This document shows positions 1 through 64,000 of a stretch of 64,000 nt of DNA, piece after piece (positions within the stretch are counted from its first letter, which is position 1; each line of letters begins with the position of its first letter). Below the pieces are notes generated by a model. It was not told the origin of the DNA. It made no database searches and worked only from the letters and a program-made list of their open reading frames with translations. The DNA is taken from positions 62,001 through 126,000 of IMG/VR virus record IMGVR_UViG_3300034283_001774; one strand, given 5' to 3'. The DNA comes from a virus. Made by a program: the position numbers and the translations under genes.

Positions 1-1083
1 GAGGTGTATGCGTTTACCAAATTAGGATTCCATGATACTATGGCAGTTGGATTTGATAAGAAAGGAAGAACAACTGTGTTCAGTATTACAAATAAAAAAC
101 AAGATGACTTACAAGATATATGGGGTAATACAACTCCTGAATATGCTTTAAATTTAATTAAAGATTCTTTTGGACCTAAAGTATCTGGTACGGTTGTAAG
201 TGTTATTGAAGATGGAATACTTAAAGTTTCAAATAGTAAAAAAGCAACAACAAGACTGTTTTCTACAATGAAATTAAATGATGATTTTGTTGCTGTATGT
301 GATACACCACAAATGAAAAAATATATGGGACAATTGAAATCTCATAAAAAATTCAATCAATGGTTATCTGATAAAAAATATAATCCAACCGAAACAAAAG
401 AGTGGTTGGTTCTTGCACAAAAATATGCAAAAGAAAACGATGATGCTCCATACGAACCATTTGGAAAATTTGTACATAAAGTTGGTGAGTTGGCGCAAGT
501 TGGACCGTTTGTAAGAAAACATACTGAAATTAATTTTGAATCTTCTGCAGTTAAAAAAGCAGTTCAGAATAAAAACGATGAAAAAGAATTAACTGCAGCG
601 GTGCATAGAGATGTAGTAGATTCAATAGCGGAAGCAGATAAAGTAGCTGGATATCCTAAAAAGGATGGTGTAAATGGTCCGCATACACAAGCATATCTTA
701 CAACTGTAATGCATTCAATGCACTTTGATTTGATGGTTGAAAACTTTGATGGTAATTTAGGAGCTATCACAGGTATACGAGGTTCAGTTCCATCAGACTT
801 TAGAGAGTGTTTAACGAAATTAAGTGGATTTAAAGGTGAAATCAAAACAAAAGAAGGAAGAGATTTACTAAATAAACACTTATTACAAAGATGTAAACTA
901 AATCCACAAACAAGAGCTATTGAAATTACAAATGAAGAAGGTACTAGTGTTTTGGCAGAAGATACTTGGAGAACTGCCGGTACATCTCAAAAAGTAGAAA
1001 AGAAACTTGGTGGTGGTTTAAGAAGTTGTATTACTAACAGAATTGATAAAAGACAAGCTGATAAACGAGCAAAGGGTATGTAA
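1..1083 (+). CDS. Unknown protein, 5' end outside window (partial)
   Basis: The reading frame is open from base 1, so the true start probably lies upstream; a GTG at position 4 is the first possible start inside the window. About 360 residues are visible. I do not recognise the family. The protein is hydrophilic and lysine-rich, has no membrane segment, and ends in a basic tail (residues ~335-359, rich in Lys/Arg). It sits upstream of the endolysin and the repeat protein, so a virion or late role is possible but is only a guess from position. Confidence 0.75.
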   Translation, partial: EVYAFTKLGFHDTMAVGFDKKGRTTVFSITNKKQDDLQDIWGNTTPEYALNLIKDSFGPKVSGTVVSVIEDGILKVSNSKKATTRLFSTMKLNDDFVAVCDTPQMKKYMGQLKSHKKFNQWLSDKKYNPTETKEWLVLAQKYAKENDDAPYEPFGKFVHKVGELAQVGPFVRKHTEINFESSAVKKAVQNKNDEKELTAAVHRDVVDSIAEADKVAGYPKKDGVNGPHTQAYLTTVMHSMHFDLMVENFDGNLGAITGIRGSVPSDFRECLTKLSGFKGEIKTKEGRDLLNKHLLQRCKLNPQTRAIEITNEEGTSVLAEDTWRTAGTSQKVEKKLGGGLRSCITNRIDKRQADKRAKGM

Positions 1084-1144
1084 AAATACCCTTTCATCCG
1101 TTTTTTCATATTTATAGATGATATAAAAGAAAAGGGAAAAGCGG

Positions 1145-1573
1145 ATGAAAACACAGTTACTATGTACGTTTACAACGAAGGGTGAGTTACAGAATACATT
1201 ACAATTAATTAGAGAAACTTACCACATCGTTTATAATTACATTTATATTCTCCAAAATAAGGCGAATTTAGATGAATTATTTATCACGTACAATATTGAT
1301 ACAGCATTCCAACCGGATACTCCGTTGGAAAATACAATTTTAATACATAGAAAAAAAGAGTCTAACTCACTTTATACTATTAATGCTCTTAACGAATTAG
1401 TTAAAGAGGAAAATGGTGGAGTGTTAGATACTTCTTTTGTCATCAATTGGCAGAAGTTTAAAAATTCAATCATATTAACCAACGCCGAAGGTACTAAAAA
1501 AATTCAAACAAGAGTTTTTGAAGTAATTGACTTTGGTGAAGGAAAAGAGGTTATAACTGAAGAACGCAAATAA
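1145..1573 (+). CDS. Hypothetical protein, 142 aa
   Basis: A soluble-looking protein of 142 residues with no motif that I recognise. It starts about 30 nt after a TATTTATA element (1109-1116) and ends 7 nt before the endolysin, so the two are probably co-transcribed. A late gene product is likely from position; function unknown. Confidence 0.7.
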   Translation: MKTQLLCTFTTKGELQNTLQLIRETYHIVYNYIYILQNKANLDELFITYNIDTAFQPDTPLENTILIHRKKESNSLYTINALNELVKEENGGVLDTSFVINWQKFKNSIILTNAEGTKKIQTRVFEVIDFGEGKEVITEERK

Positions 1574-1580
1574 TATTATT

Positions 1581-2414
1581 ATGTTATTAAAAAAAGGTGA
1601 TAACAACGAAAACGTAAAATTGATGCAGGAGAAATTAGGTATCTCTCCGGCAGTTACTAACTTTGGTCCTAAAACCGAAGCAGCAGTAAAAGAATTCCAA
1701 TCTAAACATGGACTTCCTGCAGATGGTATTGTAGGTGATGCAACTTGGGCTAAAATTATGGGAGAGGGAACTCCACCACCGGCACCAGCAGCACCAATAG
1801 CACCAGTAGGTGGGTTAAAATTGGATAAATTAAAAGGACACATTCCTGATGCAGTAATCGCTATGATTCCTGATACGGCAGCTAAGTTCCAAATTAATAC
1901 TCCATTAAGATTAGCACACTTCTTAGCACAATGTGGACATGAGAGTGGTGGATTTAGAGTAACACAAGAAAACCTAAACTATTCGGCTAAAGGATTGGCT
2001 GGTATCTTTAAGAAATATTTCCCAACTGAAGCAGCGGCAACTCCATATGCTAGACAACCACAAAAGATTGCAAACAAAGTATATGCAAATCGTATGGCTA
2101 ATGGTTCTGAAGCAAGTGGTGATGGCTACAAATTCAGAGGTAGAGGATATATCCAATTAACAGGTAGAGATAACTACACTCAATTCGGTAAAGCAATTGG
2201 TGAAGATATTGCAAATAATCCAGATGCAGTTAGTGGACAATACGCATTATTATCAGCAGCTTGGTTCTGGTCTAAAAATGGATTGAATAAGTTGGCAGAT
2301 GGTGGTGCAAATGATACTGTGGTAACATCTATTACTAAAAGAGTAAATGGTGGTACAATTGGTTTACCAGACCGTATCAAACACTTTAAAGAATATTATC
2401 ATTTACTAGCATAA
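1581..2414 (+). CDS. Endolysin: peptidoglycan-binding domain plus GH19 chitinase/lysozyme domain
   Basis: Likely cuts host peptidoglycan at the end of infection. Residues ~1-60 form a PG_binding_1 domain (GDNNENVKLMQ, GPKTEAAVKEFQ, DGIVGDATW). A Pro/Ala linker (~64-77) leads to a GH19 catalytic domain from ~80 to 277. The first catalytic Glu is E121 in CGHESGGF and the second is probably E130 in TQENLNYS; FRGRGYIQLTGR is the usual GH19 substrate-cleft motif. There is no signal peptide, so a holin or pinholin would be needed; none is recognised nearby. The 277-residue length suits a modular phage lysin. Confidence 0.9.
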   Translation: MLLKKGDNNENVKLMQEKLGISPAVTNFGPKTEAAVKEFQSKHGLPADGIVGDATWAKIMGEGTPPPAPAAPIAPVGGLKLDKLKGHIPDAVIAMIPDTAAKFQINTPLRLAHFLAQCGHESGGFRVTQENLNYSAKGLAGIFKKYFPTEAAATPYARQPQKIANKVYANRMANGSEASGDGYKFRGRGYIQLTGRDNYTQFGKAIGEDIANNPDAVSGQYALLSAAWFWSKNGLNKLADGGANDTVVTSITKRVNGGTIGLPDRIKHFKEYYHLLA

Positions 2415-2417
2415 TAA

Positions 2418-2449
2418 TTTGGTAGATTTATAAAAAAATCGTATATTTA
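2418..2449 (+). promoter_or_regulatory. Bacteroidetes-type promoter before the 2467 gene
   Basis: TTTGG at 2418-2422 and TATATTTA at 2442-2449 are 24 nt apart (start to start), as in the other sites of this window. The last base of the -7 element is A rather than G. The downstream ATG is at 2467. Confidence 0.6.
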
Positions 2450-2466
2450 TATTATAAAGTAAAAAA

Positions 2467-3360
2467 ATGGCAAATATCAGATTAAAAGAATTACTGGAAG
2501 CTAATATAGACCCTAAATTGGTAGCAAGAAGTAAAGAAAGTGGAAAACTTGTTTATTTCAAAACACCACAAGCTAAAGATGCAGCATTGAAAGCTGGTTC
2601 TCATTTAGACCCTAAAGATAAAAAAGATAAAACTCCTAAAGCATCTGCAAAACCAAATGATATGTTTGGTGGAGATTATGCAAAAGATAGAGGCGGAGAA
2701 GCTCCAAAAGCTGATCCTGTTATTGCAGTAGCATCTAGAGCTCAAATGGTCCCAAAACAGTTAGCAGGTTGGGCAGATAAGAATGGTGTAGACCTTTCCA
2801 AAGTATCCGATGCTTTAAATTCAGGTGAGTTAGATGTATTTGATTTTAGAACGGCAGTTAGTGGTATTGATGGTAACAAATACGCTAAAGATGTAATTGC
2901 TAAATATTCACAATCTGATTCTAATACGAAATATTCACAATCAGTTAAACAAGATATTGATGGACAAACTGATGATGAATTATACGATGCTTTGTATGAT
3001 ATGGGATATGATTTCGGAGAACTTGGCAGTGATGATTTTGATGAAGAAGGATTCGCCGATGCAGCAATAAATTTAGGTTACCGATATGATGACAAAAATA
3101 AAGTATGGAATCATAGAGATGACATGGATGATAATGATGATTCTGATGTAGATGGACAAGATGATGAGGAATTATATAACGCTTTATCTGATATGGGATA
3201 TGATTTTGGAAAATTTGGTAGTAAGAATTTTGATGAAAAAGGATTTGCTGATGCAGCGATAAATTTAGGTTACCGATATGATGACAAAAATAAAGTATGG
3301 AATCATAGAGATAATGTAAAAGAAAGTTCAACGAAACTAACATCAATGATTAAAAAATAA
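2467..3360 (+). CDS. Acidic protein with two tandem ~60-residue repeats
   Basis: A 297-residue protein of unknown function. The N-terminal ~65 residues are Lys-rich and probably partly disordered. From about residue 165 to 285 there are two copies of a ~60-residue unit, each beginning near DGQ-DDELY and ending in NLGYRYDDKNKVWNHRD. The DNA of the repeat ends (about 3058-3118 and 3254-3314) is almost identical, so the duplication is recent or kept alike by recombination. It has its own promoter and ends at the strong terminator at 3363. A virion-associated role is possible from position only. Confidence 0.75.
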   Translation: MANIRLKELLEANIDPKLVARSKESGKLVYFKTPQAKDAALKAGSHLDPKDKKDKTPKASAKPNDMFGGDYAKDRGGEAPKADPVIAVASRAQMVPKQLAGWADKNGVDLSKVSDALNSGELDVFDFRTAVSGIDGNKYAKDVIAKYSQSDSNTKYSQSVKQDIDGQTDDELYDALYDMGYDFGELGSDDFDEEGFADAAINLGYRYDDKNKVWNHRDDMDDNDDSDVDGQDDEELYNALSDMGYDFGKFGSKNFDEKGFADAAINLGYRYDDKNKVWNHRDNVKESSTKLTSMIKK

Positions 3361-3362
3361 AC

Positions 3363-3396
3363 AAAAGGGAGAAACTAAAAATTCTCCCTTTTTTAT
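3363..3396 (+). terminator. Rho-independent terminator closing the left region
   Basis: An 11-bp perfect stem (AAAAGGGAGAA at 3363-3373 with TTCTCCCTTTT at 3382-3392), an 8-nt loop and a T-rich 3' arm. It begins directly after the stop codon of the 2467 gene. Because the 5' arm starts with AAAA it could also act on the minus strand, but no minus-strand gene is seen. Confidence 0.85.
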
Positions 3397-3427
3397 TTGG
3401 TATTGTCACAAATTTATCGTATATTTG
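3396..3427 (+). promoter_or_regulatory. Bacteroidetes-type promoter, distal of two before gp32
   Basis: TTTGG at 3396-3400 and TATATTTG at 3420-3427 with 24-nt spacing and the recurring ATCG just before the -7 element. It overlaps the end of the terminator and is the first of two tandem promoters for the gp32 operon. Confidence 0.7.
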
Positions 3428-3474
3428 TTACACATTTGATAAGAAAATAGATGGAAATTTATTACAAAAAAAGA

Positions 3475-3506
3475 TTTGGAAATATCGGAAAATTGTTGTA
3501 TATTTG
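3475..3506 (+). promoter_or_regulatory. Bacteroidetes-type promoter, proximal, before gp32
   Basis: TTTGG at 3475-3479 and TATATTTG at 3499-3506, 24 nt apart. It would give a leader of about 100 nt before the ATG at 3613, the longest promoter-to-start leader among the sites listed here. Confidence 0.75.
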
Positions 3507-3536
3507 TATTTCTATTATATTTATTAATGTAACGGA

Positions 3537-3612
3537 AGTGTAGGAAAGACACTATAATCCAACCTTAAAACATAAACGTTTTAAACCTTAAACTCTTAAA
3601 ACTTAAAAGAAA
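3537..3612 (+). promoter_or_regulatory. gp32 mRNA leader: small hairpin plus CTTAAA tract, possible autoregulatory site
   Basis: A short hairpin (AGTGT 3537-3541 with ACACT 3549-3553) is followed by a G-poor, probably unstructured stretch with four CTTAAA copies (3564, 3587, 3595, 3602) running up to the ATG. In T4, gp32 represses its own translation by binding a structured element and then an unstructured AU-rich leader. The layout here is similar, but this is inference. Confidence 0.35.
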
Positions 3613-4434
3613 ATGGCTATTAATTTAGACGCAATTAAGAGCAGACTTAACAAACTGCAAAACACCCAAAGAACAACTGTAGAACTTTGGAAACCAGCAC
3701 CCGGTAAACACACAATCCGATTGGTGCCGTACAAATTCAATAAAGAAAATCCTTTTATTGAACTTTATTTTCACTACAACATTAACAACAAAACTTATCT
3801 ATCTCCAATTTCATTTGGTAGACCTGACCCAATTGTTGAGTTTGCTGACAAACTTAAAAGAATGGGCGATAAGGAAGATTGGAAAGCTGCTAAAAAAATG
3901 GAGCCGAAACTTAGAACTTTTGTACCAGTATTGGTAAGAGGTGAAGAAGGTGAAGGTGTAAAATTTTGGGGCTTTGGAAAAACTGTATATCAAGAGATTC
4001 TTGGTTATATGGCAGATCCTGATTACGGTGATATTACTGACCCAAATGAAGGTAGAGATATTACTGTTGAAGTAGTATCAGCTGAAGACAGTGGTACATC
4101 TTACCCTGTAACAACAATCCGTGTTAAACCAAAGGAAACTCCATTGGCAACATCTAAAGAAGATACGGACAAGTATTTAACTTCTCAAAAAGAAATTACT
4201 GAACTTTATTCAGAATTAACTTATGCAGAATTGAAAAATGTATTAGAAGGTTGGTTAAATCCATCAGCAACATCGGAAGATGAAAAATCAGCATCAGCTG
4301 AAACACTTTCATCAACTGCTAAAAATGATGATGATGAAGCACCATTTGATACAACTCCATCAAAACCAGCGGCAGCGCCAGCTAAAAAATTAGATGATGT
4401 GGCAGCGGCATTTGATGACCTTTTCAATTCATAA
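3613..4434 (+). CDS. 32: Single-stranded DNA-binding protein, T4 gp32-like
   Basis: Coats single-stranded DNA during replication and recombination. The first ~20 residues resemble the basic cooperative N-terminus of gp32; the core (~25-215) contains the ELWKPAPGKHTIRLVP and YFHYNI segments typical of phage gp32 proteins; the C-terminus is acidic and disordered, ending in DDVAAAFDDLFNS, the part that in T4 recruits other replication proteins. Unlike T4 gp32 the protein has no cysteine, so the zinc site of T4 gp32 is absent. It is the first gene of the gp32-uvsX-FEN operon. Confidence 0.9.
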   Translation: MAINLDAIKSRLNKLQNTQRTTVELWKPAPGKHTIRLVPYKFNKENPFIELYFHYNINNKTYLSPISFGRPDPIVEFADKLKRMGDKEDWKAAKKMEPKLRTFVPVLVRGEEGEGVKFWGFGKTVYQEILGYMADPDYGDITDPNEGRDITVEVVSAEDSGTSYPVTTIRVKPKETPLATSKEDTDKYLTSQKEITELYSELTYAELKNVLEGWLNPSATSEDEKSASAETLSSTAKNDDDEAPFDTTPSKPAAAPAKKLDDVAAAFDDLFNS

Positions 4435-4447
4435 AATAAGTTAATAT

Positions 4448-5569
4448 ATGGCTAAAGCAACTAAGGAAATAGACTTGGCAGCAGTACTTGCTGAGTCCCT
4501 TAACAAACAATCAAAAGACCAAAAGGTAGCATTCTTTTTGGACTCGGATGAAGCTCCCACAAATGTAGAGGGATGGATTTCAACCGGAGCATCAATGTTA
4601 GATGTGGCTATCTCAAATCGCCCGTATGGTGGTTTGCCTGTTGGTAGAATTACCGAAGTGACAGGATTGGAACAAAGCGGCAAATCATTACTTTCAGCAC
4701 ACTTACTTGCCGAAACACAAAAGTTAGGTGGTATCGCTGTGTTGATTGATACTGAAAACGCCGTAAGTAGAGAGTTCTTGGAAGCCATTGGAGTAGATAC
4801 AACCAAATTACTTTATGTAGCAGCTGAAACTGTTGAACAATGTTTTGAATATACCGAAACCATTATTGAGAAAGTGAGAACTAACTCAAAAGATAAGTAT
4901 GTAACAATCGTTGTGGATTCAGTAGCAGCGGCATCAACTGAAAAGGAGATGGAAGCTGATTATGGTAAAGATGGTTACGCTACCGATAAAGCAATTATCA
5001 TTTCCAAAGCAATGCGTAAAATTACTAACTTAATTGGTAGACAGAAAATCACTTTGGTTTTCACAAATCAATTAAGACAGAAGATGAACGCAATGCCATT
5101 CTCTGACCCTTGGACAACTTCTGGTGGTAAAGCAATTGCTTTCCACGCATCAGTTCGTTTGAGATTAAAGAGTATGGGAACGATTAAGGCTAAAGAAAAT
5201 GGTAACGAAAGAATCGTAGGTATTAAAGTTCGTTGTCAAGTAGTAAAAAATCGTATGGGACCACCGTTACGTTCCGCTGATTTTGATATCTTCTTTGACA
5301 GAGGCATTGATAACTATGGTGCTTGGTTAGGATTAATGAAGGATAATGGTATTGTAAAACAATCAGGAGCTTGGTATGAATATATTGATATTGATTCAGG
5401 CGAAGTGATTAAATTTCAATCCAAAGATTTTCCAACAACATTAGAATCTAATCAGGAAATAAAAGAACAAATCTATAAAAGGATTTGTGAAGCAACAATT
5501 TCACAATACAAAAAAGATTCATTGGATACTGATAGTTTGGTGACAGACTCAGAAGTAATCGGTGATTAA
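4448..5569 (+). CDS. uvsX: UvsX/RecA-like recombinase
   Basis: ATP-dependent strand-exchange protein for recombination-dependent replication and repair. Walker A is GLEQSGKS (residues 73-80); Walker B lies in TIVVDSVAA (~157-165); a polymerisation and ATPase core follows to ~300. The length (373) is close to T4 UvsX (391). The gene lies 13 nt after gp32 and 4 nt before the FEN nuclease gene, the classic partners in one operon. Confidence 0.92.
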   Translation: MAKATKEIDLAAVLAESLNKQSKDQKVAFFLDSDEAPTNVEGWISTGASMLDVAISNRPYGGLPVGRITEVTGLEQSGKSLLSAHLLAETQKLGGIAVLIDTENAVSREFLEAIGVDTTKLLYVAAETVEQCFEYTETIIEKVRTNSKDKYVTIVVDSVAAASTEKEMEADYGKDGYATDKAIIISKAMRKITNLIGRQKITLVFTNQLRQKMNAMPFSDPWTTSGGKAIAFHASVRLRLKSMGTIKAKENGNERIVGIKVRCQVVKNRMGPPLRSADFDIFFDRGIDNYGAWLGLMKDNGIVKQSGAWYEYIDIDSGEVIKFQSKDFPTTLESNQEIKEQIYKRICEATISQYKKDSLDTDSLVTDSEVIGD

Positions 5570-5573
5570 TTAA

Positions 5574-6632
5574 ATGTTACAAAAAAATATGAAAGACTTA
5601 TACAAAAAATTACTCAATGAAGTAGAATCTGAACATGAATCTAATGCCCAAAGGGTAAGGAATGGTAGAGTTCTTATCATAGATGGACTCAATACCTTCA
5701 TCCGTAGTTGGACTACTAATCCCATTATGAATGAGGATGGTGAACATACGGGTGGAGTTATTGGTTCATTAAATTCAATCGGATATCAAATTCGTCAATT
5801 CAATCCAACCAGAGTTATCTTAACCTTTGATGGTAAGGGTGGTTCAAAAGGCAGGAAAGAATTATTTGAAGGATATAAAGCTGATAGAGGTAAGAATCGT
5901 TTTAGAGTAAATCGTCAGTATCCTGAAATGATGACTCAAGAAGATGAACAAATTTCAATGAAAAGACAATTTGTATGGTTAGTAGACTTGTTAGATAGTT
6001 TACCAATTACTACAATGATATATGATGGTATTGAAGCGGATGATGTAATAGGACACATAGCTAGGCATGTGCTTGGTGAAGATGAAGAATGTTACATCGT
6101 TTCTACTGATAAAGATTTTTTACAACTAGTAGATGAAAAAACAAAAGTATTTTCACCAACTAAAAAGAAACTTTACGATAGAGAATTAGTTAAATCAGAA
6201 TGGGGAATGTATCCGCAAAATCTTTTACTATTCAGAACATTGGATGGAGATAATTCTGATAATGTGCCTGGTGTTAAAGGATGTGGATTAAAGACTGTTC
6301 TTAAAAGATTTCCTGAATTATCGGAAGATAGAGAAATAACTTTTGATGAGTTCTTTCAAATATGCGAAGATAGAAGGAAAGAAGCTAAAATCTATGAAGA
6401 TATACTTGCGGCCAAAGATGATGTTTTGAGAAATAGACAAATCATGCAATTGCAAGAACCACATATCAATACAAATACAAAGTTGAAAATAAATGACCGT
6501 TTTGCCGAACCAAACAAAAAGTTTGATAAGATGGAATTTATCAGAGCAGCTATGAAGTATAAAATTCTTCAAAACTGGAAAGATATAAACGATTGGCTAA
6601 AATCAACATACACGAATATTATAGTAAAATAA
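5574..6632 (+). CDS. rnh: 5'-3' exonuclease / flap endonuclease (T4 RNase H-like)
   Basis: Removes RNA primers and 5' flaps during lagging-strand synthesis. The FEN/PIN active-site acids are visible in order: LIIDGLN, LTFDGKG, GIEADDVIG, STDKDFLQL, and the helix-hairpin-helix region DGDNSDNVPGVKG. 352 residues, close to the 305 of T4 RNase H. The first ~30 residues before RVLIIDG are an extension; the ATG at 5589 is an alternative start. Third gene of the gp32-uvsX operon. Confidence 0.9.
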   Translation: MLQKNMKDLYKKLLNEVESEHESNAQRVRNGRVLIIDGLNTFIRSWTTNPIMNEDGEHTGGVIGSLNSIGYQIRQFNPTRVILTFDGKGGSKGRKELFEGYKADRGKNRFRVNRQYPEMMTQEDEQISMKRQFVWLVDLLDSLPITTMIYDGIEADDVIGHIARHVLGEDEECYIVSTDKDFLQLVDEKTKVFSPTKKKLYDRELVKSEWGMYPQNLLLFRTLDGDNSDNVPGVKGCGLKTVLKRFPELSEDREITFDEFFQICEDRRKEAKIYEDILAAKDDVLRNRQIMQLQEPHINTNTKLKINDRFAEPNKKFDKMEFIRAAMKYKILQNWKDINDWLKSTYTNIIVK

Positions 6633-6664
6633 TTTGGTGGTATCACTAAATTGTTGTATATTTG
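6633..6664 (+). promoter_or_regulatory. Bacteroidetes-type promoter before the helicase gene
   Basis: TTTGG at 6633-6637 and TATATTTG at 6657-6664, 24 nt apart, just after the FEN stop codon. The ATG of the helicase lies 17 nt downstream of the -7 element. Confidence 0.8.
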
Positions 6665-6681
6665 TAAACCAATAAAGATAA

Positions 6682-8076
6682 ATGCAGAGCGAAGACACAC
6701 TTTCAAAATACGGACAATCATTTCAAACCAAAGTAATATCTGCTTTGCTTACCGATGATAGAATGATGAATACATTATCCGATGTTATTCATAAAAAATT
6801 CTTTGAATCGGAAGCGAATAAGTGGATAGTGGATGAGATTGTATCGCATCATAAAGATTACAATAAAGTGCCTTCGTTGGACGTATTTAAAGTTCAGGTA
6901 TCTAAAATTGATAATCAATCTTTACAAAAAACAATTGTAGGACAACTTAAAGAAATATATGGACAAATCGGTAATACTGATTTTGAATATATCAAAGATG
7001 AGTTTACTTCATTTTGTATTAATCAAAATTTAAAAAATGTAATTGTACAATCTATTGACTTGTTGAAATCAGGTAACTATGATAAAATCAAAGACTTGGT
7101 TGATAAGGCAATGAAGGTTGGTGTTGATGCCGATTTGGGTATGGATTACCTTATTGATTTTGAAAAAAGGTATGATGAAACAAAAAGAGATACTGTTGGT
7201 ACTGATTGGGAATGTATCAATGAACTTATGAATGGTGGATTAGGACCTGGCGAATTGGGGGTTGTAGTTGCACCATCCGGTGTTGGTAAGACTTGGGTAT
7301 TATGTGCTTTGGGAGCTGCAGCTGTAAGAGCTGGAAAGACCGTTGCACATTATTCATTGGAATTATCACAAGAATATGTTGGTTTACGATATGATACTGT
7401 ATTTTCACACATACCATCACATGAATTGGTTGATAAGAAAGAAAAAGTATTAACATCTCTGAAAAAATTAAGAGGTAAACTTAAAATTAAATACTTCCCA
7501 CCAAAAGGTGCATCTTCAAAAACAATTCAAGCTCACTTAGAAAAGATGATAGCAGCCGGTAATAAGCCCGATTTAGTTATTGTGGATTATGCCGATTTGT
7601 TATTATCACATTCAAACAAAACCGATAGTACATACGCTGAACAAGGTGGAGTGTACATTGATTTAAGAGGAATGAGTGGTGAGTTAGGAATACCAATTTG
7701 GACAGCATCACAAACAAATCGTTCAGCAATTGATAGTGAGGTTATTGAAGCTGATAAAATTGCAGATTCATACGCTAAAGTAATGAACGCTGACTTTATT
7801 ATGAGTTTGAGTAGAAAAGCTAAAGATAAGTTGAGTAACACTGCAAGAGTGCATGTTATGAAAAACCGATTTGGACAAGATGGTATAACATTCCCAGCTA
7901 AAATGAATACAACCGATGGTACATTGGAAGTATATACAGCATCATCAACCGATGGGGTATTAGCACAAAAGGCTAGTGCAAATGGGAATGAAATAGAAAG
8001 ACAACTATTACATAAGAAATATGTTGAAAGTATGCCGGTTGGAAACAAACCGCAACTGGTTACGGGATTAGGATAA
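6682..8076 (+). CDS. 41: Replicative DNA helicase, DnaB/gp41-like
   Basis: Hexameric 5'-3' helicase that unwinds the fork. Residues ~1-150 are the N-terminal helical domain; the RecA-like ATPase domain starts near 175. Walker A is APSGVGKT (197-204), the DnaB H1a-type motif HYSLELS follows, and Walker B is VIVDYADLL (299-307). Length 464 against 475 for T4 gp41. No primase domain is fused and no gp61-like primase was seen in the window. It heads an operon with the H1-like gene. Confidence 0.92.
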   Translation: MQSEDTLSKYGQSFQTKVISALLTDDRMMNTLSDVIHKKFFESEANKWIVDEIVSHHKDYNKVPSLDVFKVQVSKIDNQSLQKTIVGQLKEIYGQIGNTDFEYIKDEFTSFCINQNLKNVIVQSIDLLKSGNYDKIKDLVDKAMKVGVDADLGMDYLIDFEKRYDETKRDTVGTDWECINELMNGGLGPGELGVVVAPSGVGKTWVLCALGAAAVRAGKTVAHYSLELSQEYVGLRYDTVFSHIPSHELVDKKEKVLTSLKKLRGKLKIKYFPPKGASSKTIQAHLEKMIAAGNKPDLVIVDYADLLLSHSNKTDSTYAEQGGVYIDLRGMSGELGIPIWTASQTNRSAIDSEVIEADKIADSYAKVMNADFIMSLSRKAKDKLSNTARVHVMKNRFGQDGITFPAKMNTTDGTLEVYTASSTDGVLAQKASANGNEIERQLLHKKYVESMPVGNKPQLVTGLG

Positions 8077-8095
8077 CAATTAAAAAACAAAAACT

Positions 8096-8269
8096 ATGGC
8101 AACAAGTCAAGAATTATTTGAGCAAATCAAAGGACATTTTACAACCTTTGAAACAGAACACAATGGTACTAAAAAAGTAAACAAATCAAGAGCTAGAAAA
8201 GCAATTGGTGAGTTGAAGAAATTAGTAACTGCTTATAAGAAAGCTTCAACAGAAGAAGGAAAAGCGTAA
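8096..8269 (+). CDS. Small histone H1-like (Hc1-type) basic protein, 57 aa
   Basis: A 57-residue basic helical protein (ELFEQIKGHF, NKSRARKAIGELKKL, TAYKK). The pattern of a short helix, then RARKA-x-EL-KKL, matches the small histone H1/Hc1-like proteins common in Bacteroidetes, which bind DNA. It follows the helicase by 19 nt and precedes a hairpin. It might compact or organise phage DNA. The family call is from memory of the motif; moderate confidence. Confidence 0.7.
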   Translation: MATSQELFEQIKGHFTTFETEHNGTKKVNKSRARKAIGELKKLVTAYKKASTEEGKA

Positions 8270-8275
8270 TATGAT

Positions 8276-8295
8276 AGGGGGGCTACGGCTCCCCT
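8276..8295 (+). terminator. Stable GC hairpin after the H1-like gene, terminator-like
   Basis: An 8-bp stem (AGGGGGGC with GCTCCCCT, one G-T pair) closed by a TACG tetraloop. It is followed by a T/A-rich run (CTTATATGTT) but not a pure T tract, so termination could be partial. Confidence 0.55.
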
Positions 8296-8296
8296 C

Positions 8297-8459
8297 TTAT
8301 ATGTTATAATAGACACCTATTTTAACAAATAAAAATATTTTAAAAAAAGTGGATTTTTTATCCACAAACGTGTATTGTTTAGTCAGACACCCCATATTTA
8401 TATTTTCATTTTGGGGTTTTCCTGAAAAAAATTATTAAACAATCAAATCACAAAAAATT
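8297..8459 (+). promoter_or_regulatory. Leader of the ribonucleotide reductase gene, two more hairpins, no clear promoter
   Basis: This gap contains a perfect hairpin GTGGAT-TTTTT-ATCCAC (8349-8365) and a weaker CCCCA/TGGGG pairing (8390-8394 with 8412-8416). A CATATTTATA element lies near 8393-8402 but no TTTGG is found 24 nt upstream. I looked for a cobalamin riboswitch because NrdJ uses B12 and did not find one; the gap is too short for a full aptamer. Confidence 0.35.
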
Positions 8460-10316
8460 ATGGACATTTCAACACGAATTTTATCGGACATTACAGTATA
8501 TATGAAATATGCGAAGTATGTACCGGAATTAAACAGAAGAGAAACATGGGAAGAATTAGTTACTCGTAATATGGATATGCATATTAAGAAGTTCCCAAAA
8601 TTAGAAAACGAAATTAGAGAGAACTACAAATTCGTGTATGATAAAAAGGTATTACCATCAATGCGTTCAATGCAGTTTGCTGGTAAACCAATTGAAATTT
8701 CACCAAATAGAATTTACAATTGTGCATTCGCACCAGCAGATGATTGGAGAGTGTTTTCAGAAATTATGTTTCTTTTATTAGGTGGAACGGGTGTAGGTTA
8801 CTCTGTTCAAAAACATCACGTTGATGCTTTACCTGAAATTAGAAAACCAAATGCAGATAAGACAAGAAGATTTCTTATTGGTGATTCTATTGAAGGATGG
8901 GCAGATGCTGTGTTAGTATTAATGAAAGCATACTTCTTTGGCGGAAGTAAACCGCAGTTTGATTTTAGAGATATTAGACCAAAGGGTGCAAGATTAATTA
9001 CTTCGGGTGGTAAAGCACCTGGACCTCAACCACTTAAAGAGTGTTTGATTAAAGTAGAAGGTATATTAGATGCACACAAAGACGGTGATAAATTAGAACC
9101 AATTGAAGTACATGATATTATTTGTCATATTGCAGATGCAGTATTGGCAGGTGGTATTCGTAGAGCAGCACTTATTTCATTATTTTCAGCAACCGATGAA
9201 AAAATGATTAGTTGTAAGAGTGGTGCATGGTGGGAAACAAATCCGCAAAGAGGTAGAGCAAATAACTCTGCGGTATTAATGAGACATAAAATCACAAAAG
9301 ATTATTTTATGGACTTATGGAAAAGAATTGAAGCAAGTGGAGCCGGTGAACCTGGTATCTATTTAAGTAATGATAAAGATTGGGGAACTAATCCTTGTTG
9401 TGAAATTGCATTAAGACCTTATCAATTCTGTAACTTATGTGAAGTAAACGTAAGTGATATTATAGACCAAACTGATTTGGAAGAAAGAGTTAAAGCAGCA
9501 TCGTTCATTGGAACATTGCAAGCTGGATATACTGACTTCCATTATTTAAGACCAATTTGGCAAAGAACAACCGAAAAGGATGCGTTGATTGGAATATCTA
9601 TGACTGGTATCGGAAGTGGTGCTATTTTAAAGCATGATATGAAGGCAGCGGCTAAAATTGTTAAAGAAGAAAATAAAAGAGTAGCTGATTTAATGGGAAT
9701 CAACGCTTCGGCAAGATGTACAACCGTAAAGCCTGCCGGAACAACATCATTAACTTTGGGTACATCTTCTGGAATTCACGCTTGGCACAATGATTACTAC
9801 ATTCGTAGAGTAAGAGTTGGTAAGAATGAATCAATTTATTCTCATTTAGTATTACATCATCCTGAATTGGTTGAAGATGAATATTTCAGACCACATGATA
9901 CTGCCGTAATTGGTATTCCACAAAAGGCACCAGCAGATGCAATCTTTAGAACTGAATCTCCAATTCAATTATTAGAGAGAGTTAAGAGAGTACATAGCGA
10001 GTGGGTTAAGCCTGGTCATAGAAGCGGTAACAATACACACAATGTATCTGCAACTGTTTCTATTAGAGAGCATGAGTGGAAAGCAGTTGGTGAGTGGATG
10101 TGGGAAAACAAAGAATTCTATAATGGTCTTTCAGTATTACCGTACGATGGTGGAACTTATATCCAGGCTCCATTTGAAGATTGTACAAAAGAAAAATACG
10201 AAGAACTTATGAAAACATTGCACGATGTTGATTTAAGTAAAGTTATAGAGTTAGAAGATACAACTGACTTAAGTGGTGAGTTGGCATGTGCGGGTGGTGC
10301 GTGTGAAGTTAAGTAA
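8460..10316 (+). CDS. nrdJ: Class II (adenosylcobalamin-dependent) ribonucleotide reductase
   Basis: Makes deoxyribonucleotides for phage DNA, using adenosylcobalamin as radical source. It resembles the monomeric class II type: NRIYNCAF carries the first redox cysteine, NPCCEIA holds the second, FCNLCEVNV holds the thiyl-radical cysteine, and the C-terminal CAGGAC pair is the shuttle to thioredoxin. PAGTTSLTLGTSSGIHAW is a phosphate-binding signature. 618 residues, shorter than the ~740 of the Lactobacillus enzyme. A thioredoxin gene follows 225 nt downstream. No class I small subunit or class III activase is present. Confidence 0.9.
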   Translation: MDISTRILSDITVYMKYAKYVPELNRRETWEELVTRNMDMHIKKFPKLENEIRENYKFVYDKKVLPSMRSMQFAGKPIEISPNRIYNCAFAPADDWRVFSEIMFLLLGGTGVGYSVQKHHVDALPEIRKPNADKTRRFLIGDSIEGWADAVLVLMKAYFFGGSKPQFDFRDIRPKGARLITSGGKAPGPQPLKECLIKVEGILDAHKDGDKLEPIEVHDIICHIADAVLAGGIRRAALISLFSATDEKMISCKSGAWWETNPQRGRANNSAVLMRHKITKDYFMDLWKRIEASGAGEPGIYLSNDKDWGTNPCCEIALRPYQFCNLCEVNVSDIIDQTDLEERVKAASFIGTLQAGYTDFHYLRPIWQRTTEKDALIGISMTGIGSGAILKHDMKAAAKIVKEENKRVADLMGINASARCTTVKPAGTTSLTLGTSSGIHAWHNDYYIRRVRVGKNESIYSHLVLHHPELVEDEYFRPHDTAVIGIPQKAPADAIFRTESPIQLLERVKRVHSEWVKPGHRSGNNTHNVSATVSIREHEWKAVGEWMWENKEFYNGLSVLPYDGGTYIQAPFEDCTKEKYEELMKTLHDVDLSKVIELEDTTDLSGELACAGGACEVK

Positions 10317-10357
10317 GATGCACGATAACTTGGTACAAAATATAGTAAACGGAATAT

Positions 10358-10558
10358 ATGGCTCGATTCGCGGAAACCGATAAGAACCTATATTACTTTG
10401 AAGGTAGTAGGGTAGTGTTTACACCGGAATACCACATAGAACGTGGATATTGTTGTGGGAATGGGTGTAGACACTGTCCTTACGAACCTAAACATATAAA
10501 GGGAAATATAGAATTAGAAAAAATATATAAAAAAGAAAACGATGAGTGTAGTAGTTAA
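10358..10558 (+). CDS. DUF5522-like small cysteine protein, 66 aa
   Basis: A short protein with the signature RGYCCGNGCRHCPY (Cys 32, 33, 37, 40) after YYFEGSRVVFTPEYH. This matches the small DUF5522 proteins found in many Bacteroidetes; function unknown, metal binding likely. It lies between nrdJ and thioredoxin and overlaps the thioredoxin start by 17 nt, suggesting co-translation. A link to redox or radical chemistry is inferred from position only. Confidence 0.75.
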   Translation: MARFAETDKNLYYFEGSRVVFTPEYHIERGYCCGNGCRHCPYEPKHIKGNIELEKIYKKENDECSS

Positions 10559-10811
10559 AAAATTTGGGGCAGCGTGGTGTGGTCCTTGTAGAGCATTGGC
10601 ACCTGTATTAGAGGGAATTAAAAAAGAGTTTGAAGGTAAAGCAACATTCGTTGAATATGATGTTGATAATTCTCCAGAAGAATCGGTACAATATAATGTT
10701 ACATCTATTCCATTAGTAATAATTGAAAAAGATGGTGTAGTTTTAGAAAGATTTCAAGGTTTAGCAGCTAAAGTAGCATATACAAATGCTATTAATGATG
10801 CTATAAAATAA
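10542..10811 (+). CDS. trxA: Thioredoxin
   Basis: Small dithiol oxidoreductase; probable electron donor to NrdJ. The WCGPC active site has Cys 13 and 16, the cis-Pro loop is TSIPLVI, and the 89-residue length is short but complete for a phage thioredoxin. It overlaps the DUF5522 gene and belongs to the nrdJ transcription unit. Confidence 0.93.
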   Translation: MSVVVKKFGAAWCGPCRALAPVLEGIKKEFEGKATFVEYDVDNSPEESVQYNVTSIPLVIIEKDGVVLERFQGLAAKVAYTNAINDAIK

Positions 10812-10812
10812 A

Positions 10813-10844
10813 TTTGGTAATATCCAAAAAGTTTCGTAAATTTG
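10813..10844 (+). promoter_or_regulatory. Bacteroidetes-type promoter giving a nearly leaderless asnB mRNA
   Basis: TTTGG at 10813-10817 and TAAATTTG at 10837-10844, 24 nt apart. The -7 element ends only 4 nt before the ATG at 10849, so the transcript probably starts at or very near the start codon. Confidence 0.75.
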
Positions 10845-10848
10845 TTAT

Positions 10849-12306
10849 ATGTGTGGAATAATAGGCGGTAATTGGTTTACTTCTAGTAAGCAGACCCATA
10901 CCCATTTACAAAAAATAATTCATAGAGGTAGAGATGCTTCTATTGTAGACGAGATAGACAGTGTCTTTGTTGGACACAATCGTCTTTCAATTCAAGATTT
11001 ATCTTCAACAGCAAACCAACCAATGTGGAATGGCGATAAGACTGTATGTATTGTATATAATGGAGAGTTATGGGATAGTAATTACACAAAAGAATTAAAA
11101 GATAAAATTACAATTCCATTTAAAACAAAATCTGATACTGAAATAATTCTTAATGCTTATTGTGAATTTGGAACTGATTCATTCAAAGATTTGGATGGGA
11201 TGTTTTCATTTGCAATAGTTGATACCAAAATTAATAAAATATTTGTAGTTAGAGATTACGTTGGTGAGTTACCTTTATGGTATGCAATTGATAACGATGG
11301 TAAGATGGTATTTTGTTCTGAAAAGAAAGGATTACCAATATCAGAACTTTATGAAAAGCAAGTAAAGGCAATTTATCCAGGAACTTATTTAGAATACAAC
11401 TATAAAACATTAGAACATTCAACGCAAACTTATTATAAACTTCCAAATGAAATAATAAATGATGATAGAGAAACTATCGTTACGAATATTAGAACAATGT
11501 TGGAAGAAGCTGTAAAAGTTAAGATGGTATCAGATGTTCCTATTTGTACTATTCTTAGCGGTGGTATTGATTCCGTTATCACTACATATATTCTTTCTAA
11601 AATTAAACCTGATATTGAAGCATTCGTTGTATCAATGGGTGATGGTGATACTAAAAATGATGATATAAAATATGCTAGAATTGCTGCAAAAGAATTTGGA
11701 GTAAAATTGCATGAAATTATTTTAACCGAACAGGATGTTGAAGATGCGGTTAAAGAAACTCTTTATGTTATTGAGCAAGGTAGATGGCAAAACGTTGGTA
11801 GTGCAATTGCACAAATAGCACTATCTAAAAAGATAAATGAGTTAGGATTCAAAGTTGTATTTAGTGGTGACCTATCCGATGAGATATGGGGTAGTTATGG
11901 GCACATTCAAGCGTTCCATTACAAACCCGAAGATTACGATAAGGCCAGAAGAAAATTAGTAGAAGATGTACATAAGACAAACTTCTTAACAACAAACCAA
12001 TCTATTATGTGGGGTGGAACCGTTGAGGTAAGAACTCCGTATAGTTGGAGACCGTTTGTTGAATATACTTTAAATATTCCACCATTATATCAAAAAGAAG
12101 GTGGACATATGAAACCACTATTAAGAGCTGCATTCAAAGGTGAGATTTCCGATGAACTATTATATAGACCTAAAGTTTACTTCGCAAAAGGATGTAGGAC
12201 AGGTGATATGATGGAAGCTAAAAAAGATATTTTGAAATCTCAATTAAAATCCTTATATTTGTATAAAGACGAACTAAACTTAAATAAATTCTTTCAATAT
12301 GCTTAA
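10849..12306 (+). CDS. asnB: Glutamine-dependent asparagine synthase-like amidotransferase
   Basis: Two-domain enzyme of the AsnB family that transfers ammonia from glutamine to an adenylated carboxylate. The start is fixed by the Ntn nucleophile Cys2 (MCGIIGG). The glutaminase domain runs to ~190 (HRGRD, HNRLSIQD, YNGELW). The synthase domain holds the PPi loop SGGIDS (237-242). At 485 residues it is shorter than E. coli AsnB (554). It is first in an operon with a GNAT gene and two DNA methyltransferases, so the acceptor might not be aspartate; a role in DNA or glycan modification is possible. Confidence 0.88.
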   Translation: MCGIIGGNWFTSSKQTHTHLQKIIHRGRDASIVDEIDSVFVGHNRLSIQDLSSTANQPMWNGDKTVCIVYNGELWDSNYTKELKDKITIPFKTKSDTEIILNAYCEFGTDSFKDLDGMFSFAIVDTKINKIFVVRDYVGELPLWYAIDNDGKMVFCSEKKGLPISELYEKQVKAIYPGTYLEYNYKTLEHSTQTYYKLPNEIINDDRETIVTNIRTMLEEAVKVKMVSDVPICTILSGGIDSVITTYILSKIKPDIEAFVVSMGDGDTKNDDIKYARIAAKEFGVKLHEIILTEQDVEDAVKETLYVIEQGRWQNVGSAIAQIALSKKINELGFKVVFSGDLSDEIWGSYGHIQAFHYKPEDYDKARRKLVEDVHKTNFLTTNQSIMWGGTVEVRTPYSWRPFVEYTLNIPPLYQKEGGHMKPLLRAAFKGEISDELLYRPKVYFAKGCRTGDMMEAKKDILKSQLKSLYLYKDELNLNKFFQYA

Positions 12307-12820
12307 TTTTGTAAAAGCTGAAAAAGGTACAACTGAAATGATTGAAGCTGTAAATCAGGCTTCAACTATTATTGATTTGTATCCTGAAATATTTCCACAC
12401 TTATATAAGCAAGGCTTTAAGTTGGAAAAGTATATTGAAAAGGGTGGTATGATACTGCAAGACGGTGTTGTTATCACTTTTGGAAAATATAAATCTCATG
12501 GTAGAATGAGTAAAAATGCTACTACATATAAAAAGAAAGGAGATTATATTCTTCATCAAATTGCAACAAATCACTCTAAAACAAATGCTTCAAAAGAAGT
12601 ATTAGATGAGTTTGTAGAATATTGTAAATCACAACATGCAGAGAATCTATTCTTAACCGTTAGGGCATTCAATTATAGAGCCGTATTATTTTATGAGAGA
12701 TATGGTTTTGTAAAAGATAGTGATATAACTTGGACTAGTAAAAAAGACGGAGTTATAAATGGTATAGTATTCAGATTGAGATTGGTTGCAAACAAAAATA
12801 TAGAAACAGTATGTATTTAG
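12299..12820 (+). CDS. GNAT-fold acyltransferase
   Basis: 173 residues with a GNAT C-terminal half: LHQIATNH near ~80-90, and LTVRAFNYRAVLFYERYGF (~118-136), the acyl-CoA-proximal motif of the family. The N-terminal ~75 residues are less typical. It overlaps asnB by 8 nt and the methyltransferase by 10 nt, so translation is coupled. The substrate is unknown. The phage Mu Mom DNA-modification enzyme has a GNAT fold, so DNA modification is one possibility given the neighbours. Confidence 0.75.
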   Translation: MLNFVKAEKGTTEMIEAVNQASTIIDLYPEIFPHLYKQGFKLEKYIEKGGMILQDGVVITFGKYKSHGRMSKNATTYKKKGDYILHQIATNHSKTNASKEVLDEFVEYCKSQHAENLFLTVRAFNYRAVLFYERYGFVKDSDITWTSKKDGVINGIVFRLRLVANKNIETVCI

Positions 12821-14040
12821 AATATTTTGATAAATTTAAAGGTATGCAGCCATACCTATATATAAATTCAGAAGAATGGACTTATATTAAAAAAACATTT
12901 GATGTTAATGATGTTAAAGAATCATTAGCAGAAGTGTGTATGGCATACGAATTGCCTTTTGCTGAAATAAGTGAAGATGATGCTAGAAAAGAATATCTTG
13001 CATTAAAAGGTATTCGTTGGAATGAATTATTTACCGAAGGTGAATGGTTTCCAAGAAAGGCATCAGATTTTAGATACTCTTTAGATTTTCAAGGTAAACC
13101 ACAATACATTCGTAGATTAAATACCGGAAATGATGCATCAAATCATTTTCAACAAGCAAATCGTTGGAGTGTAGATGGAACGGTATCACCTGGACCTTCT
13201 AGAACTTGGGCAAGTAAAGAATTTATGACAACTCTAATGGGTGGGTTATATACTCTTAAATTTGATGAAGTTGGTAGAAACCAATTAAGAGTGTGTTTAA
13301 GTTTGAGAAAATATATTTGTTCTCAATTTAAACCAAATGCAGCAAAAGTATTGTATGATTTTTATGGAGCTAAAAATGTATTAGATATATCAGCGGGATG
13401 GGGTGATAGATTATGTGGATTCTTTGCATCTGAAAATGGTGAACATTATGTAGGAATAGACCCTAGAAAAGAAAATCATCCAATATATCGTAAACAGGCG
13501 GAATTCTATACTAAACACAATTCATTCTTTGAAACTGAAAAGAAAGCTGATTTTATAGAATCACCGGCGGAAGATGCAGATTTAACTCAATATAAAGAGC
13601 ACTTTGATATTGTATTTAGTTCACCACCGTATTTCAACGTAGAGAGATATTCTTACGATGATACTCAAAGTTGGGTTAGATATAAAAATATTGATGCTTG
13701 GAATAAAGAGTTTTTACATAAAACAATTGCAAACGTTTGGCCTACTTTAAAGAAAGGTGGTATCCTCGCAGTTAATATTGCAGATGTATATGCAAGTTCC
13801 AAAGGAGATGGTAAAGGTTATAAAGAGATATGTAATCCAATGAATGATTTTATTCAAACATTAGGTGCAGAATACGAAGGATGTTTGGGAATGGAAATGG
13901 CGAAAAGACCTGGTAGTGCTGGAGCGGGTTCTATCATAGAAGGAGATGAGGAAAGATATAGCGAAGAAGCTTTGAAAAAGGCGGAAGAAGCCGGTGATAA
14001 AACATTTTGTGAACCTATTTGGATTTGGAAAAAATTATGA
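12811..14040 (+). CDS. DNA methyltransferase (N6-adenine/N4-cytosine type), paralog 1
   Basis: 409 residues. A SAM-binding motif I (DISAGWGDRLCGFF, ~193-206) is followed by the catalytic motif IV SSPPYF (~270-275) and then ERYSYDDTQSW. SPPY motifs are typical of N4-cytosine and N6-adenine amino methyltransferases. The N-terminal ~180 residues may read the target sequence. It is very similar to the next gene and shares the DDTQS motif with the protein at 16036; no restriction enzyme is adjacent, so self-protection or modification is likely. Confidence 0.82.
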   Translation: MYLEYFDKFKGMQPYLYINSEEWTYIKKTFDVNDVKESLAEVCMAYELPFAEISEDDARKEYLALKGIRWNELFTEGEWFPRKASDFRYSLDFQGKPQYIRRLNTGNDASNHFQQANRWSVDGTVSPGPSRTWASKEFMTTLMGGLYTLKFDEVGRNQLRVCLSLRKYICSQFKPNAAKVLYDFYGAKNVLDISAGWGDRLCGFFASENGEHYVGIDPRKENHPIYRKQAEFYTKHNSFFETEKKADFIESPAEDADLTQYKEHFDIVFSSPPYFNVERYSYDDTQSWVRYKNIDAWNKEFLHKTIANVWPTLKKGGILAVNIADVYASSKGDGKGYKEICNPMNDFIQTLGAEYEGCLGMEMAKRPGSAGAGSIIEGDEERYSEEALKKAEEAGDKTFCEPIWIWKKL

Positions 14041-15251
14041 TAAAAGAATACTTCAAAAAATTTTATGGGATGGAGCCGTATCTTCGTATTGAAAAAGACG
14101 AATGGCAAACTATTCTCAAAACTTATACGAAAAAAGAAATCATAGATGAACTTTCAGAAGTATTGCATACATACCCACCACCAATACCAACTATCACAGA
14201 AGAAGATACGTTAGATGCTTATAAAAAATTAAAAGGAACTTGGTGGCCTGATATTTTAGTAGAAGGTAAATGGTTTCCACGTAATGAAAGAGTATCAAAG
14301 TATCCATTAACTTATGATGGTTCTGAATATTATTTTAGAAGAACTAATGTAGGTAATAATGCATCCAATCCATTTCATATAGAAAATCGTTGGAAGGTTG
14401 ATTGGGTTAGAACACCATCGGGTTGGAAAACTTGGCAAACGGTAGAAGGTATTAAAACAATCGTAAGAGCATACTTTACTTTGGATAAAATGTTATTGGA
14501 TGTAAATTTGGAAACTCTTAAAATGGCAACTACATTAAGAAAGTATGTTGCATCACAATTTAAACCTGTTATTGCAAAAGCATTCTATGATAAGTTTCAA
14601 AGTAAAAATGTTATGGATTTTTCAGCAGGATGGGGTGACCGTTTAGCTGGATTCTTTGCAGGAGAAACAACAAAGTTTTATTTAGGTATTGACCCAAATA
14701 GTAGTAATCATCCTAACTATCAAAAACAAATTGAGTTCTATAAAAAACATACAACATTCTTTGAAGAAGATAAAGATGCAAAGATGTTACAAGCGGCGGC
14801 TGAAGATGTAGATTATTCAGAGTATGAAAACTTCTTTGATACAATCTTTACTTCACCACCGTATTTTAATACGGAAAGATACAGCTTTGATGATACTCAA
14901 AGTTGGATTAGATATAAAAAGTTTGATGATTGGAACAAAGGGTTCTTTCATACAACATTAGACAAAATTATACCAACCTTAAAAAAAGGTGGAATACTGG
15001 CAATCAATATTGCGGATGTATTTTCCGCACCTGATAAGGGGTATGTGGACATAGTTAATTCTATGAACGATTTCCTTCAATCCAGAGGGTTAATTTATAA
15101 AGGGTGTATTGGTATGGAAATGACAAAAAGACCCAATAGTGGGGGTGCTGGGATGGCTGTATCGGAATATTACTCCGATGAATTGAAGGAAAAGGCTGAA
15201 GAAACAAAAAACCACGCATTTGGAGAACCAATATGGATTTGGGAAAAATAA
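14037..15251 (+). CDS. DNA methyltransferase, paralog 2
   Basis: 404 residues, a tandem duplicate of the preceding gene: same order of motifs (DFSAGWGDRLAGFF, TSPPYF, ERYSFDDTQSWIRYK, GGILAINIADVF) and the same opening around FYGMEPYL versus FKGMQPYL. The ATG at 14037 overlaps the upstream TGA (ATGA), fixing the start. Divergence in the N-terminal half suggests a different target site. Last gene of the asnB operon. Confidence 0.82.
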   Translation: MIKEYFKKFYGMEPYLRIEKDEWQTILKTYTKKEIIDELSEVLHTYPPPIPTITEEDTLDAYKKLKGTWWPDILVEGKWFPRNERVSKYPLTYDGSEYYFRRTNVGNNASNPFHIENRWKVDWVRTPSGWKTWQTVEGIKTIVRAYFTLDKMLLDVNLETLKMATTLRKYVASQFKPVIAKAFYDKFQSKNVMDFSAGWGDRLAGFFAGETTKFYLGIDPNSSNHPNYQKQIEFYKKHTTFFEEDKDAKMLQAAAEDVDYSEYENFFDTIFTSPPYFNTERYSFDDTQSWIRYKKFDDWNKGFFHTTLDKIIPTLKKGGILAINIADVFSAPDKGYVDIVNSMNDFLQSRGLIYKGCIGMEMTKRPNSGGAGMAVSEYYSDELKEKAEETKNHAFGEPIWIWEK

Positions 15252-15252
15252 A

Positions 15253-15284
15253 TTTGGTAGATTCAATAAAATATCGTATATTTG
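15253..15284 (+). promoter_or_regulatory. Bacteroidetes-type promoter before the sliding clamp
   Basis: TTTGG at 15253-15257 and TATATTTG at 15277-15284. The 36 nt from 15251 to 15286 are identical to those at 47552-47587, including the spacer, which suggests selection or copying of the whole promoter. Confidence 0.85.
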
Positions 15285-15316
15285 TATTCACAATTTAAAA
15301 TTTAAACATAAACAAA

Positions 15317-16036
15317 ATGAACAAAGCAAAATTAACAAGATTTATCCAAAAGTATAGTTTGGGTGGATTAGTAGAATCAGTTGCATGGAAAACGGAAGAT
15401 AACAAATTAGTTACTCGTTTCATATCCGATGACAAAACTGTATTGGGTGAAATTCAATTAGATAATTTCACATTTAGTGCACCTGATTTAGGAGTGTACA
15501 CAACATCAGCATTATCAAAATTACTTTCGGTAGTTGGTGAAGATATTGAGTTGGAAGCACAAGAAATTGAAGGTAAAGCTGTAAACCTTTTCGTTAAAAG
15601 CGAAAACACAAAGGTTCAGTTTCAATTGGCAGATTTGGCAGTTATTCCAAATGTACCAGATTTGAAAAAACTTCCTGATTTTGATGTTGATATTAATTTT
15701 GATGGTGCGTTTATTGATAAATTTATCAAAGCTAAAAACGCATTGAGTGATGTTGATACATTTACTATTCTTACTGAAAAGAAAGAATTAAAAGTTGTAT
15801 TGGGTTATTCAAATATTAACTCAAATAGAGTTGTGTTCGTAGTTGATAAAGCATATGCAGGTGATGTTAAACCAATTTCTTTCTCAGCAAAGTATTTGAA
15901 AGAAATCTTAACTGCAAATAAAGAGGCAACTGCGGTTGTACTTAAAGTATCAACACAAGGTATTTCGCACGTTGAATTTAAAATTGATGATTTCACTGCA
16001 AAATATTACCTAGTAGAACAACAATTAACTGCATAA
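15317..16036 (+). CDS. 45: Sliding clamp (processivity factor), T4 gp45-like
   Basis: Trimeric ring that tethers the polymerase and, in T4, activates late transcription. 239 residues against 228 in T4; the fold repeats (FTFSAPDLGVY, LSKLLSVVG; FSAKYLKEILTANKE) and the position just before the polymerase fit gp45. The stop codon overlaps the next ATG by one base. Identification is by context and overall pattern; gp45 has few invariant residues. Confidence 0.82.
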   Translation: MNKAKLTRFIQKYSLGGLVESVAWKTEDNKLVTRFISDDKTVLGEIQLDNFTFSAPDLGVYTTSALSKLLSVVGEDIELEAQEIEGKAVNLFVKSENTKVQFQLADLAVIPNVPDLKKLPDFDVDINFDGAFIDKFIKAKNALSDVDTFTILTEKKELKVVLGYSNINSNRVVFVVDKAYAGDVKPISFSAKYLKEILTANKEATAVVLKVSTQGISHVEFKIDDFTAKYYLVEQQLTA

Positions 16037-17607
16037 TGAGTTTTAATTACAAAAAGAAATATTTCTACGAAAAGAATGACTGGTTGTACGAACCGGAAGT
16101 GAACTTATTATATGAAGATGTTCTTAAAATGCCATTCGCCGATTTTGAAAGGTGGGTGGCATTTTTTAGAGAACTCGCAGTAAGAGTTTGGAATGAAACC
16201 GGAGCACCACCGAGAATCGGTGTTGATGAAGGTGAAATGATTGAACAATTTTCTAAACTACAAACTTACAAAGTAGAAAAGTTTGAAGAAAAAGATGATG
16301 ACGGAAACGAAGTCATCTTTAACTTCAATAAGTTTGCAACACCAGTTAATCAATTCTTTCCTGCGATGTATAAGACGGGAATCGGTGGTTCGGCTTATGA
16401 TAAGCCAAAACCATCAATCTACGATGTATTCGCAGATGATGCCTATTTGACAGAGTTTGTAAAACAAATGAGAAGATTAACTAGGCAAGATGGTATGTAT
16501 CGTTTTTCTAAAACCTTACATTTAGATAATCCAGAATTTCATAATTCACATATCCAAAGTGGTAAAGAGTGGATTGAAAAATGGGCAGCGGGTAATAAGA
16601 AAGAAGGATATGGATTTTGTTTATCACAAGCGGATAGCAAAGTTCCATCACCGCCAATTACTGCACAAGAAGTTAAAGACCTTTATGCAGCTGGTATATT
16701 GAAGTATGAAAACATATCTTCATTAAAAACTGCGGATTGGGGTGAGAATATTGATAATTTAGTTGATGTTCCAAAACAACCAATTCAGATTAAGATATAC
16801 CCATTAGGACAAAGAATATTTCCTGAAGCAACTGCTGCATTTCGTATCGGTATGGGTACACAGGCGGTTGTAAACTTCCCACCACTTACTGCAAAATATC
16901 TTTATAAAAGATTTACGGAACATATTAAAAAACAAGATGTAATTAACATCTATGACCCATCAGCGGGTTGGGGTGGTAGAATATTAGGAGCATTAAGTCT
17001 TGATGATAGAAATATCCATTACATAGGAAATGACCCTAATACCGAAAACTACATTTCAGAAATCGGTAAGACTCGCTATGAGTATCTTGCGGAGTTCTTT
17101 AATAATAAAGTACCGGGTGCAGCTAATCCTTTTTGGGGACACGCTAATACATACGAAATCTTTACAACTGGTTCTGAAATTATTAAAGATGACCCGAGAT
17201 TTCAAAAGTATAAAGGTAAATTAGATTTTGCATTTACTTCTCCGCCATACTTTGATAGAGAACGATATTCTGATGATGATACACAATCATTTAAGAAATT
17301 TGGTAACTATGAAAGTTGGAGAGATGGATTTTTAAGACCAACATTAGAAACTATATATGAGTATCTTCGTAATGACCGTTATGTATGTTGGAATATTGCA
17401 GATATTAAAGTTGGTCCTGATAAGTTTTATCCATTGGAGCAAGATAGTATTGATATACTTACACAATTGGGATGTGAGTATAAAGGCAAATTAAGAATGA
17501 CAATGAGTCCAATGACGGGAATGGATTTATCTAAAGCGAAAAATTGTATGCAGATTGAAGGGCAATTTTATAAGTACGAACCAATTTTTATATTTTATAA
17601 ACCATAA
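16036..17607 (+). CDS. DNA methyltransferase, paralog 3 (long form)
   Basis: 523 residues. Motif I is YDPSAGWGGRILG (~310-322), motif IV TSPPYF (~402-407), then ERYSDDDTQSF, as in the two upstream methyltransferases, but the N-terminal part is ~120 residues longer and unrelated to theirs by eye. It lies between the clamp and the polymerase genes, overlapping the clamp stop. A role in modifying phage DNA at the fork is possible; target unknown. Confidence 0.8.
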   Translation: MSFNYKKKYFYEKNDWLYEPEVNLLYEDVLKMPFADFERWVAFFRELAVRVWNETGAPPRIGVDEGEMIEQFSKLQTYKVEKFEEKDDDGNEVIFNFNKFATPVNQFFPAMYKTGIGGSAYDKPKPSIYDVFADDAYLTEFVKQMRRLTRQDGMYRFSKTLHLDNPEFHNSHIQSGKEWIEKWAAGNKKEGYGFCLSQADSKVPSPPITAQEVKDLYAAGILKYENISSLKTADWGENIDNLVDVPKQPIQIKIYPLGQRIFPEATAAFRIGMGTQAVVNFPPLTAKYLYKRFTEHIKKQDVINIYDPSAGWGGRILGALSLDDRNIHYIGNDPNTENYISEIGKTRYEYLAEFFNNKVPGAANPFWGHANTYEIFTTGSEIIKDDPRFQKYKGKLDFAFTSPPYFDRERYSDDDTQSFKKFGNYESWRDGFLRPTLETIYEYLRNDRYVCWNIADIKVGPDKFYPLEQDSIDILTQLGCEYKGKLRMTMSPMTGMDLSKAKNCMQIEGQFYKYEPIFIFYKP

Positions 17608-17615
17608 CATAATAG

Positions 17616-20168
17616 ATGTATCAAAACATTTTCTTTGAAAGAAATAGAAACTTAATTCATTTGTGGGATGACACTTTAGGGTATCGCACATTTCCATATA
17701 AAAAATATGCATATGTTAAAGACCCAAATGGGGAATATCAATCTATGCATGGTGACCGTTTAAGTAAAGTATTTAAATGGGAAAAGGATAGTGGTGAGGA
17801 ATTATTTGAATCAGATGTACCGGAAACCACCAGAGTATTAGTAGACCTATATGGGGATGATACTCCATCTAAAGGTCATATTGTTTTAACTTTTGACATT
17901 GAGGTAGAAATGATAACAGGACTTCCAAACATTGAAAAAGCCGAAAACGAAATTACTTCAATAGCAGCGTATGATGATGCCACAAAAGAGTATCATGTAT
18001 TCGTTGTAGATAAAAAAGGTAAGGTAAACGGTAAATCGTTTCAAAAAGATGGTAGAGATGTGCATGTTCATATCTTTGGTAGTGAGCGTGAATTGTTGAT
18101 GAAATACTTAACTTATGTTGAAAGTGTAAACGCAACGATTTGGACGGGATGGAATATTGATTTCTTTGACGTTCCATATCTTTATAATCGTATTAAGAAT
18201 GTATGTGGGGAAAATCAAGCCAATCGTTTATCTTGTATAGGTAAAACATATTGGTCACCTTATCGTAATCGTTATAGTATTGCGGGTGTGAGTATTATGG
18301 ACTATATCGGTTTGTATAAACGATACAACTTTGGTTTAGAGAGTTCATATACTCTTAATCATATCGCTATGAAAGAATTGGGTAGAGGTAAGGTTGAATA
18401 TGAGGGAAGTTTGGATGACTTATTTGAGGATGATTTAGAAAAATTTATTGAATATAACATTACTGACGTTGAGTTGGTGGTATCAATGGATACCAAACTT
18501 CAATTTATTGAATTAAGTAGAGCGATTTGTCATTCTGGATTTACACCATATGAAGATTACATTTTCTCATCAAAGTATTTGGAAGGAGCTTGTTTAGCTT
18601 ATCTTAAAAAGAAAGGATTGGTAGCACCTAATAAACCAAAGAATCACAAAGATAAACTTGCAGAACAGGCTGAAGCTGGTGAAGAAAAATTTATTGGGGC
18701 ATATGTTAAAGAACCAATTGTTGGTAAGTATGATTGGATTTATGACTTGGACTTAACATCTCTATATCCATCAATCATTATGACCTTAAATATCTCACCT
18801 GAAACAAAGGTTGGTAAGATTTCAAATTGGGATCCTGAATCTTGGGTTAGGGGTGAAGATAGACAATATACGATTGTTGGTAAAACAAAAGAGTTTACAT
18901 ATAATAGAAAAGAATTAGAAGAAGTAATTAGAGATAATCAATTAGGTGTTGCTGCAAATGGTGTGTTATATACACAAAAGAAACCTGGTTTGATTGCAGA
19001 TATTTTAGATACTTGGTTTAAACAAAGGGTTGAGTTCAGAAAGTTGGAGAAGAAGTATGGTGAGGCGGGTGATACTGAAAAATATGAATTCTATGGTAAG
19101 AGGCAGTTGGTACAAAAGATTCTTTTGAACTCAATGTATGGTGTGTTAGGACTTGTTGCATTTAGATTCTATGATATTGATAATGCAGAAGCAGTAACGA
19201 TTACCGGTCAAACTGTAATTAAGAAAACTGCCGAAATGGCAAATCTTAAATACCAAAAAGAGTTGGGTACAAAAGACGATTATAATGTTTACATTGATAC
19301 TGATTCAATTTATATGATGGCAGAACCTTTGGTTAAATTTAGGTATCCTGAATATAAAACATTTGACCAAACTAGAATGGCATCCGAAGTTAATATCGTT
19401 GCAGAAGAAACTCAAGCATTTTTAAATTCATTTTATAACTTACTAGCGGAAAGATTCTTTTGTATTCCAAAAGAGAAACACCGCTTTGAGATTAAGAAAG
19501 AGTATATCAGTAAAGCAGGATTTTGGGTAGCAAAGAAGCGATACGCACAATGGATGATTTTGAAGAATGGAATTCCTTGCGATAAATTGGATGTAAAAGG
19601 ATTGGATGTAGTACGTTCATCGTTTCCAAAAGCATTTCAGGAGTTTATGGCTAAAATGTTAAAAGACATTCTAATGGGTAAAACCAATGAAGAAATAAAT
19701 GAATCTCTTTTAGAATTTAAAAAGAGTATCTATACACTTCCGATAAATAAAATCGCAAAAGGTGGAGCTATTAAAGAATTGAGTAAATACGATAAAGGTA
19801 AGTGGAGAAAAGATAGTGGATTGGCGATTGCTAATTTTGAGAAAGGAACACCTGCACACGTTAAGGCTGGAATTGCTTATAATAGATTACTTAAATTCTT
19901 TGAATGTCCGTTTAAACATGAACCTATTAGAGATGGTGAAAAAGTTAAATGGGTATATCTTAAAAGTAATCCATTGGGAATAGATACTTTGGCATTCAAA
20001 GATTATAATGACCCAAAGGATGTATTGGATTTCATTGATAAATACATAGATAGAGATGAAATATATAAAGCAGAATTAGAAAATAAACTAAATGATTTCT
20101 TCGGTGCTCTCAAATGGGAAATGGCATCGGTAGAATCACAAAACGCAAAAAAGTTTTTTGAATTCTAA
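17616..20168 (+). CDS. 43: Replicative DNA polymerase, family B, T4 gp43-like
   Basis: 850 residues. The 3'-5' exonuclease domain shows TFDIEVE (Exo I), WTGWNIDFFDVPYL (Exo II) and YNITDVELV (Exo III). The polymerase domain shows motif A DLTSLYPSII, motif B KILLNSMYGVLG and motif C YIDTDSIY, with the two catalytic aspartates present. Length is close to T4 gp43 (898). No intein or split is seen. It is the last gene of the clamp operon. Confidence 0.96.
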   Translation: MYQNIFFERNRNLIHLWDDTLGYRTFPYKKYAYVKDPNGEYQSMHGDRLSKVFKWEKDSGEELFESDVPETTRVLVDLYGDDTPSKGHIVLTFDIEVEMITGLPNIEKAENEITSIAAYDDATKEYHVFVVDKKGKVNGKSFQKDGRDVHVHIFGSERELLMKYLTYVESVNATIWTGWNIDFFDVPYLYNRIKNVCGENQANRLSCIGKTYWSPYRNRYSIAGVSIMDYIGLYKRYNFGLESSYTLNHIAMKELGRGKVEYEGSLDDLFEDDLEKFIEYNITDVELVVSMDTKLQFIELSRAICHSGFTPYEDYIFSSKYLEGACLAYLKKKGLVAPNKPKNHKDKLAEQAEAGEEKFIGAYVKEPIVGKYDWIYDLDLTSLYPSIIMTLNISPETKVGKISNWDPESWVRGEDRQYTIVGKTKEFTYNRKELEEVIRDNQLGVAANGVLYTQKKPGLIADILDTWFKQRVEFRKLEKKYGEAGDTEKYEFYGKRQLVQKILLNSMYGVLGLVAFRFYDIDNAEAVTITGQTVIKKTAEMANLKYQKELGTKDDYNVYIDTDSIYMMAEPLVKFRYPEYKTFDQTRMASEVNIVAEETQAFLNSFYNLLAERFFCIPKEKHRFEIKKEYISKAGFWVAKKRYAQWMILKNGIPCDKLDVKGLDVVRSSFPKAFQEFMAKMLKDILMGKTNEEINESLLEFKKSIYTLPINKIAKGGAIKELSKYDKGKWRKDSGLAIANFEKGTPAHVKAGIAYNRLLKFFECPFKHEPIRDGEKVKWVYLKSNPLGIDTLAFKDYNDPKDVLDFIDKYIDRDEIYKAELENKLNDFFGALKWEMASVESQNAKKFFEF

Positions 20169-20187
20169 ACTTTTTTTCGTATATTTG
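20157..20187 (+). promoter_or_regulatory. Bacteroidetes-type promoter before the 20207 gene
   Basis: A clear TATATTTG at 20180-20187, preceded by TTTCG; the best -33 element is TTTG at 20157, inside the end of the polymerase gene, 23 nt upstream rather than 24. Confidence 0.6.
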
Positions 20188-20206
20188 TAAAACAAAATAA
20201 AATAAT

Positions 20207-20599
20207 ATGGCAAAGGCTAAAAAAACAAAAAAAGAAGAAGTAGTTGAACTAGAACCAATTGGTGAAGTTAAACTAGAACAAAAAAAATATGAAGATTGTG
20301 AATGGTGTTTCCAATTTGATGAAGATGAACCACAAGTATTTGCTTGGACTGATCCTGAAATTAGTGCAGATGAGAATCCTAAAATCATTTTTGAAATAAC
20401 TAATGGAGAAAATTCATACATTACATTTACAAATGGTAAATCGGGAAAAACATTTAAAATTTACGCTAGAGAAATTTCAGATGCAGGAAAAGAAATGAGA
20501 GAAGCTCAAAGACAGGCTTTCAAAAACTCTCAAGCTGATTTAGAAAACTTTGATAAAAACATGGAAGATTATGCAAGTGAAAATAAAGAAACTGAATAG
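20207..20599 (+). CDS. Hypothetical acidic protein, 130 aa
   Basis: A Lys/Glu-rich N-terminus (~1-30), then a compact region with CEWCFQFDEDEP and FTNGKSGKTFKIYAREI, and a helical tail. No known family recognised. It starts the operon of dUTPase and clamp loader and overlaps the dUTPase start by 29 nt. Confidence 0.75.
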   Translation: MAKAKKTKKEEVVELEPIGEVKLEQKKYEDCEWCFQFDEDEPQVFAWTDPEISADENPKIIFEITNGENSYITFTNGKSGKTFKIYAREISDAGKEMREAQRQAFKNSQADLENFDKNMEDYASENKETE

Positions 20600-21035
20600 T
20601 AACGCAGTAATTCCAACATACGCTAAAGATGGTGATGCTGGAATGGATTTAGTAGCAACTGAAATCCTTAAAGATACTCCTGAACAAATAACTTATGGAA
20701 CGGGACTGGCTATGGAAATACCTAACGGATTTGTAGGATTAGTATTTCCTCGTTCATCAATCAGAAAGACCGGTTTACAATTAAGTAATTCGGTTGGTGT
20801 GATTGATAGTGGATATAGAGGTGAGATACAGGCTACCTTTAACAAAATATTTGGTGGCGAGGGTTTTTATGATGAAACGGTAGAAACTAAAGTTCCGGTT
20901 AATGACTTTTATAAAGTAGGTGACCGTATATCACAAATTATGATTATTCCACACCCACCAATTGAGTTTAATGAAGTAGAGGAATTATCAAATACAGAAA
21001 GAGGTGAAGGTGGTTTCGGCTCAACTGGAAATTAA
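20571..21035 (+). CDS. dut: dUTPase (deoxyuridine triphosphatase)
   Basis: Hydrolyses dUTP to dUMP, keeping uracil out of phage DNA and feeding dTMP synthesis. All five trimeric dUTPase motifs are present: DAGMDL, PRSSIRKTGL, GVIDSGYRGEI, DRISQIMIIP and the C-terminal RGEGGFGSTG. I chose the ATG at 20571 (MQVKIKKL) rather than an upstream in-frame start at 20550, because the fold begins there. 154 residues, normal for the family. Confidence 0.94.
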   Translation: MQVKIKKLNSNAVIPTYAKDGDAGMDLVATEILKDTPEQITYGTGLAMEIPNGFVGLVFPRSSIRKTGLQLSNSVGVIDSGYRGEIQATFNKIFGGEGFYDETVETKVPVNDFYKVGDRISQIMIIPHPPIEFNEVEELSNTERGEGGFGSTGN

Positions 21036-21046
21036 AAAATAAAAAT

Positions 21047-21988
21047 ATGTTTGAATTTAAAGAAGAAGAACAAATAAATCATTCACTTTGGGTAGAAAAA
21101 TATCGCCCATCTAAATTGGATGATTATGTAGGTAATGAACACTTAAAAAGTAAAGTAGCAGGTTATATAGAAACCGAAGATGTACCACATCTTTTGTTCT
21201 TTGGAAAAGCCGGTACTGGTAAAACAACATTGGCAAAATTGATTATCAAATCAATTGATTGTGATTATATGATTATAAACGCATCAGATGAAAACAACGT
21301 TGAGACGGTAAGAACAAAGGTAAAGAACTTTGCATCATCTATGGGATTCAAAAAGTATAAAATTATTATACTTGATGAGTTTGATTATATGACTCCAAAC
21401 GCACAAGCGATTTTGAGGAACTTAATGGAAACATTCAGTAAACATTGCCGATTCATTTTGACTTGTAACTATGTTGAAAAAATCATTGAACCTATCCAAA
21501 GCCGTTGTCAAACTTTTCAAATAACTCCACCTACTAAAAAAGATGTAGCTATTCAGATGAGTAAGATTTTAAGAGCAGAAGATGTTCAGTTTGACCCAAA
21601 AGATTTAGTTCCTATTATTGATTCTTCTTACCCTGATATTCGTAAGATTATTAATACTTGTCAATTAAACTCTCTTAAAGGTAAATTGCAAGTAGATGTT
21701 CAAAATCTTTTAGAGAATGATTACAAAATGAAAGTTTTGGAAATTCTTAAATCAAAAGATGATAAGAGAAATAAATATATGAATGTTAGACAGGCTATTT
21801 TAGATTCAAAGGCAACTGATTTTTCTGACCTTTATACATTACTATATGATAAGGTTGATGAGTATGCGGGAGAAAATACAGCAAACGTTATTCTTGTATT
21901 AGGAGATGGCGTAGCTAAATCGGCAGTAGCAATTGATAAAGAAATTATTGCAGCGGCAACATTAATTCAAATTTTAAATTTAATATAA
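21047..21988 (+). CDS. 44: Clamp loader large subunit, T4 gp44/RFC-like AAA ATPase
   Basis: Opens the sliding clamp and loads it on primed DNA. LWVEKYRPSKLDDYVG is the RFC box II start; Walker A is GKAGTGKTTL; Walker B IIILDEFDYM; sensor 1 LTCNYV; the SRC arginine-finger motif is QSRCQTF. 313 residues against 319 in T4. Encoded upstream of gp62 with a zinc-ribbon gene between them. Confidence 0.94.
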   Translation: MFEFKEEEQINHSLWVEKYRPSKLDDYVGNEHLKSKVAGYIETEDVPHLLFFGKAGTGKTTLAKLIIKSIDCDYMIINASDENNVETVRTKVKNFASSMGFKKYKIIILDEFDYMTPNAQAILRNLMETFSKHCRFILTCNYVEKIIEPIQSRCQTFQITPPTKKDVAIQMSKILRAEDVQFDPKDLVPIIDSSYPDIRKIINTCQLNSLKGKLQVDVQNLLENDYKMKVLEILKSKDDKRNKYMNVRQAILDSKATDFSDLYTLLYDKVDEYAGENTANVILVLGDGVAKSAVAIDKEIIAAATLIQILNLI

Positions 21989-21989
21989 T

Positions 21990-22301
21990 ATGGCAAACAT
22001 TATTGGACAAGGTGAAGTTCCACAAATGCCTCAACCTAAAGTAGATATTTCACAATCGTTACCTATGGTATGTGAAAATTGTGGATATGATAAATTTATA
22101 TCAACTATAAAAGTAAGAAGATTATCAAAATTATCATTTGGTGGAGCACAGGATATGGTTATTCCATTTGATTTGGTTATATGTGGAAGTTGTGGCGAAG
22201 AATTTGAACCACTTAAACCTCTTGAATTAAGAGCATTAGAACAAAAAGATAAATTAACCGCAGCGGAAACTCGCTCATTAGATTTAGATACAAATGCCTA
22301 A
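21990..22301 (+). CDS. Small zinc-ribbon protein between the clamp-loader genes
   Basis: 103 residues with two Cys pairs, C28-x2-C31 and C65-x2-C68, predicted to bind one zinc. The rest is polar. It starts 1 nt after gp44 and overlaps gp62 by 8 nt, so it is co-expressed with the loader. It might be a loader accessory or a transcription-related ribbon; function unknown. Confidence 0.75.
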   Translation: MANIIGQGEVPQMPQPKVDISQSLPMVCENCGYDKFISTIKVRRLSKLSFGGAQDMVIPFDLVICGSCGEEFEPLKPLELRALEQKDKLTAAETRSLDLDTNA

Positions 22302-22743
22302 AGGATTATTTGACCATATCAACGCAATTACAAAAGACCAGGACCCAAAGTATTGGGATAAGCTAGATGATACTGATAAAAAGACTTGGAGTAACTGGTT
22401 AATTCTTCGCTATATGTCTATGAATCCTGATTGGATAGAGATGATAGCAGAAATACAACCCTATATTCAAGAAGCACCACCAAAAGCAGTTTATAAAGCA
22501 CTTATTGGTGTTATACCAAAGGGTAAAACTTATCTTCGTTATATGAAGGGCAAATCGGTAAAAGATTATGAACAATGGATTATTGATTTGGTAGCTAAAT
22601 GGTACGAAGTTTCTACAAAAGAAGCATCTGAATATCTTGATATATTATATGAAAGTACCACCGGTAGAGAAGAAATCAAAAGAATTGCTGAAGCATATGG
22701 TACAGAACCCAAGTTAATTACCAAGTTAAAACTCAAACTTTAA
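22294..22743 (+). CDS. 62: Clamp loader small subunit, T4 gp62-like
   Basis: 149 residues. Similarity to gp62 is weak but visible: a segment SNWLILRYMSMNPDW, then IGVIPKGKTYLRYMKG, comparable to AVPRGKRYGKW in T4, then a helical tail. T4 gp62 is 187 residues. The position in the gp44 operon supports the call. Confidence 0.75.
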   Translation: MPKGLFDHINAITKDQDPKYWDKLDDTDKKTWSNWLILRYMSMNPDWIEMIAEIQPYIQEAPPKAVYKALIGVIPKGKTYLRYMKGKSVKDYEQWIIDLVAKWYEVSTKEASEYLDILYESTTGREEIKRIAEAYGTEPKLITKLKLKL

Positions 22744-22775
22744 TTTGGTAATATCACCATTTTTTCGTATCTTTA
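22744..22775 (+). promoter_or_regulatory. Bacteroidetes-type promoter before the PD-(D/E)XK nuclease
   Basis: TTTGG at 22744-22748 and TATCTTTA at 22768-22775, 24 nt apart with TTTTTCG before the -7 element. ATG at 22790. Confidence 0.65.
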
Positions 22776-22789
22776 TATAAATAAAACAA

Positions 22790-23656
22790 ATGGCAAAAGT
22801 ATCATTTTCGCAGTACTCAATGTGGAGTAGCTGCCCTCAACAATATAAGTTAAATTACATAGATAAGTTAGGTGAAAGTTCTGGCAACATTCACACAATC
22901 TTCGGTACTGGAATGCACGAAACAATTCAACATTACCTTTCGGTTATGTATGGTGTTTCAAAAAAGCAGGCAGATGAAATTGATTTAGATAAACTTCTTT
23001 TAGAAAAAATAAAAGATGCTTTTACTAAAGAAAAAGAATCTCTTACCGAAGGTACACCTTGTACTCAAATAGAATTAGAAGAATTCTATGGAGATGGTAG
23101 AAGAATATTAACTTGGTTTAAAAAATATTGTAGTAAATTTTATTCTAAAAGTGGATATGAATTAGTTGGTATTGAAATTCCTTTAAATGCAACTATTAAA
23201 AACGGTGTACACTTTATTGGATTCATTGATATTGTATTGAGAGATTTAGCGGAAAACTCAATTATAATTGTTGACCTTAAAACTTCAACAATGGGATGGA
23301 ATCAATATCAAAAGGCTGATAAATTGAAAAACTCTCAAATTCTTTTGTATAAAAAATATTATTCAGAATTGTTTAATATTCCAATGACTAAAATCAAAGT
23401 GGAATATCAAATTATGAGAAGAAAACTTCCTGAAGATTCTGCATTTCCAATTCCTTACATATCAAAACATATTCCGCCAAATGGAACACCATCGGTAAAC
23501 AAAGTGTATGATGAATTTATGGAATTTATTAATACCGTTTTTGATGATGATGGAAATTTCAAAGATATCCCATTCCCAAAAGTACCTGGCAATAACAAAA
23601 AGAATTGTAAATGGTGCGAATTTATGAATAGAGGGATATGTGATGGTAAACCTTAA
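22790..23656 (+). CDS. PD-(D/E)XK nuclease with Cas4/AddB-like Fe-S cysteines
   Basis: 288 residues, RecB-like fold. SQYSMWSSCPQQYKLNYID opens the PDDEXK_1 domain; GFIDIVLRD and IIVDLKTS carry the catalytic Asp, Asp and Lys. One N-terminal Cys (C15) plus C273-x2-C276-x7-C284 at the C-terminus match the iron-staple pattern of Cas4 and AddB nucleases, which hold a [4Fe-4S] cluster. Probably a 5' or single-strand exonuclease in recombination or DNA processing. No cas1/cas2 nearby, so not a CRISPR adaptation gene. Confidence 0.85.
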   Translation: MAKVSFSQYSMWSSCPQQYKLNYIDKLGESSGNIHTIFGTGMHETIQHYLSVMYGVSKKQADEIDLDKLLLEKIKDAFTKEKESLTEGTPCTQIELEEFYGDGRRILTWFKKYCSKFYSKSGYELVGIEIPLNATIKNGVHFIGFIDIVLRDLAENSIIIVDLKTSTMGWNQYQKADKLKNSQILLYKKYYSELFNIPMTKIKVEYQIMRRKLPEDSAFPIPYISKHIPPNGTPSVNKVYDEFMEFINTVFDDDGNFKDIPFPKVPGNNKKNCKWCEFMNRGICDGKP

Positions 23657-23714
23657 TTTTCGTTTTTTTATTTTCTATATACTTATATATACAAATATAT
23701 AAAACGATATTACA

Positions 23715-23915
23715 ATGAATCAAGAAAACACAAAGCTAACAACTGTGAAAATCTTGAAAGATGTATATTCATCATTTAAAAAAGTATCTTTTGATTCCGA
23801 TGTTACCCTTCAAAAATTGGTAAACCGAACTGTTGAAAGATATGTTTCTGACGAAGAATTTAGAAAAGAAATGAACGAATACTTAAAACTACAAATTTCA
23901 GGTTCACAATTTTAA
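23715..23915 (+). CDS. Small ribbon-helix-helix-like protein, 66 aa
   Basis: 66 residues: a beta-like N-terminus TTVKILKDVYSSFKKVS, then a helix with LQKLVNRTVERYV. This resembles the MetJ/Arc-type or chromosome-partition-like ribbon-helix-helix domain, suggesting a DNA-binding regulator. An ATATACTTATA element lies at 23677-23687. Weak family call. Confidence 0.6.
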   Translation: MNQENTKLTTVKILKDVYSSFKKVSFDSDVTLQKLVNRTVERYVSDEEFRKEMNEYLKLQISGSQF

Positions 23916-23929
23916 TGAAAAAATAAGTT

Positions 23930-25315
23930 ATGGCAAAAAAGAAAAAAATCCTATTACTTTCGGATGATTTAAGAATGGCAAGTGGTATAGCCACAATGTC
24001 AAAAGAATTCGTATTGGGTACGATACACAAATACGATTGGTATCAAGTTGGAGCGGCAATTAACCATCCTGAACAAGGTAAGGTTTTGGATGTTAGCGAA
24101 GATATACAAAAAAATTATGGAGTAGCAGATGCTAGTTTAAAAATACTTCCTTGGAATGGGTATGGAAATGCTGATTTGTTAAGGCAGATTATTAATTCAG
24201 AAAACCCAGATGCAATCTTACACTTTACTGACCCTCGTTATTGGACATGGTTGTATGATATCGAACACGAAATCAGACAAAATATTCCAATTCTTTTCTA
24301 CGCAATTTGGGATGATTTACCAGACCCAATGTATAATAGAGATTATTATGAAAGTTGTGATTGGATTGGATGTATATCAAGACAAACATATGGTATTATA
24401 AAAAGAATTACTTCTAGAACCGATAAAGTAACATGGAGACCTCTAAAAGATTGGCAAGTAAAGTATGTACCACACGGTATTAATACTGATATCTACAAAC
24501 CAACCGAAGTACCTGCGGAATATCGTAATGAAATTTTAGGTGGTAAAGAATATGATTTTGTATTGTATTGGAGTAATAGAAATATTCGCAGAAAACAACC
24601 GGCCGATGTAATAATGGCATATAAAAGATTTTGTGAGATTATTGGTAAAGATAAAGCGGATAAATGTCTTTTATTAATGCATACACAGCCTGTTGATGAA
24701 AATGGAACTGACTTGTATGCTGTAATTGAAGAACTTACACCTGGTATTAATATCCGTTTTTCTGAAAAAAGAAGAGTTCAACAAGAATTGAATTGGAACT
24801 ATAATATAGCAGATGTAACAATCAATATTGCTAACAACGAAGGATTTGGATTAGCAACCGCAGAATCGATAATGGCTGGAACTCCAATCATTGTAAACGT
24901 AACCGGTGGATTGCAAGACCAATGTGGATTTAAAGTTGAAGGTAATGTATTGGTTGCAGATGATTATATTAAGATTGGTTCTTTACATGAATGGAGAAAA
25001 TGGGAAGGTAAAGCAGAACCTGGTCCTTGGGCGTATCCGGTATGGAGTAGAGCACAAGCATTAGCAGGTTCAGTACCAACACCGTATATTTGGGATGATA
25101 GAGTTGATATAGAAGATGTTGCACAAGCAATTGCTAAATCATACAATACACCAAAAGAAGAAAGAAAAGCAAACGCATTAATTGGTAGAGAGTTTTTTAT
25201 CAATGAAGCGGGATTAACACATATCAATATGGCCCAACAATTAATAGATGGGATTGAAGATGTGTTTGAGAATTGGAAACCAAGAAAAAGATTTGAAGTG
25301 TTCAAAATTAAATAA
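23930..25315 (+). CDS. Glycosyltransferase, GT-B fold (GT4-like)
   Basis: 461 residues. The donor-binding C-terminal half has NEGFGLATAESIMAGTPIIV, the E-x7-E type motif of GT4 enzymes, followed by a Gly-rich loop; VPHGINTDIYKP is the domain linker typical of the family. No signal or membrane segment, so it acts in the cytoplasm. It is followed 3 nt later by another GT and then by the Ser/Thr-rich fiber, which is a candidate acceptor. Acceptor not proven. Confidence 0.87.
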   Translation: MAKKKKILLLSDDLRMASGIATMSKEFVLGTIHKYDWYQVGAAINHPEQGKVLDVSEDIQKNYGVADASLKILPWNGYGNADLLRQIINSENPDAILHFTDPRYWTWLYDIEHEIRQNIPILFYAIWDDLPDPMYNRDYYESCDWIGCISRQTYGIIKRITSRTDKVTWRPLKDWQVKYVPHGINTDIYKPTEVPAEYRNEILGGKEYDFVLYWSNRNIRRKQPADVIMAYKRFCEIIGKDKADKCLLLMHTQPVDENGTDLYAVIEELTPGINIRFSEKRRVQQELNWNYNIADVTINIANNEGFGLATAESIMAGTPIIVNVTGGLQDQCGFKVEGNVLVADDYIKIGSLHEWRKWEGKAEPGPWAYPVWSRAQALAGSVPTPYIWDDRVDIEDVAQAIAKSYNTPKEERKANALIGREFFINEAGLTHINMAQQLIDGIEDVFENWKPRKRFEVFKIK

Positions 25316-25318
25316 GTT

Positions 25319-26623
25319 ATGAGTAAACCAACATTAGTATTTCAGGGACCTATTTTTACGAGAAGTGGATATGGGGACCATTGTAGAGATTTGATGAAAT
25401 CACTACGCAAAATGGATAAATATGATATTAAGATTATCCCACTTCGTTGGGGTAACACTCCACAAAATCAAGTAACTGACCAAGATGAATTTGGTAGATG
25501 GATGCTTGAAAGAGTTGTAGGAGTAGTAGAACAAAAGCCGGATGTGTTTATGCAAGTTTCGGTAGCAAATGAATTTGAACCAAAAGGGCACTATAATATT
25601 GGTATAACTGCCGGTGTTGAAACTACAATCGCTCCAAAAGATTTCATTGATGGTTCTAACAAAATGGATTTGATATTAGTACCATCTCATTTCACAAGAC
25701 AAAATTTAGGTGGAACTGTTTATCAACAAAAAAATCAACAAACTGATGAAATAGTTGGTGAAATTAGAGTTGTAAAGCCAATTGAAGTGCTTTTTGAAGG
25801 AGTTGATACCGATATATTTGAATCATCCGTACCATCTAAAACAAATACTGATATTTTAGAAAATATAAAAGAAGATTTTTGTTTTTTAGTTGTTGGACAT
25901 TGGTTGAAAGGAGACTTGGGACAAGATAGAAAAGATATTGGTATGGCAATTAAAACATTTGCAACCGTATTCCAATATACCAAAGAAAACAAACCAGCTC
26001 TTATCATAAAGACATCGCATGCCGGATTTAGTGTAATGGATAGAGAAGCTACTAGAAAGAAAATTGAAGAAGTTATAAAGAGTTTTGGTGATAAGTGTCC
26101 ACCTATTTATTTACTTCATGGTGATATGGAAGAAAGCGATATGAGTAATCTATACCATCATCCGAAGGTTAAAGCAATGGTATCATTTGCGAAGGGTGAA
26201 GGGTATGGTAGACCTATGGCTGAATTTAGTTTGACGGGTAAACCAATTATAGCTAGTGGTTGGAGTGGACATACCGATTTCTTACCAAAAGAACATGCGG
26301 TTTTATTAGAGGGTTCGTTGACAAATGTACACGATTCAGCAGCAGACCAGTTTTGTATGAAAGAAGCACAATGGTTTACGGTACACTATTCAAATGCGGC
26401 AAATAAATTATATGATGTATATAAGAACTATAACACATATAAGTCACAATCCGTTAGATTAAGAGAAAATACTCTTAAAAGTTTTACTTTAGAAAAAATG
26501 ACGGAAAGATTTGAAGAAATACTTAATACTTATGTAAAAAGAGCACCTCAAGTAGTTCCATTTAACGCACCTACAGTAAATAGTCAAAAAATTCAATTAC
26601 CAAAACTTAATAAAATAGGTTAA
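25319..26623 (+). CDS. Glycosyltransferase, GT-B fold (GT4-like)
   Basis: 434 residues. FQGPIFTRSGYGDHCRDL is a typical start; FEGVDTDIF is the interdomain linker; the donor-site motif is GEGYGRPMAEFSLTGKPII, with both conserved Glu. It shares its last base with the first base of the next gene (TAATG). It probably works with the upstream GT on the same glycan. Confidence 0.87.
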   Translation: MSKPTLVFQGPIFTRSGYGDHCRDLMKSLRKMDKYDIKIIPLRWGNTPQNQVTDQDEFGRWMLERVVGVVEQKPDVFMQVSVANEFEPKGHYNIGITAGVETTIAPKDFIDGSNKMDLILVPSHFTRQNLGGTVYQQKNQQTDEIVGEIRVVKPIEVLFEGVDTDIFESSVPSKTNTDILENIKEDFCFLVVGHWLKGDLGQDRKDIGMAIKTFATVFQYTKENKPALIIKTSHAGFSVMDREATRKKIEEVIKSFGDKCPPIYLLHGDMEESDMSNLYHHPKVKAMVSFAKGEGYGRPMAEFSLTGKPIIASGWSGHTDFLPKEHAVLLEGSLTNVHDSAADQFCMKEAQWFTVHYSNAANKLYDVYKNYNTYKSQSVRLRENTLKSFTLEKMTERFEEILNTYVKRAPQVVPFNAPTVNSQKIQLPKLNKIG

Positions 26624-27141
26624 TGCCATACGGAAACTTATATAATAGGCTGATACAAAGAGAATCCATAGTTCCTAAAACAAAACTAACTCCAAGACGA
26701 ATTTATAAAATAGTTTCGTATGAGTATGTTGGTGGAAAACTTACTTCGTTTAATGGGCCTCAAAGTGCTATTATTTTTTTAATTAGTATTACACCTGATA
26801 AAGTACTACATTGTATAAAGATAAGTGAAGCGCGACCTGAAAAATTCTTTCATTGGCTAAAGTTGAATTTAAAAAGGGGATTGAAATACGATGAAATTAA
26901 AGAAATTGCAGAAAAAAATACTTTAGATGAGTTGTTGTCACCCGATAATAAGATTGGTTCAAAAACATTTCAAGAATTAAAAAGACATGGAATATATGAA
27001 CATCAGCCTGGTACATATAGAACCTATTTACTTAATAATGTGAAATCCATAAAGGAAGTTAAGTTTATTACTGATGACTTTTTAAAGTTTCTTAAGATAC
27101 CAAAACCAAAGCAATCTCCCCCTAAACCGGAAAATCCTTAA
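26623..27141 (+). CDS. Hypothetical basic protein, 172 aa
   Basis: 172 residues, Lys-rich, with a Pro/Lys tail (KPKQSPPKPENP). The N-terminal region TPRRIYKIVSYEYVGGK may be an SH3-like fold. Not recognised. It overlaps the GT stop by one base and precedes the fiber, so it may belong to fiber modification or assembly. Confidence 0.7.
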   Translation: MPYGNLYNRLIQRESIVPKTKLTPRRIYKIVSYEYVGGKLTSFNGPQSAIIFLISITPDKVLHCIKISEARPEKFFHWLKLNLKRGLKYDEIKEIAEKNTLDELLSPDNKIGSKTFQELKRHGIYEHQPGTYRTYLLNNVKSIKEVKFITDDFLKFLKIPKPKQSPPKPENP

Positions 27142-27205
27142 AAGTGTTTATTTCTTCCATTTATTTATATTTATTTGTGTAATTACACACAAGTAGAATA
27201 AAACC

Positions 27206-30200
27206 ATGGCAATAATAAAAAGAATACCAAAGGGTAGTCCCTTAACGGCGGCAGAAATGGATGCCAACTTGACGATTTTAGAAAACGTATCAAGTTCCGT
27301 AAATACATTATATACAACAACTGATAATTTAAATTCAACATTAACATCAGTATCTTCATCCGTATCGAATCTATCAACTTTAAGTGGACAATTAAGCGGA
27401 CAATTTACTGGTAGTGTTTTAATTTCTGGTAGTTTAAGATTTGATAATATTTCAACCGATGCTGTTGCAAGTGAAGTATTAGTTTACAATAGTTCTACAA
27501 AAACAATAGGAAAAACAACTTCAATAGCTAGTGGACCTGCTGGTACTGCTGGTAGTGGTGGTTCTTCTGGTACTTCCGGTAAAGATGGCACATCAGGAAG
27601 TTCAGGTACATCCGGTTCTTCTGGTACATCTGGTAAAGATGGCACATCAGGAAGTAGTGGTAGTTCTGGAACTTCTGGAAGTTCAGGTTCATCTGGAACT
27701 TCTGGAGAGAGTGGTACTTCCGGTTCATCTGGAACATCTGGTAGTAGCGGTTCATCTGGTACATCTGGTAAAGATGGTACATCTGGTTCATCGGGTTCAT
27801 CTGGAACTTCTGGACAAAATGGTGATAGATTCTCATCAACATCGAGTACTTCAAACAATATAAGCACTGGTTCTAAAAATTTCACAATAGGAACTGGATT
27901 ACAATGGACTCCTGGACAGGCTATTATTATTTCTGAAAATGCATCAAATGTATTAGAAGGAACTGTAACATCTTATAACAGCGGTACAGGTGATTTAGTG
28001 GTTAATATAACAACTACATCAGGTAGTGGTACTGGTATAACTTCATGGTATATAAATACGGCAGGTGCACCTGGTCAAAGTGGTTCATCTGGAACTTCTG
28101 GAAGCTCTGGTTCATCTGGAACTTCTGGTTCATCTGGTACATCTGGAAGTAGTGGTAGTTCTGGAACATCTGGTTCAAGTGGGTCTTCTGGTACATCCGG
28201 TAAAGATGGTACAACCGGTTTAGATGGTACAAGTGGTTCATCAGGAACTTCTGGAAGCTCTGGTTCATCTGGAACTTCTGGCTCATCTGGTTCATCTGGA
28301 ATAAGTGGAACTGCGGGAACATCTGGTTTAACAACAACTGTATTCCCTTATACTGGTTCTGCACATATTAGTGGTTCTCTGCATATTACCGGTTCTATAC
28401 GAATTGGTAAAACACAATATGGTGGTATGTTGTATGGTCCTACCGTTCAAATTTTAGATTTAGGTTCTGATTCTAGAGGAGCACAGGAAGAAAATTCTTC
28501 AATATTGTGGACTGATAAAAGTACTAATGCCAAAGGAGAACTTTATACAAAAGCTGGTAATCTCTATCATGAACTACATTTTAGAACCTTTGAAGCAGTT
28601 GCATTTGACGATGCTGATGTTACATTTGGTAAAAATTTGAATATTAGTGGTTCAATTACTTCATCTTTAAGAGAAGGATATGCTTGGGTAGGTGGTCCTA
28701 ATAATAGAACAATTTTAGTAGCAACATCTTCATTTGGTAGTGCTGGTAGTGGTACTGGAATATTTGCGGCAACCGGTTCGGTATTCGCAACAACAAATAA
28801 TATACAAATTACAGGTTCTCTACAAGTAAGTGGACCTTTATCTGCTTCACTTCCACAAGGATATGCTTGGGTTGGTGGAGTTAATGATATATCTAGAATA
28901 ATAGCTACATCTTCATTTGGAGCGATAACAGTATCTCAACAAGGTGGTAGTTCTTTTGGTTCAGTTCGTACAATACGATTCAATGGAGCCGTTGTTGCAG
29001 ATGATGGTGGCGGACAAGTAACTATAACAACCGGTGGTGGTGGTGGTGGACTTACAATTAATAGTGGTTCATTCTCCGCAGCTGCAACAACCACATTAAC
29101 ATTGGATAATACAATTCGTGCTACGAATAGTGGTGGCGGTACCGTTGCACTTACTGTAGCCGGTGGTGTAGGCGGTGGGGGTTCAAATGGTACTTCTGGT
29201 ACATCTGGTAAAGATGGTGGTGGTGGAACTTCTGGTTCATCTGGAACCGCAGGAGTAAGTGGAAGTGGCGGTACATCTGGTACATCTGGTAAAGATGGCT
29301 CATCTGGAACATCTGGACTTAATGGTATTGGGGCACCTGGTACCGATGGTACATCTGGCTCATCTGGAATAACTGGTATAGGTGGAACAGCCGGTACATC
29401 CGGTTCAAGTGGTAGTTCTGGTACATCTATTGCATTAACAATAAATGATGATGTTGGACCTACATCTATTAGTGGTGTAAATCAAATAACATTTACCGGT
29501 GGGGCGGTTGTAACTAATACACCTGGTAGTGGACATATAACAATCACCGCAGGAACCGGTGGTGGTGCGGGTAGTGCAGGTTCATCTGGTAAAGATGGTA
29601 CATCCGGTACTTCCGGTAAAGATGGAACATTTGTTGGTTCATCTGGTACATCTGGTTCATCTGGATTTGGTAAAGATGGAACATCTGGTGTAAATGGTTC
29701 AGATGGTACTTCCGGTACATCTGGTATATCTGGATTTTTTGGGTCATCTGGTACATCTGGTAAAGATGGAACATTTATTGGTTCATCTGGTTCATCGGGA
29801 TTAAATGGAGAAAACGGTACTATGGGTACTAGTGGTAGCTCTGGAACTTCTGGTACAAGTGGTTTAACCGCAGCAGGAGCAACTGCTGGTAGTGGTGGTA
29901 CATCTGGAACAAATGGTGCACCTGGAGCAAATGGTTCTGATGGTACGTCTGGTTCATCTGGTAAAAATGGTTTAGACGGTACTGCATTTGGTTCATCTGG
30001 TACATCTGGTGTGACTGGTACAAGTGGTGTTGATGGCACATCTGGTACGAATGGTACATCTGGAACTTCTGGAGTTGCATCCCTATTAGCTGTAACTGGA
30101 AGTGTAAATAATGGGTTAGTTAGATACGAAAATTCACCTGAAAGATTATTTGTAAGTAATACTCTCACATTCGATGGAGCAGAAATGAAACTAACAGGTT

Positions 30201-30457
30201 CTATGTTTGTTAGTGGTGCGATAAGTGCATCTGGATTTAACATATATGCAACCGGTACACCTGAAATAACATCGGCAACTAACTTAAACTTAACAGCTGG
30301 TACTGCGGTAATTGTAACGCAATCACCAATGAGAATGGCAACATTTACTGATGTACAAACTGGAAGTTTAACTCCTGCGAATGGAGATATGATATACAAT
30401 TCAACTACTCATAAATTTATGGGATACGCGAATGGGGCTTGGGTACAATTGCATTAA
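27206..30457 (+). CDS. Collagen-like tail fiber / virion fiber, Gly-Ser-Ser and Gly-Thr-Ser repeats
   Basis: 1083 residues. The N-terminus (~1-110) is Ser/Thr-rich and probably trimeric, beginning PKGSPLTAAEMDANL as in other phage fibers. Gly-X-Y triplet blocks (mostly GSS, GTS, GKD) lie at about residues 118-201, 286-375, 661-741 and 788-957, separated by beta-rich segments; two copies of a GYAWVGG...ATSSFG unit lie at ~490-580. The C-terminus (960-1083) is a receptor-binding or trimerisation candidate. Few prolines occur, so stability probably comes from polar triplets. The blocks offer hundreds of Ser/Thr for O-glycosylation, and glycosyltransferases flank the gene. Confidence 0.88.
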   Translation: MAIIKRIPKGSPLTAAEMDANLTILENVSSSVNTLYTTTDNLNSTLTSVSSSVSNLSTLSGQLSGQFTGSVLISGSLRFDNISTDAVASEVLVYNSSTKTIGKTTSIASGPAGTAGSGGSSGTSGKDGTSGSSGTSGSSGTSGKDGTSGSSGSSGTSGSSGSSGTSGESGTSGSSGTSGSSGSSGTSGKDGTSGSSGSSGTSGQNGDRFSSTSSTSNNISTGSKNFTIGTGLQWTPGQAIIISENASNVLEGTVTSYNSGTGDLVVNITTTSGSGTGITSWYINTAGAPGQSGSSGTSGSSGSSGTSGSSGTSGSSGSSGTSGSSGSSGTSGKDGTTGLDGTSGSSGTSGSSGSSGTSGSSGSSGISGTAGTSGLTTTVFPYTGSAHISGSLHITGSIRIGKTQYGGMLYGPTVQILDLGSDSRGAQEENSSILWTDKSTNAKGELYTKAGNLYHELHFRTFEAVAFDDADVTFGKNLNISGSITSSLREGYAWVGGPNNRTILVATSSFGSAGSGTGIFAATGSVFATTNNIQITGSLQVSGPLSASLPQGYAWVGGVNDISRIIATSSFGAITVSQQGGSSFGSVRTIRFNGAVVADDGGGQVTITTGGGGGGLTINSGSFSAAATTTLTLDNTIRATNSGGGTVALTVAGGVGGGGSNGTSGTSGKDGGGGTSGSSGTAGVSGSGGTSGTSGKDGSSGTSGLNGIGAPGTDGTSGSSGITGIGGTAGTSGSSGSSGTSIALTINDDVGPTSISGVNQITFTGGAVVTNTPGSGHITITAGTGGGAGSAGSSGKDGTSGTSGKDGTFVGSSGTSGSSGFGKDGTSGVNGSDGTSGTSGISGFFGSSGTSGKDGTFIGSSGSSGLNGENGTMGTSGSSGTSGTSGLTAAGATAGSGGTSGTNGAPGANGSDGTSGSSGKNGLDGTAFGSSGTSGVTGTSGVDGTSGTNGTSGTSGVASLLAVTGSVNNGLVRYENSPERLFVSNTLTFDGAEMKLTGSMFVSGAISASGFNIYATGTPEITSATNLNLTAGTAVIVTQSPMRMATFTDVQTGSLTPANGDMIYNSTTHKFMGYANGAWVQLH

Positions 30458-30463
30458 TAAAAT

Positions 30464-32029
30464 ATGAGAGAATATAACGTTATCTTAAAAAAGGATGTAG
30501 ATTACGATGGGTTTTGGAATGATATAGAAAGTGATACCGATGGTGGCAAACTTTACATTCCAAATCGTAGAGTAGAATTTACAAACGAAAGACCTACATC
30601 TTTACGTCAATGTTGGTACATGCTGACAGATGAAGAAGCTGAGCAATTAAAATTAGATGATAGAGTGCTGGCTGTAGAGATTCCACCTGAACATAGAACT
30701 GATATTCAAATAGGACATCGTGCAATTCAAACAGGTGATTTTACAAAAACAACATCCGATAGTGGTACTTATATCAATTGGGGATTGATACGATGTAATT
30801 CTACCTCAAATGTATATGCCAGTGGAACAACTACTACTTTGAACTATAATTATACATTAACCGGTGACGGTGTGGATGTAGTAATTCAAGATAGTGGATT
30901 ACAAGTAGACCATCCGGAATTTCAAGATGAAAATGGAGTAAGTAGAGTACAACAAATTAACTGGTCAAGTGAAAGTGGAGTTTCATTCACACAAAATGCA
31001 AATCATTATAGAGATTTTGATGGACATGGTACACATTGTGCCGGTATAGCTGCGGGTAAAACATATGGTTGGGCCAAAAAGGCAAGAGTATATGCTCAAA
31101 AAATAAGTGGATTAGAGGGAAGTGGCGATAGTGGTACTGGTATTTCTACAACATATGCATTTGATGCGATTAAAGGTTGGCATAATAATAAGTCATTGAA
31201 TTTTACAACAGGTGTAAAAAGACCAACCGTAGTTAATATGAGTTGGGGATATTACACTTCATTTGCAGCATTAACCGAAATTAATTATAGAGGAACATCA
31301 TATACGGGAGCATCTATTGATACTAATACTGAAAGAATAAATAATTTTGGATTAATGTCAGCGGCATCATCTATATCAAATGTAAGAATATCATCGGTTG
31401 ATACTGATATTCAAGAAATGATTGATGCTGGAATTATAGTATGTATAGCAGCTGGTAATCGTTCTCATAAAATTGATGTTCCTAGTGGGACAGATTATAA
31501 TAATTATTATAACGATGGTACTGGTGCAACTTATTATCATAGAGGTTCTTCTCCGTTTGATGATGAAGCGTTTATTGTTGGTAATATTGATAGTACGGTT
31601 TATGATACAAATAATGACCAAAAATCAACATCATCGGAAACAGGTCCAGGTGTAACAATATACGCACCGGGTACCGATATTATGAGTGCATGTTCAAATA
31701 CAAATAGATTTAGTGGACAATCCTATTACTTAAACGCATCATATAAACAATGTAATATTAGTGGTACATCTATGGCATCTCCACAAGTAGCAGGTGTATG
31801 TGCTTTGTTTTTAGAAGCAAATCCTAGATTAACACCTGCACAATTAAAATCGGCAATATTAGCAAATGCAGGTACTGCGATATACGATACCGGTGTGAAC
31901 AACGATTGGACAAATTATAGAAGTTTAAAGGGTGGTAGTTTAAAGGTGTTATATAATAAGTTTAATTCTGAAAAAACATTTTCCGCTACAAACATATCAT
32001 TTTCTGGTATTGGGTTTAAAATACGATAA
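30464..32029 (+). CDS. Subtilisin-like serine protease (S8 family)
   Basis: 521 residues. The catalytic triad is visible: D143 in VIQDSG, H188 in DGHGTHCAG, S436 in GTSMASPQ; oxyanion N332 lies in AAGNRS. Residues ~1-110 precede the protease domain and could be a propeptide or virion-attachment domain; no signal peptide is seen. It begins 6 nt after the fiber and ends in a terminator, so it belongs to the fiber transcription unit. It may mature the fiber or digest host surface protein from the virion. An unusual phage protein. Confidence 0.88.
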   Translation: MREYNVILKKDVDYDGFWNDIESDTDGGKLYIPNRRVEFTNERPTSLRQCWYMLTDEEAEQLKLDDRVLAVEIPPEHRTDIQIGHRAIQTGDFTKTTSDSGTYINWGLIRCNSTSNVYASGTTTTLNYNYTLTGDGVDVVIQDSGLQVDHPEFQDENGVSRVQQINWSSESGVSFTQNANHYRDFDGHGTHCAGIAAGKTYGWAKKARVYAQKISGLEGSGDSGTGISTTYAFDAIKGWHNNKSLNFTTGVKRPTVVNMSWGYYTSFAALTEINYRGTSYTGASIDTNTERINNFGLMSAASSISNVRISSVDTDIQEMIDAGIIVCIAAGNRSHKIDVPSGTDYNNYYNDGTGATYYHRGSSPFDDEAFIVGNIDSTVYDTNNDQKSTSSETGPGVTIYAPGTDIMSACSNTNRFSGQSYYLNASYKQCNISGTSMASPQVAGVCALFLEANPRLTPAQLKSAILANAGTAIYDTGVNNDWTNYRSLKGGSLKVLYNKFNSEKTFSATNISFSGIGFKIR

Positions 32030-32050
32030 TTTTTATCGTTTTCTCTTTTT
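32023..32050 (+). terminator. Rho-independent terminator after the protease
   Basis: A perfect 7-bp stem (ACGATAA 32023-32029 with TTATCGT 32033-32039), a TTT loop and a T-rich run with TTTTCTCTTTTT. The protease stop codon is part of the 5' arm. Confidence 0.75.
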
Positions 32051-32089
32051 ACTTTATATTTATATATACAAATATATTACCGAAATAGA

Positions 32090-32121
32090 TTTGGTAATTT
32101 AGAAAAAAATTGTTATATTTG
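32090..32121 (+). promoter_or_regulatory. Bacteroidetes-type promoter of the glycan operon, nearly leaderless
   Basis: TTTGG at 32090-32094 and TATATTTG at 32114-32121, 24 nt apart. The ATG at 32127 is only 5 nt after the -7 element, so the mRNA is probably leaderless or nearly so. A TATATTTATATATA element (32055-32068) lies upstream. Confidence 0.8.
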
Positions 32122-32126
32122 TATCT

Positions 32127-32756
32127 ATGATAAATGTTACATACGCCATTACAGTTTGTAATGAAATAAATGAAATCACAACTTTAGTTGATTTCCTACA
32201 ACCTAGGATAAAATCCGAAGATGAAATACTGGTTCAGTATGATTCCGATTCTGCAACATCGCAGATAAAAGATTATTTAAATATAATCTCACAAATACAT
32301 AAGAATATAAGAGTAATTTCATTTCCTCTTAATAAAGATTTTGCATCATTTAAGAATAATTTAAAAAATAATGCAAACGGTATTTTTATTTTTCAAATTG
32401 ATGCAGATGAAATGCCATCCGAATATTTGGTTGAAAATATTCACAACTTTTTAGATTATAATAAAGATGTAGACCTTTTCTTCGTACCTAGAATTAATAC
32501 GGTGAATGGTTTAACTGCCGAACATATTAAGAAATGGGGATGGAAAGTTAATGAAAACGGTTGGGTAAATTTTCCTGACTATCAAACTCGTATTTATAGA
32601 AGAACTTCTGAAATAGAATGGAGTGGTAAGGTACATGAAAGGATAGCGGGATATAATACATTATCAATATTACCTCAGGAAGAAATTTATTGTTTGTATC
32701 ATCATAAGCAAATTGAAAGACAAGAAAAACAAAACGCTTTATATGATACAATCTAA
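32127..32756 (+). CDS. Glycosyltransferase family 2-like
   Basis: 209 residues, GT-A fold. VTYAITVCNEINEI opens the nucleotide-binding fold; QIDADEMPSEYL carries the DxD metal motif; WSGKVHERIAGY is the usual late motif of this small GT2 group. First gene of the glycan operon; overlaps the next by 14 nt. Confidence 0.85.
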   Translation: MINVTYAITVCNEINEITTLVDFLQPRIKSEDEILVQYDSDSATSQIKDYLNIISQIHKNIRVISFPLNKDFASFKNNLKNNANGIFIFQIDADEMPSEYLVENIHNFLDYNKDVDLFFVPRINTVNGLTAEHIKKWGWKVNENGWVNFPDYQTRIYRRTSEIEWSGKVHERIAGYNTLSILPQEEIYCLYHHKQIERQEKQNALYDTI

Positions 32757-33744
32757 AATAGCCTTCCTTACTGAAATGGGGTTTATTGGTAAAATACCGG
32801 CACATCATCCAAATATGAGAACCGAATTTGCTTGGATGCACGCTTTAGACGCAGACCATTATAATATTCATCTATTTGGTGCGGATAAACATTTGATTAA
32901 TTATGACCATGTGTTTATTATATTTCCAAAAGGCAAAGTATTTTTAAGTGCAGAGGGAAGTAAAATTATAGATGGTATTAATCCATTTTCAGAATTATTA
33001 CAACAAGATATAGTTGGTAAATTGAAGGAAAGAGGTAATAAGAAAGTCCATTATATTCAAGAAGGACCGCATTGGTGGTATAATGATTATACTATATCAG
33101 ACCAAATCTATTTCTTTAATTTCTTACAATCATGTGATTCAATCTTTACGCACAATGATTCAGATATATATTATTATAAGGGATTGTTTCCTAATAAAAA
33201 AGTAAGACCTATCGGTACATTGATGATTGATACTCTAATCAAAGACATAGTACCAACAAAAGAAGATAAGGCAATTATAGGTGGTAACTTCGCAAGATGG
33301 TATGGTGGGTTTGAAAGTTATATGATAGCTGGTAACTTTGATGTTCCTATTTGGGCACAAACATCTCATGCTATGAGAGAGAATGAAAATGTAATTGATA
33401 ACTTAACTCACTTACCAAGATTAATGTGGAGTGAATGGATGACCGTATTATCAACATTCAAATACGCAGTTCATATGATGCCAACGGTAGCAGCTGGTAC
33501 GTTTGCCCTAAATTGTGCATACTTTGGTATCCCTTGTATTGGAAATCAAGATGTAGATACACAATTACTTTGTCACCCATCCTTATCGGTAGCTGTAAAT
33601 GATTTAGAAAGTGCAAGAGAATTGGCAATAAGATTGAGAGATGACAAACAATTTTACAATGAATGTTCAGAAATGGCAAAGGCTAATTATGAAGCTTGTT
33701 TTTCAAAAGAACTTTGGTTAAAAAGAATAATGACAGAATTATGA
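32743..33744 (+). CDS. Putative GT-B glycosyltransferase
   Basis: 333 residues. I chose the ATG at 32743 (MIQSKIAFL) over an upstream in-frame start. The C-terminal part AAGTFALNCAYFGIPCIGN and following acidic helix resemble the donor site of GT-B enzymes, and an inverting-type HYIQEGPHWWYND lies mid-protein. No close family recognised. It lies inside the glycan operon, with ATGA overlap to the next gene. Confidence 0.65.
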   Translation: MIQSKIAFLTEMGFIGKIPAHHPNMRTEFAWMHALDADHYNIHLFGADKHLINYDHVFIIFPKGKVFLSAEGSKIIDGINPFSELLQQDIVGKLKERGNKKVHYIQEGPHWWYNDYTISDQIYFFNFLQSCDSIFTHNDSDIYYYKGLFPNKKVRPIGTLMIDTLIKDIVPTKEDKAIIGGNFARWYGGFESYMIAGNFDVPIWAQTSHAMRENENVIDNLTHLPRLMWSEWMTVLSTFKYAVHMMPTVAAGTFALNCAYFGIPCIGNQDVDTQLLCHPSLSVAVNDLESARELAIRLRDDKQFYNECSEMAKANYEACFSKELWLKRIMTEL

Positions 33745-34511
33745 TAACAGTTATATTAAATGGTTACAAAAGAGCGGAAAATCTTAATGAACAATTAGAG
33801 GCATTAAGAAACCAAACGGTTCAGCCGGATGAAATACTTTTTTGGTATAATAATCCTGGTGATAATGACCTGATTAATTATGATATTGGTACTGAAATAG
33901 CGGGTGCTTATTGTAATTACAACTTCGGTGTATGGGCACGATTTGCTTTTGCATTTATGGCTAAAAATCCATATGTTTGTATTTTTGATGATGATACTAT
34001 ACCTGGTTCAAAATGGTTAGAGAATTGCATGAATACAATGAAAACGAATGAAGGACTATTGGGTACGGTTGGATTAATTTATCCACAACCACTTCCACCG
34101 GAACAATCATCATACTACGAACCATATGCTAGAGTTGGTTGGCCTGAAGGTGGAAATAATGAACATACATTAGAAGTTGATTTGGTTGGGCATAGTTGGT
34201 TCTTTAAAAAGGAATGGTTATCTCATATGTGGAGAGAACAACCTGAATCTAAATATAATACCTGTGGTGAAGATATGCACTTCTCATATATGTTGCAGAA
34301 GTATGCGGGAATTAAAACATTTGTACCACCACATCCAAAGAATGATAAACAAATGTGGGGAAGTATAAAAGGAGCACAATATGGTGGCGATGCTAACTCA
34401 CTATGGGAATCAAATCAGAGAAGTGTGGAAGGTGTACCATTTAGAGCATTGATGAATGAATATTTTCATAACCAAAGAATGAAAGGTTGGAAACTTGTAT
34501 ATGAAAAATAA
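33741..34511 (+). CDS. Glycosyltransferase family 2-like
   Basis: 256 residues. ITVILNGYKRAENLNEQL is the GT-A start; FDDDTIPGSKWLENC is the metal-binding DxD-like motif. GEDMHFSYMLQKYAGI is the typical catalytic [E/D]D region. ATGA overlap with the preceding gene fixes the start at 33741. Confidence 0.85.
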   Translation: MITVILNGYKRAENLNEQLEALRNQTVQPDEILFWYNNPGDNDLINYDIGTEIAGAYCNYNFGVWARFAFAFMAKNPYVCIFDDDTIPGSKWLENCMNTMKTNEGLLGTVGLIYPQPLPPEQSSYYEPYARVGWPEGGNNEHTLEVDLVGHSWFFKKEWLSHMWREQPESKYNTCGEDMHFSYMLQKYAGIKTFVPPHPKNDKQMWGSIKGAQYGGDANSLWESNQRSVEGVPFRALMNEYFHNQRMKGWKLVYEK

Positions 34512-34513
34512 AC

Positions 34514-35110
34514 ATGAAAACGGCAATTGTTATACAAGGTAGCACTATTTGTGATAATATAGAAAAATTGAAAAATGATTGGAAACCATTTCCTATTATT
34601 TTTTCAACATGGGAAGGGGAGCCAACCTATTGTTATCCGGATAAAAACGATGTGGTTGTATATAGCCCTAGACCAGAAATAGTTGGAGTTGGTAATTTAA
34701 ATTTACAAAGAGTATCGTCTTTAAATGGATTTATAAAGGCAAAAGAACTGGGATACGATAGAGTTGTAAAGTGGAGATATGATTTGTTCCCAATCAATTG
34801 TGAAGAAATATTTAAATCGTTTAAAAGTGATTGTTTAAATTTTCTAGCATATCACCAACATAATGCCGGATATTTGGTAGATTATTTATCGGAAGGAAAT
34901 GTTGATGATATGATTCAATTATTTACATTTTCAGATTTTAATGTACCACACGCAGAAGTTGCATTTACAAATAGATTGTTTGAGCTTGGATTTGATAAAA
35001 AAATCAATTTCATTCTCAAAAATCTAGAAAAAGATAGAGTTGACATTTATTGGCAAAAATATAACAATTATTTGAGTCATTATAAAAACATAGAAGCATT
35101 TAAAACGTAA
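34514..35110 (+). CDS. WavE-like lipopolysaccharide synthesis family protein
   Basis: 198 residues. TAIVIQGST at the start, ILSTWEG-type segment (FSTWEGE), and VVKWRYDLFP at ~88-97 match the pattern of WavE and related polysaccharide glycosyltransferases (VIQG...TW...K-R-D). Related by pattern to the protein at 49974. Acceptor unknown. Confidence 0.65.
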   Translation: MKTAIVIQGSTICDNIEKLKNDWKPFPIIFSTWEGEPTYCYPDKNDVVVYSPRPEIVGVGNLNLQRVSSLNGFIKAKELGYDRVVKWRYDLFPINCEEIFKSFKSDCLNFLAYHQHNAGYLVDYLSEGNVDDMIQLFTFSDFNVPHAEVAFTNRLFELGFDKKINFILKNLEKDRVDIYWQKYNNYLSHYKNIEAFKT

Positions 35111-35113
35111 CAA

Positions 35114-35842
35114 ATGAGAAAAGTTAATGTAATAATACCGATGGCCGGCGAAGGTAAACGATTTTCCGATGTAGGATATACGATACCAAAACCATTTATT
35201 CCGGTAAACAAAAAACCAATGGTACAATCAGTTGTTGAAAATCTAAATATAGATGGGAAACATATTTTTATAATTCAAAAAAAGCATTCAGTAGGAAATA
35301 GTTTACAAACCTTTTTAAAATCACTAAAACCCGATTCGGTTGTAATTGAAATAGATGAATTAACAGAAGGACCAGCATGTACCGCATTGTTAGCTAGTGA
35401 TTATATAGATGAAGATACTCCATTGATTATTGTTAATTGTGACCAAATGATACATGATTTTGATGTTAATAAACTTTTAGAGTTTTGTGACAAAAATGAA
35501 GCAGATGGTATATTAGGTGCATTTATATCATCATCAAAGAAAAATTCATATATGAAATTAGACCCACAAGGTGAGGTTACTGAAGTTAAAGAAAAGATTG
35601 TAATCAGTAATACTGCAACTAATGGATTACATTTTTGGAAACATGGAAAAGATTTCGTATCTTCGGCAAAAGAAATGATAGAATCTGGTGAAAGGTATAA
35701 TAACGAATTTTATATAGCACCATCATACAATTATCTTATTAAAGATGGGAAAAAAATATTACCATTCTTTTATAACTTACATTGGCCAATTGGTGTACCA
35801 GAGGATTTAAATAAATACAAACAATTATATGGACATTCTTAA
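35114..35842 (+). CDS. Sugar-phosphate nucleotidyltransferase
   Basis: 242 residues. The N-terminal signature PMAGEGKRF...GYTIPKP is that of nucleoside-diphosphate-sugar pyrophosphorylases; NCDQMIHDFD holds the metal-binding Asp. It activates a sugar 1-phosphate with an NTP. A paralog is fused to a HAD domain at 39740. The specific sugar cannot be read from sequence. Confidence 0.88.
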   Translation: MRKVNVIIPMAGEGKRFSDVGYTIPKPFIPVNKKPMVQSVVENLNIDGKHIFIIQKKHSVGNSLQTFLKSLKPDSVVIEIDELTEGPACTALLASDYIDEDTPLIIVNCDQMIHDFDVNKLLEFCDKNEADGILGAFISSSKKNSYMKLDPQGEVTEVKEKIVISNTATNGLHFWKHGKDFVSSAKEMIESGERYNNEFYIAPSYNYLIKDGKKILPFFYNLHWPIGVPEDLNKYKQLYGHS

Positions 35843-36149
35843 AATGAAAGACATGAAAGGTGGATGGTTTATTGGTAACTTTGAACCAACTGCTTTTAAA
35901 ACAGACCAGTTTGAGGTTTGTTATAAACACCACACTAAAGGTGAAAAATGGGATACTCATTATCACAAAGCTGGTACTGAAATAAATTATTTGGTTAGTG
36001 GAAAAATGACCATACAAGACAAAGAATTAAATGAAGGTGATATCTTTATTTTAAACCCATACGAAATTGCTGACCCAATCTTTTTAGAAGATTGTACAGT
36101 CTTAATTATAAAAACTCCGTCAATACCTGGCGATAAATACGTTATATAA
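35829..36149 (+). CDS. Cupin-fold protein
   Basis: 106 residues. The metal site is KWDTHYHKAGTEINYLVSG (His-x-His-x4-Glu, cupin motif 1), followed by EGDIFILNPYE (motif 2 region). Cupins next to sugar nucleotide genes are often isomerases or epimerases, but many are not enzymes. It overlaps the nucleotidyltransferase by 14 nt; an alternative start is at 35844. It ends 1 nt before the RuBisCO-like gene. Confidence 0.75.
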   Translation: MDILKMKDMKGGWFIGNFEPTAFKTDQFEVCYKHHTKGEKWDTHYHKAGTEINYLVSGKMTIQDKELNEGDIFILNPYEIADPIFLEDCTVLIIKTPSIPGDKYVI

Positions 36150-36150
36150 T

Positions 36151-37341
36151 ATGGTAAATATTTTTAGAAAAGAAGTAGATATAGAAAAGTACTTTATTGT
36201 TACTTATGATTTGGCATCTGAAACTAATTTAAGAGATGCCGCTTGGAATTTGGCAATAGGCCAAAGTGTAGGTAATCCAAATGTAAGAAATCAATGGGAA
36301 ACTGATGAGCTATTTGAGAGAAATAGTTGTTTAGTATTGGGAGATGAAGATGAGCTTAAATCTATTAATAATGGATTAGTTAAGGTAGCGTTTCCTGTTA
36401 TAAACATTGATTTTAAAACGGATGGGATTGCACATTTGTTGGTAAATATTATGGGTGGGCAGATGGATATTGATAATATTACAAAATGTGCTGTTAAAGA
36501 TATCTGGTTTCCACAACATATTGAAGATTTATTTTTAGGACCTAAATTTGGTATTAAAGGTATTAGAGAATACACTAAAACATTTGATAAACCGTTGTTT
36601 GGTGCAATTGTGAAACCTAAAATTGGTATCACTCCGCAGACATTATTAGAGATGGTTAAAGAATTAGTAGAAGGTGGCGTTAATTTCATTAAAGAAGATG
36701 AGATTATGAGTAATCCCGCTTTTTGTACAATTGAAGAAAGAGTACCATTGATTGCAGAATATTTAAAAGATAAAAATGTAGTTTATTGTGTATCTATTCA
36801 TTCAGATTATCCACATATTTTAGATAGAGTAAAGAGAGTATATGAGTTGGGTGGTAATGGTGTTCATATTAATTTTTGGTGTGGTATGGGGGTTTATAAG
36901 GCTGTAAGAGAATTAGACTTACCAATATTTGTACATTTTCAAAAAAGTGGTGATAAAATTCTAACCAATAGAAATCACGCTTATTATATTGATTGGACGG
37001 TAATTTGTAAGTTAGCAGGTATGATGGGTGTTGATTTTATTCACGCCGGAATGATTGGTGGATATTACAAATGGCCTGAAGATGAGGTAATTGATTCAAT
37101 GAAAGTATTGCACCAATATGGTGTAATGCCGGCATTAAGCTGTGGTTTCCATCCTGGTCTTACTCAATGGGTAACTGATAAAGTTGGTATTGATTATATG
37201 GCAAATGTTGGTGGTGCACTTCATGGGCATCCTGATGGTACTTTGGCTGGTGCAAAAGCTATGAGGCAGAGTATAGATAAAGAATATGGTAGAGAATACA
37301 ATAAAGCAATTCAAAAATGGGGAGTAAATAAAAATGAATAA
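36151..37341 (+). CDS. RuBisCO-like protein (form IV-like RuBisCO large-subunit homolog)
   Basis: 396 residues with the RuBisCO large-subunit layout: N-terminal alpha/beta domain (~1-135) and TIM barrel (~145-380). Aligned by eye to plant RbcL, it keeps K155 and K157 (GAIVKPKIG, like K175/K177), the metal triad K181, D183, E184 (FIKEDE, like K201/D203/E204, Lys carbamylated in the family), H298 (like H327), S330 (like S379) and G354/G355. It lacks counterparts of E60, N123 (His here), H294 (Gln264), R295 (Lys265) and K334 (Tyr305). CO2 fixation is therefore unlikely; enolisation of a sugar or related substrate is possible. It overlaps the epimerase gene by 8 nt, inside a sugar operon. Confidence 0.9.
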   Translation: MVNIFRKEVDIEKYFIVTYDLASETNLRDAAWNLAIGQSVGNPNVRNQWETDELFERNSCLVLGDEDELKSINNGLVKVAFPVINIDFKTDGIAHLLVNIMGGQMDIDNITKCAVKDIWFPQHIEDLFLGPKFGIKGIREYTKTFDKPLFGAIVKPKIGITPQTLLEMVKELVEGGVNFIKEDEIMSNPAFCTIEERVPLIAEYLKDKNVVYCVSIHSDYPHILDRVKRVYELGGNGVHINFWCGMGVYKAVRELDLPIFVHFQKSGDKILTNRNHAYYIDWTVICKLAGMMGVDFIHAGMIGGYYKWPEDEVIDSMKVLHQYGVMPALSCGFHPGLTQWVTDKVGIDYMANVGGALHGHPDGTLAGAKAMRQSIDKEYGREYNKAIQKWGVNKNE

Positions 37342-38338
37342 GAAAGACCCAATATTAATATGTTTTGGTACTAGACCAGAATGGTTGAAAGTAAAACCAT
37401 TGATTGATATTATGGATAAGAAAGAATATAAACTTTTATTCACAGGTCAACATGAAGATTTACTTTCGGATGTAAAAGTTGATTTTAGAGTTAATATAAA
37501 AGAATCCTTTCGTTATACTAGATTAGATTCTATTATGATTAGTTGTATGGAATATTTTCCAAATTACAAATTTAGAGGTGTGTTGGTGCAAGGCGATACG
37601 GCTTCCGCTTTTGCATGTGCATTAGCAGCTTATCATAGAGGTATTAAGATATATTATATGGAAGCTGGGTTAAGGAGTTACGATTTAGAAAACCCATATC
37701 CTGAAGAAGGATATAGACAGATGATAGCTCGTTTAGCAGATATTAATTTTGCACCAACACAGCTTTCTGCTGAAAATTTAGATGCGGAAAGAGTAAAAGG
37801 AGATATCCATATAGTTGGGAATACTGTATTGGATAATCTTATGAAGTATGATAAAGGTAGTTATGGTGATACTATTCTAGTAACAATGCATCGTAGAGAA
37901 AATCATCATTGGTTAGATGAATGGTTTAATGTAATTAATCAGTTAGCAATTGATTATCCACAATACAAATTTGTATTACCGATTCATCCAAATCCAAACG
38001 TACAAAAGCATAAGAATTTACTAACAAATATTAATATCGTAGAACCTTTAACGCACAATGAAACGATTAATATTCTTAAAGATTGTAAGTTGGTAGTTAC
38101 CGATAGTGGTGGATTGCAAGAAGAAGGTTCTTTCTTTAATAAGAAAATAATTGTGTGTAGAAAAACAACCGAAAGACCTGAAGGTATAAAAACCGGTCAT
38201 CTTTATATGTGCGAAGAACCAACTAAACTTAAAGAATTATTTGGTGAGTTGGAAAAGAATTCGTATATTTGTAAACCTTGTCCATATGGAGACGGTAGAG
38301 CAGCGGAAAAAATTAAAAAGATATTAGATGCAGAATAA
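37334..38338 (+). CDS. wecB: UDP-N-acetylglucosamine 2-epimerase (WecB-like)
   Basis: Converts UDP-GlcNAc to UDP-ManNAc or hydrolyses it to ManNAc. The family motifs are present: FGTRPEWLKVKPL, FTGQH, GDTASAF, EAGLRSYD, PEEGYRQM, HRREN, HPNPNV, TDSGGLQEEG and RKTTERPE. 334 residues, slightly shorter than E. coli WecB (376). Overlaps the RuBisCO-like gene by 8 nt and the next gene by 11 nt, so the three are translationally coupled. Confidence 0.9.
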   Translation: MNKKDPILICFGTRPEWLKVKPLIDIMDKKEYKLLFTGQHEDLLSDVKVDFRVNIKESFRYTRLDSIMISCMEYFPNYKFRGVLVQGDTASAFACALAAYHRGIKIYYMEAGLRSYDLENPYPEEGYRQMIARLADINFAPTQLSAENLDAERVKGDIHIVGNTVLDNLMKYDKGSYGDTILVTMHRRENHHWLDEWFNVINQLAIDYPQYKFVLPIHPNPNVQKHKNLLTNINIVEPLTHNETINILKDCKLVVTDSGGLQEEGSFFNKKIIVCRKTTERPEGIKTGHLYMCEEPTKLKELFGELEKNSYICKPCPYGDGRAAEKIKKILDAE

Positions 38339-39050
38339 ATTTCAAACAGATTTTGAATACTACACCAATCTTATAAAATCGGATACAAATTTTGCTTATG
38401 CAAGATATGCTGACGGTGAAGTTGGTTTGATGAAAGGTAATGCAATTGGTACTAATTCACAAGCATTTGCAGTTGATAGATGGACTACTCCAATTGGATT
38501 AAATAAAGTTGGTGAAGGTTTATTAAAATCATTGGAACATACCGAAACCAATTACCATTATGCAATATCAGCTCATTCGGATAGTATTGATGATTATACT
38601 TTCTTATCAGATAGAATTCAAAACTCAAATAAAACTTTTGCAAATCTTTGGATAAATTCAAATTATCAAAAGATGTATGAGTTTTATAAAACATTAGATA
38701 AGAGTGTATATGTTATATGTAATCATAGAGCTAGGAAAGAAAATTTTCCATTTAAAGTAAATGAAATATTTCCATTTCCAGATGATTGTATAAGATATTG
38801 GTTAGATTATGGTGAGGACTATATTACACAACTAATTGAATATGTATCCCAATTAGAGAATCAAACATTTTTTGTATCTGCGGGTCCTGTTTCTGAAATA
38901 CTAATAGATGAAATGTATAGGGCTAATCCAAATAACCAATATGTAGATGTTGGTTCTTCTATTGATGAATTTACACATGGTAGAAAAACAAGACCTTACA
39001 TGGACCCATATTCTCAATACTCAAAAGAAATATCTTATTTTTATGAATAA
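38328..39050 (+). CDS. GT-D fold glycosyltransferase (DUF1792-like)
   Basis: 240 residues. ARYADGEVGLM near residue 25 resembles the R-x-G-D-G-E motif of the GT-D (DUF1792) enzymes, and YVDVGSSIDEF near the C-terminus is the matching late motif. Within the glycan operon; start overlaps the epimerase stop. Confidence 0.7.
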   Translation: MQNKFQTDFEYYTNLIKSDTNFAYARYADGEVGLMKGNAIGTNSQAFAVDRWTTPIGLNKVGEGLLKSLEHTETNYHYAISAHSDSIDDYTFLSDRIQNSNKTFANLWINSNYQKMYEFYKTLDKSVYVICNHRARKENFPFKVNEIFPFPDDCIRYWLDYGEDYITQLIEYVSQLENQTFFVSAGPVSEILIDEMYRANPNNQYVDVGSSIDEFTHGRKTRPYMDPYSQYSKEISYFYE

Positions 39051-39738
39051 ACTACCGTTAGTAATATACACGCATACGGATATGAAAGATGTATGGCCAT
39101 CTTTTTTTGGGCAATTAAATAAATTTATGCCTGATTATAAACTCTATGTATGTGTTAATGAAATTGATAAGGCACTTCCAGAAAATTGCTTACAAATCAC
39201 ATATGATGATTCTAAAAAATATACAAATCGTATTTTAGAATGTTTGGATAAAATAAATGAAGATGTGATATTATTTTTTCACGAAGATATGATTTTATAT
39301 TCCAATCCACTTCACGTATATTTAGAAAAATATTATGAATATATTTTAACCGATAAAGCTAATAGTATAAAATTATTATATGCTGGTTCGGGTGGAACAA
39401 AATCGGAATTTGAAGATACTTTGGTTCAAAATGATTTATCTAAATTTTCAATACAACCAACTATTATTAAAACTAAAACATTTAAGGAGTTAATAGAAAA
39501 TCATTTAGAATTAACAATTTATGAATTTGAAGATTCTATAAAGTTGAATGAAAAAGATTTTTCAGCAACGAATGGTATTGAGAAAAAAAGAGGAATATTC
39601 CATTATGATAGTTTTGTATTTCCATACATAGCAACTGCGATTAATAAAGGTAAATGGAATTTAACAGAATATCAAACCGAATTAAATCCTATTTTTGAAG
39701 AATATAATATAAACCCGTTTGATAGAGGAATTTGGTAA
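39043..39738 (+). CDS. Putative glycosyltransferase, 231 aa
   Basis: Start chosen at the ATG of ATGAATAA, overlapping the upstream stop by 8 nt, instead of a longer frame that starts inside the previous gene. Region LPLVIYTHTDMKDVW opens a GT-A-like fold and ILFFHEDMILYS has a D-x-D-like acidic pair (HED). Family not certain. Confidence 0.65.
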   Translation: MNKLPLVIYTHTDMKDVWPSFFGQLNKFMPDYKLYVCVNEIDKALPENCLQITYDDSKKYTNRILECLDKINEDVILFFHEDMILYSNPLHVYLEKYYEYILTDKANSIKLLYAGSGGTKSEFEDTLVQNDLSKFSIQPTIIKTKTFKELIENHLELTIYEFEDSIKLNEKDFSATNGIEKKRGIFHYDSFVFPYIATAINKGKWNLTEYQTELNPIFEEYNINPFDRGIW

Positions 39739-39739
39739 T

Positions 39740-41116
39740 ATGACAAAATTAATTATCTTTGACTTAGATGGTGTACTAGTTGAAGCAAAAGAAATACACT
39801 ACAATACATTAAACCAGGCATTGAGAGAAATCGAAATTCTAACTGGTAATTCTTATGTAATTACCGAAGCTGAACATCTATCAATATACGATGGATTAAA
39901 GACAACTCAAAAGCTTGAAATGCTTACTAAAAATAAAGGGTTACATACCGATTTCTATGATGAAATTTGGTATAGAAAACAACACTTAACTATTGAGGCA
40001 ATATCCCAATTACAAACTAATCATGTATTGGTTTCGGTATTCAAAGAGTTGAGAGATAGAGGTTATCAATTAGCATGTGCTTCAAATTCAATTAGAAGGT
40101 CTGTATTGGTTATGTTATCAAAGATAGGACTTATTGAGTATATGGATTTAATCCTTTCTAATGAGGATGTAAAGAACTCTAAACCACATCCTGAAATGTA
40201 TTGGAAGGCTATGAGTATGATGGGTGTATTACCAGAAGAAACGTTAATTGTAGAAGATTCACCACCCGGTTTGTTAGCTGCGAGTAGAAGTAGAGCAAAT
40301 GTTTTGAGAGTAGATAATCCACATGATTTGACATTAGAAAAAATAGTAAACAAATTAAACGAAAAGAAAGTTATGAGTAAACCAAAATGGCAAGGTGGTA
40401 AGATGAACGTACTTATCCCAATGGCAGGTGCAGGAACTAGATTTCAACAAGCCGGATATACGTTCCCTAAACCACTAATTGATGTGGAAGGTAAACCAAT
40501 GATTCAGGTTGTAGTTGATAACCTAAACATAGATGCTACATTTATCTATGTAGTTCAGAAATCACATAGAGAGAAGTATAACTTGGATACCCTTTTAAAC
40601 TTAATTACGCCTAATTGTAAGATTGTGGAAGTTGATGGATTGACAGAAGGTGCAGCATGTACTACTCTATTGGCAAAAGAATTGATTGATTCCGATGCAC
40701 CTTTATTGATGGCAAACTCTGACCAATTTATAGAGTGGGATTCAAATGAGTTTATGTATAAGATGATTGAACAAAAAGTTGATGGTGGTATCCTTTCATT
40801 TCATTCAACTCATCCTAAATGGTCATTTGCTAAAGTGGATGAGTATGGTTATGTAACCGAAGTACAAGAGAAGAATCCAATTTCAGATATAGCAACTGTT
40901 GGTGTTTACTATTGGGCTAAAGGTTCTGATTATGTAAAGTATGCAGAACAAATGATTAATAAAAATATAAGAGTAAATAATGAATTCTATGTTTGTCCTG
41001 TTTTCAATGAAGCAATTGGTGATGGTAAAAAAATAAAAACATTCAATATTGAAAAAATGTGGGGATTAGGTACACCTGAAGATTTAAAATATTACCTAGA
41101 AAATTACAATAAATAA
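39740..41116 (+). CDS. Fusion: HAD phosphatase plus sugar nucleotidyltransferase
   Basis: 458 residues. Residues ~1-215 are a HAD phosphatase/phosphomutase-like domain (FDLDGVLVEAKE; ASNSIRRS; KPHPEMY; VEDSPPGLLAA). Residues ~222-458 are a nucleotidyltransferase (PMAGAGTRFQQAGYTFPKP; ANSDQFIEWD) related to the gene at 35114. Removing or moving a phosphate and then adding a nucleotide would make a nucleotide sugar in one polypeptide. An internal ATG at 40403 could produce the second domain alone. Confidence 0.88.
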   Translation: MTKLIIFDLDGVLVEAKEIHYNTLNQALREIEILTGNSYVITEAEHLSIYDGLKTTQKLEMLTKNKGLHTDFYDEIWYRKQHLTIEAISQLQTNHVLVSVFKELRDRGYQLACASNSIRRSVLVMLSKIGLIEYMDLILSNEDVKNSKPHPEMYWKAMSMMGVLPEETLIVEDSPPGLLAASRSRANVLRVDNPHDLTLEKIVNKLNEKKVMSKPKWQGGKMNVLIPMAGAGTRFQQAGYTFPKPLIDVEGKPMIQVVVDNLNIDATFIYVVQKSHREKYNLDTLLNLITPNCKIVEVDGLTEGAACTTLLAKELIDSDAPLLMANSDQFIEWDSNEFMYKMIEQKVDGGILSFHSTHPKWSFAKVDEYGYVTEVQEKNPISDIATVGVYYWAKGSDYVKYAEQMINKNIRVNNEFYVCPVFNEAIGDGKKIKTFNIEKMWGLGTPEDLKYYLENYNK

Positions 41117-41127
41117 ACTTATAAACT

Positions 41128-41820
41128 ATGATGTTAGATTTTAACCAATTGTTAGAAAAATACAATATTAAAATAAATGGTGTTCTACACGTTGGGGCAC
41201 ATGAAGGCGGTGAAACGTTAGCTTATGTAAAAGCTGGTATAAAAGATGTGATACTCGTTGAAGCAAATCCATTTAGATTCAGCAATTTAAGCGAATCATT
41301 AAATACCGGTAGATATGTTACTTGGTGTTCACCACTTACATATTCTTATTTTAACGATAGTGAAGCCCAAATTCTAAAAGGATACAAAGCATATAACTAC
41401 GCAGTTAGCGATAAAGAAGATGGTGTTATTACTTTTAATTTGAGTAACTACGATGGTGGTACTGATTCTATTTTTAAAATCAATGAGTGGGGTAGAGATT
41501 CATCTTGGGTACCGTATGAACATATTGCTGAAATTGAAGTACCAACCATTACATTAGATAAATTGGTTGAAAATAAAAATACTTACAATTTCTTAAATAT
41601 GGATGTTGAAGGTGCTGAGTTGATTGTTTTAAGTGGAGCTACCGAAGTATTAAAGCATTTAGATTGTATTATGTTAGAAACACAGGATAAAATAAGATTT
41701 GAAGGTTCTTGTACTAGAGAACAATTGATTGAATTTTTAAAACCACATGGATTTGAACTTAAAGAGTATCATGATACTGGTAAAGAGTGGGGTGATTGTC
41801 TTTTTTTAAAAAATAAATAA
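41128..41820 (+). CDS. FkbM-family methyltransferase
   Basis: 230 residues. GVLHVGAHEGGETLAY is the SAM-binding motif I with preceding acidic chemistry; YNFLNMDVEGAELIVLSGA is the FkbM signature (DVEGAE). These enzymes O-methylate sugars. The two Met at 41128 and 41131 are both possible starts; I keep the first. The stop codon overlaps the next ATG (TAATG). Confidence 0.88.
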   Translation: MMLDFNQLLEKYNIKINGVLHVGAHEGGETLAYVKAGIKDVILVEANPFRFSNLSESLNTGRYVTWCSPLTYSYFNDSEAQILKGYKAYNYAVSDKEDGVITFNLSNYDGGTDSIFKINEWGRDSSWVPYEHIAEIEVPTITLDKLVENKNTYNFLNMDVEGAELIVLSGATEVLKHLDCIMLETQDKIRFEGSCTREQLIEFLKPHGFELKEYHDTGKEWGDCLFLKNK

Positions 41821-42980
41821 TGAATAGAAAAATTACATTTTGCATACCATCTAAAAACAATCTTCGTTATCTTAAAAATAGTATTCAATCTATTAAAGCA
41901 AATAGTTTACATCAAAACGAAATTATAGTATATGTGGATGCGGATAACGATGGTACAAAAGAATGGTTAGATGAAAATCGTATAAAGTATTTGGTTAATG
42001 ATACCGATACACCGAAGGGAATTGCGTATGGATACAATAGATGTATTGAAGCAGCAACTACACCAATAGTATGTATGTTTCATGCCGATATGTACATGGG
42101 GCAGTGGTTTGATGATGCTATATTAAAACATCTAAAACCACTTTCGGTAGTTAGTGGTACTCGTATAGAACCACCACTACATCCAAAGGGATTAGAAAAG
42201 ATTGTAGAAGATTTTGGTATGTATCCAGAAGATTTCAAAAAAGCAGAATTTGATAAGTTTGTTTATGAGATGAGATATGTGTATGAAGGAAAAACAACTA
42301 AAGGAATATTTGCACCTTGGGCAATATATAAAGAAGATATTACCTCAATTGGTATGCATGATGAGAGATTTCATTCTTATCACGAAGATTCTGATATATT
42401 TAATCGTTTTATTTTAAATGGTTATGAGATAATTCAAACGTGGGAAGCATTGGTATATCATTTGACATGTAGAGGTGGACAATTTCAAGATGGAATTGAA
42501 CAGGTAACCAAAGATGAAGCATTTCATAAAATGAAAAATAGTGCATTTAAAAACTATATTAGAAAATGGGGACATTTTGTTAAAAACGATGAATACCAAC
42601 ATCCGATTATACCACATAAATACGATATATGTTTTAACATAAAAAACACAAAAATAGAAGCATTGGATTTTTTAGAACCTTGGTGTTCAAATATCAAAAC
42701 AGATTTATCGCAAGAAAAAATAAATGAGTTCATCTCAAAACAACAAGATGGATGTATTGTACCATTGATTGATAAAATAAATAACGCAACTGAAAGTGAT
42801 ATTGAAATTGAATTTGATATAAATCAAATTACACAAGAAGCAATAAATTTTATAGTTGATTTGAGTTTAATTTTAGATGATAATCAATTAGAAAAAGGAG
42901 AATATCAGTTTGGTATTTTCAAATTTAAAGTAAATAGAATTTATCATATGGAAACCGAACTAATAAAATATAATATCTAA
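41820..42980 (+). CDS. Glycosyltransferase family 2 with C-terminal extension
   Basis: 386 residues. ITFCIPSKNNLRYLKNSI and YVDADNDGTKEWL form the nucleotide-binding part; FHADMYMGQWFDD carries DxD-like acidic residues; HEDSDIFNRFIL is the acceptor-side region. The last ~130 residues (~255-386) are acidic and of unknown function. The stop codon shares its last base with the next ATG. Confidence 0.85.
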   Translation: MNRKITFCIPSKNNLRYLKNSIQSIKANSLHQNEIIVYVDADNDGTKEWLDENRIKYLVNDTDTPKGIAYGYNRCIEAATTPIVCMFHADMYMGQWFDDAILKHLKPLSVVSGTRIEPPLHPKGLEKIVEDFGMYPEDFKKAEFDKFVYEMRYVYEGKTTKGIFAPWAIYKEDITSIGMHDERFHSYHEDSDIFNRFILNGYEIIQTWEALVYHLTCRGGQFQDGIEQVTKDEAFHKMKNSAFKNYIRKWGHFVKNDEYQHPIIPHKYDICFNIKNTKIEALDFLEPWCSNIKTDLSQEKINEFISKQQDGCIVPLIDKINNATESDIEIEFDINQITQEAINFIVDLSLILDDNQLEKGEYQFGIFKFKVNRIYHMETELIKYNI

Positions 42981-43858
42981 TGAAGACTACTTTATTTTGT
43001 ATGCATGTGATGCCACATGAAATTGAAATGCTTGAAAGGTTTATGGTACAATATCGTAAGGCTCTTTCTTATTTAGATGCAAATGACAACTTTACAATGA
43101 AAGTTAGTCTTAATTTAAATCCAGAATTAACTGATTGGGAAGCTAGTGAATTAAAACAAGATTATTTTATTGAAAAATTTAATACACTATTTGATGGTAT
43201 AAAAAATATAAATGAAATAATCACCGATAATTCATTGTGGGGAACTACTCAACAAAAAAGAGAAAGTATCAAATTATATTATGACCAATTTATATTCTGC
43301 GATGCGGATATACTTTTACATGAACATTTATTGAAACACCAATTAAATTTATCATATCAGTTAAATAATATGTATATAGTATCACCATCCATTCCTCGTT
43401 GGTGGGATGATAGTTGGGATGTAATTGTGCATAAAAATTTATTAAATACAGGATTAGGATATGCACATAGTGAAGATGCTGTAAAAAATGCATATACACA
43501 GGATGTAAGTGATATATCGGTTAGAATTGTTCCATCTGCAAAATTTGGATGTGGTATGCATACTTTATATTCAAGAAGTTTTTGGAATTTCACAGGAATT
43601 CCTGATTCATTTGGTGGTTATGGTCCAGAAGATACATACGCTATGAATTGTACTGATGTTGCACGTAAATATGGGCATGAGATAGTTCAGGTTCTTCTTG
43701 ATGGTATATACATAACCGAAGACTATATTAATAATAAACCTTCTTTTATAGACAAGATTGTAAGAATTGATAAGAAGAAAGAGTTTTATGATAAGGCGTT
43801 TGCTCTAGGTAGAGACGAGTTGTTAGTATTTGCAAAAAGGATATTGAATTTAGGGTAA
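42980..43858 (+). CDS. Putative glycosyltransferase, GT-A-like
   Basis: 292 residues. FIFCDADILLHEHL gives a DxD metal motif and GGYGPEDTYAMNC looks like the GPEDxD acceptor-site motif of galactosyltransferase-type enzymes. Last gene of the long glycan operon that starts at 32127. Confidence 0.75.
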   Translation: MKTTLFCMHVMPHEIEMLERFMVQYRKALSYLDANDNFTMKVSLNLNPELTDWEASELKQDYFIEKFNTLFDGIKNINEIITDNSLWGTTQQKRESIKLYYDQFIFCDADILLHEHLLKHQLNLSYQLNNMYIVSPSIPRWWDDSWDVIVHKNLLNTGLGYAHSEDAVKNAYTQDVSDISVRIVPSAKFGCGMHTLYSRSFWNFTGIPDSFGGYGPEDTYAMNCTDVARKYGHEIVQVLLDGIYITEDYINNKPSFIDKIVRIDKKKEFYDKAFALGRDELLVFAKRILNLG

Positions 43859-43870
43859 TTCTTTAAAAAG

Positions 43871-43880
43871 TATATTTATA
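43871..43880 (+). promoter_or_regulatory. TATATTTATA element before the 43900 gene
   Basis: A TATATTTATA element 20 nt before the ATG at 43900. There is no TTTGG at -33, so it belongs to the second class of elements that I also see at 1109, 27166, 32055 and 48111. Confidence 0.35.
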
Positions 43881-43899
43881 TCTATAATTTTAGGTAAAA

Positions 43900-44229
43900 A
43901 TGGCAAACATTAAAGATACAATTAGAAAAATCGTAAGAGAAAATTTCATAAAGGAGATGGGTAAGAATGATATGCATCTTAAAGCTATTATGAAATATTA
44001 TGATAAAGGTACTCCTTCAACAAAAAAGCAAGTGGCAATTGTAGTATCCGCTAATAAAAATGCAAATAGAGGTATGATTCTAAATGACCTTATGGATATG
44101 GACTATCATGAAATACTTGATGTGGAAAAGAAATTGAAGTATGTAAAAGAATACTTTGATAAGAAGGGAAATGAAAGAGTTGCAGCAGCGTTACCTCAAA
44201 CCGAAGAAGAACCACAAAAAGAAATCTAA
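43900..44229 (+). CDS. Hypothetical protein, 109 aa
   Basis: 109 residues, mostly helical by eye, basic N-terminal half (KDTIRKIVRENF) and an acidic tail (QTEEEPQKE). Not recognised. Ends 1 nt before a membrane/coiled-coil gene. Confidence 0.72.
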   Translation: MANIKDTIRKIVRENFIKEMGKNDMHLKAIMKYYDKGTPSTKKQVAIVVSANKNANRGMILNDLMDMDYHEILDVEKKLKYVKEYFDKKGNERVAAALPQTEEEPQKEI

Positions 44230-44230
44230 T

Positions 44231-44545
44231 ATGGAAAATATATATTCAGTACTTATTACGGCCATTACGGTATTGGGTAGTGCAGCAGCATTTCGTTTCT
44301 ATGAGAAGAAATCAATCAGAAAAGAAAGAGATGAGGAATTTATCAGACACGATTGTAGAGATAGAATTTCTAAATTAGAAGCCCTTTTAGTAGCATCATC
44401 AAAGGAGAAAGATGAAATGCGTAAGATGATTATAGATATGACAGCAAAAGTTGCAGAATTGACTGTAAAAGTTGAGTATCTAACTAGAGAAAACGATAAA
44501 TTGGAAAAAGCACTTCCAAAGGCTAAAAGACAACTTAACGGATAA
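44231..44545 (+). CDS. Small membrane protein with coiled coil
   Basis: 104 residues. I start it at the ATG at 44231, right after the upstream stop, instead of a longer frame overlapping that gene. A membrane helix (~4-20, SVLITAITVLGSAAAF) is followed by a charged coiled coil (~45-100). This shape recalls inner-membrane spanins or other small anchored proteins, but it is not evidence for lysis. Confidence 0.65.
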   Translation: MENIYSVLITAITVLGSAAAFRFYEKKSIRKERDEEFIRHDCRDRISKLEALLVASSKEKDEMRKMIIDMTAKVAELTVKVEYLTRENDKLEKALPKAKRQLNG

Positions 44546-45285
44546 TGCCAATATCAAGAACATTATTTATGGAAAATAAAAAATTAAGAGTATTTGATTT
44601 TGACGATACACTTGTCAAAACAACTTCTTTTATATATGTAACTCATAAAGACGGAAAAAAATCAACACTAACTCCCGGTGAATATGCGGTTTATACTGAA
44701 AAACCTGGTGATGTTTTTGATTATTCTGATTTTCAAAAAATAAATCAACCTAAATTAATCAAAGGATATGTTGAATTACTGAAAAGAATGTCAGCATCTA
44801 ATAGTGGTAGAACAATTTATATTTTAACTGCACGTTCTGCATATAAACCAATTCATAAATTTATCAAAGATTTGGGAATTCGTAATTTGTATGTAGTTGC
44901 ATTGGGTGATGCTAACCCAGAAAAGAAAGCAGATTGGATAGAAGCAAAAGTAAAAGATGAAGGATACGATGATGTATTCTTTGTAGATGATTCTCTTAAA
45001 AATGTAGAAGCGGTTAGAAAAAGACTTAAAGCATATCCAAATGTAAAACAAAAAATACAACATATTAAAACAAACGAGTCTATAAATCCAATTAAAGAAT
45101 ACGGATATTCATCTAAAATTTGGCATGATTTTTTTAAAAAATCACCTGAAGAAAAAAAAAATATCTTAAATAAAACTATACTTAATCCCTCAACAAACAA
45201 AAAAATAAAATTAGCTTCTGCACTTTCACATAGTAAAGATAGTTTATTGTATAAAGACGCATTACAACAACTAAAAAATTCATAA
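44545..45285 (+). CDS. HAD-like phosphatase with C-terminal extension
   Basis: 246 residues. RVFDFDDTLVKT (D18, D20) is HAD motif I; ILTARS near ~92 is motif II; DDVFFVDDSLKNVEAV is motif IV. Residues ~180-246 are a basic helical tail of unknown use. Start overlaps the upstream stop (TAATG); an alternative start is 44569. Confidence 0.8.
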   Translation: MPISRTLFMENKKLRVFDFDDTLVKTTSFIYVTHKDGKKSTLTPGEYAVYTEKPGDVFDYSDFQKINQPKLIKGYVELLKRMSASNSGRTIYILTARSAYKPIHKFIKDLGIRNLYVVALGDANPEKKADWIEAKVKDEGYDDVFFVDDSLKNVEAVRKRLKAYPNVKQKIQHIKTNESINPIKEYGYSSKIWHDFFKKSPEEKKNILNKTILNPSTNKKIKLASALSHSKDSLLYKDALQQLKNS

Positions 45286-45286
45286 T

Positions 45287-45553
45287 ATGGGTGTATCAAT
45301 CGTTATAGTAGACTGTACAAAACAGGATATCAATAAGGCTCTAAAGGAATTCAAAAGAAAGGTAATCAAATCCGGTCACATTATGGAATTGAGAGACCGA
45401 AAAGAATACACAAAACCTACAACTGAAAAAAGGGAACAAAAGCAAAAAGCTATTAGAAGGAGCCAGAGAGATGTTATATTGGATAAAATAGCTGCTGGAA
45501 TTTTGCCATCATCTGCATTAAGCGGAAAGACAAAAAAATCAAATAATTTTTAA
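45287..45553 (+). CDS. rpsU: bS21-like ribosomal protein
   Basis: 88 residues. Its central block (~13-57) follows the bS21 pattern: DINKALKEFKRKV, then EYTKPTTEKREQKQKAIRR, as in bacterial S21 (KxFKRx.. Y-x-KPT-x-x-R). The C-terminal ~25 residues are extra. bS21 sits on the small subunit near the anti-Shine-Dalgarno region and affects mRNA choice. A phage copy could replace the host protein in ribosomes and steer translation. Confidence 0.8.
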   Translation: MGVSIVIVDCTKQDINKALKEFKRKVIKSGHIMELRDRKEYTKPTTEKREQKQKAIRRSQRDVILDKIAAGILPSSALSGKTKKSNNF

Positions 45554-45581
45554 TCAATATACTTATTTCTAAAAGGAAGTT

Positions 45582-46052
45582 ATGATATATTGGTTTACAG
45601 GACAACCGGGTGCCGGAAAAACTATTCAGGCTACAAAACTTAGAGAATTTCTTCAAACTGAAAAACGTAATTGGAGAAAAGACGTATTTCACATTGACGG
45701 TGATGATTTGAGAGAATTGACACTTAACAAAGATTATTCAGAAACAGGTAGAGTGCAAAATATAAAGAACGCACAATTAATTGCTTTTTTCTTAAATGCA
45801 AAAGGATGTGATGTTGTTGTATCATTGGTATCGCCGTACAAGGAATTAAGAGAAGAATTTAAAACTGAATGTGGAGAGAATATTGTTGAAATATATGTAC
45901 ACACAACTCGTAAAAGAGGTAGAGAAGAATTCAAAGTACAGGAGTATGAAGCACCTGAAGTGAATTTTTTTGATATGAATACTACATCGGAAACTCCAAT
46001 ACAATCTTTCACCAAATTAATACATTTTTTGAAAGATACAAATAAGTTATAA
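45582..46052 (+). CDS. cysC: Adenylylsulfate (APS) kinase-like
   Basis: 156 residues. Walker A is GQPGAGKT (7-14), the APS-binding part is HIDGDDLRELT, VVSLVSPYKELR matches the SPY-x-x-R motif, and EYEAPE matches the family's C-terminal YEAPE. The normal length is ~200, so it is a little short. It phosphorylates APS to PAPS, the sulfate donor. The nearby DUF2061 and HxGH genes, and a sulfotransferase at 52614, suggest a sulfation role rather than general sulfur assimilation. Confidence 0.8.
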   Translation: MIYWFTGQPGAGKTIQATKLREFLQTEKRNWRKDVFHIDGDDLRELTLNKDYSETGRVQNIKNAQLIAFFLNAKGCDVVVSLVSPYKELREEFKTECGENIVEIYVHTTRKRGREEFKVQEYEAPEVNFFDMNTTSETPIQSFTKLIHFLKDTNKL

Positions 46053-46053
46053 T

Positions 46054-46353
46054 ATGAATAAAATAGTTGAAATATTTAAAGCGTGGGGTATTGCTTTTAA
46101 CCCAGATGATAAACAAGTTGATTTAGCTGCTAAAAGAATGGAAGTATGTGATGGGTGTGAGAATAAAAAAACTTCACCTGTAATTCACTGTGGATTATGT
46201 GGATGTGCTTTAAAAGGAAAAATATATTCACCCGTAAATGGTGCATGTCCAGCTGGAAAATGGAATCGTATAGATAATGAGTATTTTCAAGCTAGATACC
46301 AATACGAAAGAGCGAAAAAATTAGAACAAGAACAAAATAATTCAAATAAGTAG
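46054..46353 (+). CDS. Small cysteine-rich protein
   Basis: 99 residues with C32-x2-C35, C46-x2-C49-x1-C51 and C65, likely binding zinc. The core has HCGLCGCALKGKIYSP and NGACPAGKW. I do not recognise a named family. 1 nt after the APS kinase and 2 nt before the nucleotidyltransferase. Confidence 0.7.
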   Translation: MNKIVEIFKAWGIAFNPDDKQVDLAAKRMEVCDGCENKKTSPVIHCGLCGCALKGKIYSPVNGACPAGKWNRIDNEYFQARYQYERAKKLEQEQNNSNK

Positions 46354-46355
46354 TT

Positions 46356-46763
46356 ATGAAAAAATATGCATTATTCATCGGAAGATGGCAGACATGGCAT
46401 AAAGGACATGAGTGGTTAATTAATCAACAATTAACAAAGGGTAAAAATGTTTGGGTAGCAATTAGAGATGTTGAAACCGATGAGAAAAATCCAAAATCAG
46501 CCCATAGAGTTATGATGGATTTAATGGAAGAACCATTCTTTCAAGAAAACATAGATAGAATCCTAATCAGTATTATTCCTGATATTGAAAGTGTAAACTA
46601 TGGTAGAGGTGTAGGGTATGAAGTTATATATCACCAACCACCAACTGATATTGAAGCTATAAGTGGTACAGGTATTAGACAAGGCTATATAGATACAAAT
46701 GGCGATATAATTGTTTACAACGTAGATAAAAATGATAGTACAGCGAAAGAGACACATAGCTAA
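46356..46763 (+). CDS. HxGH-type nucleotidyltransferase (cytidylyltransferase-like)
   Basis: 135 residues. FIGRWQTWHKGHEWLI has the HxGH motif and AISGTGIRQ is the ISxTxxR motif of this adenylyl/cytidylyl-transferase superfamily, which includes NMN adenylyltransferases, cytidylyltransferases and ATP sulfurylases. Substrate cannot be read. The position beside APS kinase makes an adenylylation role in sulfate activation thinkable, but NMNAT-like activity is as likely. Confidence 0.75.
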   Translation: MKKYALFIGRWQTWHKGHEWLINQQLTKGKNVWVAIRDVETDEKNPKSAHRVMMDLMEEPFFQENIDRILISIIPDIESVNYGRGVGYEVIYHQPPTDIEAISGTGIRQGYIDTNGDIIVYNVDKNDSTAKETHS

Positions 46764-46941
46764 AACCATCTCATATCGTATTTTAAGTACTTTAATTGGG
46801 TTTATTATAATGTGGTGGGTAAGTGGTTCAATTAAAATTGGCGCCGCATTTGGGGTAGCAGAATTGATTTACAAACCTATTCAGTATTACATCCATGAAA
46901 GAATTTGGTATAAATGGATAAAATACGGTCTGAAAAAATAA
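46732..46941 (+). CDS. DUF2061 membrane protein
   Basis: 69 residues, starting with the basic stretch RKRHIAKTISYRIL, a membrane helix (STLIGFIIMWWVSG) and a second weaker one (IKIGAAFGVAELI), ending in KPIQYYIHERIWYKW. This is the DUF2061 pattern. I recall DUF2061 genes beside sulfate-activation genes in marine Flavobacteria. Overlaps the previous gene by 32 nt. Confidence 0.75.
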   Translation: MIVQRKRHIAKTISYRILSTLIGFIIMWWVSGSIKIGAAFGVAELIYKPIQYYIHERIWYKWIKYGLKK

Positions 46942-46943
46942 AA

Positions 46944-46982
46944 TTGATATACTTATATAAAGAAATTAAATTAGTATATCAA
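46944..46982. repeat. 10-bp perfect inverted repeat, candidate operator
   Basis: TTGATATACT (46944-46953) is repeated inverted as AGTATATCAA (46973-46982), with 19 nt between. It ends 7 nt before the ATG of the HNH/HTH gene at 46990 and contains an ATATACTTATA element. A symmetric DNA-binding regulator, possibly the gene product itself, could bind here. Confidence 0.5.
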
Positions 46983-46989
46983 AATTGTT

Positions 46990-47553
46990 ATGGAAGAACA
47001 AAAAGAATTTAAGGAGTTTACAAACTTTGACCCTACAAAGGATTTATCATTAGCTCCCCAAAGAAGAACAAAGAGAGGATTAGGTGCAAGACCATTGTTA
47101 GAGTCTGAAATTAGGGATATACAAAAGAAAGCACGTTCAGCAGCCGAAGCTGCAAAATTATTAGGGGTATCTTACAATACCTATAAAAAATACGCAAAAG
47201 AATATAAAGTATTTGAGGATTTGAAAAATCCACATGGCATAGGAATTCGTAAGGGTTCTCAAAGTGTGCATGGGTATCATTCGTTGGATGATATTATTGC
47301 TGGAAAATACCCAAAATACCCAGTATGGAAATTAAAAAGAAGATTATTGCTTAGTGGGTATATGGAAGAAAAATGCTGTAATTGTGGGTTTGAAGAAAGA
47401 CGGATTACTGACCATAGAGTTCCATTGGTACTTGATTTTATAGATGGTGATAAAAAGAACCATAAATACGATAATTTAAGGATGTTATGCTTCAATTGTT
47501 CGTTCCTAATTAACGGAAACCTATCAGGTCCTAAAAAAGAATATGAATATTAA
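46990..47553 (+). CDS. HNH-like endonuclease with helix-turn-helix
   Basis: 187 residues. AEAAKLLGVSYNTYKKYAKEY (~52-72) is a helix-turn-helix. The C-terminal half has CCNCGFEERRITDHRVPLVLDF, then NLRMLCFNCSFL: two Cys pairs bracketing a His-x-x-L region, as in HNH nucleases with structural zinc. It may be a homing-type nuclease or a regulator. Confidence 0.72.
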   Translation: MEEQKEFKEFTNFDPTKDLSLAPQRRTKRGLGARPLLESEIRDIQKKARSAAEAAKLLGVSYNTYKKYAKEYKVFEDLKNPHGIGIRKGSQSVHGYHSLDDIIAGKYPKYPVWKLKRRLLLSGYMEEKCCNCGFEERRITDHRVPLVLDFIDGDKKNHKYDNLRMLCFNCSFLINGNLSGPKKEYEY

Positions 47554-47585
47554 TTTGGTAGATTCAATAAAATATCGTATATTTG
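47554..47585 (+). promoter_or_regulatory. Bacteroidetes-type promoter before the DUF4494 gene
   Basis: TTTGG at 47554-47558 and TATATTTG at 47578-47585, 24 nt apart, identical over 36 nt to the clamp promoter at 15251-15286. Confidence 0.85.
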
Positions 47586-47610
47586 TAATTAAACATTAAA
47601 AACATAAATT

Positions 47611-47832
47611 ATGGCAAAGTATTTTGAAGTTACAGTGACCGTACAACACGAAGTAGACGGTGGCAAAGGTGGTACAAAAATTAAGAAAGTAAAGGAAAAC
47701 TATTTAGTAGATGCTATGACAGTTACTGAAGCAGAAGCTAGAGTGGTTAAAGAATTTGAAGATGCTGGTATCCAATTGGATTACGAAGTAACATCTGCAA
47801 AAGAATCTAAAATTTTACAAGTTATCAAGTAA
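47611..47832 (+). CDS. DUF4494-like small protein, 73 aa
   Basis: 73 residues. ENYLVDAMTVTEAEARVV matches the core of DUF4494 proteins (YLVDAxxxTEAEAR) found in Bacteroidetes; function unknown. The last base of the stop overlaps the next start (TAATG). Confidence 0.75.
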   Translation: MAKYFEVTVTVQHEVDGGKGGTKIKKVKENYLVDAMTVTEAEARVVKEFEDAGIQLDYEVTSAKESKILQVIK

Positions 47833-48089
47833 TGGCATTTGAAACTAAAATAGAAGAAATTAAAGAAGTTGTATTAAAGAGAGTTCCACCGGGTGACAGA
47901 TGGCAACCAGTGGATTCTCCTTCTACAATTTTGGAATCTCTAACCGATGGGTTGGAGTATCATTTCCAACAAACTGGACAAACCGAATTCTTCCTATCAG
48001 CTCGTAAAGGGACGGTAGAAGTAATCTATAAAGAGGAAGTAAAGGTAGAAAAACCTATTACAAAATACTCTTTATATGGTGAAGATTAA
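47832..48089 (+). CDS. Hypothetical protein, 85 aa
   Basis: 85 residues, acidic N-terminus, then PPGDRWQPVDSPSTILESL and a beta-rich end. Not recognised. Coupled to the DUF4494 gene by a one-base overlap. Confidence 0.72.
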   Translation: MAFETKIEEIKEVVLKRVPPGDRWQPVDSPSTILESLTDGLEYHFQQTGQTEFFLSARKGTVEVIYKEEVKVEKPITKYSLYGED

Positions 48090-48110
48090 CGTTTGTTTAC
48101 AAAAAAACTA

Positions 48111-48118
48111 TATATTTA
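48111..48118 (+). promoter_or_regulatory. TATATTTA element before the 48143 gene
   Basis: TATATTTATA follows TTTG at 48092 by 19 nt, shorter than the 24-nt spacing of the main promoter set, so I list it separately. ATG at 48143. Confidence 0.4.
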
Positions 48119-48142
48119 TACATAAACCTTAAAACAAAAATT

Positions 48143-48400
48143 ATGACTACATTTTTAATTATTGTGGCAGTTCTAGCAATCGGTGGAACATTTGCATACT
48201 TTGGTATGAAATCTGGTAAGATTGAAGATAAGAACAACAATAACATTCCTGACGTTATCGAAGAAAAAATCGAAGAAGTAAAGGAAGTTGCAGTTAAAGT
48301 AAAGAAAGTAGCTGATAAAGCTAAAAAAGTTGCTAAAACTGTTGTTGTTGAAAAGAAAAAGCCAGCAGCTAAGAAACCAGCAGCTAAGAAGATTAAGTAA
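48143..48400 (+). CDS. Small membrane-anchored Lys/Ala-rich protein
   Basis: 85 residues: membrane helix (~3-20, FLIIVAVLAIGGTFAYFG), an acidic stretch, a coil of Lys and Val, and a C-terminal KKPAAKKPAAKK tail like that of histone tails. It could tether DNA or ribosomes to the membrane, but nothing proves it. Confidence 0.65.
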   Translation: MTTFLIIVAVLAIGGTFAYFGMKSGKIEDKNNNNIPDVIEEKIEEVKEVAVKVKKVADKAKKVAKTVVVEKKKPAAKKPAAKKIK

Positions 48401-48403
48401 TCA

Positions 48404-49195
48404 ATGAAGAACCTTATATCCGAACTATCTACTATCCAAAAAGAGATTAAGGAAATCAGAAACAAACTATTCGCTGAAATAATCACCGAAGGAGTTGATG
48501 ATCCTGGTATTCTTAAATGCATCTTTTTGGCTGGTGGACCGGGTAGTGGTAAATCCTATACTGCAAAGGAAATCTTTGGTGTAGGTAAGGGTGATATTGA
48601 AACCGTATCGGCGGGTGGGTTAAAACTCATCAGTTCGGATACTGCATTTGAACAAGCTCTTAAAAAGAATGGTATTAATCCAAAAGATTTAGCGGATATA
48701 GAAAAGAATGACCCTAACTTCTGGGCTTATATAGCTGGAGAAGAAGGTGATTCAATTCGTAACAAAGCTAAAGCCGTTACACAAAAACAACAAGCATTTT
48801 ACGAGGCAGGGAGATTGGGAATGATAATCGACGGAACAGGAGATGAAATTCTTAAAATCCGTAACAAAAAAGACAGAGCTGAAAAGCTTGGATATGATTG
48901 TTATATGGTATTCGTAAACACTTCGTTGGAAGTTGCGATTAAAAGAAATGCTGAAAGAAGTAGAAGTTTACCTGAATCATTGGTAAGAGAAGTATGGTCT
49001 AAATGCCAAGAGAATATGGGTAAGTTTCAGGGAATATTCCACAACAATTTTATCATAGTAGATAATACGGAATATCAACCAGTTTCTAAATCAGTACAAA
49101 AACAAGTGGATGCATTTTTAAGAAAACCAATTGAAAACCCAATAGGAAAAAAATGGATATTGGGAGCTAGATTAATTAAGAAGCATTTTAAATAG
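48404..49195 (+). CDS. P-loop kinase, zeta-toxin/polynucleotide-kinase-like
   Basis: 263 residues. Walker A is GGPGSGKSYTAKE; ISSDTAFE and MIIDGTGDE lie where zeta-type kinases bind substrate; RNAERSR is a lid Arg cluster. Zeta toxins phosphorylate UDP-GlcNAc or nucleotides. No epsilon-type antitoxin is nearby, so a nucleotide or end-repair kinase is more likely than a toxin. Function uncertain. Confidence 0.78.
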   Translation: MKNLISELSTIQKEIKEIRNKLFAEIITEGVDDPGILKCIFLAGGPGSGKSYTAKEIFGVGKGDIETVSAGGLKLISSDTAFEQALKKNGINPKDLADIEKNDPNFWAYIAGEEGDSIRNKAKAVTQKQQAFYEAGRLGMIIDGTGDEILKIRNKKDRAEKLGYDCYMVFVNTSLEVAIKRNAERSRSLPESLVREVWSKCQENMGKFQGIFHNNFIIVDNTEYQPVSKSVQKQVDAFLRKPIENPIGKKWILGARLIKKHFK

Positions 49196-49231
49196 GTTAC
49201 GTTACAATTTACAACAAAAATGTAACAACAA

Positions 49232-49357
49232 ATGGCAAAGTCAGTAGGTTCGGCAAACAAAGTATCTTTTGGTAAAAGAAAGAGCAATCCTAATGGTAAG
49301 AAATCGTATGGTCCTAAAGCGCAAGCACCTAAAAAATATAGAGGACAGGGTAGATAA
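49232..49357 (+). CDS. Tiny basic protein, 41 aa
   Basis: 41 residues (126 nt including stop), Lys/Gly/Ser-rich (SFGKRKSNPNGKKSYGPK), net positive, ends KYRGQGR. Not recognised. It could bind nucleic acid or be a small virion protein. Confidence 0.6.
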   Translation: MAKSVGSANKVSFGKRKSNPNGKKSYGPKAQAPKKYRGQGR

Positions 49358-49366
49358 AATGGGTTT

Positions 49367-49528
49367 ATGAAAAACGAAAAGGCTTATCTGAAAAAGTTTG
49401 TGTATAATGAAATCGATGAAGAAGAATTATACATAAAAGAGAAAGGCAAGATTAAGAAACTAAAACCAAAGAAGAAAGATTCTAAACCGGTAAAAGGTAA
49501 AAAGAGTTTTTCGGAAGATTGGGATTAA
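49367..49528 (+). CDS. Tiny lysine-rich protein, 53 aa
   Basis: 53 residues with a Lys-dominated stretch and an acidic end (FSEDWD). Not recognised. It begins 9 nt after the preceding stop and ends 11 nt before the DUF454 gene. Confidence 0.6.
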   Translation: MKNEKAYLKKFVYNEIDEEELYIKEKGKIKKLKPKKKDSKPVKGKKSFSEDWD

Positions 49529-49539
49529 AATATAGAGTT

Positions 49540-49953
49540 ATGAATAAATGGTTATGGAGAGCGCTCGGCTTACTTTTTGTAGGTTGTGCGTACATAGGAG
49601 CTATTGTACCAGGTATACCTATGACAACCTTTGTGGTACTAGCAGCGTGGGCATTTGCTAAAAGCTCACCGGCATTAAATCATTGGCTACACACACATCC
49701 AACATTTTCACCACACTTAATAAGATGGGAAACTAAAAGTATTTATCCAACAAAAGTAAAATGGATAATGGCTATCACTATGATAGTTAGTTACACTATT
49801 CTATTATTCACACTTTCACACAAACCATTTGCACTTATTGGAATAGCATTGTTTATGTTATTTTGGTTAGTATGGGCGTGGAGATATCCAGGTTCGGAAG
49901 AAGAATATGAACGTAGAGTAAAAGCTGGAGAAAAAATTGGATGGAGAAAATAA
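49540..49953 (+). CDS. DUF454 (YbaN-like) inner membrane protein
   Basis: 137 residues. The first half has two membrane helices (~5-30 and further), GCAYIGAIVPGIPMTTFVVLA, the DUF454 motif with conserved P-x-x-P-T-x-x-F-V, and KSSPALNHWLHTHP. E. coli YbaN is similar. Start at ATG 49540, not the longer upstream frame. Function unknown. Confidence 0.8.
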   Translation: MNKWLWRALGLLFVGCAYIGAIVPGIPMTTFVVLAAWAFAKSSPALNHWLHTHPTFSPHLIRWETKSIYPTKVKWIMAITMIVSYTILLFTLSHKPFALIGIALFMLFWLVWAWRYPGSEEEYERRVKAGEKIGWRK

Positions 49954-49973
49954 TATAATGTATAGTTATAGTG

Positions 49974-50744
49974 ATGGAAGATGTTACGGTTATTATTCAA
50001 GGAAGATTACTACCTGAATGTTATGAATTTTGGATAAAGAATTATAAAGATTGTCCTGTCATACTTTCAACTTGGGTAGATACTGAAATAGATTTTAAAA
50101 ATTTACCTGAAAACTTTACCGTATTACTCAGTCCATATCCTTTTGATTTTGGTGCACAAAATCTCAACCTTCAACTAATATCAACTTTAACTGCATTAAA
50201 ACGGGTTGAAACAAAATATGTTATAAAATTAAGAGGAGATGAATATTACTCCAATTTACAATATATTAGAAATTCTATATTAGTTGAACCGCACAAAATA
50301 CACACATCACCTATATTTTTTAGAGCATGGGAATATGCGGAATACCACATATCAGACCATATTGTTGCGGGAACTTTGGAAAATATGTTAGTTATGTTTG
50401 GTGAAACTAAATATAATTTTGATACTGGTAAAGTAAATATTTCTAAATGGAAAGTGGATGGTAAATTTCATAAATGGGTTACCACACATGCGCCGGAAGA
50501 AAGAATTACTAAATCATATTTAAATGCAAAAGAACCATTTAGATTTGAGAAAGTTGATGGTAGAATTATAATGATGGAGCATTTTAATATTTTAGATATT
50601 GAATTACTTCATCCTTATAAAATTAAAGCAAATCTATTTAGAAAAGAATGGACGAGTGGATTTATACCTGAAAGAAATTTTAGTATATCTAGAATAGAAC
50701 AACTATTTGCAGATGACCCTTATAAACGAAATGACGAGAAATGA
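49974..50744 (+). CDS. WavE-like polysaccharide synthesis protein
   Basis: 256 residues. TVIIQGRLLPECYEFW and VILSTWVDTEIDF, then YVIKLRGDEYYSN at ~84-96, follow the same pattern as the protein at 34514. A GTG at 49971 lies one codon upstream of the chosen ATG. First gene of the second glycan block; overlaps the next by 4 nt. Confidence 0.68.
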   Translation: MEDVTVIIQGRLLPECYEFWIKNYKDCPVILSTWVDTEIDFKNLPENFTVLLSPYPFDFGAQNLNLQLISTLTALKRVETKYVIKLRGDEYYSNLQYIRNSILVEPHKIHTSPIFFRAWEYAEYHISDHIVAGTLENMLVMFGETKYNFDTGKVNISKWKVDGKFHKWVTTHAPEERITKSYLNAKEPFRFEKVDGRIIMMEHFNILDIELLHPYKIKANLFRKEWTSGFIPERNFSISRIEQLFADDPYKRNDEK

Positions 50745-51208
50745 TTTATATATCACATAGAGGAAACGTAAACGGAAAAATAGAAGAAGCTGAAAATAAG
50801 CCAGAATATATTGATGATGCACTTCAAATGGGATTTGATGTTGAGGTTGATGTTTGGTACATAGATGGTAAATGGTGGCTGGGGCATGATGGTCCGCAAT
50901 ACGAAATAGATTTTAATTGGATAGACGATAGAAGTGCTAGAGTATGGGTACATTGTAAGAATAAGCAGGCTGTTGAATACCTTACTGAAAACGATTATGA
51001 GGCGGCCAATATTAATTGGTTTTGGCATGAGGAAGATACAATGACTTTGACATCGTTTAATTATGTTTGGGTTTATCCTGGTAAACAACCGATTAAGAAA
51101 AGTATAGCCGTAATGCCTGAAATATACAACGATGACGTTTCCAAATGCAGCGGAATATGTTCAGATTATATTCAAAAATACAAAGATGAGAATTTATCCA
51201 CCAAATAA
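50741..51208 (+). CDS. Glycerophosphodiester phosphodiesterase-like protein (GDPD/PI-PLC fold)
   Basis: 155 residues. YISHRGNV (His-Arg-Gly), then ENKPEYIDDALQMGFDVEVDVW and LGHDGPQY match the GDPD fold's HRG...ExD...HD motifs. It is short for a full GDPD (normally ~250), so part of the barrel is missing. It may act on lipid-linked or teichoic-type head groups; function unproven. Overlaps the SET gene by 23 nt. Confidence 0.72.
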   Translation: MIYISHRGNVNGKIEEAENKPEYIDDALQMGFDVEVDVWYIDGKWWLGHDGPQYEIDFNWIDDRSARVWVHCKNKQAVEYLTENDYEAANINWFWHEEDTMTLTSFNYVWVYPGKQPIKKSIAVMPEIYNDDVSKCSGICSDYIQKYKDENLSTK

Positions 51209-51587
51209 AATTTATATTTCAAAAAGTCCTGTACATGGATATGGTATATTCGCAAATGAAATAATAGATGCGAATGAAATTATAGAAGAATGCCCTATAT
51301 ATGATTTAAAAATTCAAAAAGGAGAAATGAGTCCCTTAATGAATGATTATCGTTTTAACTGGCCACAAGGTGCTGGTTCGGAATGGCAAAAGCAGGTTTT
51401 GGCATGGGGATATGGGTGTTTATATAATCATTCTGAAAGTGCAAATGCATATTGGCGTTCTAATTTAGAAAAAGAAACATTTGAGTTTGTTTCCAATAGG
51501 CGAATTGAAAAGGATGAAGAAATATTTGTTTGGTATGGTGGTGTGAATTATTGGCAAGATGGTAGAACTAATACGAATGTAATATGA
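51186..51587 (+). CDS. SET-domain protein
   Basis: 133 residues. SPVHGYGIFANEII, YNHSESANAYW and VSNRRIEKDEEIFVWYG are the SET-domain GxG, NHS and Y motifs, in order. Typical SET domains methylate lysine with SAM. Start chosen at the ATG at 51186, inside the upstream gene. The target might be a host or virion protein. Overlaps the next gene by 4 nt. Confidence 0.82.
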   Translation: MRIYPPNKIYISKSPVHGYGIFANEIIDANEIIEECPIYDLKIQKGEMSPLMNDYRFNWPQGAGSEWQKQVLAWGYGCLYNHSESANAYWRSNLEKETFEFVSNRRIEKDEEIFVWYGGVNYWQDGRTNTNVI

Positions 51588-52399
51588 GAGTAGCGTTATG
51601 TTTTTCAGGTCATATGAGAGACCTAAATGAAACTAAAAATTTTTGGACAGAGCTTATTAAGAAGTATGATATAGATGTATATGCTTCTTTTTGGGATATT
51701 GAAAATCCTGAATTAGGCGATACTATAAAAGAATTTGAAAAAGTATATACTCCTAAACGTTTGGAAGTAGAAAGTTATGATATCTTCAAACAAACCACAC
51801 AGGATTTCGCATCCATGCACATACAATCGCCAACAAATATAGATTTACTTTTTCAGAATACAACTAAAGCGTTTGGGCAACTATCTATGTACTATAAAGT
51901 ATGGAGAGCAAATATGTTATCAAAACAATTAGGAATTGAATATGATATTGTTATACGAACTCGTATTGATATTGTATTAGATGAAAATTTTGAGCTTCAA
52001 TTAAACAATTATTTAAATGTACCAATGGGCAGAGTACAATCTTATACTTGGTCAAATAATTTTGGAATCAATGATTGTTTTGCGTATGGTAGGCCAAAAA
52101 TAATGGATTATTATTCTTTTATATTTTTACAAATGATGGAATACTTAAAACAAGGACACTATGCATTTCCACCCGAACATTTTTTATCGGTACATTTTAG
52201 TAAGATAAAAATGGAAATAAGAGAATTTCCAAATTATATGATTATAACTAGGATATCCAAAGGAACTCAACATGAAGTGTATAACAAATTTATATCACCA
52301 CCTAGAGAAGAAATTCTATGGAGTGATAGGACTGAATTTTTACCGGACCCAAATGGTAGTTTTAAAAAGAGTTCTATAAAAGATGATTTTAACGTTTAA
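51584..52399 (+). CDS. Putative glycosyltransferase, 271 aa
   Basis: ALCFSGHMRDL opens the protein; DIDVYASFWDI and IVIRTRIDIVLDEN (RxRxDI) resemble the donor and catalytic segments of uncharacterised polysaccharide glycosyltransferases near WavE types. No named family certain. Last of the overlapping block 49974-52399. Confidence 0.65.
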   Translation: MRVALCFSGHMRDLNETKNFWTELIKKYDIDVYASFWDIENPELGDTIKEFEKVYTPKRLEVESYDIFKQTTQDFASMHIQSPTNIDLLFQNTTKAFGQLSMYYKVWRANMLSKQLGIEYDIVIRTRIDIVLDENFELQLNNYLNVPMGRVQSYTWSNNFGINDCFAYGRPKIMDYYSFIFLQMMEYLKQGHYAFPPEHFLSVHFSKIKMEIREFPNYMIITRISKGTQHEVYNKFISPPREEILWSDRTEFLPDPNGSFKKSSIKDDFNV

Positions 52400-52434
52400 T
52401 TCAACAATGATATATTTAATCAAAATATAGTATT

Positions 52435-52602
52435 ATGAATATGGAAAATAAAATTAAAGACATAATAGAAATGCTAGAAGATGCTATTTCATTTGAAGAT
52501 TGGCGTAGAGTGGAAGATGCTAGAAAAGAATTAACATTTTTGTTTGAAGAAATTGAGTCATCATTTCCAATGGATGAATGGGATAATGAAGAACTTGATT
52601 AA
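52435..52602 (+). CDS. Small acidic protein, 55 aa
   Basis: 55 residues, highly acidic helix (IEMLEDAISFEDWRRVEDAR) ending in MDEWDNEELD. Too short for a domain call; ATG at 52435, stop at 52600-52602. Confidence 0.6.
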   Translation: MNMENKIKDIIEMLEDAISFEDWRRVEDARKELTFLFEEIESSFPMDEWDNEELD

Positions 52603-52613
52603 TACATAAAATT

Positions 52614-53360
52614 TTGAAAAAAACAAAAATATTAGTTACAGGCTTTCCACATACTGGCACATCTATTCTTAAATCTAAATTGGGAGAATGTTCCAATTTA
52701 TACGAAGTGCCTTTTGAAACCCCATTTGTAAGACCAGAAGATATACATTATTCTGGTGATAGAGAAAACATTTTAATAAAATACCCAATGCTACCAGTTG
52801 ATATAAGAGCTGGTGGTATTGCATATACAAGACATCCTGATTCTCGGTACTATGAATATACAATCATTATGGTAATTAGAAATCCTTGGAATGTATATAC
52901 GGGTATGATTAAGGCAGGGAGTACTCCTATGAATAATTTAACAGTGGATGGTGGTAATTCCGAATATCATTCTAAAGTGGAGGAATATGAAGTTGCTGCT
53001 GAATTATTTAGACAAGCTAGAGATAATAACTATCCAAATATATACACAATTAGATATGAAGATTTCTTTCCAAATAATTTTGAAAAGTTACGTGAACTTA
53101 TGGATACGTTAGAGTTGGATTATACGGAAGAAATTTTTACAAATCGTACAAAAGATTATATCCATTGGCCTAACAAGCATTATGCTAATATAAAAGACGA
53201 TGAAACCTATAAATCCGATAGGTACGCATATAGAACTTGGCAGATAAACCAATCGTTTCAAAATATGAATGGTGAAGTTGATATTCCAGAAGAACTTAAT
53301 AAAATTCTAACGGAATCCGATATAATAAAGGAGCTGGGATATTCGGACCCGCGTAATTAA
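52614..53360 (+). CDS. Sulfotransferase-like (P-loop, PAPS-dependent)
   Basis: 248 residues. TGFPHTGTSILKSKL is the 5'-phosphosulfate loop; VIRNPWNVYTGMI is the 3'-phosphate site (R-x-P); TIRYEDFFPNNFEKL is the late family motif. Such enzymes move sulfate from PAPS to sugars or proteins. The start is TTG at 52614; no ATG in-frame is close. Matched with the APS kinase at 45582 it could sulfate a glycan. Confidence 0.8.
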   Translation: MKKTKILVTGFPHTGTSILKSKLGECSNLYEVPFETPFVRPEDIHYSGDRENILIKYPMLPVDIRAGGIAYTRHPDSRYYEYTIIMVIRNPWNVYTGMIKAGSTPMNNLTVDGGNSEYHSKVEEYEVAAELFRQARDNNYPNIYTIRYEDFFPNNFEKLRELMDTLELDYTEEIFTNRTKDYIHWPNKHYANIKDDETYKSDRYAYRTWQINQSFQNMNGEVDIPEELNKILTESDIIKELGYSDPRN

Positions 53361-53425
53361 TTGATTTTCAATGACTTATGTAACTCATTGATTTCCAACG
53401 TATTATAACTTATTGATTTCCAATG
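53361..53425. repeat. Three copies of a TTGATTTTCAATG-type intergenic repeat
   Basis: TTGATTTTCAATG at 53361-53373, TTGATTTCCAACG at 53388-53400, TTGATTTCCAATG at 53413-53425 (27- and 25-nt spacing), each followed by ACTTA or TATTA. Related copies lie at 55743, 55781, and inverted at 62275 and 62300. Confidence 0.7.
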
Positions 53426-53449
53426 ACTTAAAAAATATTTCAAAAAATA

Positions 53450-53481
53450 TTTGGTGGTCTGAAAACTTCTTTGTATATTTG
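53450..53481 (+). promoter_or_regulatory. Bacteroidetes-type promoter before the VWA gene
   Basis: TTTGG at 53450-53454 and TATATTTG at 53474-53481, 24 nt apart. ATG at 53513. Confidence 0.8.
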
Positions 53482-53512
53482 GGTATATTCATTCAAAATT
53501 AAACCCCTTTAT

Positions 53513-55738
53513 ATGAGTTGGTACACAGATTTTAAGACAGGTACAAAAGACCACCTAGTTAGTGGCAAATCTAAAAAAAGTAAATCATATAGTTCTTATG
53601 GTAAATCTTCTTGGTGGATGGATGATTGGGATTATTCTGCTCCCGTATATTCATCTTATTCCACGAAGGAATTGGCTACAAAGAACTTGTATAAGTTAGC
53701 AGCACATCGTAGAGCGATTGCTAACTTCGTATCTATTGTAACAGGTCAATCTATACCTGTTAAGTTTTCTACCAAAGGTGATTCTTATACCGATGGTAAG
53801 GTAGTAACTATTTCCGCTAACATCGCTGAACCAAAGGAGTTTGACCCGGCGGTGGGTTTGGCACTTCACGAAGGTTCACACATTAAACTTTCCAACTTTG
53901 ACATATTGAGAGATTTGGAAATGGTAATCATTAGAATTATTGGTATTGAAGAATCCAAACGTTTAGATGAAATTTCAAATCAAAAGGGTGTTACATATTT
54001 CGCAGGTGTTGTGAAAGACATATTGAACTATGTAGAAGATAGAAGGATTGATAACTTCATCTACAAATCAGCACCCGGTTATAGAGATTACTATCGTTCA
54101 ATGTATGACAAGTACTTCAATGACCCTGCTATTGATAGGGGTATGAAATCGGATGAATTCACCGAAGAAAACTTTGAATCATATATGTTCCGTTTGATTA
54201 ACTTACATTCAAAGTTCAGTAAACCAAACGCGTTGAAACGTATGCCAGAAATTGCTAGGATTATTAAACTTAATGAGATTAGTAGATTGAAAACAACCGA
54301 AGATGCACTTAAAATAGCATTAGAAGTTTACGCTATTCTTATTGACGCAATCGAACCACTTACTCCACAACAACAACAAAAAGGACAAGGACAGGGTAGC
54401 GGTAATGGGCAAGCCGGTGAAGGTGAGCAAGAGGCTGGTGAAGATGATATTGAAGTTGATATGAGTGGCGATGATGGTGATAGTGAGAATGGTGATAATG
54501 AGAATGGTAGTGGTGATGATGGTGATAGTGATGTGAGTGGTGATGGTAACGAACCTGCCGAAGATGGTAAAGGTGTGAAGGGTAAGATTGTTATTAAACC
54601 TGGTAAAGGTAAAGGTAATGGTAAGCCGGCGGAAGGACGTTTATCTCAAAGACAGATTGATATTATTCGTAAGAAGATAGAAAAACAAAAAGAGTTCTTA
54701 CGTGGTAAGATTAAGAAAGCCAAAGTATCATCAACCGAAGCAAAACAATTGGAATCAATTGAAGAAGCTGGTGCAGAGATGAAAGTTGTAGCACAAGACT
54801 ATTATGGTAATGGTAATTCATTCAAAGGTATTGAGTGTGTTGTGGTTAAGAAGATGACTCGTAACTTAATGGAGCAAGAAAACTTCCCACTTACATCTAA
54901 ACGTTATAATAAGACTGAAGATACGATGTATGACCAATATTCTAAAGAAGTTGCCGAAGGTATTCGTATCGGCACATTGTTGGGTAAGAAAATGCAAGTT
55001 AGAGGTGAGAGTAGAGAAACTATCTTTAACCGTCAGCTTGTAGGTAAGATGGATAAGAGAATGGTATCATCGTTGGGTTATGGTAATGAGCACGTATTCT
55101 ATACTAGAGAGATTGATATGTTTAAGAAAGCTAACCTACATATTTCGGTAGATGCTAGTGGTTCAATGGGTGGTGAGAAGTGGAGAAAAACTATGACTAA
55201 CATCGTAGCATTGGCTAAGGCAGTGGATATGATTCCTAACCTTAATATTCAGATTAGTTTCCGTACAACAACCGGTGAGTTACCTTACATTGTATTGGCT
55301 TACGATAGTAGAGTTGATAAGTTTATGAAGGTTAAACAATTGTTTGGTTACTTACATCCAAACGGAACTACACCTGAAGGATTGTGTTTTGAGGCAGTGA
55401 TGAAACAAATGGTAGGTAGTAATGGTGAAGTTGATTCATACTTCCTAAACATATCGGATGGTGAACCTTACTTTCATGGAAAGGGTATGAGTTATAGTGG
55501 TAGTAATGCGGCTAAACATACTCGTAAGATGATGAAATCAATTGAAGGTATGGGTATCAAAGTATTGAGTTATTTCGTTAGTGATAGTAGTTACGAAATG
55601 GATGAAAATAGTAGTGGTTCAGCTAGAACATTCAAAGAGTGTTATGGACCTGCTGCTAGTTATATTAACGTAACAAATGTTAATGAGGTAGCACGTACAA
55701 TGAACCGATTATTTATGAGCAAACCACAAAATTCATAA
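53513..55738 (+). CDS. VWA-domain protein with HExxH motif, CobT-like
   Basis: 741 residues. An N-terminal ~280-residue domain contains HEGSH (119-123), an HExxH metal motif. A low-complexity acidic linker (~290-370, Gly/Asp/Glu/Asn) and a Gly/Lys stretch follow, then a C-terminal VWA domain with MIDAS DASGS (547-551) at ~540-740. This order, acidic linker then VWA, resembles the CobT subunit of cobaltochelatase, but the HExxH is not part of normal CobT. The start ATG is 53513 rather than an earlier in-frame one. Partner AAA gene follows with its own promoter. Confidence 0.83.
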   Translation: MSWYTDFKTGTKDHLVSGKSKKSKSYSSYGKSSWWMDDWDYSAPVYSSYSTKELATKNLYKLAAHRRAIANFVSIVTGQSIPVKFSTKGDSYTDGKVVTISANIAEPKEFDPAVGLALHEGSHIKLSNFDILRDLEMVIIRIIGIEESKRLDEISNQKGVTYFAGVVKDILNYVEDRRIDNFIYKSAPGYRDYYRSMYDKYFNDPAIDRGMKSDEFTEENFESYMFRLINLHSKFSKPNALKRMPEIARIIKLNEISRLKTTEDALKIALEVYAILIDAIEPLTPQQQQKGQGQGSGNGQAGEGEQEAGEDDIEVDMSGDDGDSENGDNENGSGDDGDSDVSGDGNEPAEDGKGVKGKIVIKPGKGKGNGKPAEGRLSQRQIDIIRKKIEKQKEFLRGKIKKAKVSSTEAKQLESIEEAGAEMKVVAQDYYGNGNSFKGIECVVVKKMTRNLMEQENFPLTSKRYNKTEDTMYDQYSKEVAEGIRIGTLLGKKMQVRGESRETIFNRQLVGKMDKRMVSSLGYGNEHVFYTREIDMFKKANLHISVDASGSMGGEKWRKTMTNIVALAKAVDMIPNLNIQISFRTTTGELPYIVLAYDSRVDKFMKVKQLFGYLHPNGTTPEGLCFEAVMKQMVGSNGEVDSYFLNISDGEPYFHGKGMSYSGSNAAKHTRKMMKSIEGMGIKVLSYFVSDSSYEMDENSSGSARTFKECYGPAASYINVTNVNEVARTMNRLFMSKPQNS

Positions 55739-55742
55739 CTGA

Positions 55743-55793
55743 TTGATTATCAACGAGTTACGAAAATCACTCCTAACTCGTTGATTTTCAACC
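55743..55793. repeat. Intergenic repeat copies plus a 10-bp stem
   Basis: TTGATTATCAACG (55743-55755) and TTGATTTTCAACC (55781-55793) are copies of the family seen at 53361. Between them CAACGAGTTA (55751-55760) pairs perfectly with TAACTCGTTG (55774-55783). The stem could act as a terminator or processing site between the VWA and AAA genes. Confidence 0.65.
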
Positions 55794-55815
55794 ACTTATA
55801 ACCCCAAAAAATAAA

Positions 55816-55847
55816 TTTGGTAGATTCAAAAAGATTTCGTATCTTTA
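55816..55847 (+). promoter_or_regulatory. Bacteroidetes-type promoter before the AAA gene
   Basis: TTTGG at 55816-55820 and TATCTTTA at 55840-55847, 24 nt apart. The shared TTTGGTAGATTC start matches the sites at 15253 and 47554. Confidence 0.7.
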
Positions 55848-55904
55848 CATAGTAAGATTGATAAGAAAGAAACATTTATTATTATATATTAAAACCCCTT
55901 AATT

Positions 55905-57110
55905 ATGGCAAAGCCTAATGTAGACAAAATGAGTAAACAAATCTTTAAAGTTGTAAAGATTGGCTCACATTTCAAACTAGCAAATACTGCTGGTAAAATA
56001 GTAGGTACACAAGGAATTGGTACTCCTACTCGTAAAAAAGCTTATGAAGCAGGTAAAGCACTTCGTAAGGTAGTTGGTAGTGGTGGTAAGATTCAATACC
56101 GCTTAACCGATATGACTGAATTTGATAACTTGGTTGCTCCATTGAAAAGTAACGCCGAAGTTAATGTAGAGAAGTTGGATAATCATAAAGAGATTACCGA
56201 TTTTATCCATAACGAATCGGTTAAACTTAAACCTGAAGGATTGGTTATTTCTGACTTAAAGTGGAAATACCTTATTCGTTCAGCTGTTAGAGCTAAGAAT
56301 ATTATGATGACAGGACCGGCTGGTTGTGGTAAGACATTAGCGGCTAAAGCACTTACCAAAGGCTTAAAGAGACCTGATTTCTATTTCAACCTTGGTGCAA
56401 CGCAAGATGCGAGAGCAACCCTAATTGGTAACACACACTTTGATAGTAAGAAAGGTACATTCTTCGCTGAATCTGCTTTCGTAAAAGCAATTAGTACTCC
56501 AAACGCTGTTATCCTATTGGATGAGTTGAGTAGAGCACATCCTGACGCTTGGAATATTCTAATGACTGTATTGGATTTGGGACAACGTTACCTTCGTTTA
56601 GATGAGGCTGTTGATTCTCCAATTGTTAAAGTAGCTGATGGTGTTACTTTTATCGCTACCGCTAACATTGGTGGTGAATATACTTCAACTAGAGTATTGG
56701 ATAGAGCGATATTAGACCGTTTCACTACAATTGAAATGGATGTGTTGAATGATGAGCAAGAGTTGAATCTCTTAAAGTATATGTATCCGCAAGTTAATGA
56801 AGAAGATTTGAAAGCAGTTGCTGAAATTGCTACTCACACTCGTGATATTGCAAAGACAGGTGATGGTAAACTTTCAACCGGTGTTTCAACTCGTGCTAGT
56901 GTAGAAACTGCTGGGTTGTTATACGATGGTTTCAGTTTGTTTGAAGCAGCTGAAATTAGTATGTTCCCATTCTTCTCTAACGATGGTGGTGTAGATAGTG
57001 AAAGAACGTATGTGAAGCAGTTGGTTCAAAAGTATATTAAGGATGATAAAGCTGATGAGGCATTATTCACCGAACCAACCGAAGATGATAGTGAGAAGAT
57101 TGTTTGGTAA
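55905..57110 (+). CDS. MoxR/CobS-like AAA ATPase
   Basis: 401 residues. Walker A is GPAGCGKT (137-144), Walker B VILLDELSRAHP, sensor 1 IATANIGG, arginine region AILDRF. The N-terminal ~95 residues are Lys-rich and of unknown fold. MoxR-type ATPases act with VWA partners, often to insert metals or remodel proteins; CobS acts with CobT in cobaltochelatase. It probably works with the VWA/HExxH protein. Confidence 0.87.
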   Translation: MAKPNVDKMSKQIFKVVKIGSHFKLANTAGKIVGTQGIGTPTRKKAYEAGKALRKVVGSGGKIQYRLTDMTEFDNLVAPLKSNAEVNVEKLDNHKEITDFIHNESVKLKPEGLVISDLKWKYLIRSAVRAKNIMMTGPAGCGKTLAAKALTKGLKRPDFYFNLGATQDARATLIGNTHFDSKKGTFFAESAFVKAISTPNAVILLDELSRAHPDAWNILMTVLDLGQRYLRLDEAVDSPIVKVADGVTFIATANIGGEYTSTRVLDRAILDRFTTIEMDVLNDEQELNLLKYMYPQVNEEDLKAVAEIATHTRDIAKTGDGKLSTGVSTRASVETAGLLYDGFSLFEAAEISMFPFFSNDGGVDSERTYVKQLVQKYIKDDKADEALFTEPTEDDSEKIVW

Positions 57111-57135
57111 TTTAAGGGGTTAAATCCAGACATAA

Positions 57136-57166
57136 GGTGGGTGGCTTCGGCCATCCACCATTTTTT
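57136..57166 (+). terminator. Rho-independent terminator after the AAA gene
   Basis: GGTGGGTGGC (57136-57145), a TTCG tetraloop, GCCATCCACC (57150-57159; one G-T pair) and then A and six T (57161-57166). A strong canonical terminator. Confidence 0.88.
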
Positions 57167-57187
57167 GTAAATCCCAAACCCAAAAAA

Positions 57188-57343
57188 ATGGAAAAGATTA
57201 TATTAGCAGATATGGAAAGTAATGGAATTTATTTTTCAGATGAAATTAAAAAAGAATTAGAAAAAGAAAGAGAGGAAATGTATTGTGAATACAGTGGATT
57301 ACTTTCGGTTAAAGCATACGAATATGTTAAAGAAGGCAAATGA
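57188..57343 (+). CDS. Hypothetical small acidic protein, 51 aa
   Basis: 51 residues, Glu/Lys-rich helix (KKELEKEREEMY). ATG at 57188 preferred to a longer upstream frame that would run through the terminator. Overlaps the folE start region by 20 nt. Confidence 0.65.
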   Translation: MEKIILADMESNGIYFSDEIKKELEKEREEMYCEYSGLLSVKAYEYVKEGK

Positions 57344-57950
57344 AAATGAGGTAGTTGATTCCTTTGAGAAAAAGAAAAGGATTAGAGATGCCGCTAAATA
57401 CTATGGCTTATTTTTAGAATCATTGGGATTTGATTATGAGGCTGACCCACAAACAATAGAAACTCCTTTGAGGGTAGCTAAAGCTTGGGTAGATGATTTA
57501 GTAAAAGGTAGTATGACTGAAGCACCGAATATAACTACATTCCCAAATGAAGAAGGGTATGATGGTATTGTTATTCAGACGGGTATCAAAGTGAACTCAA
57601 TGTGCGCACACCACAACTTACCGTTCTATGGTTATGCAGCTGTGGCTTATCTTCCTGAAAAGAATGTGATTGGATTGAGTAAGTTGAATAGGGTTGTTGA
57701 TTGGTTTAGTAGAAGGCCACAAATGCAAGAATCACTAACTGCACAAATACATAAGTTCTTAACTGATAAGTTAGAGTGTGAAAGTGTAGCTGTATCAATT
57801 AGTGGACATCACCTTTGTTGTGGTATGAGAGGTATTCAACATCCTGATTCTTTAATGACTACAAACAAATTTAGTGGAAGATTTTTGGATAGTGATAACT
57901 TGATTAGAGAAGAATTTATGAACGCAATTAAAATGAATAATTTAAAGTAA
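57324..57950 (+). CDS. folE: GTP cyclohydrolase I (FolE)
   Basis: Turns GTP into dihydroneopterin triphosphate. Zinc ligands are in NSMCAHHNLPF (Cys, His) and HHLCCGMRG (Cys); GLSKLNRVVDWFSRRPQMQESL is the central signature. The chosen ATG at 57324 gives 208 residues; an upstream GTG at 57285 is also possible. The product feeds folate or 7-deazaguanine; no QueD, QueE or QueC gene is seen here, so folate or thymidylate supply is the simpler reading. Confidence 0.92.
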   Translation: MLKKANENEVVDSFEKKKRIRDAAKYYGLFLESLGFDYEADPQTIETPLRVAKAWVDDLVKGSMTEAPNITTFPNEEGYDGIVIQTGIKVNSMCAHHNLPFYGYAAVAYLPEKNVIGLSKLNRVVDWFSRRPQMQESLTAQIHKFLTDKLECESVAVSISGHHLCCGMRGIQHPDSLMTTNKFSGRFLDSDNLIREEFMNAIKMNNLK

Positions 57951-57954
57951 TAAT

Positions 57955-58197
57955 ATGAAAGTAAATTTAAGCTTACTTAGCAAGATGAGGTCATTCATCG
58001 GATTTGAAATTGGACATAGTGGTTATTTAAAGAAAAACGATGAGGGATATCCTGTATTAGTAAGAACCATTGAATTCAGTTTGGGATTTCTATTCGGATG
58101 GGTATCATTTGAATTTAATAGTGGAAGACAAATTAATTTAGATGAAATAAATCAACAATTAAGAGAAGAAGTATTAAAAGGTAAAAAAATCGGATAA
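57955..58197 (+). CDS. Hypothetical protein, 80 aa
   Basis: 80 residues, mixed: MRSFIGFEIGHSGYLKK, a hydrophobic stretch FSLGFLFGWVSFEF, and a helical tail. Not recognised. One nt before the next tiny gene. Confidence 0.7.
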   Translation: MKVNLSLLSKMRSFIGFEIGHSGYLKKNDEGYPVLVRTIEFSLGFLFGWVSFEFNSGRQINLDEINQQLREEVLKGKKIG

Positions 58198-58198
58198 T

Positions 58199-58363
58199 AT
58201 GAATAAGGATACAACAAAAGATTGGATGGATAAGTTAGTGAAAAATTATCGCATACCAGAAGAACAACCCAAAGAAAAGAAAGAACCTGTAAAGTTACTC
58301 AAAGAGTCCCAACTTCGTATCATTATGGAGAGGGATAAAAAAGATTTGGTTAATAAGAAATAA
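58199..58363 (+). CDS. Tiny basic protein, 54 aa
   Basis: 54 residues, Lys-rich (EEQPKEKKEPVKLLKES). ATG at 58199 and stop at 58361-58363. The promoter of the next gene begins inside its 3' end. Confidence 0.6.
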   Translation: MNKDTTKDWMDKLVKNYRIPEEQPKEKKEPVKLLKESQLRIIMERDKKDLVNKK

Positions 58364-58376
58364 TTTCGTATATTTG
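58345..58376 (+). promoter_or_regulatory. Bacteroidetes-type promoter before the 58392 gene
   Basis: TTTGG at 58345-58349 and TATATTTG at 58369-58376, 24 nt apart, overlapping the end of the 58199 gene. ATG at 58392. Confidence 0.8.
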
Positions 58377-58391
58377 TATAAATTAATTAAG

Positions 58392-58655
58392 ATGAAAACA
58401 TTTAAAGATTTGGAATTCAACCCGCACCCTAATCACTTGGGTGGTGTTCAAGCTCGTATCTATTTTGATAATGGGTATGGTGCTAGTGTAGTTAAAACTC
58501 CACATACCTACGGTGGTGATATGGGATTGTATGAATTAGCGGTGTTTGGTAAGGATGGGCACATAGCATATGATACACCAGTTACTAATGATGTGGAAGG
58601 TTATTTGAGTGAAGATGATGTAACAAAAATATTGGAACAAATTCAAGAACTATAA
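58392..58655 (+). CDS. Hypothetical protein, 87 aa
   Basis: 87 residues: FKDLEFNPHPNHLGGVQARIYFDNGYGASV, then YGGDMGLYELAVF and an acidic tail. The beta-rich core looks folded but is not recognised. 1 nt before the next gene. Confidence 0.7.
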   Translation: MKTFKDLEFNPHPNHLGGVQARIYFDNGYGASVVKTPHTYGGDMGLYELAVFGKDGHIAYDTPVTNDVEGYLSEDDVTKILEQIQEL

Positions 58656-58656
58656 A

Positions 58657-59073
58657 ATGAAGTTATACAACAATAGTGATATGAGATTTGCAGGAACTAA
58701 AAGACAACAATATACATCGGAGAGAGTTCGTAAAATGAGAATGGAACGAGCACTTGTTAAGGCTAAAAAAGATGGTGTGAGTGATTCACAAGTACAAACC
58801 TATTTGGGTAAGTTACAAGCTGCCGGACATATGAAAGTGAGTGGTTTTAAGAAAATGAGTATTGATAGTAAACCGATGGGTATAGGTGTTCAACCTGATA
58901 CGGCATATCTTAAAACTATGAATGTAGAATTTGAGATGTATAATCAGCAGGGTATGAACGATAGACCACATTTTGCAGGGTATCTTCGTTCAGCATCGGA
59001 ATCAGATAAACAATATCAATTAAAAGGATGGTTCAATGAAGATGGTACAATCAGAATTGAACTTGTAAACTAA
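58657..59073 (+). CDS. Hypothetical protein, 138 aa
   Basis: 138 residues with a basic N-terminus (KRQQYTSERVRKMRMERALVK) and a beta-rich C-terminus (HFAGYLRSASES). Not recognised. The first half may bind nucleic acid. Confidence 0.72.
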   Translation: MKLYNNSDMRFAGTKRQQYTSERVRKMRMERALVKAKKDGVSDSQVQTYLGKLQAAGHMKVSGFKKMSIDSKPMGIGVQPDTAYLKTMNVEFEMYNQQGMNDRPHFAGYLRSASESDKQYQLKGWFNEDGTIRIELVN

Positions 59074-59077
59074 TATT

Positions 59078-59272
59078 ATGGCACAATGTAAATGTTGCAA
59101 AAGAGAAAAAGATTTAAGAATGGGTTATTGCTTTGATTGTGTTGAAGCCGAATCTATTATTGAAACAGGATTGGATATGTATGATTCCGAAATTGAAAAG
59201 GTGGATGGACTTACAAACGGAATGAGTAAGTTACAACATATTCTTAAAAATTATATTATTATTAATAAATAA
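59078..59272 (+). CDS. Small cysteine-cluster protein, 64 aa
   Basis: 64 residues: Cys at 4, 6, 7, 18 and 21 form a zinc-finger-like cluster (CKCCKRE, YCFDC); the rest is a helix. Function unknown. Confidence 0.68.
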   Translation: MAQCKCCKREKDLRMGYCFDCVEAESIIETGLDMYDSEIEKVDGLTNGMSKLQHILKNYIIINK

Positions 59273-59275
59273 ATT

Positions 59276-59767
59276 ATGGGATATAATCCTTATAGATGGT
59301 GGACTAAGGGTAGACCTAACAAACCACTAAAAGCAGAAGCACCATTGTTATTAAAAATACGAAATGGTGATTTTGATTATTCGTATATGTTCGGTGAAGC
59401 TAAAGAGATGAGAGATACTTCTCAAAAAGCATACGAACAGGCTTATAAAAATTATGGTGGTACTGACGAGAAGAATAGAGAACAGGCTGCATTAGAAGCA
59501 AGTAGAATGAAACGTATCAAATCTATTAAGTTAGAGTTGGAAGCTGCCAGAGATGAGGAAATGATATTGTGGAAATTGAGAATGGAATTAAAAAAGGAAT
59601 TCGGAAAGGATTTATGGGATAAGGCAATGGAGAGAAGTAGGGGGAAGGGAACGTTGGAAGATTTATATGAATGGTATCGTAAGAATAGCAGAGTAAAGAA
59701 CCCACAATCAATACAGGATATTCAGTTGAGAAAACCGAATACCAAAGGATTGGAATATTTATTCTAA
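59276..59767 (+). CDS. Hypothetical helical protein, 163 aa
   Basis: 163 residues, mainly a long charged helix (EASRMKRIKSIKLELEAARDEEM). The N-terminus YNPYRWWTKGRPNKPL is tryptophan-rich. Not recognised; could be a structural or assembly helper. Confidence 0.7.
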   Translation: MGYNPYRWWTKGRPNKPLKAEAPLLLKIRNGDFDYSYMFGEAKEMRDTSQKAYEQAYKNYGGTDEKNREQAALEASRMKRIKSIKLELEAARDEEMILWKLRMELKKEFGKDLWDKAMERSRGKGTLEDLYEWYRKNSRVKNPQSIQDIQLRKPNTKGLEYLF

Positions 59768-59780
59768 ATGAAACGTTAAT

Positions 59781-59981
59781 ATGAAAAATTTGATAAAACT
59801 AGATTCAATTAATGTATGGGTTGGACCGTTGGGTATTATGAATTGTGATGATAACGGCTTACCAATATTAGAAGAATCAAAAAGTTGGGATAATATAGAG
59901 CCGGAATGGTTTCAACAATTATCTAACGAAGATAAAGAAAAAATAAACACAATTATTAATAACAAAAACAACAAAGATTAG
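59781..59981 (+). CDS. Hypothetical protein, 66 aa
   Basis: 66 residues, acidic, with WVGPLGIMNCDDNGLPILEE and a tail of Asn/Lys. Not recognised. 2 nt before the next gene. Confidence 0.65.
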   Translation: MKNLIKLDSINVWVGPLGIMNCDDNGLPILEESKSWDNIEPEWFQQLSNEDKEKINTIINNKNNKD

Positions 59982-59983
59982 TT

Positions 59984-60262
59984 ATGGAAATCACAAAGAG
60001 CAGATTCGGACAAGAAAGAAGTATTGAAAGAATTAATCTAAACAAAGTGAGAGTTTTAGGTGAATCACAATTTGTTCGTAAATCAACAAATAAGAATGGT
60101 GATGTAACCCTATTTGATTTTGAAGGTGGACCTGCTTACACGTTAGGCGGTAAGTTATCATTTGAAAAAATGTTATGGAAAATCAATGGAATTGAACCAA
60201 TGGAAAGTGGTTATAAAGACTTGTATGAAGTGAACCTTCATATAGAACCAATTTGGAGATAA
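59984..60262 (+). CDS. Hypothetical protein, 92 aa
   Basis: 92 residues. RSIERINLNKVRVLGES and PAYTLGGKLSFEKMLWKING suggest a small beta barrel. Function unknown. 1 nt from its neighbour on each side. Confidence 0.68.
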   Translation: MEITKSRFGQERSIERINLNKVRVLGESQFVRKSTNKNGDVTLFDFEGGPAYTLGGKLSFEKMLWKINGIEPMESGYKDLYEVNLHIEPIWR

Positions 60263-60263
60263 T

Positions 60264-60455
60264 ATGGAATTAGACCCGATACAACAAGCGGAGTTGGACA
60301 GATTAAACAAAGCATTGGCTAATCAATCCATTCAGCCCGAAGATAAGAAGAAACTTACCCAAAAGAAATTCAATCCTAAAACGGGTGAATTGCAACTATT
60401 TGTTGATAATGGTAAGGGTGGTGTAAAGATGGCATCGGTGAATATCTTCGAATAA
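60264..60455 (+). CDS. Hypothetical protein, 63 aa
   Basis: 63 residues: helix (DPIQQAELDRLNKALAN) followed by a short beta hairpin (FVDNGKGGVKMAS). Not recognised. Confidence 0.63.
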   Translation: MELDPIQQAELDRLNKALANQSIQPEDKKKLTQKKFNPKTGELQLFVDNGKGGVKMASVNIFE

Positions 60456-60513
60456 CGAAATCCGAAGGATGAGTCGTAAGGGGAAAAATTTTTGATAGTT
60501 CATACTTATTGGT

Positions 60514-60609
60514 ATGAAACTATTATTACTAAAGATTGAAGCAGCCTTAATTACGTTTGGAATAGCGATGTATGAGTATTTCAAAGGTGGTAACAGGCCT
60601 TGGTATTAA
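60514..60609 (+). CDS. Possible tiny hydrophobic peptide, 31 aa
   Basis: 31 residues with a short hydrophobic helix (LLLKIEAALITFGIAMYEYF) and a PWY end. ATG at 60514 to TAA at 60607-60609. No other gene fits the gap between 60456 and 60629, but at this length it may be chance. Confidence 0.4.
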   Translation: MKLLLLKIEAALITFGIAMYEYFKGGNRPWY

Positions 60610-60629
60610 GAAACTAAAAATACAATAAT

Positions 60630-61040
60630 ATGGCATACGGAGAAAAGGTAATAGACCATTACCAAAACCCGCGCAATGTTGGTACGTTGGATAAAAGTAA
60701 ATCAACAGTGGGGACTGGGTTAGTTGGAGCACCTGAATGTGGTGATGTAATGAGACTCCAAATAGAGATTGAAGATGGAATCATAACCGATGCGAAATTT
60801 AAAACGTTTGGATGTGGTTCGGCAATTGCTGCATCTTCCCTAGCAACTGAATGGTTAAAGGGTAAGAGTGTGGATGAGGCGGCAAAGTTAGATAATATGG
60901 ATTTGGTTGAGGAATTATCTCTACCACCTGTTAAGATACATTGTTCGGTTCTTGCTCAAGATGCGGTTCAAGCTGCTATTAACGATTATAGAACAAAGAA
61001 TGGTTTAGAGCCATTACAATTTGAAGAAAAACTACACTAA
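60630..61040 (+). CDS. iscU: IscU-like Fe-S cluster scaffold
   Basis: 136 residues. Cys 37 and Asp39 (APECGDVM), Cys62 (FGCGSA) and Cys105 (HCSVLA) are the three ligand cysteines and the conserved Asp of IscU/NifU-N scaffolds. The protein assembles [2Fe-2S] or [4Fe-4S] clusters before handing them to targets. With the IscA-like protein at 61541 it makes a small phage Fe-S module; no cysteine desulfurase is seen here. Confidence 0.92.
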   Translation: MAYGEKVIDHYQNPRNVGTLDKSKSTVGTGLVGAPECGDVMRLQIEIEDGIITDAKFKTFGCGSAIAASSLATEWLKGKSVDEAAKLDNMDLVEELSLPPVKIHCSVLAQDAVQAAINDYRTKNGLEPLQFEEKLH

Positions 61041-61228
61041 TGAGAAGATTGTTTAGAAGCCGTTATGAGAAGAAAATAGCAGGTATATGTGGTGGGTTAG
61101 CACTTTATACAAATAGTGACCCATCGGTTTGGAGAATCGTTTTTCTAACCCTAATATTTGCACCCGTACCCGTTATTATGTTTTACTTTATAGCTTGGGC
61201 GATAATACCTAAACATCACGCATTATAA
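61040..61228 (+). CDS. PspC-domain membrane protein
   Basis: 62 residues. YEKKIAGICGGLALYTNSDPSVWRIVF is the PspC N-terminal motif, followed by a membrane helix (LIFAPVPVIMFYFIAWAII). PspC proteins answer to membrane stress in bacteria. Its ATG overlaps the iscU stop by one base. Confidence 0.83.
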   Translation: MRRLFRSRYEKKIAGICGGLALYTNSDPSVWRIVFLTLIFAPVPVIMFYFIAWAIIPKHHAL

Positions 61229-61238
61229 AATAAGAGAT

Positions 61239-61538
61239 ATGAAAGAGTTTATTCAAAAATACCAAAAAGCAATTGTAGGAACTGGCGCCGTAGCTGTGTT
61301 AGTACTATGTTACTTCCAACAAAAAGAACTGGCTAAATTAAGAAGTGAGCATGTAGAGGTATCAACCGTACCATATGTGATTGATTCTATACAACACGTA
61401 GTAGATAGTTTGGAAGATGAATTATTTATTAAACACATTACAAACGGAAGATACGAACTAACATTTGAGCACCTAAAAGAAGTGAATCCGAAATTGGGTC
61501 AAGAGATGGAAGATTGGATGTCTCACAATACTGAATAA
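61239..61538 (+). CDS. Membrane-anchored hypothetical protein, 99 aa
   Basis: 99 residues with a membrane helix (~11-27, [16 protein letters not shown]) and a coiled soluble domain. Not recognised. 2 nt before the IscA gene. Confidence 0.68.
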
Positions 61539-61540
61539 TT

Positions 61541-61873
61541 ATGGTAACACTACAACCTAAAGCATTAGAGCATGTAATTGAATTAATGGTGGAAGGTGGT
61601 TTAACACCTGATACGCATAACTTACGAGTTGGTGTGAAGGGTGGTGGGTGTAGTGGATTATCTTACACAATGGATTTTGATGATAAGATAGAACCAACCG
61701 ATGAAGTAGTTCAGGTGGATGGTGGATTGAAAGTAGTAATTGATAGAAAGAGTTTACTATATCTTTATGGTACTCAATTAACATATTCAGATGGATTAAA
61801 TGGTAAAGGATTCCAATGGGAAAATCCAAACGCTAGTAGAACCTGTGGATGTGGTGAATCATTCTCCCTATGA
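61541..61873 (+). CDS. iscA: IscA/HesB-like Fe-S carrier
   Basis: 110 residues. The three ligand cysteines are C37 (GGGCSGLSY), C102 and C104 (RTCGCGESF), all in IscA positions. It carries Fe-S clusters from IscU to apo-proteins. Overlaps the next start by 4 nt. Confidence 0.92.
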
Positions 61874-62052
61874 TAAAAAATATACTGATTAAATTATTGA
61901 CCTATCTAATTATGTTACCGATAATTGCTATTGGTATAATTGTAGCTATTGTTTGGAATACATACTTAATTTTTAATTACATATTTTTTAGATTAAAAAG
62001 AAAATGGGCAGCGGGTATAAAAGAGGTCAAAAAAACGAGTCCTAAACAATAA
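61870..62052 (+). CDS. Small membrane protein, 60 aa
   Basis: 60 residues with a hydrophobic helix (~8-35, [20 protein letters not shown]) and a basic tail ([19 protein letters not shown]). Not recognised. Confidence 0.65.
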
Positions 62053-62062
62053 TCATACTTAT

Positions 62063-62188
62063 ATGGGTAAAAAACCTAATAAGATGAGATTAACTAAAAA
62101 ACAAAAGAAGGCACGTATCCATAATAAGATAGCTAAAAAGAGTAGGGCAGTCCTTTACAAGAAGGGGTTATTTGGGAGAAAAACCTAA
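62063..62188 (+). CDS. Tiny very basic protein, 41 aa
   Basis: 41 residues with 14-15 Lys (MRLTKKQKKARIHNKIAKKSR). Length, charge and style match the tiny gene at 49232. Possible nucleic-acid binding. ATG at 62063, TAA at 62186-62188. Confidence 0.6.
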   Translation: MGKKPNKMRLTKKQKKARIHNKIAKKSRAVLYKKGLFGRKT

Positions 62189-62230
62189 AAACCTATAAGA
62201 TATTTAACTACTTGCATGCCATCCAAGAAA

Positions 62231-62319
62231 CCACCACGAAATCGTTCTGGTGGGATTAAAAAACACCCATAACCCATTGAAAATCAACTGATTATAAGTC
62301 ATTGAAAATCAATGGGTTA
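62231..62319. repeat. Intergenic repeats and stems, inverted copy of the TTGATTTTCAATG family
   Basis: CCACCA (62231-62236) pairs with TGGTGG (62248-62253). TAACCCATTG (62270-62279) pairs perfectly with CAATGGGTTA (62310-62319). CATTGAAAATCAA occurs twice (62275-62287 and 62300-62312), the reverse complement of the 53361 repeat. No gene is seen between 62189 and 62372. Confidence 0.65.
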
Positions 62320-62323
62320 TTTA

Positions 62324-62355
62324 TTTGGTAGAATCGGTAAAATTTCGTATATTTG
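62324..62355 (+). promoter_or_regulatory. Bacteroidetes-type promoter before the HAD gene
   Basis: TTTGG at 62324-62328 and TATATTTG at 62348-62355, 24 nt apart. ATG at 62373. Confidence 0.82.
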
Positions 62356-62372
62356 TATATAAATAAAAAGTT

Positions 62373-62912
62373 ATGAGACGTAAGATTATTTTCATTGATG
62401 TAGATGGACCGTTGGCGTGGGGAACGTGGGGTGATGGCAGAGTTACCCTAAATGAAGCAACTAAAACTTTTACGATACCATACCCTTGGGTTGAAGAAGA
62501 TTGTCAAGCACTTGAAAAAATTTGTAATGAAACCAATGCAAGTTTGGTAGTGAGTTCAGATTGGAAAAAACATTTTAGTTTTATTCAGTTAAAGCGTATA
62601 TTTCAATACTATGGAATTACGGCACCAATTGTAGATATCACAACCCATATGAGTACCAGACAAATGGGAATTTGGAATAAGATGAGTAATTCAACTTTGG
62701 AATTTGATAGAGCACATCAAATTGTAAAATGGGCAAAGGATAATAAGATTAGTAATTGGATTGCAATTGATGATATGAAATTAAGTGCAGAGTTCAAATG
62801 GATGAAACCTCGTATTCCAATGTGGAGGCATGTGCAGGTTGATGGTGATTTTGGGATTGGTGGACGATTAAGAGATAAAATTGATGAATGTATTAATAAA
62901 TTAAACCGATAA
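62373..62912 (+). CDS. HAD-like phosphatase, 179 aa
   Basis: 179 residues. FIDVDGPL (D9, D11) is HAD motif I; LVVSSDWKKH is motif II; AIDDMKLS near ~130 is motif IV. The family includes end-repair phosphatases. Position before an AAA ATPase gives no clear clue. 2 nt before the next ATG. Confidence 0.78.
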   Translation: MRRKIIFIDVDGPLAWGTWGDGRVTLNEATKTFTIPYPWVEEDCQALEKICNETNASLVVSSDWKKHFSFIQLKRIFQYYGITAPIVDITTHMSTRQMGIWNKMSNSTLEFDRAHQIVKWAKDNKISNWIAIDDMKLSAEFKWMKPRIPMWRHVQVDGDFGIGGRLRDKIDECINKLNR

Positions 62913-62914
62913 AA

Positions 62915-64000
62915 ATGAGTAAAAGACAGCAAGTTTTAGAAAACGAAAGAAAACTTATTGAGAAATTGCAGAGTGATATGTTGGATGAATTGAATCTTGA
63001 ATTAGATGGAGATGTTCCAGAAGAACTTCTTGATGCAATTAGAAATGCTCACGATGAAGCGGTTGGTAGTGGCGGTAGTGCTACTAATGAAGTAACAACC
63101 GGTCAACCATATCGTTTGAGTGATTCGGATGATTTTCCATTCGGTACTTATGTTCAAAATCAAACAGGTAGAATTGTAACAAAACATTTCCGAATTAGTG
63201 ATGAATACCAAATCAAACAGGCTCCGTTTCTTGCTATGGTTAAGGATATGGGTTTTAATAAAATTTATGTCAGAGAGTACTATGGGCACAATAATTATGG
63301 AGCAACAGAAGTGTGGGAAAAAAGAACAGGTGGTTCAGTTACATTGATTAATATATCCAATGTAATTCGTAAGTGGACGGCCAAAGTTAAGAAATCATTC
63401 AAAGATAGTATTGGTGTAGATGTACAAGTGTTTTCAAATGATGAATCTCAATTATATACCGAATTGGTTGAGAAGATTATCGGTTTAGGTAAGAAACGAA
63501 AGCACGAAAGTAATAATATCGCATTGGTTATCCAAACTCCAAGAGGATATGATACAACATCGTTTGAATTACCTGACCAGAAGTTAGATATTGAGTTGGG
63601 ATATGGTAAGGCATTTAAACCAATCCACGAAAAGATTATCAATACACTTAATAAAAAGAATGGTAAAGGATTAGTTCTATTGCATGGAACACCGGGTACT
63701 GGTAAGACTCACTACTTAAAGTATATCGCAAGTAAGATTAAGGATAAGAGAGTTCTATTCATCCCACCATACTTGGCAGATTTCATCACATCACCGGAGA
63801 TGACACCTTTCCTAATTCAAAATAGTAATTCAATTCTATTCATTGAAGATGCGGAAAGAGTAATTACGGATAGAAACAATGGTGGAGCTAATGGGGTATC
63901 AAACATCCTTAACATTACCGATGGTATATTAAGTGATATTCTAAAAATTCAAATTGTGGCAACATTCAATATGGATAAAGCTAAGATTGATTCGGCACTA
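62915..64000 (+). CDS. AAA ATPase, 3' end outside window (partial)
   Basis: 362 residues visible, frame open to the last base. Residues ~1-220 are a helical and beta N-terminal region (FGTYVQNQTGRIV). The AAA domain has Walker A GTPGTGKT and Walker B SILFIEDAERV (~310-320), with TFNMD sensor 1 at ~355. The type resembles BCS1/FtsH-like AAA ATPases. The remainder of the AAA domain lies beyond 64000. Confidence 0.85.
   Translation, partial: MSKRQQVLENERKLIEKLQSDMLDELNLELDGDVPEELLDAIRNAHDEAVGSGGSATNEVTTGQPYRLSDSDDFPFGTYVQNQTGRIVTKHFRISDEYQIKQAPFLAMVKDMGFNKIYVREYYGHNNYGATEVWEKRTGGSVTLINISNVIRKWTAKVKKSFKDSIGVDVQVFSNDESQLYTELVEKIIGLGKKRKHESNNIALVIQTPRGYDTTSFELPDQKLDIELGYGKAFKPIHEKIINTLNKKNGKGLVLLHGTPGTGKTHYLKYIASKIKDKRVLFIPPYLADFITSPEMTPFLIQNSNSILFIEDAERVITDRNNGGANGVSNILNITDGILSDILKIQIVATFNMDKAKIDSAL

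Follow-up and report, generated by a model that had tools for sequence, protein, structure and literature searches.

A RuBisCO-like protein family of phages and rare cellular genomes, encoded in a conserved sugar-nucleotide gene module

The locus

The record IMGVR_UViG_3300034283_001774 is a virus contig of 134,411 bp on which genes for a phage DNA polymerase, a ribonucleotide reductase, a clamp loader and tail fibres are present. The window analysed here, by which we mean the whole stretch of 64,000 nucleotides, has a G+C content of 33%. In a run of co-directional and partly overlapping genes it holds an ORF, starting with ATG, for a RuBisCO-like protein (RLP; Table 1). As the earlier note had described, a cupin gene flanks this ORF, ending one base before it, and an epimerase gene overlaps its end.

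Most of the identified neighbors belong to glycan metabolism. The nucleotidyltransferase upstream of the cupin is closer to sugar-1-phosphate enzymes of the RmlA/heptose type than to ribitol-5-phosphate cytidylyltransferase (E 0.015). For the HAD part of the fusion protein downstream, the nearest models are those of beta-phosphoglucomutase, which it matches below their cut-offs (TIGR02009, 94 vs. 153.35 bits). The collagen-like tail fiber is a possible acceptor of the glycan; a subtilase-family protease (30464–32029; PF00082, E 1.6e-36) is encoded directly after it. Further upstream, three genes (12811–14040, 14019–15251, and 16036–17607) all match phrog_12517 and DNA methyltransferase families.

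Table 1. Genes of the RLP region and of the second glycan patch (positions within the window)
Feature	Position	Strand	Evidence and remarks
Collagen-like Gly/Ser/Thr-rich tail fiber	27206..30457	+	phrog_5073 tail fiber, E 5.9e-46
Family 2 glycosyltransferase	32127..32756	+	Pfam
Family 2 glycosyltransferase	33696..34511	+	Pfam
Sugar-phosphate nucleotidyltransferase (NTP_transferase), 242 aa	35114..35842	+	PF00483, 52.7 vs. cut-off 21.2 bits; conserved partner
Small cupin, 106 aa	35829..36149	+	Pfam Cupin_7, E 4e-4 (under cut-off); phrog_24762, E 4.8e-36; conserved partner
RLP, 396 aa	36151..37341	+	Pfam, model, structure match, alignment, tree
WecB-like UDP-GlcNAc 2-epimerase	37334..38338	+	TIGR00236, 229.2 vs. 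cut-off 210.15 bits; overlaps RLP 3′ end by 8 bases
HAD hydrolase fused to second nucleotidyltransferase	39719..41116	+	HAD_2, 104.1 vs. 23.8 bits; PF00483, 41.7 vs. 21.2 bits
FkbM-family methyltransferase	41128..41820	+	TIGR01444, 68.2 vs. 37.7 bits
Family 2 glycosyltransferase	41820..42980	+	
GDPD-like minimal TIM barrel, 155 aa	50741..51208	+	Profile A2 vs. own genome, E 1.7e-62; conserved partner

A second glycan patch contains the gene for a protein resembling glycerophosphodiester phosphodiesterases (GDPD-like), about 13 kb downstream of the RLP. Pfam has no family for this protein at E ≤ 0.01, and a Foldseek search of the PDB with its model (155 residues, pLDDT 95.2) gave no match at E ≤ 0.001. 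Its profile (A2) finds the GDPD chain 7e0v at E 2.3e-4, and VIA-align superposes the model on GDPD 1o1z (Z 11.0, 144 residues, 3.3 Å). The small model aligns along the whole of phosphodiesterases of some 220–250 residues. Residues H6 R7 G8, E35, D37, and H49 D50 are invariant in 26 of 26 aligned rows; they correspond to HRG, E-x-D, and H-D, which we take to be the GDPD motifs. A SET-domain protein gene (51132–51587; PF00856, E 1.4e-12) overlaps the GDPD-like gene. The patch is flanked by an APS kinase (45582–46052; PF01583, E 2.7e-16) and a sulfotransferase-like protein (52614–53360; PF13469, E 6.9e-7), which suggests sulfation of a phage-directed glycan.

Fold and active site

The RLP is a member of the RuBisCO superfamily with a RuBisCO fold along its whole chain. 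It passes the Pfam cut-off for the large subunit (RuBisCO_large, 114.8 vs. 30.1 bits, E 6.1e-33), while the N-terminal RuBisCO domain scores slightly under its own (19.5 vs. 20.7 bits). The AlphaFold model has a mean pLDDT of 92.2, and its top Foldseek match in the PDB is the archaeal form III enzyme 3kdo (E 9.7e-33, TMq 0.87). By VIA-align two structures tie as the best match at Z 43.2 and 2.4 Å: 2oem, the Geobacillus MtnW (366 residues, 29% identity), and 2cwx, a Pyrococcus RuBisCO (379 residues). The identification of a RuBisCO-like protein from the sequence by the earlier note thus stands. Six NCBIfam models match the protein, all well below their cut-offs, the highest being type III (178.8 vs. 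497.45 bits), and no PHROGs family was found at E ≤ 0.001.

The CO2-fixing RuBisCOs of forms I–III are marked by the set E60, N123, K175, K201, D203, E204, H294, and K334. For the alignment of the RLP with RuBisCO and RLP references, the spinach numbering and the residue roles attached to it are our assumption. Half of the set is kept in the RLP (K175, K201, D203, and E204, as K155, K181, D183, and E184) and half is replaced (E60, N123, H294, and K334, by G37, G103, Q264, and Y305). Outside the set, R295 is replaced by K265, and K177, H327, S379, G381, G403, and G404 are kept as K157, H298, S330, G332, G354, and G355. The alignment thereby confirms the residues that the earlier note had listed as present or exchanged; at E60 and N123, where it saw no counterpart, there are glycines.

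How far this active site is shared was counted over 81 phage rows and 23 rows from cells or metagenome-assembled genomes (MAGs). K155, K157, K181, D183, E184, Q264, S266, and G267 show no departure in any of them. Y305 is invariant wherever a row reaches the column (one truncated cellular row has a gap), and the replacements of E60, N123, H294, and K334 are likewise constant in all rows that reach those columns; gaps at some of them come from one or two truncated phage rows, and one of the 23 cellular/MAG rows is truncated. S330, G332, and G354 are likewise kept in the rows that reach them, and G355 in every row reaching it except two cellular ones. Position 298 varies: H298 holds for the window RLP, as the earlier note had it, but not as a constant of the family, with H in 42 and Q in 39 of the 81 phage rows. 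Position 265 is K in 50 and S in 31 of the phage rows and R in one cellular row, and the 31 rows with S265 all fall among those with Q298. Common to the family are Q38, G103, Q264, S266-G267, and Y305.

Replacement of four of the CO2-fixation residues makes CO2 fixation by the RLP unlikely, and since the four replacements never vary across the rows that reach them, the change is fixed and no sign of decay. With its fold and metal site kept and its catalytic residues altered, the protein is a form IV RuBisCO-like protein in the broad sense. The window RLP is thus a distant relative of RuBisCO that probably does not fix CO2.

Placement among RuBisCO forms

With a profile of the family (A1), the window RLP scores 722 bits and the cellular members 291–681 bits, against 206 bits or less for other rows of the RuBisCO superfamily. 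In a careful tree of 56 rows, all 35 family rows lie on one side of a branch of length 1.05 with support 100/100; on the opposite side are forms I and III, a single MtnW row, and an OiaX-like group. The last is the nearest group to the family, weakly so (90/74). For this tree 20 of the 76 rows had been dropped, the long branches L101, L098, and L255 among them. In a quick tree that retains all 76 rows, the 50 family rows are again united on a single side (SH-aLRT 99).

The RLP family is therefore one coherent group, apart from the sampled forms I and III, MtnW, and OiaX-type proteins. The choice of form IV over a CO2-fixing form in the earlier note agrees with this in the broad sense: by profile search and tree alike the RLP lies inside the RuBisCO superfamily and outside the sampled CO2-fixing forms I and III. 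It should be noted that form II, IV-Photo, IV-DeepYkr, IV-AMC, the R. rubrum type, and IV-GOS are not among the tree references, so that with form II, IV-Photo, the R. rubrum type, and IV-GOS absent the assignment extends to form IV in the broad sense only.

A family rich in phages and rare in cells

The earlier note had placed the protein in a phage. That it is phage-encoded holds, but a single phage is too narrow a setting. A scan of IMG/VR with the RLP as query gave 169 relatives; when an alignment of 29 representatives served as the query instead, 337 stretches encoding relatives came up. The best 80 of the 169, which are 54–100% identical to the RLP, were analyzed; together with the window they make 81 loci for the study of neighborhoods. 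One of the 80 (L001) has an RLP 100% identical to that of the window and probably belongs to the same phage, so that no more than 80 of the 81 loci can be independent. Near-duplicates or shared flanks exist among the others as well, and the 80 loci fall into 14 groups, with sizes of 40, 21, 4, 3, 2, and 2, plus eight single loci.

No INPHARED phage record matched the RLP, or a form I query, by tblastn, and of the 50 matches listed from the viral structure library none was RuBisCO-like (best TMq 0.41). IMG/VR scans with single form I, four-carbon-type RLP, and MtnW proteins, a kind of scan that reaches close relatives only, were without relatives, as was a scan with a form I+III alignment (two peptide patterns; form II left out).

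Two peptide patterns found 23 RLP loci in a collection of genomes from 84,980 species. The homologues come from SAR11 single cells, Legionella, Azospirillum oleiclasticum, Elusimicrobia, Verrucomicrobia, Patescibacteria, archaea, and some MAG contigs, of which L082 and L101 may themselves be phage. Within the groups sampled their frequency is low, and the RLP is thus rare in cells. Matches are found in 4 of 22 Legionella genomes (near full length, in addition to one match of 41 residues), in 2 of 297 genomes of the order of the SAR11 genome, and in 2 of 279 of the phylum of L091; in the class of the Azospirillum genome (385) and the phylum of the Patescibacteria genome (379), the only genome with an RLP is the Azospirillum or the Patescibacteria genome itself. 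The SAR11 loci (L090, L092–L096, and L084–L086) have two kinds of RLP: a longer one (about 419 aa), which is flanked by two nucleotidyltransferases, and a shorter one (396 aa). The shorter kind nests among phage sequences, which suggests exchange between phage and host.

A conserved four-gene module

Partners of the RLP were called by profiles, on the same strand and within 2 kb of it. One gene cluster ("Cluster 0", 108 members) proved to be mixed, with 64 short GDPD-like proteins and 44 longer members, of which those printed look glycosyltransferase-like; it was split and recounted with profiles. By this criterion the nucleotidyltransferase is a partner in 79 of the 81 phage loci, the GDPD-like gene in 63, and the cupin in 55, with all four genes present in 37. 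These counts come from profiles built largely from the same loci. Among the 29 representatives of less than 80% identity, the respective numbers are 27, 23, and 20. The most frequent orders in phages, with NTPt for the nucleotidyltransferase, are NTPt-cupin-RLP (22), NTPt-cupin-RLP-GDPD (20), and GDPD-NTPt-RLP (17). For 1,760 of 3,160 pairs of loci no other gene cluster is shared, and the module is thus present in more than one genomic background. Some loci are nonetheless not independent of each other, since 61 of 80 fall into two groups linked by at least three shared flanking gene clusters.

The cellular loci show the same association. Of the 23, 20 have a nucleotidyltransferase close to the RLP and in the same orientation (the rest being one with it on the opposite strand and two short contigs), 13 a same-strand GDPD-like gene, and 7 a cupin; in 4 the complete set of four shares one strand. 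Two of these four, Azospirillum and Elusimicrobia, both have the order GDPD-RLP-cupin-NTPt. The long SAR11 forms are arranged as GDPD-NTPt-RLP-NTPt and the Legionella loci as RLP-NTPt. As for the cupin, 26 of the 81 phage loci have none within 2 kb, and it is missing from 9 of 10 SAR11 and 3 of 3 Legionella loci.

The nucleotidyltransferase, the cupin, the RLP, and the GDPD-like protein thus form a conserved module that is found in phages and in unrelated cells. The sugar-nucleotide operon seen by the earlier note holds as a context, but not with the epimerase as partner. We rejected the epimerase as a core member, as it lies within six genes of the RLP in only 5 of 81 loci. The partners also occur without the RLP: seven Synechococcus phage regions (L259–L265) have no RLP and yet carry the nucleotidyltransferase (7/7), the GDPD-like gene (6/7), and the cupin (2/7). 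Part of the co-occurrence therefore reflects shared glycan islands, and the partners have other uses. In the Synechococcus phages S-SM2 and Bellamy, an aldolase gene lies near the GDPD-like gene. The gene set recurs in many fragments from phages as well as in a few microbes, and this points toward an as yet undescribed step of surface-sugar synthesis.

Possible function

We favor the view, and think it rather likely, that the RLP belongs to a separate branch of RuBisCO-like proteins, one that probably does not carboxylate and that serves glycan biosynthesis through an enolase or isomerase step on a keto-sugar phosphate. The metal site and the lysines of RuBisCO's enolization step are intact and parts required for carboxylation are not, which fits proton-transfer chemistry on such a substrate. 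The kept glycines fit one phosphate, and the changed sites of R295 and K334 argue against a bisphosphate. In the scheme that we propose, K181 would be carbamylated and hold Mg2+ together with D183 and E184. A keto-sugar monophosphate would be enolized with K155 as the acid/base, and re-protonation at another position would give isomerization or epimerization. The cupin would then act on the product of the RLP, a HAD or mutase step would lead to the 1-phosphate, and the nucleotidyltransferase would convert this to an NDP-sugar, from which phage glycosyltransferases would add the sugar to virion proteins or the host surface. On the same sugar unit, a phosphodiester would be formed or cleaved by the GDPD-like protein.

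Another reading puts the phosphodiester at the center, the outcome of the module being a phosphodiester-linked substituent instead of a glycosidic NDP-sugar. The RLP would yield a ketose or polyol phosphate, the nucleotidyltransferase would activate it as a CDP-type small sugar or polyol, a LicD-like transferase would attach it, and the GDPD-like protein would edit the diester. The GDPD fold is indeed frequent in the module, and in 3 of 3 Legionella loci (L102–L104) a gene with a motif that we presume to be LicD-like lies divergently beside the RLP-nucleotidyltransferase pair. However, a regular expression for the LicD-like context matched nothing in the window. In the 81 phage loci it had only two hits, both chance-like: a protein of 138 aa in L045 and the L071 cupin. 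The nucleotidyltransferase, moreover, resembles the RmlA/heptose sugar-1-phosphate enzymes more than the ribitol-5-phosphate enzyme. On balance we consider this reading unlikely. Decarboxylation of a 3-oxo sugar-acid phosphate to a sugar phosphate, as by OiaX, appears improbable. The OiaX-like group is the weakly supported neighbor in the careful tree, and departures at N123, H327, and S379 are seen in the OiaX reference as well, but the RLP reaches only 139.7 bits with the NCBIfam OiaX equivalog model (cut-off 700), and H294, R295, and K334 of the OiaX reference are, by our account, absent from the RLP family.

A methionine-salvage enolase or isomerase (of the MtnW or R. rubrum type), borrowed for sulfur metabolism, is very improbable in spite of the tie of MtnW as best structural match. 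The scores with the NCBIfam MtnW equivalog models are 149.3 and 125.3 bits (cut-offs 409 and 513.6), the family stands apart from the single MtnW row in the tree, and the neighbors that could be identified are glycan genes. That the RLP is a true CO2-fixing RuBisCO carried as an auxiliary metabolic gene is hardly credible, given the replaced residues in every member that reaches the columns, the position of the family outside the sampled forms I and III, and the glycan context. This reading has precedent nonetheless. Viral rbcL is annotated or listed as a carbon-fixation gene in the available parts of several surveys (PMC12607003, PMC8506154, PMC13390420; annotated likewise in PMC12615777). 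In the accessible text of the last, one divergent viral gene (rbcL1), co-expressed with rbcS, gave carboxylase activity in lysate, and the auxiliary metabolic genes were 25–36% similar to known genes (PMC12615777). That activity argues against a blanket reinterpretation of viral rbcL.

The sugar-phosphate role that we prefer has a wider form, which we offer tentatively. The four-gene module could be an undescribed route to an activated sugar, with a new reaction of the RLP as its signature step, used mostly by phages but also by SAR11, Azospirillum, and a few other microbes. To our knowledge, the RuBisCO-like proteins characterized so far have roles in carbon, sulfur, or sugar-acid metabolism. 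If true, supply of a nucleotide sugar would extend the uses of the RuBisCO fold and name an enzyme for unusual sugars of phages or surfaces. The same route could account for marine RuBisCO-like orphans and for some of the viral "rbcL" now counted as CO2-fixing. The Sorcerer II (GOS) data, as described in the part of the paper at hand, included 65 marine RuBisCO homologues outside the known clades (PMC1821046), and the available portion of a review names a clade IV-GOS (PMC10173188). Some viral "rbcL" sequences published as CO2-fixing may belong to the RLP family. All 80 inspected IMG/VR relatives (the best 80 of 169) lack residues required for CO2 fixation, which bears on such claims, and the conserved RLP signature, made up of G37-Q38, N42-P43, G103, Q264-x-S-G, and Y305, provides a simple test for published viral rbcL sequences.

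Comparison with known systems

Our search of the literature for the RLP family or its context found no description of this module, and the accessible sections of four papers contain no phage RLP of this kind (PMC9875498, PMC13059738, PMC8139981, PMC12168267). That viruses encode RuBisCO-like proteins was already on record: the available text of a landfill study groups its viral RbcL with "RbcL-like" proteins and also mentions an IMG/VR sample containing viral rbcL. There viral RbcL is listed under CO2 fixation, and that text mentions no glycan module (PMC12607003).

Among cellular enzymes, the archaeal form III RuBisCOs gave the best NCBIfam score and the best Foldseek match, but they lie on a separate branch, and E60, N123, H294, and K334 are replaced in the RLP family. 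MtnW, the 2,3-diketo-5-methylthiopentyl-1-phosphate enolase of form IV (YkrW type), resembles the RLP in its fold (2oem) and in the K/D/E of the metal site. The two differ at K177, N123, H294, and K334, where the MtnW reference has V, K, H, and S and the RLP family K, G, Q, and Y, and in their context, which is methionine salvage for MtnW and glycan for the RLP family. OiaX, a 3-oxo-isoapionate-4-phosphate decarboxylase, is likewise of form IV, and plasmid rows of this kind, some form I genes included, are 23–31% identical to the RLP. The three residues named above that its reference keeps are all changed in the window RLP, and OiaX-related RLPs are accompanied by a gene for a four-carbon acid sugar kinase in 6 of 6 annotated records.

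The pairing of an RLP with a cupin has a counterpart in R. rubrum. The cupin of that system, the MTXu-5P sulfurylase, is absent from the 15 PDB matches that our cupin profile gave at E ≤ 1. As far as the available part of the source goes, the R. rubrum 5-methylthioribulose-1-phosphate isomerase, itself an RLP, and the sulfurylase act in sequence on keto-pentose phosphates, the RLP before the cupin, in a pathway that is different from the one proposed here (PMC4958253).
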